Notes under the pieces: model-generated | What the model was told of the DNA's origin: nothing | What the model saw: only the letters and a program-made list of their open reading frames with translations | Databases searched by the model: none | In this document: positions 1 to 64,000 of the stretch, piece by piece | Numbering within the stretch: position 1 is the first letter of the stretch | Layout of the letters: each line of letters starts with the position of its first letter | Program-made: the position numbers and the translations under genes | Assembly: GCA_025093985.1 (NCBI GenBank) | Contig: JACAAK010000004.1 | Coordinates: 1,426,001 to 1,490,000, forward strand | DNA from: Calvatia gigantea | Lineage: Eukaryota; Basidiomycota; Agaricomycetes; Agaricales; Lycoperdaceae | Direction: 5' to 3' | DNA length: 64,000 bases

Positions 1-335
1 TGGCCATCCATTTTTCATTAACCATTACTTTTATACTTCCTGCTTTTCAGACTAGTATATAAACCTAGTCCCCATGCTTGTAATTCCTTAGTCTGATTAT
101 CAACCATGATTACATCTTCTGATCCTGTTCCTCTCTGTCTCTGTTCCTCTGACTCTCTGACCCTACTCCTTCTTGAAATACAGACTTTGATGATAGCAGA
201 AAGGTGCAATATATATGTTGAAGCTGCTGAGTCCAAATCTTGTACTTGTCTGATTTCACCTGCTCAGTACATTCTCACCTGATGTCACCTGGCAGCTAAC
301 ATTTGGCCAATATCCTGCATAACCTGATCATAACA
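1..335 (+). repeat. Degenerate LTR (family C-like), truncated by window start
   Basis: AT-rich sequence with a TATA-like element (TAGTATATAAACC near 52) and an end at 335 reading ATAACA. Its interior resembles the LTR at 32007-32636: both contain the AAGGTGCAA..ATATATTGAAGC block and a CT-rich CTCTGTCTCTGTTCCTC tract. Directly behind it lie GTATAATCAGACTC and a gag-like region, the same order as at 32637 and beyond. The 5' end lies outside the window. Classification as LTR is an inference from this shared layout. Confidence 0.55.
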
Positions 336-359
336 GTATAATCAGACTCTACTTCTCTG

Positions 360-1435
360 TTGTTTTCTTGTCCCTTTATCACTCATTACTATGTCTACCA
401 TGACTGTCAGGTCACAAACTGCTTCCAAAGCCCAGAAGGCTTCTGTTGCCAGAAGCTGGAAGGCTACCACACCACTTTCCTATGGAACCTCTCAATACAA
501 AGCTTCTCCAGTAGTAGCACTCCAAAAAACCCCTTTCAAGGAGGTCTTGTAGGAAGGGCCTGATTCCAATCATGAAAATAATGAGGACTGGTTACCTGAC
601 CAAGGTGAGAACCAGAATCAGAACCCTTTCAACAAGGGACCCCTAGATCCTGGAGATAGTAATGATGGTGGTGATGATGGTGAAGCCCCTCCTGACAGTA
701 ATACTGGTGATAATAGTGTCCCAAATCCCCAATGCTGAGGTTTGACAATGGTGGAAGCTATTACACTTTTGGCTGACAAGTTAGATGATCAGGCCCATTC
801 TCAGCTACCCCAAGTATCCCAAACCCCCCATATCAAGGCCTGTGAATCTAACACATTCAACAGTGCTAACCCTGAGGAACTCCATCAGTTTCTGTTCCAA
901 TGTTGGCTCTACTTTCACTCCAACTCCTTGTTTTTCCTGGCTGACAATAATAAGGTGAACTTCACCCTCACCTATTTGACTGATACTGCTCTCTGATGGT
1001 TTGAGACAGCTATCAACCAAGAGGAGACTCTTGGCACTGTCCACCCATGGACCTCTGACTGGGACCTTTTTGTCCTGGAGCTGAAAACCAATTTAGGGAT
1101 TGTAGACCTATATGGCAAATCTGCCAAACTTTTAGACAACCTTCAGATAAAACACTCCAATGAAATCATGAACTATAACATCAAGTTCATATGGCTGTCA
1201 TCACAGCTTAATTGGAATGATGAGGTGCTTTGCCACTGATACTACAAAGGGCTCCTAGATTGTCTCCAGAACTCCCTGTCCAGTTGTCCCACTGGTAAGC
1301 CCACCACTTTCATCCTAATACAGGAGATTACTCTTGTTGAGATGAGTATACCACAGTAGCTAATGCTAGTGGTAGAGGGTAGTCATACTCACTGGGAATG
1401 TTGAGAGATACTGGTAGAAGTTGCTAAAGAGTTGG
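360..1435 (+). pseudogene. Degenerate Gypsy-type gag
   Basis: Translation on the plus strand in shifting frames gives a capsid-like gag: an acidic Gly/Asp linker (about 640-720), a piece near 742-996 containing KACESNTFNSANPEELHQF, and beyond a TGA at about 994 a continuation with WFETAI and a retrotransposon-gag-like helix region to about 1420. The TGA sits where CGA or TGG is expected, followed by WFE. Several more stops and frame breaks are present, so it is dead. The same gag family recurs at 32637-35610 behind an LTR. The copia LTR at 1436 interrupts it, so this gag is the oldest layer at the left edge. Confidence 0.7.
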
Positions 1436-1745
1436 TGTTTCAAGTATAAGAAAGACTAAATTGTCTGAAGGACATACACATACTACATAGTACTTTATAT
1501 ACATATAATCCCTGGTCTGTGCACTATTCTACCTAGTTAGGTGAGGTCTTATCTGCCAGTAGCATATACAGAGCATAATGCATACTACATATGTATCTAA
1601 TAGACCATATAGCCAGCAACCTAGAGTATAGTCTAGTACTATGTCCGTAGCTCATTATCTTGCTTCTAATAGTGAAGTACTCAAGACCCCATTTCAGCTA
1701 TGAATAGTCTGAACCAATGTAGTGGTATGGGATCGAGATTCAACA
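1436..1745 (-). repeat. 3' LTR of the Ty1/Copia element
   Basis: A 310-bp segment with TG..CA ends on either strand (plus: TGTTTCAAG..TTCAACA). On the minus strand it follows directly behind a purine-rich tract (AAGTGAAGAGGAG, 1746-1758), which fits a polypurine tract priming plus-strand DNA synthesis. The copia RNase H reading frame ends shortly upstream. The matching 5' LTR is not found in the window because the element is cut off at 32006, so the boundary rests on the PPT and the end motifs. Confidence 0.7.
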
Positions 1746-3913
1746 CTCCTCTTCACTTGAGGAAGGGAGATCAACACTTCAACAATTGAGTGGCTTTATT
1801 CCATACTTCAATATTGGAACTAAAAATAAGTCCTAACTCAGGACAGAAGAGGTTTATTTTGGTTACACCAAGATTCTTCATAAAGATATTGATGGAATTG
1901 TCTTGTGAAGATACATCACCAATAATAATAATACCCTCCTTGATCAATTCTCACATATAGTGGTAATGAATATCCACATGCTTCAACCATTTTTCAACAA
2001 TGGGATTTTCAGTCCAGAATTTGGACCCATTGTTGTCACTGTAGAGAATAGGAGTTGGGTGCTCTATACTGAGCTCCTCTAGAAGCTATGACAGCCATTT
2101 CACTTGATGTAAAGTATTAGACAGTTCTTTATATTCCACTTTGGTGGACAAAAGTGAAACCATCTTTTGTTGCCATGAAGTCCAGGTGATAGCACTGGAT
2201 GCAATTATACAAACATTTCCTGAAACAGATTAGTGGGTTTCAGTATCTTGAGCCCAATCTGAGTTATTAAGGCATTCCAACATCACCATCAGTTTCCTAG
2301 TATTGCCTTCATATTGCAATGCATAGTTCCTTGTCATAGACAAGTACTTTAGTACATGGATTCCAGTGTAATAGTGCTTAGGTGCAGGGTTAGCAGTATG
2401 TTATGCCAGCTTAACTATGGCAAAGGCTATATTGGGCCTAGTACCAATCATCAAGTACATCAAAGAACTGACTAATTGTTGGTACTTTTGACAGAAGGGG
2501 GCTGTAGTAGTTTCCTTGTTCATAATGAACTAGAAGCTGGTAGGCAATGGCATTTTAGCTACAGCAGACTGTGGAACCTGGAAGTGCACAAGAATCTTAT
2601 CCAGGTATTTGACCTGCTGGATGAAGACCTATCACTTGGAGTGATTCCTTGAGATTTTCATCCCAAGAAATTCTTCACAGGGACTGTGATCTCTGCATTC
2701 CCACTTTTTGGTAAATTTTCCCTTCAACTCTTTGAGGAGGGGGGAATTCTTTGGACCTAAGAAATTTACATTATCTACATAGACAATGGCAACTATCAGC
2801 TCATTGGTCTTTGAATGTCTGTAAAAATACACAGTGTAGCCAGATTTGCAGCAGATAAATCCCAGCTCAATCATAGATTGATGCAATTCTTTCCACTACT
2901 GGCAGCCAGCCTACTTAAGGCCGTATATGGCTTGCTTTAGTCTCCACACTTTTCCTTCCTGCCTGGGAAGTTGAAACCCTTTGGGCTGTTCCATATAGAT
3001 CTCTTCATCCAGTTTGCCATATAAATAGGCAGTTTTTACATCAACACTATGCATATCTCAATCATGGATTGCAGTGAGTGTGAAGCTTATGCACACAGAC
3101 TTGTAGTGGACAACTGGAGAAAATAACTCATTGTAGTCTATGCCTTCAACTTGCAAGAATCCCTTCACAATTAAGTGAGCTCACAGGCAGCCATTAGACT
3201 TTTCAAGAAAAACCCAATGGTTTTTCACTGTTCTCCTCCCTTTTGGTAAATCTACCAATTCATACACTCTGCATTTCTTCAATACATCAAGTTCCTCGAT
3301 ACATGCAGCATCTATTTTGCCTTGACTGGCTCAGGAAGCTTAAGCATGTCACAGAAAGTTTCAGGCTCTTCATGTGTGGTATTGTAAACTATCTATATCA
3401 AGAAATCAATCAACTTTACTCCTTCTTCAGTGACAAGCCTGTCAATATCCATGTCACATATGTTGTGAGACATCAGATCATAAGATGGATTTTCAGGCAT
3501 AGGTGGCAGTTCTGGACATGGAGGAAGCTGAAACAGAGGTAAATCAAAGGGTTGTGGCAGGTACTGCTTAGTACGAGCCCTTTGTCTCACATATTCAGGA
3601 TGGTTAGTCCTTGCTCTCCACTCACAGATTACTTCATCTGGAGGGGCATTGGCACATATATGCTGCCTTTGCCACTGCTGCTCTTGTCAGTGAGTCCTGT
3701 TAATTTTTTTTTCAATTGAAATCGGACACCATTGTTCTCCATAAGTATTCCCTGGTCAAATAGGTGGCCTACCCTGTTGTTTAGAACAACATGGCTCTAC
3801 TTGGTCTGGATTAACAGCATGATGCTTTGGAACAGGAATTGGGAATTCTTCATTTGTATAATCCCATATATCTCTGTCTACTTGCCAGTCTCTGCTATCA
3901 TCCTCAGGCTTCT
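1746..3913 (-). pseudogene. Ty1/Copia pol, C-terminal half (reverse transcriptase and RNase H)
   Basis: Minus-strand translation gives a typical Copia reverse transcriptase read through several stops: YELVDLPKGRRTVKNHWVF near 3200, DVKTAYLYGKLDEEIYMEQP near 3000, and the catalytic box as YVDN at about 2770 instead of YVDD. The RNase H end follows (LYSDNNGSKFW.. near 2030, then the GDVSSQDN..IFMKNL region near 1890). The D-to-N change and the many TAG/TGA codons fit G-to-A / C-to-T decay. At 3913 the frame is cut by Gypsy A and resumes at 29203 after the repeated CTTCT. Confidence 0.88.
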
Positions 3914-4221
3914 TGTTATGACCTTAGTCTGAGTAAACCTCAGGTTGCAACTTAGGCTAAGACTTGAGGGCGAGTAAGGGAAGAGAAACTAGGTGGTTAA
4001 GCATACCGAATACAGAAGTATGTATGTACACTTAAATACAGAAGGGAGCATCCAGTTGAATGGATGGAGGTAACTACATGAAACGTCCAATGACTATGGC
4101 ATAGTAGTTATGAGTCAGGATTCAGGGATTGTGTAGGCAGGAATAACTGAAACAGGTACACAACAAGAGGGAATGCAGATAAGTGCGGAGCTGACATGAA
4201 AATAGACTAATGTTCACAACA
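3914..4221 (-). repeat. Gypsy A 3' LTR
   Basis: 308 bp, minus strand TGTTGTGAACATT..GGTCATAACA. It is near-identical to 28890-29197; differences are mostly C/T and G/A. Preceded on the minus strand by the purine-rich CCAGAGGGTAT, a plausible polypurine tract. Flanked on its outer side by the target duplication CTTCT. Confidence 0.92.
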
Positions 4222-4396
4222 ATACCCTCTGGTCAGGCTTCATGGCCTCAGGAAGCTTCATCAAAGTCTCCATTTACCACAGCAGTGGCGAGTGCCTTCT
4301 TGGTGGACATGATGAGGAATTCTCCACTGTTGGATTTTGCGAAGAAGACTGGTAAGTGGCTGTGACCATCTTGTCAGATAGGGACTGGGACACCAT
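4222..4396 (-). other. Gypsy A 3' end between pol and LTR
   Basis: Minus-strand translation still shows a short readable stretch (FAKSNSGEFLIMSTKKALAT and neighbours) that probably belongs to the extreme C-terminus of Gypsy A pol, with a stop inside. It is separated from the chromodomain part by the solo LTR at 4397-5775. No other gene is visible. Confidence 0.5.
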
Positions 4397-5775
4397 TGTA
4401 ACGGCAAAGCCGTTTTCACGCATGAAAATCACTAATCTAAGGCATACAAGCCTAATCTAACGATTGCATCAAACCTTCCTGTAGTAGTACGACCTAATCT
4501 AAGAGCCCAACAGTATAATAAAAGAGTACTCGATCACTGTAGAACACTATGACCATTGATGACGGATAGTGGCGGCTACAGGATGACCACTGTGCTTAAC
4601 AAAAAGCAATTCTAACAGTGTACCATATGACCAGTCGTGATTCTGGCTGGACCAGGCAGTAAAACCATTCCAATGCGTCTATACAGAGCTACGAGACCCC
4701 TCCAATGAGCCTAGACTCGGAAAATAAGTCTGACATGCTTAATCTAAAAGGATGATCAGCGTGTTCACAAGGAAATGCCACCGTTGTTAGATTAACAAAC
4801 ATCACTCAGCACTAATGATGCATATGGACGCATTCACATACAATCCACGGGGACATGTAGGAGAACAGTTCACGCGATGTCTGAAATCTTAGATGTTCTA
4901 CATATTTAGAGAAGAATGTAAACTCAGAGAATGGGCTAAAACACAGCCTGGAACAAATGGATACCTGGAATCCTTCTGTATTTCCAATGTTTCACTAATC
5001 TAACAGGTTGCGGCTCTCTTGGCGCACGATCTAATCTAACAGGTTGCGGCTCTCTTGGTATGTGATCTAATCTAACAGGTTGCGGCTCTCTTGGCACGCG
5101 ATCTAATCTACCAGTTTGTACCTTGCTTGATAATATGTTCCTAGTTGTATAATCATTGTCTTGTCATAACGAGCACCCAAATAATATATAAACCCCCTCT
5201 GAGGTGTCGGACGTGGCAAGGAACCTACTAGCCATTGCCCAGCCTTCAGAGCACAGTGAAAAGTGATCTATTGTGCCTGAGTGAAGCAAAGTAATAAGTT
5301 CTTTTGAGATTAACTGGATTAAGTGACTTGAGCTAAGGTTGAGACCTTTGTAATCTAAGAAGAAGACCTCAGCTTACTTGTGAAGTGAGCTTAGATTAAG
5401 AGCGTATTGCATTGCTACACCCTGGTACTTGGAGTATCACAAGTGTAGGACAGTGCGCTTCTGGTCGTTGACTTGATAAGGGTGAATCTTAGGGAGTACC
5501 TGAGGTTCTGTGTCTTATTAACTTCTTAGATAAGGGACGCAAGTTGTGCTTTTTACAAGTGTAAGTGGCTTTACTCTTCTTAGTGAAGGTAGCTAGTTAT
5601 TCTGGTGTTCTCTATGTGTCATGTTTCGCGTTATTTTGTGGAATTGTCCCTCATATTGTCAGATTGCCTCCCCACGAACTTGCCTTGTGCAGAAATCTTT
5701 AAAAAATCTATTCTGTCAGCTTAATCTAAGCCATACATCCATATCACATTTAGTTATTCTATTTCTGCCTCTTTA
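4397..5775 (+). repeat. Solo LTR of the Gypsy B family (older copy, opposite orientation)
   Basis: About 1.38 kb starting TGTAACGGCAAAGCCG and ending CCTCTTTA. It is the reverse complement of the Gypsy B LTR at 25271-26577. Compared with that copy it has lost many CpGs (for example CATACAATCC against CGTACAATCC), so it is older. It has a TATATAAA box near 5187. A 38-bp unit is tandemly repeated inside it (separate entry). No clear 5-bp target duplication is visible (ACCAT left, AGTGG/GTGGG right). Confidence 0.88.
4994..5115 (+). repeat. Tandem repeat, about 38 bp x 3, in the old Gypsy B LTR
   Basis: The unit CTAATCTAACAGGTTGCGG followed by CTCTCTTGGnnnnnGAT is present three times in a row, ending in a partial fourth unit (CTAATCTACCAG). 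The younger LTRs at 8304 and 25271 hold a single unit (near 8970 and 25940). Each unit carries one or two copies of ATCTAA. The variable spacer (GCGCAC, TATGT, GCACGC) shows CpG erosion. Confidence 0.85.
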
Positions 5776-8298
5776 GTGGGTGCTTGGCTGTTACCTGGCT
5801 CGGGGAATGGGAGAGAAGAGATTCTGGTGGGAGTGGGATGGACAAGGGAGTCGATAGTGATGCAGTTGGATTGGGAGGCAGGCATGTTTAGTTTTTTTGT
5901 CTGGGTTGCTTGTTTGCTGCTTTTTTGTGTTTTTTGCCCCCTCTTTTATGGGTATCCTCTGGATGCCTTTTCAGGTAGTCTCTTATGGCGTCTCTAGCAT
6001 TTTCCAGGTTAGACTCTACTGTCCACATATCTTCTTCATTGCTGTACCCCTTCCAGTGGACCAGGAACTGATAGCCCCTTCCTCACTTTCAGTCGTCTGT
6101 GGATCTCATCTACTTTGTATTCTTCCTCACTGTTGATGATCACTGGGTCGGGCGCTGATGGCTGTTTCTGACTCGGGAACTCTGCCTGGTGTGCTAGTGT
6201 CAGGAGCTGTTCATTGAACACATCATGGATGGCCCATCCATCTGGCAGTTTCAGCCGATATGCTGCTTGTCCTATCTTCTCCTTGATAAGGAAAGGTCCA
6301 TACTGCTTTTGGCCTAGCTTCTTTGATGATTGATTGGTATGGATATTAGTGCTTTCCAACCATACTTTATCTCCTGTTTGGTAAACGTTGGTGTGGGTTC
6401 TGCCATGGTTGTGTTGCTGTTTCATCTTCTCTTGATATCCTCTGTAGTGCTGATGAGGCATTGTCTCGGGCACGTTGTAGTTGTTCCAGGAATGCTGTGG
6501 TGACAGGGTTGTTTGTTATTGGCTCGTTTTTGCCTTTCCATGGATTTCTTCCATAATTTAGGAAAAATGGCGTCTCCTGTGTTCCTCTGTGTTGTTTGTC
6601 ATTGTACTGAAACTCTGCAATCGGGAGCCATTCCGCCCAGTCATCCTGGTTGTAGTTGCAGTACAGGTGGATATAGGTTTCTACTTCTCTGTTGATGCGC
6701 TTGGTTTGACCATCTGTTTGCGGGTGATATGCAGTTGATAGATTTCGTTCGATGCCGAGCCCTTTGAACAGCTCCTTGGTGAATTCTGATGCGAATTGAG
6801 GTCCTCGGTCACTAAGCACTTTCCTTGGCAGTCCATGTAGCTTCCATATTTCGTCCTGGTATATCTTTGCAATGTCTTTAGACAATGCATCCATGGTTGT
6901 CGCTGAGAGCTGTATCATTTTTGTGAAGCGATCCACAATGACTAGTATTGCGTTTTTTCCTTTAGACTCTGGCAGTGGTCCTGATCATATTGATACTAAT
7001 TTCTTCCCAGGGCCCATTTGGTATTGGAAGGGGATGTAGTGGTGATTTGAGCAGCGTCGTTCTAGACTTGGCCTTTTGACAGGCTTGACACCCCTGGATA
7101 TACTTCTTGATGTCTTTTCATATTGATGGCCACCAGTAGTCTCAGCTGATTAATTCCATCATCCTGTGTTGTCCTGGGTGTCCTGCATCTGGGGTGTCAT
7201 GGTACTGTATTAGGACTTCCTCTTGTAGTTTCTGATCGGGTGGAACATATGCGCTATTCTGCTTGTAGATTACTCCTGCCATCCTCGGTGAGTTGGGACC
7301 CTTGCTTCTTCAGCTCAGTTAGGACCACTGTTTCCCACTGGGTCCAGTTTCGAATTCACTCTAGGAAGTTAGGTTTCGATGAATAGTTCCACTCAGTAGG
7401 AGTACTGTGCTGTTTGTGCCCTTTGTCTGTAGCCAGCTTTCTCGAATCATGGAGATTAGTTTGTCTTCTTGTTCTTCTGGTATTTGGTGGATGCGGGACA
7501 GAAGGTCGGCTTTTGTGTTTGTTTTCCCTGGTACATGTCATAGCGTGAAGTCGTAGTCTTGTAGTTGTAAATACCACTGTGCTTGTCATCCATTTAGTTT
7601 TTGTGGTTCTTGGTAATACTTCAGGTTTTCATGGTCTGTCCAGATTTCAAATCGTTCTTCGGCATCTAGGAGGTAATGTCTCCATTCCTTTAGGGCATGG
7701 ACAATGGCCAGCAGTTCCTTGTCGTATATTTCATAGTTCTGTTCTGCTGGTGACAGGGTTCAGTGATGTGAAGGCAATAGGATGCCATTTTTCTTCTTGT
7801 AGTTGTGAGAGTACCCCTCCTAGTACATAATCTGATGCATTGACTTCTACTCTGAATTGGCCATGCCTTTGTGGTAGTGTCAGGACCAGTTCCTCGGTGA
7901 TGCGTTTCTTGAGTTGATTGAATGAGTCCTGGTGCTCTTGCGTCCATTCCCATGTAGCTGCTCCTTTGAGCTTGTTTAGGGGTCCTGCAATCGTGCTAAA
8001 GTTTTTGATGAAGCGTCGATAATAGTTTGTGAACCCCAAGAACCTCTCTACTCCCTTGGTGTTTTTGGGTTCGGGCCATTCTTGTACTGATTTTACTTTG
8101 TCTTCTTCCATTTCGATTTGTCCATGTCCTACTTTAACTCCTAGCATGGGGATTTCTTCTGCATCGAAAATGCACTTGGTCCATTTGAAGCATAGATTAT
8201 ACTGGGCTGCTTGTTCCAGGAATCATACTGTCCATTCCTTTAGTTGCTCCTTGGTGTCTCCCGGGATGGCAAAGTCATCCATGTAGTTTACAATGTCT
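5776..8298 (-). pseudogene. Gypsy A pol, 3' part: RT palm end, RNase H, integrase, chromodomain
   Basis: Read from 8298 downwards: RT box NYMDDFAIPGD directly at the Gypsy B junction, then connection/RNase H (FLGFTNYYRRFIKNFSTIAG near 8000; VEVNASDYVLGGVLSQLQEE near 7830), integrase with DRFTKMIQLSA near 6930, LSDRGPQFASEF near 6820 and STAYHPQTDGQTKRINREVE near 6740, and a chromodomain (EEEYKVDEI.. to VHWKGYSNEEDMW near 6140-6010). Several frame changes and stops break the frame, for example inside the chromodomain at about 6100. The family is a chromovirus, in which the chromodomain is thought to guide integration to marked chromatin. Confidence 0.9.
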
Positions 8299-8303
8299 CT
8301 GTT

Positions 8304-9406
8304 AAAGAGGCAGAAATAGAAATACTAAATGTGATATGGATGTTCGGCTTAGATTAAGCTGACGGAATAGATTTTTAAAGATTTCTGCACAAGGCAAGTT
8401 CGTGGGGAGGCAATCTGACAATATGAGGGACAATTCCACAAAATAACGCGAATCAACGACGCGTGGAGAACACTAGAATAGCTAACTACCTTCGCTAAGA
8501 AGAGTAAAGCCAAGTTACACTGTAAAAAGTGCGACTCGTGTCCTTTATCCAAGAAGTTAACAAGACACAGAACCTCAGGTACTCCCTAAGCTTCACCCTT
8601 ATCAAGTTAACGACCAGAAGCGCACTGTCCTACACTTGTGATACGCCAAGTACCAGGGTGTAGCGATGCAATATGCTCTTAATCTAAGCTCACTTCACGA
8701 GTAAGCCCGAGGTCTTCTTCTTAGATCAAAAGGTCTCAATTCTAGCTCAAGTCACTTAGTCTAGTTAATCTCGAAAGAACTTATTACTTTGCTTCGCTCA
8801 GGCACAATAGATTGCTTTTCACTGCGCTCTGAAGGCTGGGCAATGGCTAGTAGGTTCCTTGCCACGTCCGACACCTCAGAGGGGGTTTATATATTATTTG
8901 GGTGCTCGTTATGACAAGACAATGATTACACAACTAGGAACATATTATCAAGCAAGGTACAAACCGGTAGATTAGATCGCGTGCCAAGAGAGCCGCAACC
9001 TGTTAGATTAGTGAAACATTGGAAATACAGAAGGATTCTGGGTATCCGTTTGTTCCGGGCTGTGTTTTAGCCCGTTCTCTGGGTCTGCATTCTTCTCTAA
9101 ATATGTAGAACATCTAAGATTTCGGACGTCGCGTGAACTGTTCTCCTACGTGTCCCCGTGGATTGTACGTGAACGCGTCCATACGTGTCATTAGTGCTGA
9201 GTGATGTTCGTTAATCTAACAACGGTGGCATTTCCTTGTGAACACGCCGATCAGCCTTTTAGATTAAGCACGTTGGACTTATTTCTCGAGTCTAGACTCA
9301 TTGGAGGGGTCCCGTAGCTCTGTATAGACGCATTGGAATGGTTTTACTGCCTGGTCCAGCCGGAATCACGACTGGTCATATGGTACACTGTTAGAATTGC
9401 TTTTTG
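8304..9406 (-). repeat. Gypsy B 3' LTR, distal (3') portion
   Basis: Nearly identical to 25271-26375 of the 5' LTR; I noticed only isolated differences (TTTTAGCCC against TTTTATCCC near 9065; ACGCATTGG against ATGCATTGG near 9330). It ends abruptly at 9406 inside the LTR (..GCTTTTTG), where Gypsy A sequence begins. The outer end carries the CTGTT target duplication. Confidence 0.88.
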
Positions 9407-11756
9407 CCAGTTTACAATGTCTCCATTTTGTAAGAGGTCACAGAAGATGCTTGTCATCATTCTGGAGAACGTTCCTGGCGAGTTGCTTAGACCAAAGTAC
9501 ATGACCGTAGGTTCAAAGAGCCCTTCATTGGTGAGGAAGGCCGCCTTCCATTCATCTCCCTCTTTGATCCTGACATTGTTGTATCCCCAGATGATGTCCA
9601 GTTTGTTGAAGTACTGTATTTGGCTTTTCCAAGTTTGTCAATTACTTCGCCAATTCTTGGCAACGGAGTTTTATCTTTGACGACCATGTTGTTTAGATGT
9701 CTATAGTCCTGGATCAACCTTTTGGACCTGTCTTTCTTCGGGATAAAGAATGTTGGTGCTGCATATGGGGATTTCGATGGTCGTATTCGTCCTGATTCTA
9801 GGTTTTCCTTGATGAATGACTTGAGTTCATCCTGTTCTTTAACCATCATATTATATGTTCCTGCACTTATTTCCTTTGGGGTGTCTTCCATTAGGATTAT
9901 CTCATGGTCCCATTTGGTTCATTCTGGGAGCTTATCAAACGTCGTTTTGTTGAATAAATGTGTGAATGGTTGTATGTAGTCTGGCAGGTCCTCCAGTTTA
10001 GTCGGGTCTGGTTCGTCTTCTTTTTCCCATAGGTCTTCTGTGGCTGTTATACCTCGCAGTTTTTCAGTGATGGCAATGTTCTGGTGGGGAAATTGGCAAT
10101 CTAGTGGACACTGGGTGAACTTGATTTCTCTGTTGTTCCAGTCTACCTCCGGGTTATGTTTGACCAGCCAATCATGTCCTAGAAAGATCTCTGCTCTGTC
10201 TTGTAGTTGTACGACAGAGGCCTCGATTTGTTCTTTATGTTCCTGGATGTCGATGTTGATTGTTGTGGTTTCTATTACTTTTCCACCTTGGTTGGGCATT
10301 CTGTCTGCATTTAATACCATGATTTGTCATTCCAATTTCCAGGTAGGGAGTCCTTCTTCATCTACTAGTTTTTTGCTGATGCTGCTGGTTGTGCACCCTG
10401 AGTCTACAATGGTGTTGACTGTTATCTCCTTTCCTGCTGTTTGTATTTTTCCTTTTAGATTTAGTTCGTACTTTCTTCTCTGGGGAATTGTGTAGAATTT
10501 GTCTGATATCCTAGATACAAGTTTTTTGACTCTCGAGGTAGCACCTACTCGGAGTCTTCAGAAAAATCCTTTCCTTCTTTGTTGGTAGCTTCCTCTACTC
10601 CCCAGACTTGGATTTTCTTGGATGTGGTACAGGCTTTGGCTATGTGCCCCTTTTTTCTGCAGTTGTAGCATATTAACCCCTTGGGTTTCTTGCAATCTTT
10701 GGCGATGTGGCCAAAAATGCCACAGTTGTAGCACTTGGGTTCTCCTTTGTCGTTGAAGACGTGATGCCTGCTTCCTATCTCCATGGGTTCACCCATCCCC
10801 CCATAAGTGGTGCCAGTGTTCGTTTTTCTGTCTCCTCGGTATTCGGATGCCTCATATCCTTGTCTGATGGACAATATGGCTTCTTTCCATTCTGCATATG
10901 TGTCTGGCCTAGCTAAGGGTGGATAGCCTGTGATCGTATGTATGATGTCTTGTTAGGCATTCTTTCTGAGTAGGAACATAGCGTGCTTGCTGTCAGTCTT
11001 GGCCTTGCTTTTTAGCACCTCGAATTCGATCAAGTAGTCAGCAGTGTTTCAGTTTCCTTGTTTGAATTTTTCAATTTGCCATTCGGCCTTACTGTTTGAG
11101 GCGTCGTCTGAGAAGGTTCTTCTAAATTCCTTGGAGAAGACCTTCCAGTCCACTGAATCTTCAGATTCTAGGATAGCTGGTGCTCTCATAGCTGCGTACG
11201 CTCCTGCAGTTCCTCCTCGCAGTCTGGCTAAAACTGCTATGGCTTTGTCATCTGCTGAGACTATCTTGTTGAATTTCATGAAGAGTGTCATTGCTCTCCA
11301 CCAGTTGTCGAACTTGGTGTGGGTGCCATCGAAAAATCCCGGGTCTGGCACTAGGCCTTTCCCATTGGGCGTTGCTGCAGGCACTACTGCGTTGTCGGTC
11401 ATGTCAGAGTCGGTTTCTGATTCTGTTTCGTCTGAACTTGATTCGTCTGATTTCTCCTAGTGTGCTATCTCTTCCTCTGCTAGCTTCATTTAGAAGTTCC
11501 ACAACACTTCTTCTTCACTGGGTTACTCAGGTTTTCACCGTTTTCAGGTACTTCGGATTCCCTGTTTCTCTTTGTCTGATGTTTCTGATTTGTTGTCAGT
11601 GACTTTGAGGTTTGGTTCTCTGTATTCGTCTGGGTTCGAGCTCATATACTAGCTCCTGGGTTGCTTCTGTTCAGGCCTGTTTCAGCCTACTCCTTGCAAG
11701 GTGAGGTGGGGACGCTTAACCAAATGTTACGACCTTAGTCTGAGTAAACCTCAGAG
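9407..11756 (-). pseudogene. Duplicated piece of Gypsy A (gag, protease, RT start) inside the Gypsy B 3' LTR
   Basis: Matches 26583-28919 almost base for base, in the same orientation and the same reading order: acidic gag N-terminus (near 11600), capsid region VPDPGFFDGTHTKFDNWWRA (near 11340), two zinc knuckles [14 protein letters not shown] and [14 protein letters not shown] (near 10720-10640), protease TIVDSGCTTSSISKKL (near 10400), and RT start to about 9420. It ends within the first about 30 bp of LTR A (11728-11756). It carries extra sequence at its left boundary (GTTTACAATGTCTCC at 9410) that duplicates 8287-8299. Differences from the other copy are mainly transitions plus some small indels, for example an extra TACTGT-like insertion near 9612 and altered text near 11490-11560. 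Confidence 0.9.
10563..10569 (-). promoter_or_regulatory. -1 frameshift heptamer GGATTTT, Gypsy A duplicate
   Basis: Copy of the signal at 27713-27719. The gag frame reads AAG GAT TTT TC.., and the protease frame continues in -1. Confidence 0.6.
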
Positions 11757-11841
11757 TTGCTGCTGGTTGTGCACCCTGAGTCTACAATGGTGTTGACTGT
11801 TATCTCCTTTCCTGCTGTTTGATTTTTCCTTTTAGTTCGTT
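11757..11841 (-). repeat. Re-joined 85-bp fragment of the Gypsy A protease region
   Basis: Sequence GTTGCTGCTGGTTGTGCACC and onwards repeats about 10378-10470 (protease coding strand region) immediately behind the truncated LTR A end, with small deletions in TTTGATTTTTCCTTTTAG. It then changes into Gypsy B LTR sequence at about 11842. The order cannot result from a simple insertion and indicates template switching or repair patching. Confidence 0.8.
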
Positions 11842-12131
11842 CGGGCTTATTTCTCGAGTCTAGAATTTGGGGGATCCCTAGATCAGTATTTTACGACTTC
11901 GGAAGGTTTACTACCGGGTCCGCAGGAAAAACCTGGTCATATGTATGTTAGATAGCTTCTTTCACCAGAGTGGATTCCTAGTGTTCTACAGTGATCGAGT
12001 ACTCTTTTATTATACTGTTGGGCTCTTAGATTAGGTCGTACTACTACAGGAAGGTTTGATGCAATCGTTAGATTAGGCTTGTATGCCTTAGATTAGTGAT
12101 TTTCATGCGTGAAAACGGCTTTGCCGTTACA
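11842..12131 (-). repeat. Gypsy B 3' LTR, proximal (5') portion
   Basis: The stretch 11990-12131 is identical or nearly so to 26427-26577 and ends (minus: starts) with TGTAACGGCAAAGCCG. The stretch 11842-11990 is a clearly diverged version of 26240-26430 (TTATTTCTCGAGTCTAGA kept, the rest drifted), so this half of the LTR looks patched from another family member. It adjoins a polypurine tract at 12132, which fixes it as a 3' LTR. Confidence 0.8.
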
Positions 12132-12145
12132 TCTCCCCCTCACTA
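12132..12145 (-). promoter_or_regulatory. Polypurine tract of Gypsy B
   Basis: On the minus strand AGTGAGGGGGAGA precedes the LTR start TGTAACGG. Position and composition are those of a 3' PPT that primes plus-strand DNA synthesis in LTR retrotransposons. It marks 12131/12132 as the internal/LTR boundary and thereby places both plus-strand genes inside the element. Confidence 0.85.
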
Positions 12146-12636
12146 TAGATGACTGCCCTCAGTCCTCCGTTAAGTCTGACATGATCATTAAGCAACAACT
12201 TTGCTTTCTCTCTGTTTGCTGATCTTTAAGCGCGCACAGAAGCGCCGGGCTCAATCAACTAGAAGTATTTTTATGCTTCACGGTGAAGTCTTCGAGGGAT
12301 GATCTGATTTCACCCTCTTCGACGTCAAGTTCTCCTTTCGGTAACCCTATCACCGTTAGCGGCTAATGCTTCTCGCAGCTGATATCCGCTGTTGCTATCT
12401 TAAGCCTTTCATGGCTGCCTGTTATTCTAAACATTTTTATATGTTTTGTGTGTATCTTAGATACATTCCTCTCGCTAAGTACGATACCGGGTTGTAGAAC
12501 CTCGCTCATCCGTTTTGGACCGTGAGATTAAGAACCCGGCCTTATCACGTTGCGTTAGCTTAACCTTCCCTCGATCGTGCGGTATATAAGAATGGCACAC
12601 GTTTTTTCTTCCTAGTTTCATACATCTATCATCGTT
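12146..12636 (+). promoter_or_regulatory. Upstream region of antisense gene 1 with TATA box
   Basis: About 490 bp without coding signal between the PPT and the first ATG. TATATAAG at 12583-12590 lies 47 bp before the ATG, a plausible core promoter on the plus strand. One TTAGAT motif lies at about 12461. No intron or ORF is evident here. Confidence 0.6.
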
Positions 12637-14856
12637 ATGGCTGCCCCGCACGATTCCAACACAAATCTGGTCACTCCGGCCTCCATTCGCAACAGTCTGG
12701 TGGCTCGTGGATTCAAAGGAGAGGAGTTGGAGAACCGAGTTGCAGAAATGGTGGACATGCTGTGTCCAGGGTGGACGGGTACGCCCCTTTTTTCTTCTCT
12801 GGTGTTCAGTGTGCTAATCTCCGCCTCTAATCTCAGGCGGACCACTACGAGCACCCATGCCACTTATCCGGCCAACGCTCTCATTTATCGCGCCGGCCCC
12901 CACCGTTGGTCTCCAACAGAACGAAACGTTTACGTTCCCTCCCGTTCAGACCTCCTTCGATGCTCCCGGGCCTTCGCTTAGGCCACAGCCCGTTATCTAC
13001 CACCCAGGAACCAGTGCCCGTATTCCTCCAGGCATGCAGGCCGTGACGCTACTGCCAACACCTATTGGTACTTTTCTTTTTTTTTACTCTATCTTGTTAT
13101 TCCTGAGCTGACTTGTGATCTCAGCTGCAACTCAGTCATCGCCGTCTTCTTCTAAGCCAAAGAAGTCCCGGAAACGCGCCGGGAAGGCACGTCATTCATC
13201 TACTTTTAACCGTATTTCTTGTTTGACCATTTATCTAACAGAACCTCGATGTTCCGACCCCAATTTCGGCAGGTCCGTCTGCCTCTACTGACCCTCCAAC
13301 GTCTTCCATGGCGACAGGAGGATCTATTGCAACCAGCTGGCCTTCGCGCATAGCTGCTCCCAAGACTCCCGGTGCCCTTGTCGATGTAAGTCGTTTGATT
13401 TATGACCGTTTTTATCTTAATCTAATTTCATTCATCTAGCCCGCGGCCGCTCGTCTTGCCTTGTTGGCCGCTCAGGCAAAGGCACAGGCTCGGACTCGTC
13501 AACGAGCTACAAACGTGTCACCGGATGACGCCCCACCCAAGAAACGTGCTCGCGAGGCCGTCACGTCGGCCAGGAAGACTCTCACCGCTCCTGCCCTCTC
13601 CGCGTCGTCGTCTGTCTCTACGACGAATTCCTCCAAACCGAAACCTCGCCGGGTGATCCTGAAGATCCCCGTCAGGGAAGAGACAGTAACCGCCCTCCCC
13701 GAGGCCCTTCCGGAGACAATCCGTCCCGCTTCTTCGCCGGTGGGAGAGATTGACGTCGAGGAGGTTGAAGAACCCCCCAGGAACGTTCCGGAGCCTGCAG
13801 AGCCCCGAACCCGTCGTCTCCGTAAGTCTCTTTTCGTCAAATCTTGTCTTTCTTTGCTAATCTAACAGGTGCTGCTCGTCGTACGGACGAGGACCTCGTT
13901 GAGGAGTGCGGCTTGAAGGCGGCCGCCTCCTTCTTTTCTGACGTTGGGCCAGCGTTCTCGCTGCTCAACGCTGAGCCTTATGTGAGTGTTTTTCATACAA
14001 GGTACACCTTAATCTAACACTTTTCTAGGGCAGCGCCGGACAGCTTCAGTGCCTAAACTGCATGAAGCTGTTCTCACCTGACTGCACTCCCGGTGGCAAG
14101 GACCAGGACGGCAAAACTCGCAAGTGCAAGCAATGCCTTGCCCAGAATGCCGCCCACTGTTCGGATACCAAGCCGGCACCTCTCCTTCAGTACCAGGCTG
14201 AAGGTGCTCGACTTCGCTCCCTGACCAGCGACCACTGTAAGTCATTTTTATTCTCTTATCTAAGTGGTTATGTTGGCTGACCAACACTATTTCTTGTTAA
14301 TCTAGACCTCGCCGACCGATTCCGGAACCTGACGGCGGCCCACGCTCAAGTTTTCGGGCTCGAAACTTTCCTGGACATGGCTTACGCGAACTACCACGCC
14401 CTCGTCTACTCGTTTGCGAAGGACATCCAGATCGCGCGTCAACTTCACGGTCGCGAGTCCTCCTTCTGGGTTGAGTCCGGGCTCTGCAAGACCCAAAGCG
14501 ACGCCTCCGACCTGTTCGCCTTCGTCGACGGATTCCTCGACGAAGTCCATGCTTCGGAAGATCCCGATCTCGCTCGCCGGTCTTACTTCACTCACGGCCG
14601 TTTCCTCAACGTGCTGTCTGGTTTGCGCAGGGAGGCACCCAGGACATGGCCTGGCATGCCTCCTACCCTGTCCTTCGCTTCGAAACACGCCGACTTCACC
14701 GATCCCCCCGTCCCTCGTGTCAAGAAGGCCCGCTCCGCCAAATCTAAGGGGAAACAGCGAGCAGCATCGCCCCCTCCTTCCTCGAGCCTGCCTATCAGCG
14801 AGGAGGAGTTCAATTCCGGGGACGACGCGGCGGCGTCTTCTGATTACGAATCCTGA
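12637..14856 (+). CDS. Gypsy B antisense gene 1: 610-aa putative nuclear protein with six-cysteine cluster
   Basis: Eight exons joined from the sequence: 12637-12778, 12837-13067, 13125-13186, 13242-13385, 13440-13821, 13869-13981, 14029-14236, 14306-14856 (1833 nt, one open frame). Introns are short with GT-AG ends, except intron 3, which needs a GC donor (AAG|GCACGT); most carry CTAAC-like branch sites. The product has Lys/Arg-rich stretches (KPKKSRKR near 138; PPKKRAR in exon 5; KKARSAKSKGKQR near the C-terminus), suggesting nuclear import. Residues about 366-402 show C-X2-C-X7-C-X13-C-X2-C-X7-C, close to the Zn2Cys6 spacing of fungal DNA-binding domains but not exact. The C-terminal 180 residues are globular, then an acidic Ser-rich tail. 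I do not recognise the family. It runs opposite to gag-pol, and the intact splice structure argues for function. A captured host gene cannot be excluded. Confidence 0.8.
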
Positions 14857-15514
14857 GGTTCGTGCGGCGTTTTTTCTTGTCATATCTCGAGAGTCTTCGG
14901 AGTAGATACATTACCGTAGTAGTGTATTCCGCTCCCCCAACATCTTGCTAGGTATCTAGGTACATCCTACTTAGATATATGTTTTTTCTTTAGTCTTTCT
15001 GCATCTTTGGGTGATACCCTGGATGCTCAATTCAATCTGCTTGTGCGCGTTTTTGTGTGAATCCATAAATCTTAAATTTTTCCAGAAGTAAGTGTGTGGA
15101 TTCGCCAAAATTTTGTACCATTGCACGTATATTGCACGTCTAGTCAAATCTAAGTCTCTGCAGTACACACTCCCCCCCACTAAAATGGACGGGTGCCCTC
15201 ACCCTTATGCTATCCATTTCAGAGACGTGTGAGAGGTGTCGCTATGGTATGACCTATTTCAAATCTCGGCGACTTTTTGCAATTTCAAAACGTCGCGGCT
15301 CTCATCGTTCAAAATTCGCCAAAAGCAGCCGAATTTTTCATTCTTATCTTACACAGGTTTTTCCGCTAATCTCAAGGTCTTTTTCACCGGCAGTTTGTGC
15401 CGTATTTCTAGATAGACCCTTTTTTGATGTAGCTACATATAATCTAAACGCAGGGAACTTGTACCTCAGTTCTCCTTGCTGTATATCTCGCTAGGATCTC
15501 TTGTCATTCTCTTC
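14857..15514 (+). other. Spacer between the two antisense genes
   Basis: About 660 bp with no convincing gene. It should contain the 3' end of gene 1 and the promoter of gene 2. It carries four TTAGAT/ATCTAA motifs (near 14968, 15145, 15440 and one partial) and a strong purine tract on the minus strand (separate entry). Short ORFs here have no recognisable features. Confidence 0.6.
15167..15179 (-). promoter_or_regulatory. Second, internal polypurine tract
   Basis: Minus strand TTAGTGGGGGGGAGTGTGTA resembles the terminal PPT AGTGAGGGGGAGATGTAAC at 12132. The similarity continues on the other side: plus-strand ACTAAAATGGAC..TGCCCTCAC here against ACTATAGATGACTGCCCTCAG there. It may act as a central PPT or mark an old 3' end of the element; both are inferences. 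Confidence 0.5.
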
Positions 15515-16856
15515 ATGTCTGCTGATACTGTTAACGCTCGTATTGAGCTAGACAATGCGATTAGTACCTTCCAGCACCGATTGCAACATTTTCAGCGTCA
15601 GGAGAGCACACAGGCTTCCGTATTTAATGCTTTGAACGACGCTACTGCCCCAGCCGTAAGTCTTAGATTAGCACCTTCGACCATTGTTGTCGACAGCTAA
15701 CGTGTCTATCCTTTCAGTCTCAGTTCCTTCGTCAACTTTCAGGTGATGCTGCTGGTTTAGAAGACGAGAAGAACGTTAATCTCGTTTTCCGCGCTCGCAA
15801 GATCTTTGAGACCTGGCAGAACGAACATGACAAGGCTTTCAAGATGCCAGAAGTCTACAAGAAACTTCAAGACTTCTGTGCTCAGTACCAGCGCTCCAAA
15901 GCTAAAGCTAAGTCAAGTTCATCTGGACCAGCAAGCCCTGCCGCAACTCCCGCGTCTACGACGACTACTACTGGCTCAGGTCCTCCGACCAAAAAAGTGC
16001 GCAAAATCTTTAATCTAAGTCGATCCGTTGTTATCTCAATAATGTCCGCTAGCGTCGTCGCAGTAAGCAAGTCATTTCGCCCGAGACCGTTGACGACTCT
16101 GACAAAGAGGAGACATCGAGGACCGTAAGTTATTCTGATATCTCCTATTGCCTTAATCTAACGTTGTTTTCGCCACAGGAGACCATGCAAGTTGATGATT
16201 CTGGCCCTCCAGGAACAGCCGTATCCCCTGATGACGACCGAACCAGTAGCGCCATGGTGCTCGAGCCTCAAATCGTCACTACCGCTGTTAACCAGGTGAA
16301 TCATTCTTTCTCCCATCGCCGCAGCACATCGTTCTCAGCTGTGGTTCATCTTGCTTTCTTCATTAATCTTGGTTAGCTATTGCTAAGACTCATTAATCTA
16401 CGCTTGCAGGAGACAGCTGTGGCTGATACTCGTGCTGAGACAGTGTGTATACCTTATGCCTTTGTGCCTGGCTTAGATATCAGCAGTAGCGCTTATAAGC
16501 GAGCCATACAGCTTACTACCGGTGCGAAGCATGTTCATTTTTCGCCTTCCACTCCGGAACAAGGTCAGCTTTTCAGAACACCTTAGTGCGTCCTAGCTGA
16601 TAACCAAATTCCATAAGTTGTGGCTCTAGCAAAGGTCATTGAGCCGTTGACTCTCAAGAATCGCGAGCTCTATGCTCACTATGTCACTCATTGCGAGAGC
16701 GCCATGCTTCAGACTGGTCTCCTTGGTACCAGCTCCGAGTTAATCTCAGCAGCCCAGGCATTGGAAGCTGCTGCTCGCCGCTATGAAGTCTTAGCTAAAC
16801 AGCAGGAACATCTCTTTGTTCAGTTAGAGAAGTTATCCGGCCATTCTGCTTAGATT
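15515..16856 (+). CDS. Gypsy B antisense gene 2: 332-aa putative nuclear protein
   Basis: Six exons reconstructed: 15515-15655, 15718-15996, 16053-16124, 16179-16295, 16410-16563, 16618-16856 (codons to 16853, stop TAG following), giving one continuous frame of about 999 nt; all introns have GT-AG ends. The N-terminus (about residues 5-45) is heptad-like and Gln-rich. Residues 55-105 are charged and helical (FRARKIFETWQNEHDKAFK). A Ser/Pro/Thr linker follows, then the basic stretch KKRRRSK created across the exon 2/3 junction, an acidic region (VDDSDKEE), and a C-terminal Ala/Leu-rich helix likely to form a coiled coil (AAQALEAAARRYEVLAKQQE). No family recognised. It converges on pol (stop near 16970), about 115 bp apart. 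A nuclear partner of gene 1 is a guess from position only. Confidence 0.78.
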
Positions 16857-16969
16857 ACCTCTAGCATTCTTCAATCACCCGTTTTTACTTAGATAGTTTT
16901 TACCCTCAGTTTGTACGCGTTCACGCAAACAGAGTTTTCTATCTTATGATGAAATTCGGTGTGATCACG
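16857..16969. other. Convergent spacer between antisense gene 2 and pol
   Basis: About 113 bp between the stop of gene 2 (plus) and the original stop of pol (minus, about 16970). It must hold the 3' ends of both transcripts. Two TTAGAT motifs occur (near 16851 and 16889). No terminator structure can be named from sequence alone. Confidence 0.5.
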
Positions 16970-19272
16970 TCAGTTCTCGATGTCTGAGTCTGTTAGCTTT
17001 GCCTCTGACTCATCTTCCATGATTAATCTATCCAAACCGTCCTTAGATAGATCAATTAAATGTTCGATTTTCTCGTCCAGCGTTAGCTTAGACCGTGCTA
17101 AGTAAGGTATTACTCTAAAAGCTGCGACCTTATTTTGCTACACGGATCCGTCCAGTTCTGCTAAGATATACGCGCCACCTTTAAGTCGCTGAATCACTAC
17201 CATAGGTCCTAGATACCTTGGCTTCATTTTGCGATCCGCTGACATTTGTATGGCTGAATTCTTAACTAAGACTAACGATCCCGGCTTTAGGTCAAAGTCT
17301 TTTATCTTATATTTCATTTCTTCTTCTAGTTTTAAAGCCCTATTTAACTTTTCATTAGATAGATGTTTTCGCATTTCATCTATGTGGTCTACGTGTTTAG
17401 CTAAGGCCAGTGCTCGTAGACCGATAAGTTCTTCTGTAGATAGGAAACGTTCTGGGTATTTAACTAACCAGGTTGCTTCTATTATATCTAATGGTAACGT
17501 TGGGTGCGCTCCCGTTGCCATGAAGTAAGGCGAACATCCCGTACCCTTTCTTATTGTTATTCTATCAGCCCACATTACATGGTGGAGATACCAGTACCAT
17601 TTTCTGACATCGCCATTTGTGGCCTTATACAGCATTTGTCTAACATCCCAGTGGGGTCTTTCTATTGTCCCGTTAGCTTGTGAGTTGTAGGGAGAGATAG
17701 TGACTCCTTTAATCCCATACTTCTCAGCTAACCAGCCAACTGCTTTCTTAAATGGCGAGCCATTATCCGTGACAATCTTCACAAGACTTCCCCATCTGCA
17801 GACGATATCTTCGAAAAGCCATTGTCCGATAGACTTGGCGTTCTCTTTTCTTAAGGCTCTGGCTTCCATCCAGGATGAAAGTCCACATCGGCCGTGGACA
17901 ATATAACTACAACCGTTTGACGGCGGAGTCATATGTATTGTATCTGCATGTAAGATTTGGAAAAGCAACGGAGTATGCATCACTACCGGTGGCAATTCTA
18001 ATGCCATCTTCTGTCTAACCTGACACAGGTGACATGTCTTCACATACCATGCTATGTCGCCCTCCATTTCTGGCCACCAGAACCTCTGAGCTATGAGCTT
18101 TGTGGTCGCGTACGCTCCTCTGTGCCCTAGCTTATCATGACAAGTTTTCATAATTCTCATCCGATGTTCTTTAGCTAAGACGAGCGCAGGGTTTCCACCA
18201 CTCGCAGACTTCCTGTATAAGCGACCGTCGTCGTCTAGCCAAAAGTGTGAGGCAGCCCTCACAAATTTAGCTTGATCGGTGTCCATTTTACTGATGTCAA
18301 ATCCTTTCGGGTCGTTAGCTAACCATTCCCGGATTCGACTAAGTCGTTTATCTTGCATTTTTGCTGTCTCCGGCCTCCGGTCTTCATTATAGGGTGCCAG
18401 TTCTTCGTCGTCAGGTTCTTTATCTAAGTTTTCTGACTCTAAGGTAGCGACCCTATCTAAGAAAGCGCGGAGCAACTCAGGATATTTTTCCTGGTTAGCT
18501 ATCATGCGTCTGGTCTTTATGTCTTGTTGGGTAGATTCCTTAGCGTTATCTAAGTCGTTTTGGAAGTCTACCAACAGGCTCATTACTTGCTGCATGTAGC
18601 CTGTTCGATTATCTATTTCTTCGTAGAATTCTTCTAAATCTAATGGGTCTTCGTCTTCCAGGTTAGCCTTAGATAGAATAAAGTCATCCCCGTCGTCCTC
18701 AGATCCATCGTCAAAGGCACGTTCTACTGGGTCCCCTGGGTACCAAGGTCTTCTCGAGAGTCCGTCAGGCCCAAAGGCCTTACCTTTCTTATGTACAAGT
18801 TCGAAATGAAAGTTTGTCCATATATAATCTACCCAGCGATTTATCGTCACGTTAGGCAGTCTTCCGGGGTTGTTCAACATTCCAAACAAATACTTAGCAT
18901 CTGTCTCAACGATTAGATTTCGACAACCAGTCAATAGATAAGTCTCTTCTTCTAAGACCATTCTTAGACCGCACAATTCTCGCTTAGGTTGTGAATATCT
19001 CTGTTGTCGTTCGTCCATAAGCAAAGAGTTAAACTTCACATAATGGATTATCTTACGATCTTCCTCATCTCTTTGATAGAGATAATATCCTACTGCTCTC
19101 CAGGACGAGTCAACCGATAGGACTATGGGCTGAGTGCTTGGAAACTTCGGATTTCTAGTATGAAAGCAGTTTTTAATTGCTTCCTTTAGATTATCTTGGG
19201 CTGTCTGCTGTTCAGGTCCCCATTCGAATGCTATATGCATCTTGCACACATTATATAACGGTGCAGCAATTA
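16970..19272 (-). pseudogene. Gypsy B pol, RNase H and integrase half
   Basis: Continuous frame downwards from the Tc1 junction at 19272 to a TAG at 17135-17137, beyond which the same frame runs on ([15 protein letters not shown]..) to a stop near 16970. The TAG most likely replaces TGG. Features in order: RNase H ([17 protein letters not shown] near 19100; [13 protein letters not shown] near 18900), zinc-binding HDKLGH..CHLC (near 18150-18020), integrase core with [15 protein letters not shown] and [16 protein letters not shown] (near 17950-17670), and a basic C-terminal domain ([19 protein letters not shown]). No chromodomain is visible. Apart from the TAG and the Tc1 insertion it is intact, so the damage is recent. 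Confidence 0.92.
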
Positions 19273-20877
19273 CAGTAAGGGACAAAACCGTTCCAATGTT
19301 TTGAACTTTTCAGAAGATCAGCTCATAACTCAAGGACTACTGTGGCTGTGCACTTCCTAATTTAATTGTAGATAGTCCAGTATCTTATCTAATCATATGC
19401 AAAGTATGATTATGTAATCCTTTGTTTTGGGGGAGTTATTAATTAATTAATATTTTAAGTACATTGGAACAGTTTTGTCCCTCTCAAATTCTGAGCACAT
19501 GACTTCGTTTATTGCAATCAAATAAATACAAATAAAATCATGTGACCATGTAGGGTGATGTATAAATGGATGTGCTTATTCTCAGGTGCAAATTAACTCC
19601 CCCACTATACCTTTACAACTATATGCGCTCTCTTTCCTCTACTCAGACCAATAGAGTCCTCTCTTACCTGGACCAAGGGAAATCTGCTCATCATATTGCT
19701 TCTATTACTGGTCTGGGAGTCAGTACTATTTCTAGGATTCGCTCCAAACATAGATCAACACTTTCCAAATCTGTTGGTGGCCGCCCATCTAAACTTTCTC
19801 CCTCTGATATCCACTATTCTGTTCGCCTCATCACCTCTCGCAAGGCTGACAATGCCTCCCAAGTCACCAAATCACTTCAAAATGTTATTGCCCAGCCTGT
19901 ATCCACCAAAACAGTGCGCAGGGCACTCAGAGGAGCTGGAATGAAGGCTGTAGTCAAGCGGAAACGACCTAAACTTACTGCTGTCCATAGGAGGAAAAGG
20001 TTGGAGTGGGCAGAAGCACATGTTAACTGGACCCTGGAGGACTGGAAGAGGGTTATTTGGACAGATGAGTCCAAAATCAATCGGTTTGGATCAGATGGAA
20101 GGGTTTGGGTATGGAAAAAGGCAGGAGAGGGGCTGAATGATAGATTGGTTGAGGGAACAGTCAAGTTTGGTGGAGGAAATGTGATGATCTGGGGTTGTAT
20201 GCTGTGGGATGGAGTGGGGTTTGCCACTAAAATTGAAGGGAAGATGGATGCTGACCTTTATGTTCAAATTTTGGGGGATGAACTAAAGAGGAGCATCAGG
20301 TGGTATGGGAAGAATGAGGAGGATATGGTCTTCCAACAGGACAATGACCCCAAACACAAGAGCAAAAAGGCTACAAACTGGCTAGATGAGTCTGAATTGG
20401 AGGTTATGGTATGGCCCCCACAGTCTCCAGACCTTAATCCCATTGAACATCTCTGGACTCACCTCAAGAATAAGCTGGGAGAGTATGATACTCCTCCTGA
20501 TAGCATGAATACCCTATGGGAGAGGATACAAAAGGAGTGGGATGACATAGAACCAGAAGTGTGTCAGAATCTGATAGAGAGTATGCCTAGGAGGGTCTAG
20601 GCAGTTTTACAGGCCAAGGGAGCTTATACCAGGTACTAGAATACCCATTTTGTATATAAATTTCAAGAGGGACAAAACTGTTCCAATGCACTTAAAATAT
20701 TAATTAATTAATAACTCCCCTAAAACAAAGGATTACATAATCATACTTTGCATATGATTAGATAAGATACTGGACTATCTACAATTAAATTAGGAAGTGC
20801 ACAGCCACAGTAGTCCTTGAGATATGAGCTGATCTTCTGAGAAGTTCAAAACATTGGAACGGTTTTGTCCCTTACTG
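19273..20877 (+). mobile_element. Tc1-like element, copy 1 (1605 bp, complete)
   Basis: Bounded by TA at 19271-19272 and 20878-20879. Ends CAGTAAGGGACAAAACCG and its inverse. The terminal inverted repeats are about 212 bp (19273-19484 and 20666-20877). Each TIR itself starts with GGGACAAAACCGTTCCAATG and finishes with the inverted near-copy CATTGGAACAGTTTTGTCCC. It disrupts Gypsy B pol between the RT and RNase H parts. Practically identical to copies 2 (33827) and 3 (45940). Confidence 0.96.
19566..20600 (+). CDS. Tc1/mariner transposase (copy 1), DD34E
   Basis: 344-residue frame. The N-terminal third has two helix-turn-helix segments (LSYLDQGKSAHHIASITGLG near 40 and a second near 90-125 before KRKRPKL), which bind the TIRs. 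The DDE domain has VIWTDESKINRFG (first Asp near 170), FQQDNDPKHKSK (second Asp near 258) and SPDLNPIEHLW, with 34 residues between second Asp and Glu. This enzyme family cuts and pastes the element into TA sites. The frame ends at a TAG after SMPRRV, where copy 3 reads CAG and continues 12 residues (..QAVLQAKGAYTRY), so copies 1 and 2 share a short C-terminal truncation. Whether that affects activity is unknown. Confidence 0.93.
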   Translation: MDVLILRCKLTPPLYLYNYMRSLSSTQTNRVLSYLDQGKSAHHIASITGLGVSTISRIRSKHRSTLSKSVGGRPSKLSPSDIHYSVRLITSRKADNASQVTKSLQNVIAQPVSTKTVRRALRGAGMKAVVKRKRPKLTAVHRRKRLEWAEAHVNWTLEDWKRVIWTDESKINRFGSDGRVWVWKKAGEGLNDRLVEGTVKFGGGNVMIWGCMLWDGVGFATKIEGKMDADLYVQILGDELKRSIRWYGKNEEDMVFQQDNDPKHKSKKATNWLDESELEVMVWPPQSPDLNPIEHLWTHLKNKLGEYDTPPDSMNTLWERIQKEWDDIEPEVCQNLIESMPRRV

Positions 20878-20879
20878 TA

Positions 20880-22341
20880 TCACAAAGTTCGGAATGTGAT
20901 TCCTACATCTAATGGCTGTCCCCAAGAAAGATCTGGTCTCTGAAGCGTCCTTACAAGCGCCCCATCATAATATAACACCGATGGCGTCTGCTGTCGGTTT
21001 TCTTCCTTTATATGAGCAGTCAAATTCTACAATAGTTATATGATCTGCACATATTGTTGTCTTTGGCCCGGAAAAGGTGCCTCCCGCATATTTCATTCGT
21101 TGTAATATGCAGTTCACCGTGTTCATATGTTCCCATATGAATCGCCTAATGCCCGGGTTCCCTTCTATAACCTCGTAATCACCGTTAGATAACTCGTAAC
21201 GCGTAGGTGGTCCCTGTATAGGCACGTCGTCAATATAGGGGACTGTATGTTCCGGAATTTCATCTGACAATATATAGGTAACGTCGTCATGAAAGATAGG
21301 TACTGAATTAGTCCATCCCATAGGCAACATTACTAATCTAAGGGCTCCGAATGGTGTTTGGAAAGTCGTTAGATCTCTAGACGACTCAGCCAACTGCCTT
21401 TCGTCATACCCTACATATAAATCTAATATGCCGCTACAAGCCCTTCCTGAGAAGTGCATAGCTAATTCTTCTGTTGTGGGCGGCAGACCCGAATGCGCGA
21501 TTGTCACTCTATTTAGAGGCTCTAAGCTATGTACTAGTCTGAGACTCTTTCCGTCTTTCTTAAGTACGCAAAACCATTTAGATCTATAAGACGAATTCGA
21601 GGGCTCATATACCCCTGTGTCTATTTTTCTTTTGATGATTCTACACACTTCGTCATATATCGCTGGGGGAATCCTGAAATGTCTTTCTACCCATGGTATA
21701 TGGGCAATAGTGGGGATCTCTATCGGAGGGAAAAACTCCTCCTTAAATTTGCCCCTTTCAGTATCATCCCAAGCGAACGCTTTATTGTGTTCTGCAATTA
21801 ACCAATGCATTAGCTTTCGCTCCTCGTAAGTCAAGAAGTCCCCAATATGAGCTGCGTCCATCTTGTTTTTCCGTTCTTCGGTATACCTGCCTTTAGATTT
21901 GAAAGTTGGCGGGTTAACCGGCAGGATTGGCAGCTCAGTCAAGGGATCTCCAATTATCTCTCGTTTTATTCTGTATTTGTCTGGTAGTTCTCCCAGTACG
22001 GGTCTCACTTTCAATGCGACTGGTTTATATTTCTTAGCTAAACAAAGAATATGTTCCTCCTCTGTAGGTGGTCCATAGATTTCGTCTAACGCTGTCACTC
22101 TTTGAATAACTCTGCTGGGACTTACAATCTGAGATAAGAACGTAGTAAGTAGTTCTTTATCGCGAGACCGCTGCGTCGCTAAACTCTTCTGTAAGTATAT
22201 TAGATTAACTTCGTCGGAGGTCATAGATTTTACATCAACTGCCAACGTTTCACTAATATATGGTTTATTCTCGTTATCTAAGCTAATTATAAGAGCAACC
22301 TCTCCTTCGATGCCTTTTTCGAAGTCATCGAGGCTACTCAA
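20880..22341 (-). pseudogene. Gypsy B pol, reverse-transcriptase half
   Basis: Read downwards from 22341 (frame entered by -1 shift; the first codon shown is TTG, not ATG): an N-terminal segment, then RT with SSYRSKWFCVLKKDGKSLRL (near 21580), LDLYVGYDERQ (near 21420), FGALRLVMLPMGWTNSVP (near 21330) and the catalytic box PYIDDVPIQGP (near 21230). A single TGA at about 20962 interrupts it (IL*WGACKDASE.., CGA-to-TGA would restore Arg), and the frame then continues to the Tc1 junction at 20879 (ETRSFLG.. connection). Removing the TGA and the Tc1 insertion gives one long pol joined to 19272. Confidence 0.92.
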
Positions 22342-23428
22342 AAATTTTGCTCTTTAATTCGCGGTAATTGGCCTTTAGCGTAAGTAGGCAACGTTGCTCT
22401 ATTCTTTGTATTGGGATCGGTAATGACTATCATTTGTGCTCCTTCAGCAGAATTCACCACTCGACTTTCTGTTAGGACATCGAAAGGTCTGCCTAATAAT
22501 ATTGAGTATGGTGGACTGTCGACTACATGGACCTGTAGATAGACCGTCACGTCTCCGAAGCTAAACGGCACATTCTTAGCTAGACCACAAGTCCGGCTTA
22601 TCTGGCCATTCACACTCTGCATGTTGATAGTCGTGTCTGGATCCCATGTAATTCTACAATCTATCGCCGTATTTCTGGACATGGATACAATTTGTGAACC
22701 ACTATCCAACAAAGCCTCTTCTTCTCTAAGATCGTTTACTAAGGTCGGAATGACTCTTAGTGAAGCCATATCTTTGGCCGTTATAGTCCCATTATTATCT
22801 AAGGAGAATATATGCTTGCCTCTATCTTCCCGAGGTACCGCTTCCAAGTACTGTAGAATAGGATCGGTAATTCTCCAAGTTAGATAGGGACGTCCTTCAG
22901 TGTCCAAAACTTTCTCTGCGACTTTCTCTGGTTTCGCGAGCATTGAGACCTGTACTAAATTAATGACAGGCTCCGCATTTTCCGAATCAGATTCGTCGTC
23001 TTCAATATGCAACGCGTTGTTAGATTTAATTGCTACACGTCTTTTAGCAATTTGGTCTTTGTACTTTTCTCGGAGTTTGGGGGAAATAGCCAATAATTCT
23101 TTGTGAGATAGAGAGACGTCTCCTTTGAGAATTCTCTCTAATATTTTATCTAATTCAACCCCATCCTCAATTTCTGTTTTGTGTTTATATGACGGCTGCT
23201 TTTGTTCGCGCAAGTACTTTGCAGGTACAGGCGGTACTTCTACAACCGGCCTAAGAGATCTAACGTTTTTATAGGGAAAATCGTTGACCTGCTTAGATTT
23301 CGTTGGTTCTGTGTTTTCTTTGTCTTTGGCACTTAGATTAGGATCATCTTCTTTATCGCTCTCCGATTCTGTCTGTTTCCTGGCGGGGACCTTCCGTCCA
23401 GGGGACGGTTTCTTCATTGAACCGCTTA
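22338..23428 (-). CDS. Gypsy B protease domain ORF (pro)
   Basis: Open from the gag/pro frameshift (about 23429) to the TGA at 22338-22340; the first ATG in frame is at 23417. The first 130 residues are charged and low complexity (ESDKEDDPNLSAKDKEN). The aspartic-protease-like core has EEALLDSGSQIVSM (Asp-Ser-Gly, near 22710) and a later YSILLGRPF segment (near 22500) typical of the flap-to-C-terminal part of retropepsins. Overlaps gag upstream and pol downstream, both reached by -1 shifts. No damage seen in this ORF. Confidence 0.85.
22341..22347 (-). promoter_or_regulatory. -1 ribosomal frameshift site AAATTTT (pro to pol)
   Basis: The pro frame reads CAA AAT TTT TGA. A AAT TTT fits the X XXY YYZ slippery pattern, and the stop follows at once. 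In -1 the ribosome continues AAA TTT TTG AGT AGC into the RT frame, which has no ATG at its start. Confidence 0.75.
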
Positions 23429-25240
23429 AAAACCCGACTGATTCTTTTTAGAGCTGTCCTTCTTCTGAGCCAAAGCCAAAATCTTTGCAAGCTGACTGGC
23501 CAGGTCGTCAGAATCGTCTTCTTCATCGGACGCTGGTTCAGGATCTTTAGCTTTGCGTGATTTCGCAGGCTTAGTGCCAGATAGCAATGTTTCAATTGTG
23601 TTAAGGCGGCCTTTTAGATTTTCTAGTTCTAAGCCGCGTCTATCTAACACTTGCTTGCTCTCTTCAATTATACTATCTCTAGTATCTTTAAGTTGGTTTG
23701 TGTAGATGGAAATCTCAGGTGCGCGACCATAAGATTGGTAGGGACCTAGATCAGGTACTTCCTCTTCTTGAGGCAATTCGGGTTGTATGCCTAGGCATAC
23801 CAATAGTGTGTTTGGTAAGTACTTCGCTACGATAGCCTTAATAGACATCCCTTCAATTCTAGGTATGGGTGAGCCGTCCGCAAATCTAAGTTGATTTCCG
23901 TCGACTTTAATTTTTCCATCTTTCACGTCCTGGTCTTTTTCTGGACATGCGAGCCAACGATGCTTTGGATCGAAACAATAGTAGCATCCTCTGCCTATCC
24001 CGGCCGCGGCCTCGTTATTCTGTCTCAGCTGTCCCTGGCCATAGTTTACAGGGTTTGCAGGACGCGTAAATTTTGTCTGCATTGTAGCTTTCATGGAGTC
24101 CATAAAACTCTGCATATTTTTCTGATTAACAGCCAGAGTATCTTTTAGATTAGCGATTTCTTCACGTAAGTCCGACTGCTGCTCAACAGGTTCGCGTTTT
24201 ACTTGCAGTGGTATAGCTCGAGACATAGTCTCCGGATTGTTATCGTATTTTAACGCTTTAGCTATGGTCTTTCCACTGACTAGCTCTACTGCTTTAGCAA
24301 CGACTTCAGTCCAATCATATGGATCTTCGCCTCGGGCCACGCCTCCTGCGCGAGCGCGACTGTTGATACTTAATCTAGTATTCAAGTTCTCTTGGAAGTG
24401 TTTATCTAGACTTCCAACAAACATTTCTACCAGTTCACGGTTCGTTACGAGCGGCGGATTTGTTAGACATTTTTCTGCTTGTAACGAGAACTTCCTCTTG
24501 AAAGCTAAGAGGCGTTCTTTGTCAAACATACTAATGTGTTTGTATTCTCATCCTAATGCTCGTAATCTAGCCACTGAACCTTGTTCTTCTGCTACGAGCT
24601 CCGGATACTCCTGCTTCAAACGATCTTTAAAACCGTTCCAGTCTGGAGTTATATATTCCGGGAAGCTTGTCCATTCATCTCGTACGCTAGGCTCTACATA
24701 GCTAACGGCCCATTTTACTTTATCTTCCATGTCTGTGATACTAGAGACATCGAATAAGTGTTCTAGATGCCATAGGAAGTCTCGGAGTGTAGCTCCTCGA
24801 CCATCCCATACTGGGGCTCCTGTAGCCATAGGGTTTGGCATAGCAGGGCTAGGCATAGTGTTTGGCTGATTTGAGTTCGTTTGAGAGGTAGTTTGGGTCT
24901 GTGGTTGTGCCGGTATTGGCAAGTTTCGCGCTAGATTAGGCAAAGGGTCCACGGAAACAGCAGGATTTACTGTTCGTGAAGTGCGTTTGCGAGCTGAACT
25001 TTCGCCAAGAGTGTCTGAGCATTGAGAACGGCGGGCGTTTCTAAGCAACTGCTCTGGATTATCTAGCTTCGGTAACGGCTCTGTTCTTCTAGAATTTTGA
25101 GTCTCTCGACCTTTGGGTTTTGTTTTGTTCTGTTCTGGTACAGGATGCGAAGTAGCAATCTGTTTTTTATATGCTCCGGGTGGAGGCCCGAAGCTCGTTT
25201 TGAGAACGGTAAAAGGATGTGGAAATAAAGTGGCTCTCAC
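23426..25240 (-). pseudogene. Gypsy B gag (one nonsense codon)
   Basis: Two consecutive same-frame ORFs (25240-24548 and 24544-23426) separated by a TGA at 24548 (ALG*EYKHISMFDKE; CGA-to-TGA would restore Arg). The N-terminal third is Pro/Gln/Asn-rich; the first in-frame ATG I can see is near 24857, and the codon at 25240 is GTG, so the start is uncertain. The capsid region (WDGRGATLRDFLWHLEHLF near 24800; FVGSLDKHFQ near 24415) is followed by a zinc knuckle CYYCFDPKHRWLAC (near 23975), then a charged tail ending in TAA at 23426-23428. Gag packages the element RNA in virus-like particles. Confidence 0.88.
23429..23435 (-). promoter_or_regulatory. -1 ribosomal frameshift site GGGTTTT (gag to pro)
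   Basis: The gag frame reads TCG GGT TTT TAA. G GGT TTT is a canonical X XXY YYZ heptamer placed directly before the gag stop. In -1 the frame runs GGG TTT TTA AGC GGT TCA ATG into the protease ORF. Confidence 0.78.
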
Positions 25241-25250
25241 ACTGAAACTC

Positions 25251-25268
25251 CCCTCGCGGTGGGCTCCA
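25251..25268 (-). promoter_or_regulatory. Primer binding site of Gypsy B
   Basis: On the minus strand, two bases after the LTR end, TGGAGCCCACCGCGAGGG starts with the TGG complementary to a tRNA 3' CCA end. I cannot name the tRNA without a tRNA set. Confidence 0.7.
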
Positions 25269-25270
25269 GA

Positions 25271-26577
25271 TAAAGAGGCAGAAATAGAAATACTAAATGT
25301 GATATGGATGTTCGGCTTAGATTAAGCTGACGGAATAGATTTTTAAAGATTTCTGCACAAGGCAAGTTCGTGGGGAGGCAATCTGACAATATGAGGGACA
25401 ATTCCACAAAATAACGCGAATCAACGACGCGTGGAGAACACTAGAATAGCTAACTACCTTCGCTAAGAAGAGTAAAGCCAAGTTACACTGTAAAAAGTGC
25501 GACTCGTGTCCTTTATCCAAGAAGTTAACAAGACACAGAACCTCAGGTACTCCCTAAGCTTCACCCTTATCAAGTTAACGACCAGAAGCGCACTGTCCTA
25601 CACTTGTGATACGCCAAGTACCAGGGTGTAGCGATGCAATATGCTCTTAATCTAAGCTCACTTCACGAGTAAGCCCGAGGTCTTCTTCTTAGATCAAAAG
25701 GTCTCAATTCTAGCTCAAGTCACTTAGTCTAGTTAATCTCGAAAGAACTTATTACTTTGCTTCGCTCAGGCACAATAGATTGCTTTTCACTGCGCTCTGA
25801 AGGCTGGGCAATGGCTAGTAGGTTCCTTGCCACGTCCGACACCTCAGAGGGGGTTTATATATTATTTGGGTGCTCGTTATGACAAGACAATGATTACACA
25901 ACTAGGAACATATTATCAAGCAAGGTACAAACCGGTAGATTAGATCGCGTGCCAAGAGAGCCGCAACCTGTTAGATTAGTGAAACATTGGAAATACAGAA
26001 GGATTCTGGGTATCCGTTTGTTCCGGGCTGTGTTTTATCCCGTTCTCTGGGTCTGCATTCTTCTCTAAATATGTAGAACATCTAAGATTTCGGACGTCGC
26101 GTGAACTGTTCTCCTACGTGTCCCCGTGGATTGTACGTGAACGCGTCCATACGTGTCATTAGTGCTGAGTGATGTTCGTTAATCTAACAACGGTGGCATT
26201 TCCTTGTGAACACGCCGATCAGCCTTTTAGATTAAGCACGTTGGACTTATTTCTCGAGTCTAGACTCATTGGAGGGGTCCCGTAGCTCTGTATAGATGCA
26301 TTGGAATGGTTTTACCGCCTGGTCCGGCCAGAATCACGACTGGTCATATGGTACACTGTTAGAATTGCTTTTTGTTAAGCACAGTGGTCATCCCGTAGCC
26401 GCCGCTATCCGTCATCAATGGTCATAGTGTTCTACAGTGATCGAGTACTCTTTTATTATACTGTTGGGCTCTTAGATTAGGTCGTACTACTACAGGAAGG
26501 TTTGATGCAATCGTTAGATTAGGCTTGTATGCCTTAGATTAGTGATTTTCATGCGTGAAAACGGCTTTGCCGTTACA
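25271..26577 (-). repeat. Gypsy B 5' LTR (complete, about 1307 bp)
   Basis: Minus strand TGTAACGGCAAAGCCG..CCTCTTTA. Holds a TATATAAA box (25854-25861, minus) and 11 copies of TTAGAT/ATCTAA. The end at 25271/25272 is set by agreement of three copies (5771-5775, 8303-8310, 25271-25278). The LTR does not end in the usual CA, which is odd for this class, so the last one or two bases are uncertain. Confidence 0.9.
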
Positions 26578-26582
26578 CTGTT

Positions 26583-28889
26583 TTGTAAGAGGTCACAGAA
26601 GATGCTTGTCATCATTCTGGAGAACGTTCCTGGTGAGTTGCTTAGACCAAAGTACATGACCGTAGGTTCAAAGAGCCCTTCATTGGTGAGGAAGGCCGCC
26701 TTCCATTCATCTCCCTCTTTGATCCTGACATTGTTGTATCCCCAGATGATGTCCAGTTTGTTGAAGTATTTGGCTTTTCCAAGTTTGTCAATTACTTCGC
26801 CAATTCTTGGCAACGGAGTTTTATCTTTGACGACCATGTTGTTTAGATGTCTATAGTCCTGGATCAACCTTTTGGACCTGTCTTTCTTCGGGATAAAGAA
26901 TGTTGGTGCTGCATATGGGGATTTCGATGGTCGTATTCATCCTGATTCTAGATTTTCCTTGATGAATGACTTGAGTTCATCCTGTTCTTTAACCATCATA
27001 TTATATGTTCCTGCACTTATTTCCTTTGGGGTGTCTTCCATTAGGATTATCTCATGGTCCCATTTGGTTCATTCTGGGAGCTTATCAAACGTCGTTTTGT
27101 TGAATAAATGCGTGAATGGTTGTATGTAGTCTGGCAGGTCCTCCAGTTTAGTCAGGTCCGGTTCGTCTTCTTCTTCCCATAGGTCTTCTGTGGCTGTTAT
27201 GCCTCGCAGTTTTTCAGTGATGGCAATGTTCTGGTGGGGAAATTGGCAATCTAGTGGACACTGGGTGAACTTGATTTCTCTGTTGTTCCAGTCTACCTCC
27301 GGGTTATGTTTGACCAGCCAATCGTGTCCTAGAAAGATCTTTGCTCTGTCTTGTAGTTGTACGACAGAGGCCTCGATTTGTTCTTTATGTTCCTGGATGT
27401 CGATGTTGATTGTTGTGGTTTCTATTACTTTTCCACCTTGGTTGGGCATTCTGTCTGCATTTAATACCATGATTTGTCATTCCAATTTCCAGGTAGGGAG
27501 TCCTTCTTCATCTACTAGTTTTTTGCTGATGCTGCTGGTTGTGCACCCTGAGTCTACGATGGTGTTGACTGTTATCTCCTTTCCTGCTGTTTGTATTTTT
27601 CCTTTTAGATTTAGTTCGTACTTTCTTCTCTGGGGAATTGTGTAGAATTTGTCTGATATCCTAGATACAAGTTTTTTGACTCTCGAGGTAGCACCTACTC
27701 GGAGTCTTCGGAAAAATCCTTTCCTTCTTTGTTGGTAGCTTCCTCTACTCCCCAGACTTGGATTTTCTTGGGTGTGGTACAGGCTTTGGCTATGTGCCCC
27801 TTTTTTCTGCAGTTGTAGCATATTAACCCCTTGGGTTTCTTGCAATCTTTGGCGATGTGGCCAAAAATGCCACAGTTGTAGCACTTGGGTTCTCCTTTGT
27901 CGTTGAAGACGTGACGCCTGCTTCCTATCTCCATGGGTTCACCCATCCCCCCATAAGTGGTGCCAGTGTTCGTTTTTCTGTCTCCTCGGTATTCGGATGC
28001 CTCGTATCCTTGTCTGATGGACAATATGGCTTCTTTCCATTCTGCATATGTGTCTGGCCTAGCTAAGGGTGGATAGCCTGTGATCGTATGTATGATGTCT
28101 TGTTGGGCATTCTTTCTGAGTAGGAACATAGCGTGCTTGCTGTCAGTCTTGGCCTTGCTTTTTAGCACCTCGAATTCGATCAAGTAGTCAGCAGTGTTTC
28201 AGTTTCCTTGTTTGAATTTTTCAATTTGCCATTCGGCCTTACTGTTTGAGGCATCGTCTGAGAAGGTTCTTCTAAATTCCTTGGAGAAGACCTTCCAGTC
28301 CACTGAATCTTCAGATTCTAGGATAGCTGGCGCTCTCATAGCTGCGTACGCTCCTGCGGTTTCTCCTCGCAGTCTGGCTAAAACTGCTATGGCTTTGTCA
28401 TCTGCTGAGACTATCTTGTTGAATTTCATGAAGAGTGTCATTGCTCTCCACCAGTCGTCGAACTTGGTGTGGGTGCCATCGAAAAATCCCGGGTCTGGCA
28501 CTAGGCCTTTTCCATTGGGCGTTGCTGCAGGCACTACTGCATTGTCGGTCATGTCGGAGTCAGTTTCTGATTCTGTTTCGTCTGAACTTGATTCGTCTGA
28601 TTTCTCCTAGTGTGCTATCTCTTCCTCTGCTAGGTCGAGTTCATTTAGAAGTTCTGATAACACTTCTTCTTCTGCTGGGTTTGCTCCAGGTTTGTCATGT
28701 GCTTCTTCAGGTACTTCGGGATTCCCTGTTTCTTCTTTGTCTGATGTTTCTGATTTGTCGTCAGTGACTTTGAGGTTTGGTTCTCTGTATTCGTCTGGGT
28801 TCAAGCTCATATACTAGCTCCTGGGTTGCTTCTGTTCAGGCCTGTTTCAGCCTACTCCTTGCAAGGTGAGGTGGGGACGCTTAACCAAA
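26583..28889 (-). pseudogene. Gypsy A gag, protease and start of RT
   Basis: Read from 28810 downwards: acidic N-terminus (SDKEETGNPEVPEEAHDKPG), stop TAG near 28607, capsid (PDPGFFDGTHTKFDDWWRAM near 28490), TGA near 28199, then two zinc knuckles [14 protein letters not shown] and [14 protein letters not shown] (near 27870-27790) and the gag stop at 27695. Protease in -1 (VNTIVDSGCTTSSISKKL near 27550), RT beginning with FFIPKKDRSKRLIQDYRHLN (near 26880) and [21 protein letters not shown] at the Gypsy B junction. Four in-frame stops make it a pseudogene. PBS: minus strand TGGTTAAGCGTCCCCACC at 28870-28887, two bases after the LTR. Confidence 0.9.
27713..27719 (-). promoter_or_regulatory. -1 frameshift heptamer GGATTTT, Gypsy A gag to protease
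   Basis: The gag frame reads AAG GAT TTT TCC GAA GAC TCC GAG TAG. G GAT TTT resembles the known G GAU UUA signal of the mouse mammary tumour virus pro/pol junction. In -1 the frame reads [17 protein letters not shown] into the protease. Confidence 0.65.
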
Positions 28890-29197
28890 TGTTACGACCT
28901 TAGTCTGAGTAAACCTCAGGTTGCAACTTAGGCTAAGACTTGAGGGCGAGTAAGGGAAGAGAAACTAGGTGGTTAAGCGTACCGAATACAGAAGTATGTA
29001 TGTACACTTAAATACAGAAGGGAGCATCCAGTTGAATGGATGGAGGTAACTACATGAAACGTCCAATGACTATGGCATAGTAGTTATGAGTCAGGATTCG
29101 GGGATCATGCAGGCAGGAATAACTGAAACAGGTACATGACAAGAGGGAATACAGATAAGTGTGGAGCTGACATGAAAATAGACTAATGTTCACAACA
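28890..29197 (-). repeat. Gypsy A 5' LTR
   Basis: 308 bp, minus strand TGTTGTGAACATTAG..GGTCGTAACA, matching 3914-4221. A PBS lies two bases inside. The outer flank is the target duplication CTTCT (29198-29202). A TATTTAAG-like promoter box lies on the minus strand near 29010. Confidence 0.92.
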
Positions 29198-29202
29198 CTT
29201 CT

Positions 29203-32006
29203 CCTCAATAGTTGTTCCACACTATGGTGGCAACTCAGGTGGGGGTACCCAAGGTGGCGGACTGTCTCCTGGTGAAGGAGATTGTGATGAAATACTTTCT
29301 GGCAGTGAAGGTTTACACCAGGGTAATGGAGATGTAGACAGAGAATATTTCAGCCTGGAAGGTGGAGAAGTTGGAGGTAAACAAATTGGTTCCTTAGGGG
29401 GAGGTGGAACATTTTCAGCATCATCTGAAGATGGCAGAAAAGGAGGTGAATTCTCTCTTCTTCTTTCTGGCAGGTTACTCTCTCCTCTGTGATTTAGCCA
29501 GTTACTACTATCCAGCACTAAACCAATGCATTTAGGGAAATATCCCTCATCAAATAAAGCATTTGGTGATACAAAGATCACATTGCCTGCCATGTGCTGC
29601 ATGAAGATATAGTTTTTTGAACCTTTATAACCAAGGAATATCATTATCTCAGACTTCATGGTCAATTTGTTTGAGTGGATTTCATTTGGTAGAAATACAT
29701 AGGTGCTGCATCCAAACACACAGATATGAGACAAATCTGGCTTTTCCCTTGAATAACACTTAGAAGGTGTCTTCTACTATAGACACTGGACTGGCATGTA
29801 ATTGTATATATGCACAGCTGTATTCAGTGCAAACTCCCACTACAAGTCAGGTAGACATTCCTGTAGCTGTATAGCTTGGGCTTTCTCATGTAGAGTGCAG
29901 TTCAGTTGCTCTGCTCTCCCATTTTGCTGATGTGCATAGGGAGTAGTAGTCTCATGGGTAATTCCATGTGCTGCAAGTTCTGCCAATAATTTCTCATTGA
30001 CATATTCTCCTCCATTATCAGTGTGAAGTTATTTAATGCACATACTAGAAAGGTTCTCTAATGCACTGATTAACTCAATGAGCTTCTCAGAAGCCTCAGA
30101 CTTCTTGCAAAGGAGGACTACATGTATATGAGAAGAAAAGTCATCTAAGAATGTCATAGCCCATTTATATTTATGGTAGCTAATAATAGGCAGTTCCAGC
30201 AAGTCTGAGTGACATAACTCAAAGACTGCAGTGGCTCACTTCAGATCAATCAGAAAGGGGTTATTATGTATTTTCCCCTTGGCACAGCTGTTGTAAATGC
30301 CTTTCTGAGAAGGTGGCATGGGAATTGGCACAATGCCCTCTATGTGCTTAGGAAGCTCAGAGAGCGTGTGATCTGAGAGATGTCCCATTTGACAATGCCA
30401 ATTGATATAGTCAGGTTGGCATAATGCTAATACAACTGGCTTCTCCTTACTATGATGCAAGATATATATATGCACTGTATGTATGTTGTTTTTAAACAAC
30501 TGATAAGGCCAGGTGGACAATATAGCTTGTCCCAACTTATCACAGATGGTAGTTCCATCAATGGTTGCCTCAAGAGTATGTCCAGTCTGAAGGATCTGGC
30601 CTGAGGACATTAACTGTTCTGTGATTTCCTTGATATAAAAAACTGGCACAATATGCAAAGTAGTGCTTCTGGTTTTGCCCCCATCTATCACATTATGCTG
30701 AAAGATGACAGATCCTCATTCTGTCATTTCATAGTTCCAGTTGCCAGTGGCTTGAATTATACCAAAGTGGGCTATCTTAATCTCTGCAAAATCGGAGAGA
30801 TAACCAGTGATGTGGTACAATGCCCCTAAATTTAGGAGCCAGTCTACATCTTTTGTCATATATTTGTTCACTTCCTTCTGACATGCTAGGCACTTTGTGA
30901 GATCACAAATGTGATATGTCTCTAGTGAATTAAGTGATTCATACTCTGTTCTTGAATGGTTTTTCTCAACTTCAGAATACTGATGTGTTTTTAGTGGGAA
31001 CATCTTACTTTCTGGCTTAGTCATACTAGTGGAATAAGCAGAAGTTGAAGTGCCACAAGCATGCTCCTAGTATATATCACATTTTACAAAGTCTGTACAT
31101 CAATGTCTCTGATGTAGTCCTACAAGGAGCAGACATGCAGCTACATCTGCATAGGTGCCATGCTATCTACTTTGGTGGCCACCTCTTCATCCCAGCTCAT
31201 CTATAGAATCTCCAGGGCATCCCACTCCAAGGTGGACAGACCCTGTATCTAGATTGTCCTGTCCTATCCATTGACAGGACTGTATGTCTTCATTAGTATT
31301 TTCAAAGGAGAAGTAGTCAGATGAAGTTACTGACCTGTACCCTCCATCAGAACCGTAGTTGGTGTCTGTGTCACTGTCTGTGAGGATGGACTCTAGGACA
31401 GACTCCAAAACCTTTGGCACTTGCTTCTTCTTGAGTGGCTTGGGTTTCTTGATAACTGCCAGCCTACTATACTCTGGTGCCAGCCATGTGATTACATCCT
31501 CCTCTCTTGTAACAGTTGATGGTGCAACAGGGCCTGTTGGGACATCAACTTCCATCAAGTCAAACTGCTTCCACATCTCTTCCAAACTCTCATCTGATAA
31601 AGAAGTGGCTTTGAAACATTCATTCTACTTCTTCAATATGGTGACCTTAGCTTTCACTGAAGGTTGGCAATGGTACTCAGGCTCAGGTGCAGCAATGTGC
31701 AATGTGAGTGGAGTGGCATTGCTGCCAGTGGCAGTAAATCCAGAAGAAACAGGAGATGTCTTGGCTTGACATGTTTCCTCTATGAGAGCATAAGTGGCTT
31801 GTAGCAGCTTATCTTGAGTCTACAACACAAAGTCCACATCCTGAATATATCTGGAGGTGGTGGCATGAGCCTGCACACCCTTCTTTCCCTTTCCCTTCCC
31901 TTTGCTGTGAGGACGCCATCAGCATTTCTTGTCCTCACCATTGCCACCAGAGGGCTTCTGCTGCTGCTACTGTGGTTGCAGTTACTGCTGGGGCTTTTTA
32001 GACTCC
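29203..32006 (-). pseudogene. Ty1/Copia gag, protease and integrase (5' part)
   Basis: Minus strand from 32006 downwards: a low-complexity gag-like start, an acidic region near 31585-31187 (VLESILTDSDTDTNYGSDGG), protease DWLLNLGALYHITGYLSDF near 30840 (expected D-S-G-A, here N-L-G-A), gag-pre-integrase with NWHCQMGHLS and NSCAKGK (near 30400-30290), an eroded integrase core (30235-29740), and the C-terminal region HICVFGCSTYVFLPNE with a Pro-rich linker to 29222. The frame then meets the Gypsy A target duplication and continues at 3908. Many TAG/TGA codons. The upstream end is cut by the LTR at 32007. Confidence 0.85.
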
Positions 32007-32636
32007 TGTCACAACCCATATGTGCACTCACCCACTTTACCCACTCATACCTGAACTATATCCCATTTATATTTTATTTACCATTCGCTCTCACCCACTC
32101 TCCCCTGCCTCCCCCACACTCCATTCTTATTATTGATGTCTAACATTAATTTCCAGTTATCCTCCTTGTACATTTCTCTGGTCATTATATCTACTCCTGT
32201 TTCCATTGCAATTCCCTTTTTCCCATTCATGATGTTTCTGTTTCACCTTATTCCTTTTAGTTAGTTGTATGTCCGGTGTTTCTATCTAACAGCCATACCT
32301 GGCCAGCACATAAAGTCATAGTAGTTTTCTTTTGTAGAACCACTCTTCCTTGAGTATATAAACTGTAGCTACTTCACTTGTAATCCTCAGTCTGAAATCA
32401 ACTTAGCAACACACTACTTCTGTTCTGCTTCTGCCTCTGTCTCTGTCCTCACCTCTGTCTCTGTCCTCATCCCTTGTTCTGAAGTTAGAACCATTCATCA
32501 GCAGGAAGGTGCAACACATATATTGAAGCCACGGTCCTCCCAAGTTTGCCCACTTTGCTCACCTTTGTCCATATTCACACATAACCCTCAGGTGTCTAGA
32601 CTTCAGTTATCTTACCTGCATGATCCATGCTTAACA
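32007..32636 (+). repeat. LTR, family C (5' LTR of a gag-bearing remnant)
   Basis: 630 bp with ends TGTCACAACC..GCTTAACA; the same family, inverted, occurs as solo LTRs at 37854-38483 and 39183-39804. A promoter-like TATATAAACTG lies near 32356. The flanks (ACTCC left, GTATT right) do not match, so it is the left LTR of an element rather than a solo LTR. It truncates the Copia element. Confidence 0.85.
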
Positions 32637-33016
32637 GTATTTCAGACTCCCAACTCCTGCTGTCGATTTCTATTCCTTCACTTACTATAGCTACATTTGT
32701 CAGAACTAAGACTGGTACAACCATCCATCAGTCCCTTCGTAACAACCCCAAATGATCCCCTTCATCAACCCAATCCACCCCCAGAACTTACAGATCAAAA
32801 CAATCTCACCTATTTGTTCCAGGCAATTTTCTACAAAACTCCCCTAATCCCTTTGCAGAGCCAATCTGGGAGGAACTTCCCAAATATAGCTCTAGCCCAC
32901 CTTAGGGCCCAAGTAGTGGAAATGATATAGGCATAGTTCCCCCTGGAAACCCTAGCTACCCTAGTGGTGGTAATAATGGTATTAATGATGAAGACAATTA
33001 CAGCGATGACCAAGAC

Positions 33017-33620
33017 TGTTACATGCATTACCTTACTTCACAACTGGGCCTGGATCGTCCCCACTCAGGGAGAGGTTCAACGGTATAGTCCTGAAGTATA
33101 CAACAAGTCTCAAGGACTTCTGTGCAGGCTTCGGATTGCTCCCTCAAGTAGAAGCTTATGCTTGTCTGAGAAGTCTGAGTTAAGTGTCACTATAGTCTCC
33201 AAGGTTGTTAACCTTGTAGCAGATAAGCAAAGATAAGAAAGCTTGTTACTAGAATAACCTAAGGTAATACAAGGTACTACTTAGGGTTTATATACTAGCT
33301 ACACATAAGGAATGGGAAATTACATAGTAAAGAAAGATGAGTCAATAAGAGACTGCTATGGGTTAATTGGTAATCTAAGGAGTCATAGGGATGAGTAACA
33401 GAAGTGGTATGAGTCATAAAGAAGATGGAGATAAGTAAATAGAAGTTTGATAAAGGTGAAACAGAAACATGATTCTGTATGAACCATAAGAAGCAAAGGA
33501 TAGTAGTAGTACATGTGATAATAAATAAAGAACAGACCAGGGCAAGAGACAAAAGGAATTCCAAGAAAGGAAGTTAATACATTAGTAGGGAGAGTCTGAA
33601 AGTGTGGTAAGTTCGTAACA
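33017..33620 (-). repeat. Solo LTR, family D (CpG-depleted)
   Basis: 604 bp, plus-strand ends TGTTACATGCATTACC..AAGTTCGTAACA; matches the Gypsy D LTR at 54648-55272. The target duplication AAGAC (33012-33016) / AAGAT (33621-33625) differs by one C/T transition. Confidence 0.88.
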
Positions 33621-33826
33621 AAGATGATGGTCTAGAATATGTCAATTACCCTTACTCCAATCCTGATGATGGTGGAGGCAATGGACCTGGAGATGATAAC
33701 TCACCTGAAGAACCATCAGATAATGATGACAATGGTGACGATGAAGCAAGCACTAGCAAGCCGCACAGCTATTGGGAACTTGATCACCCTCTAGTCCATA
33801 CTATTAGATCCCTCACTAATGCTATA

Positions 33827-35431
33827 CAGTAAGGGACAAAACCGTTCCAATGTTTTGAACTTTTCAGAAGATCAGCTCATAACTCAAGGACTACTGTGGC
33901 TGTGCACTTCCTAATTTAATTGTAGATAGTCCAGTATCTTATCTAATCATATGCAAAGTATGATTATGTAATCCTTTGTTTTGGGGGAGTTATTAATTAA
34001 TTAATATTTTAAGTACATTGGAACAGTTTTGTCCCTCTCAAATTCTGAGCACATGACTTCGTTTATTGCAATCAAATAAATACAAATAAAATCATGTGAC
34101 CATGTAGGGTGATGTATAAATGGATGTGCTTATTCTCAGGTGCAAATTAACTCCCCCACTATACCTTTACAACTATATGCGCTCTCTTTCCTCTACTCAG
34201 ACCAATAGAGTCCTCTCTTACCTGGACCAAGGGAAATCTGCTCATCATATTGCTTCTATTACTGGTCTGGGAGTCAGTACTATTTCTAGGATTCGCTCCA
34301 AACATAGATCAACACTTTCCAAATCTGTTGGTGGCCGCCCATCTAAACTTTCTCCCTCTGATATCCACTATTCTGTTCGCCTCATCACCTCTCGCAAGGC
34401 TGACAATGCCTCCCAAGTCACCAAATCACTTCAAAATGTTATTGCCCAGCCTGTATCCACCAAAACAGTGCGCAGGGCACTCAGAGGAGCTGGAATGAAG
34501 GCTGTAGTCAAGCGGAAACGACCTAAACTTACTGCTGTCCATAGGAGGAAAAGGTTGGAGTGGGCAGAAGCACATGTTAACTGGACCCTGGAGGACTGGA
34601 AGAGGGTTATTTGGACAGATGAGTCCAAAATCAATCGGTTTGGATCAGATGGAAGGGTTTGGGTATGGAAAAAGGCAGGAGAGGGGCTGAATGATAGATT
34701 GGTTGAGGGAACAGTCAAGTTTGGTGGAGGAAATGTGATGATCTGGGGTTGTATGCTGTGGGATGGAGTGGGGTTTGCCACTAAAATTGAAGGGAAGATG
34801 GATGCTGACCTTTATGTTCAAATTTTGGGGGATGAACTAAAGAGGAGCATCAGGTGGTATGGGAAGAATGAGGAGGATATGGTCTTCCAACAGGACAATG
34901 ACCCCAAACACAAGAGCAAAAAGGCTACAAACTGGCTAGATGAGTCTGAATTGGAGGTTATGGTATGGCCCCCACAGTCTCCAGACCTTAATCCCATTGA
35001 ACATCTCTGGACTCACCTCAAGAATAAGCTGGGAGAGTATGATACTCCTCCTGATAGCATGAATACCCTATGGGAGAGGATACAAAAGGAGTGGGATGAC
35101 ATAGAACCAGAAGTGTGTCAGAATCTGATAGAGAGTATGCCTAGGAGGGTCTAGGCAGTTTTACAGGCCAAGGGAGCTTATACCAGGTACTAGAATACCC
35201 ATTTTGTATATAAATTTCAAGAGGGACAAAACTGTTCCAATGCACTTAAAATATTAATTAATTAATAACTCCCCTAAAACAAAGGATTACATAATCATAC
35301 TTTGCATATGATTAGATAAGATACTGGACTATCTACAATTAAATTAGGAAGTGCACAGCCACAGTAGTCCTTGAGATATGAGCTGATCTTCTGAGAAGTT
35401 CAAAACATTGGAACGGTTTTGTCCCTTACTG
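33827..35431 (+). mobile_element. Tc1-like element, copy 2 (1605 bp, complete)
   Basis: Same ends and length as copy 1, flanked by TA at 33825-33826 and 35432-35433. Inserted in the family C gag. The 344-residue transposase reading frame appears identical to copy 1, pointing to very recent movement. Confidence 0.96.
34120..35154 (+). CDS. Tc1/mariner transposase (copy 2), DD34E
   Basis: Translation identical to copy 1 as far as I can compare, including the early TAG after SMPRRV. HTH segments in the first 130 residues; catalytic boxes IWTDESKINRF, QQDNDPKHKS and NPIEHLW. Because the sequence is intact, copies 1 and 2 may both still make enzyme, subject to the effect of the missing 12 C-terminal residues. 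Confidence 0.93.
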   Translation: MDVLILRCKLTPPLYLYNYMRSLSSTQTNRVLSYLDQGKSAHHIASITGLGVSTISRIRSKHRSTLSKSVGGRPSKLSPSDIHYSVRLITSRKADNASQVTKSLQNVIAQPVSTKTVRRALRGAGMKAVVKRKRPKLTAVHRRKRLEWAEAHVNWTLEDWKRVIWTDESKINRFGSDGRVWVWKKAGEGLNDRLVEGTVKFGGGNVMIWGCMLWDGVGFATKIEGKMDADLYVQILGDELKRSIRWYGKNEEDMVFQQDNDPKHKSKKATNWLDESELEVMVWPPQSPDLNPIEHLWTHLKNKLGEYDTPPDSMNTLWERIQKEWDDIEPEVCQNLIESMPRRV

Positions 35432-35612
35432 TAGATAATCGTGTCTGCTCTCAGCTGCCTCAGCCTCCTTGACCTCCCTGTACTAAGGCCTGTGAACCCA
35501 AACCATTCAGTGGTGCCAACTCCAATGACCTTTCCCACTTTCTTTTCCAATGTCAACTCTATTTCCATGCTAACCCCACACAATTCACATCTGATACTAC
35601 CAAGGTCTTGCC

Positions 35613-36610
35613 ACAAAAATCACATTTTCTGGATGAAGGAGGGGGCTGGAAGCATGTGGAAAAAGCTGTAGAGGTTGTCCCAGTATTCTGTATCTGTCTG
35701 CAGCATTGAATATCCTCTATAATAAAAGCCTGGTATACAGCAGCCTTGTCAAGTTTGTTTATCAGGAGAAGAGAAGAGGTGAAGGAGGAAAATTCTTTAG
35801 ATAGTAGGACTTTAATGAGGGCCATAGAGGCTAGTTTTTCATTCAGTTTGTCAAGAGTGAAGTCTAGAGTGTTAGAAGTAGTTAATCGGATGATTTTGGG
35901 TCTAGGCCCTTCTATGATCCTTATCATTCTATTCCTGTACCAGATGTTCTATCACCTTCTATAATGTTCCATCTACCTGGGGTTACCTAGGTCCATTTAT
36001 ATTTAGATATTTTATGTTGTATATAAAGTATGCACTTGACAGGTGAATTCCCTATTGAGTTACACCTCGAATACAACAGCCTTAGCTTTCTGCTATACCA
36101 GTTCTAAGCCTTTCAGCACTACTCTGGCAACTCCTTGGATGTTCCTGTTTATTCTAATACAGTGGCCTCAGGTCTTTGATAGTCTTCATAGCATTCTTCA
36201 CTCTGTTGATTAGGGACTGTAGGGACTCCTTTTCCTGTTTCCGAATAGAGAAGAGGTCATCATAAGCATTGAACCTCATTCCAAAATACTTTTGGAGGTA
36301 TACAGACTGCAGGGCAGTCTACATCTTCACTGGATCATCCTGGATGCCATTGAAGTGAATCCTCTGGTTACCCTCTACCATAAGATAGATCTATCCAGCT
36401 GCTCTGTCCACTTTAGCCTCCTATGCATTCCTAGCAGCTGCCTCAGCCTCAGAGGAGAAAGCAGCCATGCTAGGAGCAGAAACCTTGCCAGAAACAAGTC
36501 TCCACAGCCCATTGGCATATAGCTATGCCTCCATTTTGCCAGCCCAGGTAGAGTAGTTGGTGGCAGATAGTTTTGCAAAATTTGGGCCAGATAAGGTCAT
36601 TTTTGCAGTT
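35613..36610 (-). pseudogene. Copia-type gag remnant
   Basis: Read downwards from 36610: LSGPNFAKLSATNYSTWAGK (near 36590), LYANGLWRLVSGK, then KYFGMRFNAYDDLFSIRKQE (near 36270) and, beyond an LTR insertion, LDFTLDKLNEKLASMALIKV (near 35850) and a truncated zinc knuckle CDFCGKT at the left end. This is the UBN2-like gag of Copia elements. TAG codons mostly replace TGG. No pol follows. An LTR-F copy lies inside (35870-36161). Confidence 0.75.
35870..36161 (+). repeat. LTR, family F, inside Copia gag
   Basis: About 292 bp, TGTTAGAAGTAGTTAATC..TTATTCTAATACA; the inverse of the solo LTR at 39842-40132. Contains TTGTATATAAAGT. The flanks TAGAG and GTGGC do not give a clear duplication. Confidence 0.7.
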
Positions 36611-37030
36611 AGGAGAGCAGAAATAGTGTGGGGTGTGAATTTGAGGAGTTATGAGTGGTGAAAGTGATGAAAGGAAGTGTGTGTGTAGTGAAACATCATT
36701 TGGTGCTGTTAAAGCACAGGGCCCATAACCTGCTGAACAGTGTATATAGGGGATCAAAATGGGAATGTAACAGCAGTTAAACAAAGTCTATTGGATGAGA
36801 ACTGAAGGAGTAATTCCACAATTACTGTAGAATACTGTAAGAGACTGAAATAACAAGATACACTATTCTGCTTATCTGTGGAACACTGTAAGAGACTAAA
36901 GGCCTCCAAAGCATCCACAGGCAGCTACAAGTCCAACTGTCATGTAACAACAGTCACATGACCCAAAATTCATCAGTAATAAGTCCATTTTTGCCTATAC
37001 ACTCTCTAATACAACTTTATCACTACTTAC
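36611..37030. other. Non-coding LTR/leader debris and dispersed repeat R1
   Basis: 36611-36780 looks like the leader and LTR end of the Copia gag remnant (GGGCCCATAACCTGCTGAACAG; a similar phrase occurs near 44345). 36783-37030 belongs to a repeat that recurs at 38936-39018, 40742-40930 and 45340-45610, with the shared block CACTGTAAGAGACTAAAGG..AAGCATCCACAGGC..CAAGTCCAAC. No coding capacity seen. Confidence 0.5.
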
Positions 37031-37800
37031 TGACTGGGGCAAATCTGACATTTCCTGGGGTAGTCCCTTGGTGATTCAGTGGCAGAAGGAGTAATCAAAT
37101 GGGGGTTGGGTCCTTGGGTGGTAGTGCAGGTTTGTTTTGCTAAACTGCCTTTCTGGTGCTGAACTTTAGTGATGTGTCAGGATTCTACCCTTGCTGTTGA
37201 GTTGCTAGATGTTATGGATTTCCACCAATCATATCATATTCCATGCTTGTCTGCATTCTATACCACCAGTACATTTGTTTCACTTATTTCTGTTGAGCGA
37301 TCTCTGTTATGACTCGAGCTAACTACTATACCTACCTTACCAGACGTTTCATGTAGTTACTCCATCCATTCAACTGGATAACTCTCAGTATTTAAGCGTA
37401 TATACACCCACTGTATTTGGTATGCTTAACCACCTCTTGTTCTCCTCCCCTTACTCACCCTCAAGTCTTAGCCTAAGTTGCAATCTGAGGTTTACTCAGA
37501 CTAAGGTCATAACACTAGGGGTCTACTCTGGGCAGATATCCTTTGGTCTGGGAAGCTAGGGGTCAGATGGCTCCAAGCACAGGCCTTCTGTGCTGGCCCC
37601 CCCTTACTACACTTGTTCCCTCTCAGGCATTCAGCTGCTATTGCTGCTGGGCCCACTGCTTGTGGGATGATCAGGGCACTGCTGCTTTGTGGTGTGATAG
37701 TACATCACTGGGTATACACTATAAGACTTGGGCAATTAGGTCTTCTTTTTTTTTTTTTTTTAATTCATGACTTGCACCAATTTATAATACAGTGCCTGAT
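37031..37800 (+). repeat. LINE 3' UTR copy (+), interrupted by a solo LTR
   Basis: Starts near the phrase GGGGGTTGGGTCCTTGGGTGG, matching the LINE end at 63950 onward. It continues behind the solo LTR (37210-37514) with CTACTCTGGGCAGATATCC and ends in a long T tract at 37745-37761. Heavily CpG-depleted. No ORF of note. Confidence 0.7.
37210..37514 (+). repeat. Solo LTR, family A subtype
   Basis: 305 bp, TGTTATGGATTTCC..GACTAAGGTCATAACA. The second half matches the Gypsy A LTR (ACCTGAGGTTTACTCAGACT); the first part differs, so it is a subfamily. Target duplication CTAGA / CTAGG with one transition. Confidence 0.85.
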
Positions 37801-38935
37801 CGCAGTCCTTTTTTTTAAAAAAAATCAAGGCTTTCACCAATTTATAATGTGGTTGTTAAGCACAGATCATATGGGTGAGATGACTGAAGTCTAGATGCCT
37901 GAGGATTATGCACAAATGCGGACAAAGGTGGACAAAGTGGGCAAACTTGGAAGAACTGTGGCTTCAATGTATGTGTTGCATCCTCCTGCCAATGAGTGGT
38001 CCTAACTTCAGAACAAGGGATGAGGGCAGAGACAGAGGTGAGGACAGATACAGAGGCAGAGGTAGAATAGAAGTAGTGTGTTGCTAAGTTGATTTCAGAC
38101 TGAGGATTACAAGTGAAGTAGCTACAGTTTATATACTCAAGGGAGAGTGGTTCTACAAAAGGAAACTACTATGACTTCATGTGCTGGCCAGGTATGGCCA
38201 CTAGATAGAAACACTGGACATACAACTAACTAGAAGGAATAAGGTGAAATAAGAACATCATGAATGGAAAAAAGGGAATTGCAATGGAAATGGGGGTAGG
38301 TATAACAACTGGAGAAATATACAAGGAGGATAATCAGAAATTAACATCAGACATCAATAATAAGAATGGAGTGTGGGGGAGGCAGGGAAGAGCAAGTGAG
38401 AGTGAATGGTAACTAAAATATAAATGGGATATAGCTTGGGTATAAGTAGGTGAAGTGGATGAGCATGCATATGGGTTGTAACAGTAGTGCCTGATCATAG
38501 TCTGTATGTAGCAAAGTACAAAGCCCATACTACAATGTCCAATAAGTTAAGAGTGATCTACTGTTCAGAGCCAGCCCAACCTAATCCAAGTGCAAACCCA
38601 GACCAGACCAGTCCATCCCCTACTTACTAAATCCTCCAGTTTCCCAAAATGTCCATTATACTAAAGAAGACCCAGTTGTCCAGGTCTTGTGGTATACACC
38701 CAGTAATATACCACTGCAGAGCAGCGGTGTCCTGGTCATCCCACAGATGGTGGGTCCAGCAGCAACAGCAGCCAAATGCCCAAGAGGGGACAGGTGTAGT
38801 AAGGGGAGCTAGCACAAGGAGCTGCACTTAGAGCAACCTGACCCCCAACTTCCCAGACCAGAGGGTATCTACCCAGAGTGGACCCCCAGCATATTAAAAC
38901 TGGAGTGTAGGGGGACAGGAGATGGTCCTAACAGT
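37801..38935 (-). repeat. LINE 3' UTR copy (-), interrupted by a solo LTR-C
   Basis: Begins near an A/T palindrome (37809-37826), then reads the inverse of the LINE 3' UTR (ACCAATTTATAAT, GCCTGATCATAGTCTG, CAGGTCTTGTGGTATACACC). With the plus-strand tail to its left it forms a tail-to-tail pair. Interrupted by the solo LTR at 37854-38483. Confidence 0.7.
37854..38483 (-). repeat. Solo LTR, family C (CpG-depleted)
   Basis: 630 bp, plus-strand ends TGTTAAGCAC..GGTTGTAACA. Target duplication GTGGT / GTAGT with one G/A transition. It aligns with the younger copy at 39183-39804, which still has its CpGs (TGGACAAAGTGGGCAAACTT here, TGGACAAAGCGGGCGAACTC there). Confidence 0.88.
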
Positions 38936-39018
38936 AGAGAAACGAAGTCTATTGATTAGGAATAAAGGGAGATAATCCACAATTACTGTAGACCTCTGTA
39001 AAAGACTAATTGACAAGA
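38936..39018. repeat. Dispersed repeat R1 fragment
   Basis: Short copy of the repeat at 36783-37030 (ACAATTACTGTAGACCTCTGTAAAAGACTAA), directly before LINE coding sequence. Nature unknown. Confidence 0.4.
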
Positions 39019-39182
39019 TAAACTATTCTCTGATTTCCTAGCGGTGAACCCGAGGGCATTCGCCTTCAGACCAGATAATGCGGGTATCAGGTAAGCTGGT
39101 GCATATGGGGAGCTTGCACTAGGCCTCTCTTCTTCTGGCCTACTGGGCTGGAAAGTTATAAAGAAACAGGGGTTGGGTCTCT

Positions 39183-39804
39183 TGTTAAGCGCAGGTCACG
39201 CAGGTGAGACGACCGGAGTCTAGACGCCCGGAATGATGCGTGGATGCGGACGAAGGTGGACAAAGCGGGCGAACTCGGGAGGACCGTGGCTTCAACGTAT
39301 GTGTTGCGCCCTCCTGCCGACGAGTGGTCCTAACTTCAGAATAAGGGACGAGGGCAGAGTCAGAGGCGGAGACAGAGACAGAGACAGAGGTAAGATAGAA
39401 GTAGCGTGTCGCTAAGTAGATTTCAGACTGAGGATTACAGGCGAAGTAGCTACGGTTTATATACGCGAGGAAGTGTGGTTCTACAAAAGGAAACTACTAC
39501 GACTTCAGGTGCAGGCCAGGTATGGCCGCTAGATAAAAACACCGGGAATGCAACTAGCTAAAAGGAATAAGGTGAAACAGGAACGATATGAACGGTAAAA
39601 GGGATTGCAAGGGAAACGGGAGTAGGTATGACGACCGGAGAAATGTACAAGGAGGATAATCGGAAATTAACGTCAGACATAATAGTAAGAATGGAGAGCG
39701 GGGGAGACGGGGGAGAGCGGGTGAGAGCGAATGATAAATAAAATATAAAGTATAGTCCGGGTAAGAGCGGGTGAAGCGGGTGAGCGCGTGTACGGGTTGT
39801 GACA
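39183..39804 (-). repeat. Solo LTR, family C (young copy)
   Basis: 622 bp, plus-strand ends TGTTAAGCGC..GGTTGTGACA with a perfect target duplication TCTCT (39178-39182, 39805-39809). It retains many CpGs, unlike the surrounding LINE tail, so it arrived later. Confidence 0.95.
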
Positions 39805-39841
39805 TCTCTAGGGGGTTCTTCTGGGTCCATTCTGGTGGTTC

Positions 39842-40132
39842 TGTTAGAATAAATGGAAATGTCCAAGAAGTTGCCAGAGTAGCACTAAAAGACTTAGAGC
39901 TGGTATAGCAGAAAAGGTAAGGCCATTGTATTCAAGGTGTAACTTGACAGGGAATTCACCTGTCAAGTACATACTTTATATACAATATGAAGTATCTAAA
40001 TATAAGTGGACCCAGATAACCCCAAATAGATGGAACATCATAAAAGGTGATAGAATATCTGGTACACAAATAGAATAATAAAGATCATAGAAGGGCCTAG
40101 ACCCAAAATTGTCTGATTAACTACTTCTAACA
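39842..40132 (-). repeat. Solo LTR, family F
   Basis: 291 bp, TGTTAGAATAAATGG..ACTTCTAACA with a perfect target duplication GGTTC (39837-39841, 40133-40137). Related copy at 35870-36161 in the other orientation. Confidence 0.93.
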
Positions 40133-40741
40133 GGTTCCCCTTTCCTAGGTAAGCCTTTAGTGACTTAGTGGCTGAAGGAGTAGTCAAACAGGAGTAGGGT
40201 CCTCAGGTGGTGGTATGGACATGCCCTGCTAAACTGCCTTCCTGGCGCTGAGCTTCAGTAATATGTCGGAATTTTACTCTTGCTGCTGGGTTGTTAGGAT
40301 TCTGTTTTGGGCAGATACCCTCTAGTCTGGGAAGTTGGGGGTTGGGATGCTCCAAGTGTGGCTCCTTACACTGGCTCCCCTTACTACATCTGTCCCCTCT
40401 TGGGCACTCAGCTGCTATTGCTACTGGGCCCACTATCTGTGGGATGACTAGAACACTACTGTAGTGCAGTGGTGTGTTACTGAATATATACCACAAGACC
40501 TGGGCAACTAGGTCTTCTTTAATGTAATGGGCATTTTGGGAAACTAGAGGATTTAGCAAGTAGGGGGTAGTTTGGTCTGGTCTAGGTTTATGCTTGAGTT
40601 GGATTAGGCTGCCTCTAAATAGTAGATTACTCTCAACTCATTGGACATTGTAGTACAGGGGTTTGTACTCTGCTACATGTGGACTGTAATTGGGCACCAT
40701 GTTATAAATTGGCACAAGCCTTGATTTTTTTTTTTTAAAAA

Positions 40742-40930
40742 AAAGATAAACTATTCTACTCACTTGTGGACCTCTATAAGAGACTAAAGGCTCTCAAAGC
40801 ATCTATAGGCAAACTACAAGTCCAACAATCACATGACATATCACCTGACCAAAACTCTACCAGCTTTAAGTCCATTTCTATCTATAACCTGACTGGAGCA
40901 TATCTAATACAGCAACCTAGTAGCAAGGGT
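40742..40930. repeat. Dispersed repeat R1 copy
   Basis: GATAAACTATTCTACTCACTTGTGG.. with the shared AAAGCATC..ACAAGTCCAAC block also found at 36783 and 45400. It sits between two LINE tails facing each other. No coding capacity seen. Confidence 0.4.
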
Positions 40931-41537
40931 AGAAACCTGATGCATTGCTGAAGCTTAGTACTAGAAAGGCAGCTTAGCAGGACAAGCCTACACCACTGCC
41001 TGAGGACCCCACCCCCATTTAATTACTTCTTCTGCCACTGAATTACTAGAGACCTGTCCAAGAAAGGGGAACTACCAGGATGGACCCAGAAGAACCCCCC
41101 AGAGACCTAACCCCTGTTTTCTTAAGACTTCCTAGCCCAGTAGGCCAGAAGAAGAGAGGCCCAGCACAAGCCCCCCACATGCACCAACTCACCCAATACC
41201 TATATTATCTGGTCTAAAGGCAAATGCACCTAGGTTTACCTCCAGAAAATCAATCAGCTTATGAATGGTCTGAGGAGGTCTGTCCAAGTCCCTTTTGTAA
41301 AGAGAGTGCTGGATGAAAATGTGGTAGTACCCCTTGAGAACAGCACCACATAAATAACTAACACCTTCATTTGGAAAGAATCACATCCTATATGACTCAA
41401 TTGGGGTATAGCCTGTAATAGCATGTATGGCCCTTGCATATAGCAAGTTAGAGCCACTAACATGAGGTAGCTAGGGTCCACTGTTAAGGTAGGTTAGCTT
41501 GCCCAGAGTATGTGGATCAGCTTCAGAGGCTAGGTCT
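40931..41537 (-). pseudogene. LINE ORF2 C-terminus and start of 3' UTR (-)
   Basis: Minus-strand frames near 41520-41254 match the C-terminus of the intact LINE at 63420-63712 (Pro-Leu-rich stretch, cysteine cluster, RPPQTIRELIDF region here CpG-eroded and frame-shifted). The 3' UTR follows to about 40931. Not coding-competent. Confidence 0.75.
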
Positions 41538-42726
41538 ATGTTTTTTTTTTTTAAAAAAATCAAGACTTGCACCAATTTATAATACAGTGCCCAATCATAG
41601 TCCACATGTAGCAGAGTATAAACCCCTGTACTACAATATCCAATGAGTTGAAAGTAATCTACTGTTCAGAGCCAGCCCAACCTAACCCAAGTATAAATCC
41701 AGACCAGACCAAACCATCCCCTACTTACTAAATCCTCTGGTTTCCCAAAATGCCCATTACACTGAAGAAGACCTAGTTGCTCAGGTCTTGTGGTGTACAC
41801 CCAGTAATACACCATTACAAAGTGGTGGTATCCTGACCATCCTACAAGTGGCAGGCCCAGCAGCGACAGCAGCTAAGCACCTGAAAGGGGACAAGTATAG
41901 TAAGGGAAGCCAGTACAGGAAGCCCATGTTTGGAGCCACCTAGCCCCCAACTTCCCAGACTGGAGAATATCTGCTCTAAACAGACTCACAGTAATCTAGT
42001 AGCAAGGATAGAATCCCAATATATCACTTAAACTCAGTGCCAGAAAAGTAGTTTAGCAAAACAAGCCTATACTGCCATCCAAGGATTCCACTCTTGTTTA
42101 ATTACTTCTTCTGCCACCAAATTACCAAGGGTCTATCCTAGGAAAGAAGAACTATTAGGACAATCCAGAAGAACCCCCTAGAGATCCCATCCTTATTACC
42201 TTAAGACTTCTTAGTCCAATAAGCCAGAAGAAGAAAAGCCCTGTACAGGCCTCCTATACATGTCAGCTCACTCAATGCCTACATTATTTGATCTAAAGGT
42301 GAATGTACTGGGATTCACCTCCAGGAAATTGATCAGCTCATAAATGATCTGAGGAGGTCTGTCTAAATCCTTCTTGTGAAGAGAACATTAGATGAAAATA
42401 TGGTAGCACCCCTCAAGAACAGTGCCACATAGATAACCAATGCCTTCATTTAAAAAGAATTGCACCCTGTACAATTCAATCAGTATATAGCCTGTAATGG
42501 CACATATGGCCCTGGCATATAGTAAGTTAGACCCACTGACATGGGGCAGCCAGGGCCCACCATTAAGGTAAGTCAACTTGTTTGGAGTATGTAGATCAGC
42601 CCTGGAGGCCAGATCTATATTACTATGCCCCTTATAAGAAGAGGTAGAGTACAGCTGCCACTATTTCTCTAGAACATTATTGATTATTTCCTTACAGAGG
42701 CAAGCAATGGAAGTGAACAGCTTCAG
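41538..42726 (-). pseudogene. LINE 3' UTR and ORF2 C-terminus (-), second copy
   Basis: From 42726 downwards: ORF2 C-terminal region (YLNGGPWLPHVSGSNLLYARAI near 42560), 3' UTR from about 42270, and an end at the A/T palindrome 41540-41560. Upstream it is interrupted by the gag-only element and continues at 44560. CpG-depleted, many stops. Confidence 0.78.
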
Positions 42727-44559
42727 TATCAGGAAAGACACACAGAGAGAGGAGAGAGTAAAGGATGGATAGAGAAAAAGCTCAAACATAGACATAAACA
42801 CAGACACAGAAGATAGAAGTAAGAGCCTAAGTTCATTCAGAGTAGTGCTACCCTATATATACATATGGAAGGTGTAACTAACCAAACATGTACCAAACAA
42901 GTCACAGATCAGATGATTACACATTCTAACATACCTACCTGACTAAATAATCCCAGAATAAACCCAAGATAATCCTAACATGAACACAAGGACAGTACAA
43001 ATTAAACAATATATCTACCTAATCTAAAAAATGTCTATAAAGTCCATAAAAAGAAATAATTAAAGTAAAATAAAGTAAAAAAGTGAAATTGTCCATTAAA
43101 AGTCCAAGTCCATCAAAGTAATAGGGGTGGCATCATAGAATAGTCTACAAAAGCACCAGAGGCCATTTCAGGAGAGCAGGGAGCAGAATTGGTGAAAGAA
43201 TGATAAGAAAAGAATAGGAAGTAATAGACAGTGTTGGCCCTTTGTTAAGTAGGGTAACTATTTTGTCTTGAATTTGCAAAGACCCAATTCTTGACCTCTT
43301 GAGACATATTGTAAATACACCTAGCAGCAATATGACCTTCTTTTCTACACCTATGACAGTGACCCTCATTTGCAGGATTATACTATCTAAAACCCTTAAA
43401 ATCCACAGGAGAGAAAGATTTAAGAGTAGAATGACTAGAATGATAGAAGTGATGACCAAAGTGATGGGAGTGATGGGGAGGTTTGGACTGGTGTGAATAA
43501 GAGGAGTATTTGCCCTTGCCATGAGAAACAGCAAAAGCAGACTGGAAAGAAACACCAGGGCCTAACCCATCAGCTGAGATGGCAGAGGAAAGAATGGTTT
43601 TCAGCTTCTCCAAAGTGAGATAGTCATCCTGAGCAAGAATAGTAGTTCTAATAGGATAGAAGGAAGGGTCCAGATTCATGAGGATGACATCAATCACCTC
43701 AGTATCCTCCACAGAACAGCCTAAGGTCTTCAGCTGTGAAGCACCAGCAATAACCTCCTGAATAAACATGGAGATAGGCTTAGAAATATCATGAGACACT
43801 CCATAAAACTTTTGCCTAGCCAACATCCTATGACCAATAGTAGACTTCTCAAACAAGGCTTTAATCTTGCTCTAGAGAGTCCTAGCAGAGGTAACACCAT
43901 CCAAAAGATACCAGAGGTCCTGGTCCAGCTTAGTAAAGATGAAGGGGAGAAGTTGGGAGTCAAGGGATAGCCAGAAAGTATGTTTGGGGTCATCAGAGGA
44001 GGGTAGTGAGTCAGAGAAGATGTGGAAAGCATTGGCAGACTGGAAGAACATCTGCATAGCCAGAGACCATTGAACCCAGTTGGAATTGATGAGGACAGGG
44101 ACAGAGTTGTGGATGGTGATGGCAATAGAGGGGATAGACATGATGGATGGCAAGAAGAGAGCAAGAAAGTCACAGAGAAACAGTAAGGGAAGTGATTAGG
44201 AAGGGAGGAGAAAAGGAGTGATGATGTAGCAGTAAAGTGGGGGTTGGGAGTAATGATGTGGCAGTTAGACAGGGGTTAGGAGTGATGATGTGGCAGAGTT
44301 TCAACAGCACAGAACAACAATTTGGCAGAGGTTCACAGCCTGGGGCCCATAATCTGTCAGGAAAGACACAGAGAGAGAGGAGAGAGTAAAGGATAGGTAA
44401 AGAAAAAGCTCAGACACAGACACAGATACAAATACAGAAGATGAAGGTAAGAGCCTAAGTTCATTCAGAGTAGTGCTACCCTATATATACATGTGGGAGG
44501 TGTGACTAACCAAACATGTACCAAACAAGTCACAGATCAGATAGTCACATGTTCTAACA
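42727..44559 (-). mobile_element. Gag-only Copia-like LTR element (TR-GAG type)
   Basis: LTRs of about 205-215 bp at 42727-42941 and 44355-44559 (right copy TGTCAGGAAAGACAC..ACATGTTCTAACA; left copy starts TATCAGG by G-to-A). The interior of about 1.4 kb carries only a gag on the minus strand and no protease, integrase or RT. Inserted in the minus-strand LINE, whose frame resumes on both sides. The flanks read CCAAG and CTGAA on the minus strand, compatible with one target duplication eroded by transitions but not exact. Confidence 0.8.
43245..44153 (-). pseudogene. Copia-type gag of the gag-only element
   Basis: Starts with MPSIMSIPSIAITIHN at 44153 and continues through one stop near 43875 (TAG where TGG is expected) into the frame to 43383 and beyond it to a zinc knuckle CHRCRKEGHIAARC near 43350. 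Capsid-like stretches NSNWVQWSLAMQMFFQSANA and LMNLDPSFYPIRTTILAQDD are those of Copia gag. It would be mobilised only by enzymes of another element. Nearly intact for its age: I count two to three nonsense codons. Confidence 0.8.
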
Positions 44560-45335
44560 CTTGGACCATAAGTGACCTAAGAGAATGAGGTGACATGCCA
44601 ATGAACAGTATGGTGGAACTCCCACTTCTCAGAAAAAGGGACAGTGAGGAATTCAATGGCCTTCTGAGCATTCTCAGAGAGCCATTGTTTAAGCACCACA
44701 CACAGTTCTTGGGACAGTATCTGCCCAGAGTGAGTGGAGAGATCAACTGTGAGCTTTGCTGACATAATAGAATCAGTAAAGACATGTATGAGCCTGATGT
44801 TACCCTGCTTGAGAGCAAAGTGAATGTCAAGGGCAATGGCTATAAGCTTGGCATCTAGAGCTGTAACCCTACCTGCCACATGAGTAATCTCTCTAAGAGA
44901 CTTGCCCTAGCAGTATATATGGATGGCTGAGACTACCTGAAATTTACTATGCAGCAGCAGACTTGTGTCTGTCACCATATAGACAATCCTGGGATCCTTT
45001 CTGCACTTGTGAAGATGTGCATTAAGAGCAAACATATGCATAGGGTCGGTATTATCCTCCACATTGAGCTTTACCTCTATAAACTTTATCTGGTCAGAGT
45101 AGAGGTCCATGAGGCAGTGTCCAGGCTGGTTAATTGATGCTATAGATACAAAGCTCTCAACCAGAGATGGCAGGCTGGAGTCCACCTGCATTAGGGCCCC
45201 TGCCATTTTCCTACACACAGAAGGCAATATGAGACTAATAGACCTAGGGTGCAACTTGGCACTCCCAGAGTATTCTGGGCTCATAAGAGCCTGGAGAGGA
45301 TGGTTTGTAAAAAGGAGTGTGCAGGGGAACATCTG
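44560..45335 (-). pseudogene. LINE ORF2, RT thumb and RNase H part (-)
   Basis: Minus strand: ALMSPEYSGSAKLHPRSISL (near 45260), MVTDTSLLLHSKFQVVSAIH (near 44960; the intact copy has MATDASLLLHGKF), and RVTALDAKLIAIALDIHFAL with VFTDSIMSAKLTVD near 44870-44750. These correspond to the LINE RNase H Asp/Glu/Asp boxes in CpG-eroded form. Continues at 42726 after the gag-only element. Its 5' end at about 45335 abuts repeat R1. Confidence 0.82.
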
Positions 45336-45616
45336 GCAGTCCTAACACCAAAGAAACAATATAACTTGATAGGAAGAATCTCAAGAAAAATGTGTTTTAT
45401 TGAATACTAGTCCTGTGGACTGTTGTAAGAGGCTAAAGAGCCAGAAAGCATCCACAGGTGTTCTAACTAAGTCCAACCATCATGTGACCAAGTCACATGA
45501 TCACAAAAGCATCCATTGTGGCTCTAAGTCCACATCTCTATGTACAAGTCCATATCTCCTTAGACAACTCCACAAGTATTTTACCAAACCTTGGAGCCCT
45601 GACTCAGAAGAGTCCA
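45336..45616. repeat. Dispersed repeat R1 copy upstream of LINE ORF1
   Basis: Shares AAGCATCCACAGG and AAGTCCAACCATCATGTGACC with the other R1 copies and lies directly before LINE ORF1 sequence, so R1 might be the 5' UTR of the LINE or an independent repeat. No ORF of note. Confidence 0.4.
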
Positions 45617-45939
45617 TCTAGCACTGTCTGGAGCACTCCTGACAATAACATCACAGTTGGCCCCAACCATAGACAGCTTCTCATGACAGTAGTAGTGGTC
45701 TCTAAAAACTCTCCTTACCCTCTCACATACACACTTGTTGAGACTATCAACTGGGGACTTGTTCAGGCTTGGGTCTACTGTAGGATCAAGTCTATTTGTT
45801 CAAGCACTGGCAATACATGGTCAGTACTCACCAACTTCACTTCCACCCCCAAGAATATTGCTATTATTGATGAGTGGGCACATAAAGTGGTAACTGAGGG
45901 AGTTAAGCTCCAGTTCTGCATACCTGACTCAACATCTTA

Positions 45940-47544
45940 CAGTAAGGGACAAAACCGTTCCAATGTTTTGAACTTCTCAGAAGATCAGCTCATATCTCAA
46001 GGACTACTGTGGCTGTGCACTTCCTAATTTAATTGTAGATAGTCCAGTATCTTATCTAATCATATGCAAAGTATGATTATGTAATCCTTTGTTTTAGGGG
46101 AGTTATTAATTAATTAATATTTTAAGTGCATTGGAACAGTTTTGTCCCTCTTGAAATTTATATACAAAATGGGTATTCTAGTACCTGGTATAAGCTCCCT
46201 TGGCCTGTAAAACTGCCTGGACCCTCCTAGGCATACTCTCTATCAGATTCTGACACACTTCTGGTTCTATGTCATCCCACTCCTTTTGTATCCTCTCCCA
46301 TAGGGTATTCATGCTATCAGGAGGAGTATCATACTCTCCCAGCTTATTCTTGAGGTGAGTCCAGAGATGTTCAATGGGATTAAGGTCTGGAGACTGTGGG
46401 GGCCATACCATAACCTCCAATTCAGACTCATCTAGCCAGTTTGTAGCCTTTTTGCTCTTGTGTTTGGGGTCATTGTCCTGTTGGAAGACCATATCCTCCT
46501 CATTCTTCCCATACCACCTGATGCTCCTCTTTAGTTCATCCCCCAAAATTTGAACATAAAGGTCAGCATCCATCTTCCCTTCAATTTTAGTGGCAAACCC
46601 CACTCCATCCCACAGCATACAACCCCAGATCATCACATTTCCTCCACCAAACTTGACTGTTCCCTCAACCAATCTATCATTCAGCCCCTCTCCTGCCTTT
46701 TTCCATACCCAAACCCTTCCATCTGATCCAAACCGATTGATTTTGGACTCATCTGTCCAAATAACCCTCTTCCAGTCCTCCAGGGTCCAGTTAACATGTG
46801 CTTCTGCCCACTCCAACCTTTTCCTCCTATGGACAGCAGTAAGTTTAGGTCATTTCCGCTTGACTACAGCCTTCATTCCAGCTCCTCTGAGTGCCCTGCG
46901 CACTGTTTTGGTGGATACAGGCTGGGCAATAACATTTTGAAGTGATTTGGTGACTTGGGAGGCATTGTCAGCCTTGCGAGAGGTGATGAGGCGAACAGAA
47001 TAGTGGATATCAGAGGGAGAAAGTTTAGATGGGCGGCCACCAACAGATTTGGAAAGTGTTGATCTATGTTTGGAGCGAATCCTAGAAATAGTACTGACTC
47101 CCAGACCAGTAATAGAAGCAATATGATGAGCAGATTTCCCTTGGTCCAGGTAAGAGAGGACTCTATTGGTCTGAGTAGAGGAAAGAGAGCGCATATAGTT
47201 GTAAAGGTATAGTGGGGGAGTTAATTTGCACCTGAGAATAAGCACATCCATTTATACATCACCCTACATGGTCACATGATTTTATTTGTATTTATTTGAT
47301 TGCAATAAACGAAGTCATGTGCTCAGAATTTGAGAGGGACAAAACTGTTCCAATGTACTTAAAATATTAATTAATTAATAACTCCCCCAAAACAAAGGAT
47401 TACATAATCATACTTTGCATATGATTAGATAAGATACTGGACTATCTACAATTAAATTAGGAAGTGCACAGCCACAGTAGTCCTTGAGTTATGAGCTGAT
47501 CTTCTGAAAAGTTCAAAACATTGGAACAGTTTTGTCCCTTACTG
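45940..47544 (-). mobile_element. Tc1-like element, copy 3 (1605 bp, complete)
   Basis: Flanked by TA at 45938-45939 and 47545-47546. Same TIRs; the right end has lost one CpG (GGAACAGTTTTG instead of GGAACGGTTTTG). Inserted in LINE ORF1 after the codons for DSTSY. Confidence 0.96.
46178..47251 (-). pseudogene. Tc1/mariner transposase (copy 3), one nonsense codon
   Basis: Same protein as copies 1 and 2, but CGA became TGA after KRK (near 46850), splitting the HTH part from the DDE part. In return its 3' end keeps CAG, so the C-terminus runs 12 residues further (QAVLQAKGAYTRY) to a stop at 46178. This gives a family length of 356-357 aa and shows that the end of copies 1 and 2 is derived. Confidence 0.93.
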
Positions 47545-47842
47545 TATATCAGGGTCATAGATGTCCCCTTCATTGATGAGTAGGGCCATAAGGCCATGAC
47601 CATTGAGAAGTTTTTTAACTACTTATCAAGGTCACCCTACCAGAAGGATTTTGCCATGTTGGCTTACACCCTACATATATCACACAACTCTACCAGCTCT
47701 GACACATGCACTGTTTGGCTTGACCTCACCGACTCCAAGTCAGGCACTCAGATGAAACATCTCATAGGATGTACTACCCAGATTGGAACCCACTCCTGCT
47801 ATATTTAGCAGGCTTCCACCTGTACAGGGATTCTCTGGTGCC

Positions 47843-48149
47843 TGTTATGGATTTTCACCGATCATATTGTGCTCTGTGCTTGTCTGCATTTCTATACCAT
47901 TAGTACATCTGTTTCATCTATTTCTGTTGAGCAATCTCCAGCTATGACTTAAATTAACTACTACACCTACTCTACCAGATGTTTCATGTAGTTACTTCAT
48001 CCATTCAACTGGATGACTCTCTGTATTTAAGCATACATACATCCACTGTATTTGGTACACTTAACCACCTCTTGTTCTCCTCCCCTTACTTGTCCTCAAG
48101 TCTTAGCCTAAGTTGCAACCTGAGGTTTACTCAGACTAAGGTCATAACA
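47843..48149 (+). repeat. Solo LTR, family A subtype
   Basis: 307 bp, TGTTATGGATTTTCACC..AAGGTCATAACA with a perfect target duplication GTGCC (47838-47842, 48150-48154) in LINE ORF1. Closest relative in the window is 37210-37514. Confidence 0.95.
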
Positions 48150-48494
48150 GTGCCAGTACTGCTGGTACTAGGATTACCCTACTGCCATTTGCCATTTGTG
48201 TTTGAATCAGTGCCCCATCTGCACTGGTCCTTACACTACTGAGAACTACTGCACTGTCACTGGCTGCTGCCATCCTTGCGATGTCACTAAGGCTACTCCG
48301 GAGGGCCAACCATGCCCTCATCACTTTAAGTGCCTGAACTGTAGTGGAGACTATCATACAGACTTGCACTCTTGCCAGCTCTGGTGCCACCAATATGAGG
48401 CCAAGTGGATCAAAGAGCATTATTGAAAGGTGAGTGAATGCTATCTCTCTAGGGCAGCATCATGATCTGCTGACAACCATGCAGCATTCATGCA

Positions 48495-51358
48495 ATGAAC
48501 TCTGAGCCTGACATACTTAAGCATTTTATAAAGGGTAGATTACATATACTGTCTTTTAATATAGCAAAGAATTACACATTACTTGACACATTGCTAGAAT
48601 CTGAAAAAGATAACTTTGACATTGTGTTCATCCAGGAGCTGCCCTGGCAGATGATTAGATCTGCTCCTTTGGCATTCAATGCTAAAGGGAACACTGTCAT
48701 CAGAGCATCTAAGCACCTAGAGTGGCTGTATATGGTGCATCTGCCCTCCAGTCAGGAGGAACAAGATCAACCCCAGGTTATAGTGTTTGTCTATACTTGG
48801 GTTAAACAACTTAGGCCATTGCTGCAGTGAAACCTTATTGATTACCATGATATGATGATTCTCATGATCTTCAATCACAGTCAGGAATGCCACTTCATGA
48901 ATGTCTATTCTGATAATGAGCATACTGTGATCCAAATGCTTTTTGAGCTGAGGGATTCTTTACCCCAGATGTAATACATAGAGGATGATTTTAATTGCCA
49001 CTTGAGGGAGTGGGACCATACTGTCCCATACCACCACCAACCTGCCCAGCAGCTTTTTGAAGCTGCTGATGACCTTAGCCTTGGGATCTGGTTGCCAGAT
49101 TCCAGGACTTCTATTCACATTTCTCGAGATCTGACCAAAAACCCATTAGTTATTGATCTAATCTTTATCTCCAATCTTAGATGGTACATTGCATGCCCTG
49201 AGATTAGATCAGATCTCACTGGCCCTTCAGATCATCATCCCTTGACAGTGATAATCCCTATCCACCCAGAGGACATTACCAATATTCAGAGGGCATTTTC
49301 CAAGAGTTTGGCAGCCACCATAGAACTGCAGTTCCTGAATGAGATCAGAGAAGGGGTGCATGATCTTTGTGATCATCCTCTAGAGTCTGCAAGGGATGTT
49401 AATGTCCTAGCATTGGCTATTGGGTCAGTTGTTACATGCATTACTTTACTTTACAACTAGGCCCAGATTGTCTCCACTCAGGGAGAGGTTCAATGCTATA
49501 GTCCAGGAGTATACAACAAGTCTCAAGAGCTTCTGTGCAAACTTCAGATTGCTCCCTCAAGTAGAAGCTCATGCTTGCCTGAGAAGTCCAAGTTAAGTGT
49601 CACTGCAGTTTCCAAGGTTGTTAATCTTATAGCAGACAAGTGAAGATAAGGAAGCTTGTTACTAGAATAACCTAAGGTAATACAATGGTATCACTTGGGG
49701 TTATATACTAGCTACAGATAAGAGATGAGAGAATTATGTAGTAAATGGGTATGAGTCAATGGGAGACAACTATGAGTTAATTGGTAAGTTAAGTAATCAC
49801 AGGGAATAGGAAAGAAAACAATACAAGTCATAAGAAGGTAAAGACAAGTAAACAGAAGTTTGATGAAGGGAAATAGAGAAGGTGAAACAGGAACATGACT
49901 CAGGACAAGTCATAAGAAGTAAAGGTAGAAGTACATGTGATAAATAAATAAAGAATGGACCAGGTATACAGAAGGGGAATAGAAAAGTCTAAATAGGAGG
50001 TTAATATGTTTAAGGAGTAATAAGGTTGATCTGTGGTTAAGTTCGTAACATCAGTGTTCTCTGCTGCATGGTATCACCACACTGTAGAGATGCAAAGTCT
50101 TAGCCTGGATGGGATGAGGATTGCAGTATCACCCTATAGGCCCACAGAGAGTCTTCAGACTCTGTGGACTAGAAGACATTCCAACACATTGTAGTATCTA
50201 AGAAATGTAAATTCTTTGATAATAAGATTGAAGAAATTGCTGAAACTAACAAATACTCCTGGAATCTAATGGAATGGGTCAAGGCATGTAAGTTACCTAC
50301 ATGTGAGGCTATCTCCTACTAGGGACAGCCTTGTCACACTATGGATTCCCTATAGAGGGCCCTTCATGACACCTACAACTCTGCCTCGGGGCAGAATTGT
50401 AATGCTTCTGTAATTGATCCACTGCTATCCCTTTCTGGGCACACATAGATGGCATTCTCTTCCAAGAAGCTTTTTGATGTGTTGTCAGCTTGTTCCAAGG
50501 TCTCTGCTCCAGGCCCCAACTACATAATATGGTGGATGCTCAAACAGATCATGCTAGGGGACTCCCTACTGGTCTTTGTGTGTCTGGCCAATATCTGTGT
50601 TATACATAAGTGTTGGCCAGAGTACTTTAAGGAATCAATGTTGGTCATTATCCCCAAGCCAGGTAAGCCTGCATATTCCACTCCCAAGGCCTTTAAGCCT
50701 ATTGTACTTCTCAACATGCTTGGCAAGCTGTTTGAGAAGATGATTGTGAATAGACTCCAGTTTGACTCTGTCAAATTTGGGGTCTTTCATTCTAATCAGC
50801 TCAGAGGTGTGATCCAGAGATCCACCAAAGATGTAGGCCTAATGCTCACCCATATTATCAGAGCAGGTTGGGCAAAGGGTCTCAAGACTAGTATAGTGGC
50901 ATTTGACATTGTGCAGTTCTTCTCTTCATTGCACCATGATATGCTGGTCAGAATACTTTGCAAGCAAGGATTCACTCCTGAGTTGGTCAAGTTCTTTGCT
51001 AACTATCTGGTAGGATACAAGACCCAGTACTACTAAGATTCTTTTAAGTCTGGCCCTTTCAATGTGGATGTGGGAGTAGGGTAGGGCTCTGCTCTCTCCC
51101 CCATCCTCTCAGCCTTATACATTGCTCCACTGGTGTAGCTCTTCAACAGGGAGGCATCTTGTCTCAGAATCATTCTTCTATCATACATAGACAATGGTAC
51201 TATTATTATACAGTCTAAAGACTGGGGCTCCAACCTTATGTCCCTTAGGAAGGTATACAGCATAATATTTTGGCTCTTTAAGCATTTCACCTTAGTACTT
51301 GAGTATGACAAGTCTGAGGTCTTTTCTCTCCAACTGGTCAATCTAATCTGAGTTGGCT
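48495..51358 (+). pseudogene. Old LINE copy, ORF2 (endonuclease and reverse transcriptase)
   Basis: Endonuclease part 48495-49429 (HILSFNIAKNYTLLDTLLES; DFNCHLREWDHT; DLTGPSDHHPLTVIIPI, an APE-type fold with the SDH box), interrupted by a solo LTR-D. Then an eroded stretch 50051-50450 and RT 50451-51345: SKVSAPGPNYIIWWMLKQI, KPAYSTPKAFKPIVLLNMLG, VAFDIVQFFSSLHHDML (motif A) and SYIDNGT where YIDD is expected. Many stops. Ends near 51358 where the next LINE copy begins. Confidence 0.85.
49430..50050 (-). repeat. Solo LTR, family D
   Basis: 621 bp, plus-strand TGTTACATGCATTAC..AGTTCGTAACA, perfect target duplication TCAGT (49425-49429, 50051-50055). The interrupted LINE frame (AIGSV|FSAAW) is restored on removal. 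Confidence 0.95.
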
Positions 51359-51371
51359 TGGAGGTCACGCT

Positions 51372-52766
51372 GTGGCCAACATTGCCTCTCACTATGCTCG
51401 ACCCCTGCCAGACAGGAGAGCTACTCCCCCGCCTCGGCCATCTGGCTCGGGCGATGTTGACGCTGATATGGAAGGCTCCATGCCTAGATCCGGTAGATCA
51501 AAGCCGGCCAGAGCTCCCACACCACCACCTCCGTTTCAGCCTGTCCGTCCCGCTCGCCGTGAGTGGGATCTTGTCGAGTCGATCCAAAAGAATGCAGAGG
51601 CAAAGTGCCTTGCTCTACAGCAGCAACAGAAGAGTGCGCCGGTCCAACCTGGTCCGGTGCGCCCTCTTAACATCACCAAGAAGAAGGCAGTGCCGTCCTC
51701 GTATGCACAGACGCTATCTTCTTCCGGTAAGGGCAAGTCTGCCCAAATTCCTGTGGTCACAGCCGTGCATGTTGCACAGTCGTTCCCAGAGCTTGAACCC
51801 AAACGAGTCGTAGCTATGGCTCGTGAGGCTGAACCCTCGGCGCAAGGCAAGTCCAAGCGCCCTGACAATGTCACGGCTAGTCCCAACCGTCAACAGCTCC
51901 TCATGACCGCGGTCGCTGTGCCGGAAGGTGCCCCCCGCCCTTAGACTAATCACTTTGTTGAAGTCATCAACAGAGGCCTAGTACAAGCTCGTGTCTGCTG
52001 CAGGATCGAGTCAGTTCGCTCGAGCATGGCCAATTCTTGGTCGTTGCTCACCAACTATGCCCCCACCCCGAAGGATGTCACCATCATCGACGAGTGGGCT
52101 CACAAGGCGGTTGCTGAGGGCATTAAGCTCCAGCTCTGCGTCCCCGACTCCACATCCTACATCAGGATAGTGGATATCCCTTTTATCGACAAACTTGGCT
52201 GCAAAGCCATGACTGTCGAATGCCTCCTGGGCTATCTGTCGAAGTCTCCACATTGTGAGGATTTCGCCATGCTGTCTCACACCCTGTGCATTTCATGCAA
52301 CTCCGCCAGCTCTGACACTTGCACAGCTTGGCTTGACTTAGCTGACTCGAAGACCGGCACCCGGATGAAGCGCCTCGTGGGGCGCACCGTCCAGATTGGA
52401 ACGCACTCCTGCCACGTGCAGCAGGCCTCCGCCCGTACCGGGGTCCCCTGGTGTCAGTGTTGCTGGTACTGGGGCCACCCCACTGCTATCTGTCGATCTT
52501 GGTCAAACAGGTGCCCTATCTGCACTGGGCCTCACACCTCTGAGAACCATCGTGCCGTCGCCGGATGTTGTCATCCGAAGGATCTCAACAAGGCTACCCC
52601 TGAGGGACAACCGTGTCCCCACAAATTCAAGTGTCTTAACTGTGGTGGTGGACACTGTGCCGACTCCCATTCATGCCAACTTTGGCGCCACCGGTATGAG
52701 GCCGAGTGGATCAAAGAGCACTATAGAAAGGTGAGTGAACGCCGTCTCTTAAGGATGGCGTCATGA
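51372..52766 (+). pseudogene. Younger LINE copy, ORF1 (one nonsense codon)
   Basis: One frame from 51372 to 52766 (465 codons) with a single TAG at 51942-51944. The N-terminal 180 residues are Pro/Ser/Arg-rich (PRPSGSGDVDADMEGS; KKKAVPSSYAQTLSSSGKGK). The central domain resembles a LINE ORF1 RNA-binding region (MANSWSLLTNYAPTPKDVT..). The C-terminal cysteine clusters are CQCCWYWGHPTAIC, CPICTGPHTSENH..CC and CLNCGGGHCADSHSC. ORF1 proteins coat the LINE RNA. CpG-rich, hence younger than the copy before it. Its 5' part joins the old LINE at about 51345-51371 without a clean boundary, and the start ATG is uncertain. Confidence 0.85.
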
Positions 52767-52795
52767 TCCACTGATAACACTTCAGTATCCGCGCA

Positions 52796-54647
52796 ATGAA
52801 CCCTGAGCCTGACGAGTTGAGGTGTTTCGTGAAGGGTAGATTACGTATATTGTCATTTAACGTAGGAAAGAATTACACGTTATTGGACACATTGCTAGAG
52901 TCTGAGAAAGACAACTTTGACATCATTTTCGTCCAGGAGCCGCCCTGGTGAACGATTAGATCTGCCCCCTCGATGCTCGACGCCGAGGGTGAGCCTGTCA
53001 TCGGAGCACCTAAGCACCCTGAGTGGTTATATATGGTAAGGCCGGCCTCTACTGCAGAGGAGCGAGATCGACCGCGTGTCATGGCTTTTGTCCATACACG
53101 GATCAAGAGACTGAGGCCCTCGCTTAGGCAGGACCTCATTGATTACCGGGATGCGATGGTTCTCACCATCTTCAATCATGGCCGCGAACGCCATTTCATG
53201 AATGTCTATTCTGATGATGAGCACACTGCAATCAAGCTTGTCTATGAGAAGTGTGATTCTCTACCCCAGATGCATTACATGGGGGGCGATTTCAATTGCC
53301 ATTTGCGTGAGTGGGACGATGGCGTCCCGCATCACCACCGACCTGCCCAGCAGCTCCTGGAAGCTGCCAATGACCTCAGCCTTGGGATCTGGTTGCCAGA
53401 TTCCAGGGCTTCTACTCATATACCTCAAGATCCGACCAAGCACCAATCAGTGATTGATCTGATCTTTATCTCCGATCTCAGGTGGCGCATCGCACGTCCC
53501 CAGATCAGATCGGATCTAACAGGCCCATCGGACCACCATCCACTGTCTGTCATGATCCCTATCCGCCCTGAAGACATCACAAATGTCAGAAGGGCTTTTC
53601 CCAAGAACTCGGCAGCGACTGCAGAATTGCAGTTCCTTGACGAGATCAGAGAAGGGGTGTATGATCTTCGTGATCATCCCCTTAATTCAGCTCGGGATGT
53701 TAATGTCCTGGCATCGGCTATTGGGTCGGTGTTCTCTGCAGCGTGGCATCGCCACACTGTGGAGGTGCACATATCCGCAAAGTCTCAACCCTGGTGGGAT
53801 GAGGATTGCAGGGTCGCCCTTCAGGCCCACAGGGATTCTTCGGACCCTGCGGACTGGAAGGCATTTCGACGCATTGTGGTGTCTAAGAAGCGCAAGTTCT
53901 TTGATGATAAGATTGAGGAAATTGCTGAGACCAACAAGCGCCCTTGGGACCTTATGGAATGGGTCAAGGCACGCAAGTTGCCTGCATGCAAGGCTATCTC
54001 CTATCAGGGGGAGCCTTGTCACACTATGGACTCCCTCTGGGAGGCCCTTCATGGTATCTACAACTCCGCTTTCGGGCAGGAGTGTGATACCCCCGTTATT
54101 GATCTGCTCCCTACGCTAACACGGTGGGAATGGGTGGACTTCTCAGCCAAGGAACTGGTGGACGCTCTGTCTGCCTGCTCTAAGGTTTCCGCGCTGGGCC
54201 CCGACCACATTACATGGAGGATGCTCAAACAGATCGTGCTTGGGGATGCCCTGCCGGTCTTCATACGTCTAGCTAGCGCCTGTATTCGTCTAGGTTGCTG
54301 GCCGGAGTATTTTAAAGAATCTATGTCAGTTATTATCCCTAAGCTGGGTAAGCCTGCATACTCTACACCCAAGGCCTTTAGGCCTATAGTTCTTCTCAAC
54401 ACGCTGGGTAAGCTGTTTGAGAAAATGATCGCGACTAGGCTCCAGTTTGACTCTGTCAAATTTGGGGTCTTTCACCCTAATCAGCTCGGAGGTGTGATCC
54501 AACGATCCACTGAAGATGCTGGCCTAATGCTGACCCACATCGTAAGAGCGGGTTGGGCTAAGGGCCTCAGGACTAGCGTTGTGGCTTTTGACATAGTGCA
54601 GTTCTTTCCGTCGTTGCACCATGATATGCTGGTTGCAATACTCTGCA
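52796..54647 (+). pseudogene. Younger LINE copy, ORF2: endonuclease and RT up to motif A, cut by Gypsy D
   Basis: Starts ATG 52796 (NPEPDELRCFVKGRLRILSF), 30 bp after ORF1. One TGA at about 52950 (EPPW*TIRSAP), then open to 54647. APE-type endonuclease: VQEPPW, MGGDFNCHLREWDDG, DLIFISDLRW, RSDLTGPSDHHPLSVMIPI (near 53270-53550). RT: KVSALGPDHITWRMLKQI, YSTPKAFRPIVLLNTLGKLF and motif A FDIVQFFPSLHHDML (near 54600). Cut by the Gypsy D LTR at 54648, so the remaining RT motifs are missing here. An ORF that runs on to 54814 reads into LTR sequence. Confidence 0.9.
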
Positions 54648-55272
54648 TGTTACGTGCGTTACCTTACTTCGCAACCAGGCCCGGATCGTCTCCACTCAGG
54701 GAGAGGTTCAACGCTATAGCCCAGGAGTATTTGACAAGTCTCAATGACTTCTGTGCAGGCTTCGGATCGCTCCCTCGAATAGAAGCTCGCGCTTGCCTGA
54801 GAAGTCCGAGTTAAATGTCACTGCAGTCCCCAAGGTTGTTAGCCTTGTAGCAGACGAGCGAAGATAAGGAAGCTTGTTACTAGAATAACCTAAAGTAATA
54901 CAAAGTACTACTTAAGGTTTATATACTAGCTACGAATAAGAGATGAGAGATTACGTAGTAAGTAGATATGAGTCAATGAGAACTACTACGGGTTAATTGG
55001 TAATCTAAGGAATCATAGGGATAGGTGAAATGAATAGAAGAACGAGTACGAGTCATAAGAAGACGGAGTCAGGTAAAGAGAAGTACAATGGTGGAAAAGA
55101 TGAAGGTGAAACAGGAACATGACTCAGAATGAGTCATAAGAAGCGAAGGTAGAAGTACATGTGATAAATAAAAAAAGAATGGACCGGGGTATACAGGAAG
55201 AAGAATGGAAAGTCCGTACGGAAGGTTAATACGTTAATGCGGAGAGTCCGGGGGTGTGGTAAGTTCGTAACA
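54648..55272 (-). repeat. Gypsy D 3' LTR
   Basis: 625 bp, plus-strand ends TGTTACGTGCGTTACC..AAGTTCGTAACA, TATA-like TAGTATATAAACC on the minus strand near 54920. Matches the solo LTRs at 33017 and 49430 but keeps its CpGs. Adjacent internal sequence (minus) CCTAGAGACGGGCTAA could hold the PPT. Confidence 0.9.
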
Positions 55273-55304
55273 TTAGCCCGTCTCTAGGTAAATTACTCCG
55301 AAAT

Positions 55305-57122
55305 TTACGCAGATAGGACTGAGTAGTCCAAAGATACGCCGTCGTCGTAATATTCGTCGTCGAAGGCATCGCGGGGGTTTTCCAATACTTGTTCTTGGAA
55401 TCGTTGTTTCATATTCTCAACAGCTTGGACGTGGTCAACGTATTTCGGGCAATCTTCTGGTTTGTGTTTCGGGTTGAGAGTTTCGCAGAGTCGGCAGAAG
55501 TATTGGGGGCAGGTCCAGCGGTAATGGCCAGGGCGGGTTTTTCGACAGATGGGACAAGTGGTATGGGCACAATCACTGGCCCAGTGACCTATGGCAGGGA
55601 GGTGAAGTTTGGCACATTTTTCACAAAAGGCCTTCGGGTCGAAGTTCGGGTTGTTCATAGCTCGGGGTTGGGTTGGGGTTCTTCCTCGTCCTGAGTTAGG
55701 ATCGAGGGGTTTTCGAATAGATTTCAGAGGCTTAGAAGTTGATCCAGTTGGCCCATTAAGTTGTGTATGGCCGTTTCGAATTGTTCGGGTGGGATTTGTC
55801 CGTCTGGATGGGAGAGATGTGGATGGGGAAGGTGCATGCGGTTTGGGGGAGGGTTCTCTCGTGGGGGAATCGGCTCGTTGGTGTGGTCCGACCTTAGAAG
55901 GGCCAGTTCGCTGGTTGGGTGGGATAGGCTTAACGCTATGCTCGTTGAGGTAGCGGGCGTAAGCCTGAGGTAATCCAAGGCTTCGTGATGCCTGGATAAA
56001 TAGGGCCGCTCGATCAGTAGCGTGCTCATAATCCCGAGAAAGATGTTCGAGCTGTGAAATGGCATCACAGATAAAGCGCCAGTGATTTCGCTGATTGGCA
56101 TTATGTAGATATTTGGTGCGGAAGCGAGTTCGATGGCCTCCCTTGAGGACCATCGTGCGGAGGGATCCCTCAGATGAGAAATCAGTTCTAGCCCATAGCT
56201 CCATGGGCGAAGGTCTATCGTTCGCAGAGGGGGGCTCGGGGGAGAAGCTACTTCTCCTGTCGGGGTCTCGGTCGGATGGGTTGGCTGCGATGTAACCCGC
56301 GGCCGAGTGTTCAGTGGGATGTAGTTCGTCCCAGGCTGACCTGGGGGGTTTCGGATTGATGGTGGTGGCTGTGGGGGACTTTGGAGAGGGGCCGGTGGTG
56401 GAGGGGGGAATGTGTCGTTGGTCGAGGACAGGAAATTCTGCCCTAACAGATTTTGGGATCCCAGCTCGCTCCGAGGGGAGTGTTGGGGTGGGGTTGTCGG
56501 CCCGGATTGGGTAGACGTACTTTGGTTTTGGCGACCAGAGGAGTCGCTGTGGGGTTGATTTTGTGTCGTAGGTGGCGGTATGGGGAGTGGTTCCGGCGAC
56601 GACGTTGGAGAAAGAGACTGGCGGGTCTCTTGGTTTGGGGTTGTTGGGTGGATTTGATACGTTTGGCTGCTGGGGATGAAGTTGGGATACAGCGGAGCTA
56701 CTTCCCATTCTTGTTGGGTAGGTGAGTTTATCCCAGGGGGCACTGGGAGATGATTCGGTGGAGGGGGGAATGTAGACGCAATCTGGACCGACGAAGACGT
56801 CGACCCAGAATTGTTTATTCTGGTCTGCGAATTGTTGGAGCTCGTCTTTGGTGAAGACGGCATTCGGGAGGGTGATAATAGGCTTTTTGAGCAGTTCGTT
56901 AATTTGGATGGTGGGGAGAATTGGGGTTTCGTGGCCCACAGGTGTGACAGTGGGAGGGTAGGATATAGAAATATGAGGGGAGGAGGGGAGAGAATGGGCT
57001 TTTCTGACTGGGGAATTGTTTTTTGTAGAAAGGGAGGAGATGGAAGAGAGGGAAGGAAAGGGGGATGAGGCTACAATAGCCGCTTTCTTTCCCTTCTTGT
57101 AGTTTTTCTGGGTTGGTGCCAT
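55305..57122 (-). CDS. Gypsy D ORF3: 605-aa Pro/Ser-rich protein with three zinc knuckles
   Basis: Intact ORF starting MAPTQKNYKKGKKAAIVASS, 62 bp downstream of the pol stop. The first 320 residues are Pro/Ser/Thr-rich and probably disordered; a middle segment (LRTMVLKGGHRTRFRTKYLH.. to QAYARYLNEH, about 330-395) looks folded. The C-terminal 110 residues hold three metal-binding repeats: CEKCAKLHLPAIGHWASDC (C-X2-C-X9-H-X4-C), CPICRKTRPGHYRWTC and CRLCETLNPKHKPEDC (C-X2-C-X6-H-X4-C), followed by an acidic tail. Not an envelope protein: no signal peptide or membrane segment visible. Family unknown to me; a second nucleic-acid-binding protein is the obvious guess. Confidence 0.8.
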   Translation of the reverse strand: MAPTQKNYKKGKKAAIVASSPFPSLSSISSLSTKNNSPVRKAHSLPSSPHISISYPPTVTPVGHETPILPTIQINELLKKPIITLPNAVFTKDELQQFADQNKQFWVDVFVGPDCVYIPPSTESSPSAPWDKLTYPTRMGSSSAVSQLHPQQPNVSNPPNNPKPRDPPVSFSNVVAGTTPHTATYDTKSTPQRLLWSPKPKYVYPIRADNPTPTLPSERAGIPKSVRAEFPVLDQRHIPPSTTGPSPKSPTATTINPKPPRSAWDELHPTEHSAAGYIAANPSDRDPDRRSSFSPEPPSANDRPSPMELWARTDFSSEGSLRTMVLKGGHRTRFRTKYLHNANQRNHWRFICDAISQLEHLSRDYEHATDRAALFIQASRSLGLPQAYARYLNEHSVKPIPPNQRTGPSKVGPHQRADSPTREPSPKPHAPSPSTSLPSRRTNPTRTIRNGHTQLNGPTGSTSKPLKSIRKPLDPNSGRGRTPTQPRAMNNPNFDPKAFCEKCAKLHLPAIGHWASDCAHTTCPICRKTRPGHYRWTCPQYFCRLCETLNPKHKPEDCPKYVDHVQAVENMKQRFQEQVLENPRDAFDDEYYDDGVSLDYSVLSA

Positions 57123-57184
57123 TGGTAGTTCGGTTTTGTAGAAGTGCTGTTAAAGAATGATGGAGAAGTTGGGTGAATCCTGGA
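57123..57184. other. Spacer between Gypsy D pol and ORF3
   Basis: 62 bp, minus-strand leader of ORF3. ORF3 may be translated from a separate or spliced RNA, but nothing in the short spacer proves it. Confidence 0.4.
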
Positions 57185-60100
57185 TTATTTATATCTTTTA
57201 GGTGGGATGGGAATTAGGTGGTGTTCTCGTTGGTATTTTCGTAACATTTCTTGGGCATGTGGTGAGAGTTGTGCTTCATTTTCCCAAGAGTTTTCTTCGT
57301 GGCTGTAACCTTTCCACTTGATGTAGTATTCCCTTTGTTTATTCTTGGTTCTATGGTTCAAGATGCCTTCGATTTCATATTCTTCTTCTCCTTCTATTAT
57401 GTCAGGGAGAGGTGGTTGTGGGTTTGATCCATGGGTATTGTTTTCGGTGTATTCGGAGAGAAGGGTAGCGTGGAATATGTTGTGAATCTTCCATGTTTCA
57501 GGTAGTTTCAGTCGGTAGGAGAGCGGCGATAAGACTTCTTTGATAGTGAACGGTCCAAGACGTTTTGGTGCGATCTTGTTTGATTTGAATGGGAGTTTCA
57601 GGTTTCTCCGTTCAAGCCACACTTTTTGTCCTAGGGCGAAGGGTTTGAATTTTGCTTTGATTCGTTGTTCCATGCGTTCCATAGCTAGTTTGTGGGCAGC
57701 AATTGCTTCTCTTCGTGCATGGTCTAAGAGTTCTATTCGTTCTTCAGTAGTGGTGAAGTTTGATTCCTCTAAAATAGTGGGTATTCCATGGGGTTTTGTT
57801 CCGTACATGAGTTCAAAAGGGGTTTGTTTCCGGTCTGAATGTGTTCGTGAATTGTGGGAGAATTCGAGGATTGGGAGTGCTTTAGACCAGGAGGAGGGAT
57901 TTCCTGTACAGTAGATAGATAGGTACGCTGCAATTTCCTGATTGAATCGTTCTGTTGTTCCATCCGATTGAGGGTGGTAGGCTGATGAGAATGATTGGGT
58001 GATTCCAAGTCGTTTCATGAGAGCTTGACTGGAGTTTGCTCGGAATCTGGGGTCACGGTCGGAGATTATCTTGTCCGGTAGTCCAAATCTGGTGTAGACC
58101 TTGTCTATAATTATGTCGGCAATTCCTTTGGCAGTGATTTCCTTTGTACAAGGAGTGAGAATTACCCCCTTCGTACGTCCATGGTCCACTATGGACAGAA
58201 TTGAGTCGAATCCATGGGATTTTGGTAAATCGGTCAGCAGATCCATAGTGATATGGGCGAATGGTCTAGTAGATATCGGCGGTGGTATCGGTTGCAACGA
58301 AGGGTGGGAAGGATTTCGGTTAATTTTGAATTGTTGGCATTCGCTGCATCCTTTAACGTAATTTCGTATGAAGGTACTCATTCCTGGCCAATATACTTCA
58401 GCTTTGGCGAGGCGATAAGTTTCTTGTTCTCCAGGGTGTCCGATCGAAGGGTGGTCGTGGTATCGTTGGATGACACGTCGGCGGAGTTCCATGTCTTCTG
58501 GGATGATGACCTTTCCTTCGAATGTCATAAGATGTCCATATGGCCGGGGAATCATCCCGTATTTCGGATTTATTGCTTCTGGTGATTCTGATAGAAGTTG
58601 TTTCATGGCTTCCATGGTGATTTCATCATATTTCGAAGATTTTACGATGTCATCCTGTAATTTCTGATCAACCATGGAGATGAACAGTTCGTCTGGTAAT
58701 ACAGTGATTTCCCTGAGGAATACTTCCTCAGGTAAGACAATAACATTTTCATTGTCATTGTCATCATCTGGGGTGTGATCTGGTCAACGTGAGAGGGCAT
58801 CGGCGGCAGGTATTTTGGTTCCTGGGACGTGTTCAATTGCGAAGTCGAAGTGTGAGAGGAAACCAAGCCATCGAGCTTGTCTTCTGGAGATATTTTGGGG
58901 TTTTCTCCAAAAGGTGAGGTTCTTGTGATCAGTTCGTATGGTTACGCGATGTTGGGCTCCTTCTAGGTAATGTCGCCATTCTTCTAGTGCCGTGATTATG
59001 GCAAGGAGTTCCCTGTTGTGTATTTCGTAGTTTCGTTGGGTAGGATTGAATGCTTTGGATAGGAAGGCTACTGGGTGGTAGTTTCTGTTCATGTCTTGCT
59101 GTGATAAGACTGCTCCTAAGGCATATTTTGAGGCATCGGTTTCGATAAAGAAGGGTTTTGTTTGGTCTGGCATCAGCAGAACGGGTTTCTTCATGAATTC
59201 GGATTTTAGTTGGCTGAAGGCTTCGTTTGCTTTGTATTCCCATTTGAATTTCTTTGTTTTGGATAGAAGAGCATTAAGCGGTCGAGAGATGTCGGCATAG
59301 CAATGTATGAATTTTCGGTAGAAGTTACAGAATCCCATGAATTTTCTGACATCATGGGTAGTGCGGGGTAAGGGCCATTCTTCTATTCCATGGAGTTTGG
59401 TGTTGTCCATTTCGATCTTGTCGGGGGAGATTATCATGCCGAGATATTCTAGATGGGTTTTATCAAATTCGCATTTTTCTAGTTTCAGGTATAGATCGTT
59501 GTCTTTCAAGATCTGGAGTGCTTCCAAGGTAAGGCGATCCATTTCTTCCTGGGTTTTTGCGTAGATGAGAATGTCGTCCATATAGATTATAATTCCTCCT
59601 TTATCTAGCATTTTTGCGAATATGGTGTCCATCATCTTTTGGAAGGTGGCTGGGGAGTTGCACATTCCAAAGAACATGACATTTGGCTCGTAAAGTCCGA
59701 TTGGAGTTTTGAATGCGGCTTTCCATTGGTCTCCTTCTCGAATATGGATGTTGTTGTATCCGAGTCGGACGTCCATTTTCGTGAATAGTTTTGCTCCTTG
59801 AAGTTTGTCCATAATTGTCGTTATCATAGGAATAGGGTACGCATTCTTCTTGGTATGTTTATTTAGGTAACGGTAATCTTGGCATGGCCGAAGTTTCCCG
59901 TCCTTCTTTCCTACGAAAAAGAAGGATGAGGCCATGGGAGATTCAGATTCTCGGATGTATCCTTTTCGGAGGTTTTCGTTTATGAACTTCTTGAGTTCTT
60001 CGGTTTCAAGGGGTGATAAGGGGTACGTTTTCCCTAGTTCTGGTTTAAAGGTATCCAAGAGTTCGATTTTATGGTCGTATGGTCTGGGAGGGGGGAATCG

Positions 60101-60946
60101 TTCGGATTTCTTCGTGTCGAAGAGCGAAGCAAATTTCTTGTATTTCCTGGGTACCTTTGTATCAGTTTTTGGGGTTGATTTTTGTGCGAGGCTTGTAGCT
60201 TGGGTGATCTTCGTATTGATTTTGAGTTCATGTGGAGTTTGAGTGATTTCGTAGAGTTCATGCTCCAAATGGAATTCATCGAAATCAATGTTTTCCAAGT
60301 AGAGTTTGAGTTCATCAATAGAGAGTTCAGGTTCTTCCGAATGGATGATCGCTTCGAAGACTTTTACAGCAAGTGGGTCAAAGTCTTCATCTAGGTAGGT
60401 GTAACGTTCGGTATCATTCATTCCATGGATGTTTAAGGCGATTTCGTTGATAGTGGTAGGTCTGTTTGTGGATTTTACAATTAAGGGTATGATGTTGTCG
60501 TTGTTTCGCCATTTGAACTCTTGAGTAGTCCAATTTATGTCTGGGTTCATTTGTTGTAGCCATGGGTATCCTAGGATTAGATCTTTGGATCCTATTCCTG
60601 AGACGTAGGCTTCGAATTGACATTGTTTTCCATCAATTAAGGCGTTCAATTCAACACTTTCATAGATTGATCCATTTTCATTGGAGGTTCCATCCGCATT
60701 GGATACTTTGATAGGATGTTTGATAGGGCATGTTTGTAGTCCATAAGTGTTTATAAAGTTCGAGGAGATGAAGTTTCCTTGGGCTCCCGAGTCAATTAGA
60801 GCGGTGACTGGGATATTTCGTAGATGGTTCTGATTGAGTTTGATAGGGAGAAAGATTGATGCTTTGTTGTCCGAGGTAGGAAGTTTTATTAGATTGATTT
60901 GTGGGTCACCCAGCGATTCCTTTACAGGATCGGGTGACGCCTTCAA
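57185..60946 (-). pseudogene. Gypsy D pol: protease, RT, RNase H, integrase, chromodomain (one nonsense codon)
   Basis: Frame from 60946 to 57185 with a single TGA at 58781-58783 (ADALSR*PDHTP; CGA-to-TGA restores Arg). Protease VTALIDSGAQGNFISSNF (near 60800); RT with FFFVGKKDGKLRPCQDYRYL (near 59920), MDVRLGYNNIHIREG and IIYMDDILIYAK (near 59580); RNase H FIETDASKYALGAVLSQQD (near 59150); integrase zinc finger HPSIGHPGEQET..CSECQ (near 58400), core TMDLLTDLP, IISDRDPRF, YHPQSDGTTERFNQEI (near 58250-57930); C-terminal chromodomain EYEIEGILNHRTKNKQREYY..WKGYSHEENSW (near 57390-57270). Only the one stop prevents full-length translation. Confidence 0.93.
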
Positions 60947-61740
60947 AAATCCCCAAAGGGCTTGAGCGTTGGATCAGAGATATATGCTTCTCTGAATTCC
61001 ATTCTTTCGTCCGTTGGGAGTTCTCTGATCATTGCTTGGATATCGAGTGCAGAGATCTTTCGGGTTTGATTTGGAGCGGCACCGGAGTAATTCCTGGAAG
61101 CTTGAGGTTGTGAGGATTGTGCATAACGGGGTGGTTGCATGAATCTTCTTTGTGGCGGGTGGGGTCGTCTAGGAGGTGGTTTTTCCTTGGACAGGTTTGG
61201 GTCAGGATTTGGACAATTGCTGATAAGGTGTCCAAATTTTCTGCAGCCTATGCATTTCCCAGCTTTGTAGCGAGCGACTTGCTCAGCAGTAAATACAGTG
61301 TTTAATTGTAATTCCGGGTCATCCAAGTCATAGCCTTCATGAGTGTAGTCTTGCTCCGGAGGATACAGTTCTTCGTCTTCATAAGGTGGTTCGTAGGGGT
61401 CTTGAGGTTCTGCCTGTACTTCATGTATGGTTCACGCAGGTTGGCGATTTGGTTGAAAATGAGTGTGGTAGGTTGGTTGGAAACGGGGTGGTTGGTAGGG
61501 GGTTGGGTTTCGAGGAAAGTTTCTAGGCCACATTGCGTCAGCTTGACGATTGACAGAGTCTCGTCGTACTGCATCGGTATACCATTCAGCAATGGTTTCG
61601 GGTGGTCCTTCTTTTCTAGTCCATACTTCTCTTGCGAGATTAGGATTGAGTCCTCGTTTATATTGTTCAATTAATGCTTCATTGTCTTGAATTCCTCCGA
61701 TAGATGCAAGGCATTGGAATTCAAGATTAAAGTCTGCTCA
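60943..61740 (-). pseudogene. Gypsy D gag, C-terminal half
   Basis: From 61740: QDNEALIEQYKRGLNPNLAR (near 61690) and further capsid end, a TGA near 61430 (RQPA*TIHEV), then an acidic stretch and zinc knuckle CIGCRKFGHLISNC (near 61240), a Pro/Arg-rich tail, and stop at 60943-60945. The N-terminal half of gag is missing. One nonsense codon in what remains. Confidence 0.85.
60946..60952 (-). promoter_or_regulatory. -1 frameshift heptamer GGATTTT, Gypsy D gag to pol
   Basis: Gag frame GGG GAT TTT TGA; pol frame (-1) TTG AAG GCG TCA begins here without an ATG. Same heptamer as in Gypsy A, again directly followed by the gag stop. Confidence 0.7.
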
Positions 61741-62280
61741 ACAGGACAATGACCCCAAACACAAGAGCAAAAGGCTACAAACTGCTAGATGAGTCTGAAT
61801 TGGAGGTTATGGTATGGCCCCCACAGTCTCCAGACCTTAATCCCATTGAACATCTCTGGACTCACCTCAAGAATAAGCTGGGAGAGTATGATACTCCTCC
61901 TGATAGCATGAATACCCTATGGGAGAGGATACAAAAGGAGTGGATGACATAGAACCAGAAGTGTGTCAGAATCTGATAGAGAGTATGCCTAGGAGGGTCC
62001 AGGCAGTTTTTACAGGCCAAGGGAGCTTATACCAGGTACTAGAATACCCATTTTTGTATATAAATTTCAAGAGGGACAAACTGTTCCACTGCACTTAAAA
62101 TATTAATTAATTAATAACTCCCCTAAAACAAAGGATTACATAATCATACTTTGCATATGATTAGATAAGATACTGGACTATCTACAATTAAATTAGGAAG
62201 TGCACAGCCACAGTAGTCCTTGAGATATGAGCTGATCTTCTGAGAAGTTCAAAACATTGGAACGGTTTTGTCCCTTACTG
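61741..62280 (+). mobile_element. Tc1-like element, copy 4 (3' fragment of about 540 bp)
   Basis: Corresponds to about 20337-20877 of copy 1: second catalytic Asp box, NPIEHLW and the right TIR, ending CCCTTACTG followed by TA (62281-62282). It differs from the other copies mainly by single-base gains or losses in homopolymer runs (AAAAGGC for AAAAAGGC, GTGGATGAC for GTGGGATGAC, GACAAACTG for GACAAAACTG, TTTTTGTAT for TTTTGTAT). The left end is missing. Confidence 0.9.
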
Positions 62281-63777
62281 TACTTGGGCTTCTACTTTGA
62301 CTATAGCTTGACTTTCAAAGAGCATGTTTGGTTTTATTCTACCAAAGCACTCTCTATAGTAAAAGCTATGAGGATGCTTGGTAACTCAACAAGGGGCTTG
62401 TGGCCTATGCAGAAGAGCCTTCTTTATCAGTTATGTGTTGTGCCTATCACAATGTATGGTTTTAAGCTCTAGTTCTTCAAGGGATCCCACTATAAGGTGG
62501 CCTTTAAGAGCCTGAACTCCATGCAATGTCAGGTGGCCCTGTAGATTACAGGTGCTTTCTGGACTGCTCCTATGGGGGCTGCAGAGTCATTTACAGGTCT
62601 TATCCCTATCCAGCTTCACCTCAAGAAGTTTGCTGTTTGGTTGGATTACAGGATTAAGACTCTATCACCCAACTATCCTCTCCAGGCTCTTATAAGCCCA
62701 GAATACTCTGGGAGTGCCAAGTTGTACCCTAGGTCTATTGGTCTCATGTCGCCTTCTGTGCATAAAAAGATAGTAAGGGCCCTAATACAGGTGGACTCCA
62801 GCATGGAGGTGAAACTCAATGCGGAGGGCAACACTGACCCCGAGCATATGTATGCTCTCAACGCACGCCTTAGGGAGTGCAGGGAGGACCTCGGGATTGT
62901 CCATATGGCGACGGACGCAAGTCTGCTGCTCCATGGCAAGTTCCAGGCAGTTTCATCTGCCCATGTTTACCGCCAACGGGAGTGTCTCAGGGAGATCACT
63001 CGTGTGGCAGGCCGAGTTACAGCGCCTGATGCTGAGCTCATGGCCATTGCACTTGGCATTCACTTTGCTCTTAAGCAGGGTGACATCAGGCTCATACGCG
63101 TATTCACTGACTCTATTGCATCGGCGAAGCTTGCAGTCGATCCGTCTACACATTCTGGGCAGGTGCTGTCCCAAGGGGTGTGTGTGGCGTTGAAACAGTG
63201 GCTCTCTGGGGATCCCCGGAGGGGCATTGAGTTTCTCGCTGTCCCTTCTTCCGAGAAGTGGGAGTTCCACCATGCTGTTCACTGGCATGTTACCTCGTTC
63301 CCTCAGGTCGCTTATGGTCTGAGACCGTTCACTTCTATTGCCCGCCTGCGCAAAGAGGCGGTCGACGATGTTCTGGAGTCATGGCGTCAGCTGTACTCTA
63401 CCTCTTCTTACAAGGGGCATAGTAATATGGATCTTGCTTCGGGGGCAGATCCATCTATTCCAGGGAAGCTGACCTACCTTTCGGGTGGGCCCTGGCTCCC
63501 CCACGTTAGCAGCTCTAACTCGCTCTGTGCAAGGGCCGTGCGTGCCGTCACAGGCCATGCTCCGATTGGGTCGTACCGTGTACGATTCTTTCCTAATGAA
63601 AGTGCTGGATGCTCGTGTGGCGCCGCTCTCCAGGGGTGCTATCACATTTTCGTCAGGTGTCCCAACCACAAGAGGGAACTGGACAGACCTCCTCAGACCA
63701 TTCGTGAGCTGATTGATTTCCTGGAGGCGAACCCTGGGGCGTTTGCGTTCAGGCCAGATGATGCTGGAGTCGGCTGA
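62281..63777 (+). pseudogene. LINE ORF2, RT end, RNase H and C-terminal zinc motif
   Basis: 62283-62560 is old-looking with stops (LGFYFDYSLTFKEHV, then TAG near 62470 and 62545). The frame 62572-63777 (401 codons) is open: ALISPEYSGSAKLYPRS, then RNase H with HMATDASLLLHGKF (near 62905), APDAELMAIALGIHFALKQG and RVFTDSIASAKLAVD (near 63100), and a C-terminal CSCGAALQGCYHIFVRCPNH cluster (near 63610-63670). A deletion of about 33 codons lies at about 62803, where the intact relative at 45200 (minus) has LPSLVESFVSIASINQPGHC.. . The CpG-poor to CpG-rich change occurs at the same point. Not a full LINE because the RT core is missing. Confidence 0.85.
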
Positions 63778-64000
63778 GCTGGCGCGCGCGGGGAGGTCCT
63801 TGTGGTGTCGCTGGTCTTCTGGCCTACTGGGTGGAGAAGTCGCAAGGCAACAGGGGTTGGGTCCCTGGGGGGTGCTTCTGGCCTCGGCTAGTGGTGCTCC
63901 TTTCCTGGGCCTGGCTGGGGGCTTCACAGCGGGCGAAGGCTTAAAATAATGGGGGTGGGGTCCCCGGGTGGCAGTGTGGGTTCATCCTGCTATGCTGTTT
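63778..64000 (+). repeat. LINE 3' UTR, runs out of the window
   Basis: GC-rich young version of the tail found at 37031, 39115 and 40140 (CAACAGGGGTTGGGTCCCTGG near 63850). No gene. Its 3' end lies outside the window. Confidence 0.7.

Follow-up and report, generated by a model that had tools for sequence, protein, structure and literature searches.

A Gypsy retrotransposon in Calvatia gigantea carries, between pol and its 3' LTR, two spliced antisense genes under purifying selection between copies

The DNA analysed here is a window of 64,000 nucleotides from the genome of Calvatia gigantea, in which positions 8303-26577 are occupied by an element on the minus strand, flanked by a 4-bp duplication, CTGT (8299-8302 on the left, pairing with 26578-26581 on the right). 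Its long terminal repeats (LTRs), polypurine tract (PPT), target-site duplication (TSD) and segments for protease, reverse transcriptase (RT), RNase H and integrase identify it as a Ty3/Gypsy LTR retrotransposon. The 5' LTR (25271-26577, minus strand) measures 1307 bp, the same length as in other copies, and the 3' LTR, on the same strand, is divided into a distal part (8303-9406, 99.5% identical to 25271-26374) and a proximal part (11976-12131, 99.4% identical to 26422-26577), whose minus-strand start at 12131 reads TGTAACGG. The two parts are separated by a 2.57-kb insert (9407-11975), delimited by sequence comparison and missing from the 3' LTR in the four other young copies; this split, like the early pol stop described below, goes beyond what a previous sequence-only reading of this DNA had reported. 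The stretch 9426-11760, within the insert, is 97.6% identical to 26581-28924, next to the 5' LTR; the Gypsy element is embedded in a copy of a repeat, and a further copy of that repeat lies in its LTR. The LTRs of this element end in TG...TA, not TG...CA, and are accompanied by 4-bp duplications. A candidate primer-binding site (PBS) is located at 25251-25268 on the minus strand (TGGAGCCCACCGCGAGGG); its 16-mer is found at 33 genomic places with at most one mismatch, and ARAGORN, run at six of these matches, predicted a tRNA at a single one of them, doubtful and unassigned, and none at the other five.

The RT, protease and gag-like open segments lie at 20965-25321 on the minus strand, as four stop-to-stop segments in the window copy, and are followed on the same strand by the 3' part of pol (16970-19272), which holds RNase H and the integrase zinc-binding domain (PF17919/PF17917/PF17921). 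Among the Pfam families of gag-pol, PF13650, PF17917/PF17919 and PF17921 scored above cut-off, and RVT_1 below its own. The pol of the window copy reaches an early in-frame stop at 17138, 56 codons short. In six of the eight other copies examined the frame continues to a stop at the equivalent of window position 16970, the coordinate at which the sequence-only reading had ended the antisense region; of the remaining two copies, one has an earlier pol stop and one lacks the anchor sequence. The window-copy pol is also interrupted by a 1.6-kb inverted-repeat element (19271-20879, delimited by sequence comparison), absent at the same site in the other copies compared. This 1609-bp element, composed of 214-bp inverted ends and a 344-aa stop-to-stop ORF, is present three times in the window (19271-20879, 33825-35433 and 45938-47546; 99.8-100% identical) and also inside other copies of the same Gypsy family, and it resembles a DNA transposon with recent activity.

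The interval from pol to the 3' LTR is taken up by a 4.8-kb antisense block (12132-16969) harboring two plus-strand genes, here termed g1 and g2. The first, g1 (12637-14856), encodes 610 aa in eight exons, located at 12637-12778 (with the ATG), 12837-13067, 13125-13186, 13242-13385, 13440-13821 (with a basic stretch, PPKKRAREA), 13869-13981, 14029-14236 and 14306-14856 (with the stop). Six of its seven introns are GT-AG, and the third, following exon 3, is GC-AG, a pair conserved in 12 of 12 aligned rows covering it. The second gene, g2 (15515-16853), encodes 328 aa in six exons separated by five introns, located at 15515-15655 (with the ATG), 15718-15996 (at the end of which a basic KKRRRSK stretch begins), 16053-16124, 16179-16295, 16410-16563 and 16630-16853 (with the stop). 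The two intact antisense genes of 8 and 6 exons previously proposed are therefore present, g1 with the predicted 610 residues and g2 with 328 aa instead of the predicted 332 codons. Taking both genes together, 11 of the 12 introns are GT-AG and one is GC-AG, and a degenerate branch-site motif lies upstream of the acceptor in all 12, a count made with no chance control for the motif. The spliced frame of g1 has no internal stops, against 10 and 14 in the other two forward frames, and that of g2 likewise has none, against 8 and 27; shuffling the bases of the exon strings 2000 times gave no open frame for either gene, and the open spliced frames are not due to chance. In a comparison of g1 with g2, paralogy was not detectable.

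About 50 bp upstream of the g1 ATG, at 12583-12590 on the plus strand, TATATAAG constitutes a candidate core promoter found in 12 of 12 rows, and a TATAA about 70 bp upstream of the g2 ATG (15438-15442, plus strand; 15 of 16 rows) is the corresponding candidate for g2. As these TATA-like boxes are kept in nearly all rows, g1 and g2 are likely to have promoters of their own. Between the two genes, a second PPT-like purine run (15170-15179 on the minus strand, a C-run on the plus strand) is unbroken in 13 of 16 rows; it could represent a central PPT or be left over from growth in steps and, as a guess, may mark a two-step build-up of the block. In exon 7 of g1, residues 366-402 (14050-14160, plus strand) form a cysteine cluster with the spacing C-X2-C-X7-C-X13-C-X2-C-X7-C, and all six cysteines are present in 11 of the 14 other rows. 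The Zn2Cys6 binuclear cluster (PF00172) has the spacing C-X2-C-X6-C-X5-12-C-X2-C-X6-8-C. As the g1 spacing is non-canonical and no Pfam match was obtained, the assignment of this cluster as Zn2Cys6-like, made in the sequence-only reading, was rejected.

Nine near-full copies of the block, the window copy included, were found in the host genome, together with further fragments. The PPT adjoining the 3' LTR (12132-12141; GAGGGGGAGA on the minus strand) is present in all 12 rows reaching this position, one of them with a single change, and lies immediately beside the LTR end in the seven copies shown with their LTR. Of the eight copies with both ends examined, six are bordered outside their LTRs by matching 4-bp duplications, the other two being one copy with a truncated LTR and one without a matching duplication at the ends taken. 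PPT, LTR junction and duplications thus agree with the earlier placement of the genes inside the element and not beside it. Block DNA lies next to each of the 17 pol 3' ends identified for this family in a comparison made by hand, a number which is a lower bound, given that 62 of 1159 first-look candidates were scored; accordingly, copies of this pol family without the genes were not found in the host genome. The 17 comprise 16 matches of at least 72% identity reaching the last pol query residues and one copy (C45) with its pol end in another frame, and pol matches at 32-46% identity, belonging to other Gypsy families, were excluded from the count. Incomplete blocks are explained by contig ends, truncations or insertions. 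One old copy (L027 5763-9729) has about 2 kb, spanning parts of g2 and the pol end, duplicated in tandem.

The identity between paired LTRs is 98.6-99.6% in five copies (one of them measured over no more than 515 bp) and 91.7-93.7% in three (two of these measured over no more than about 0.5 kb), and this spread indicates that the block transposed both recently and over a long period. Distances between copies, calculated for 21 pairs from 7 copies, show a correlation of 0.96-0.97 among g1, g2 and pol, and the block travels with the Gypsy element as one unit. The exon lengths of g2 are unchanged in all nine full copies and those of g1 in six; an open frame with canonical splice sites is retained by g1 in three of the nine and by g2 in five, numbers expected of copies decaying after insertion.

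Selection was measured between copies inside one host genome. In the five copies tabulated, 47-63% of the differences to the window copy fall at CpG and 88-96% are transitions, a pattern of decay which suggests cytosine methylation of element copies. Raw exon divergence can exceed intron divergence, as in the copy C23a (8.5% in g1 against 3.5% in introns), and a reading of this excess as lack of constraint was rejected in view of the share of differences at CpG in the tabulated copies. For the main test of nonsynonymous and synonymous changes (N/S), CpG sites were removed and changes common to at least two rows were counted. In g1, 65/64 were observed against 89.2/39.8 expected (ratio 0.45; none of 5000 draws as low), in g2 19/24 against 29.5/13.5 (ratio 0.36; p 0.0006) and in the integrase part of pol 22/42 against 45.8/18.2 (ratio 0.21). 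With the reading frame shifted, these sites gave 1.17 and 1.92 for g1, 1.02 and 4.56 for g2 and 3.16 and 3.61 for pol, with no depletion of N changes in any of these shifted readings. Between host-genome copies the ratios are therefore not near one when CpG is removed, and with CpG kept the shared-site values are 0.76 for g1 (p 0.0024), 0.74 for g2 (p 0.026) and 0.61 for pol. Among singleton non-CpG changes, N is depleted in g1 (0.52) and pol (0.54) and not clearly so in g2 (0.81, p 0.20). Unpartitioned pairwise N/S ratios of g1 and g2, which range from 0.49 to 1.23, say little.

Likewise, non-CpG differences amount to 3.79% at 0-fold and 9.19% at 4-fold sites in g1, 2.67% and 7.22% in g2, and 2.0% and 7.05% in pol, compared with 4.84% in introns and 5.14% in intergenic DNA. 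The 0-fold sites of g1 are only slightly below introns, and as 4-fold sites differ more than introns, base composition may account for part of the contrast between 0-fold and 4-fold sites. Exons have 0.56 indel events per kb (21 events, several of them arising where truncated rows end), introns 2.23 and the DNA between the genes 4.34. These measures agree on purifying selection at the protein level on both g1 and g2 once CpG decay is set aside, weaker than on pol, and uphold the earlier proposal that frames staying open across 12 introns are a sign of selection.

As to the origin of the block, a protein search of the same genome with g2 and a 252-aa part of g1 showed no single-copy host locus, all matches lying in element copies or in one fragment (C23; L018 4521-5171). 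An origin from a locus still visible in the host genome was consequently rejected, the matches of g1 and g2 pointing to no clear locus outside element copies. The C23 fragment is a diverged piece of g2 (74% DNA identity, 84% over 45 residues) flanked by a DNA transposon on one side and pol pieces of the same family on the other in an element-dense locus, and may have been left by a more diverged block lineage. In a sister Gypsy family with 39% pol identity and the same PBS 16-mer, the copy at C6:1057633 has a 710-bp stretch identical at both ends, which starts at most 2 bases from the end of the pol ORF. In this single inspected copy the LTR start at the pol end leaves no space for the block, which would accordingly have been either gained by the family bearing g1 and g2 or lost by the sister. 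A single copy from a further family with 46% pol identity showed no similarity to g1 or g2 below E 4 over the 6 kb following pol, a stretch defined by its distance from pol and not by an LTR limit.

Relatives of g1 and g2 were also sought outside this genome. Pfam gave no family for g1 at E up to 1 and three names for g2, all below cut-off and none of them TRP28, and among PDB sequences g1 had one chance-level match (E 0.53) and g2 none. The protein database yielded no match for g1 (residues 330-560 scored, E up to 0.001) or g2 (E up to 1), with candidates restricted to 0.55-1.75 times the query length, by which exon-sized gene calls are excluded. Pol does have close relatives in that database, the best at 84% identity and one at 69% from Agaricus bisporus var. 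burnettii, which is the sole organism named among the 120 of 402 matches listed, and with the search limited in length the missing g1 and g2 matches are weak evidence of absence. Viral contigs (searched with pol and g1 exon 8) and prokaryote contigs (with pol) contained no relative beyond one 32-residue match, taken for chance.

Antisense accessory genes are already known in LTR elements. As the sequence-only reading noted, some plant Gypsy elements carry antisense additional ORFs (aORF-3R), described for Retand, Grande gene23 and RIRE2 (PMC11963269); some of the plant antisense genes give nuclear proteins, and the function of antisense accessory genes in LTR elements is called unknown in the review that reports this (PMC7264820). 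In contrast to the aORF of plant Retand/Tat elements, which has a TRP28 (PF04195) domain, g1 and g2 have no TRP28 and no Pfam match above cut-off, and differ from Retand, Grande and RIRE2 in being two genes, with 7 and 5 introns, in a fungal host; the main text of the Retand paper contains no word starting with "intron". A fungal parallel is brtn of the Boty-like retrotransposons of Botrytis cinerea, likewise an additional antisense gene carried by a Gypsy element (PMC7264820, PMC8365987, PMC4227169), here set beside g1 and g2 by its description and not by protein sequence. Boty, however, is an ascomycete element with one antisense gene and a gag-pol chromodomain (PMC4227169), whereas the present element has two such genes, and a Pfam scan of five window-copy gag-pol segments, which ended before the extreme C-terminus of pol (its last 56 codons), gave no chromodomain. 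HBZ of HTLV-1 and other retroviral antisense genes are similar in being antisense protein genes in an LTR element and in their nuclear function (PMC11963269, PMC7264820), but the HTLV antisense promoter is in the 3' LTR and the TATA-like boxes here are in the internal region; this likeness is drawn by function and involves no sequence comparison. LTR elements of bdelloid rotifers, likened by description only, likewise carry ORFs in addition to gag-pol (PMC5408684).

The literature search, judged by titles, opening lines of abstracts and passages and with subscription papers mostly outside it, turned up no fungal Gypsy element with a pair of spliced antisense genes, and the main text of a 2011 survey of fungal LTR elements (PMC3248453) has no words starting with "antisense" or "intron". 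The earlier remark that no such fungal pair was known stands in this sense for the pair, but not for a single antisense gene, which brtn already represents. What is already known, then, is the existence of antisense accessory genes in plant Retand and Grande and of one such gene in the fungal Boty; the present case differs in the tandem pair, its 12 introns, the selection measured within a genome, the block-free sister and the lack of relatives detected within the limits of the search.

We consider it very probable that the block represents functional, element-borne accessory protein genes of this Gypsy family, whatever their role. The introns, the TATA-like boxes and the cysteine cluster do resemble those of ordinary fungal genes, and host-gene transduction is a known source of extra ORFs in such elements (PMC7264820), yet that g1 and g2 are captured host genes hitch-hiking without serving the element is improbable in a high degree, as no clear host locus for them was seen beyond element copies in the search of the genome with g2 and part of g1, and purifying selection between copies is unexpected for passengers. 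Selection acting on the block inside the Gypsy element also opposes its being a separate mobile element or gene pair that became nested in one ancestral copy and is now simply carried, a reading to which we assign a minimal probability: the PPT-like run between the genes hints at stepwise growth and the inspected sister-family copy has no block, but no terminal inverted repeats are present at the block ends (the two inverted pairs detected are short, weak and not at the ends), and block DNA is found with pol or LTR of the same family as far as the fetched flanks show, the C23 fragment of g2 excepted.

Along its whole length the block runs antisense to the element's genomic RNA, and antisense transcripts of retroelements can function as RNA (PMC7264820). 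That the functional product is such an RNA, for instance in control of the element through dsRNA, and not protein is nonetheless hardly credible, since the constraint follows codons: 0-fold sites differ less than 4-fold sites, the depletion of N changes is specific to the reading frame, and indels are about four times rarer in exons than in introns.

According to the preferred reading, in which the genes serve the element as protein-coding accessory genes, g1 and g2 would form a resident module read from the strand opposite to gag-pol. Their introns outlast retrotransposition because the genomic RNA of the element is the other strand. Each gene would be transcribed from its own promoter inside the block, at the TATA-like boxes preceding the ATGs, its mRNA would be spliced in the nucleus, and the proteins, as the basic stretches and the g1 cysteine cluster suggest, would go back to the nucleus. 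Motifs are all that connects g1 or g2 to a nuclear or regulatory role. Based on the cysteine cluster of g1, the basic stretches in both proteins and the nuclear antisense proteins reported for plants (PMC7264820), a nuclear role on the element's own LTR or chromatin appears the likeliest one, and we tentatively hypothesize, with somewhat less than even confidence, that g1 and g2 act there as transcriptional regulators or anti-silencing factors. The CpG decay of the copies would be consistent with, but not direct support for, an anti-silencing role. That this two-protein, intron-bearing antisense module, gained by one fungal Gypsy lineage, is a means of self-protection against host silencing by cytosine methylation, or else an LTR switch, is a more doubtful proposal; with self-protection, the regulators would be made from spliced mRNAs and the genomic RNA would be left unspliced.

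If self-protection were indeed the case, a natural control would exist in the same nucleus in the form of the block-free sister family. The family bearing g1 and g2 offers a compact test, with two proteins under measurable selection and young copies in which both frames are open, and the same genome also offers the sister family, in whose inspected copy pol ends at the LTR. The arrangement shows how an LTR element can retain multi-intron genes, by having them placed on the strand that its RNA does not represent.
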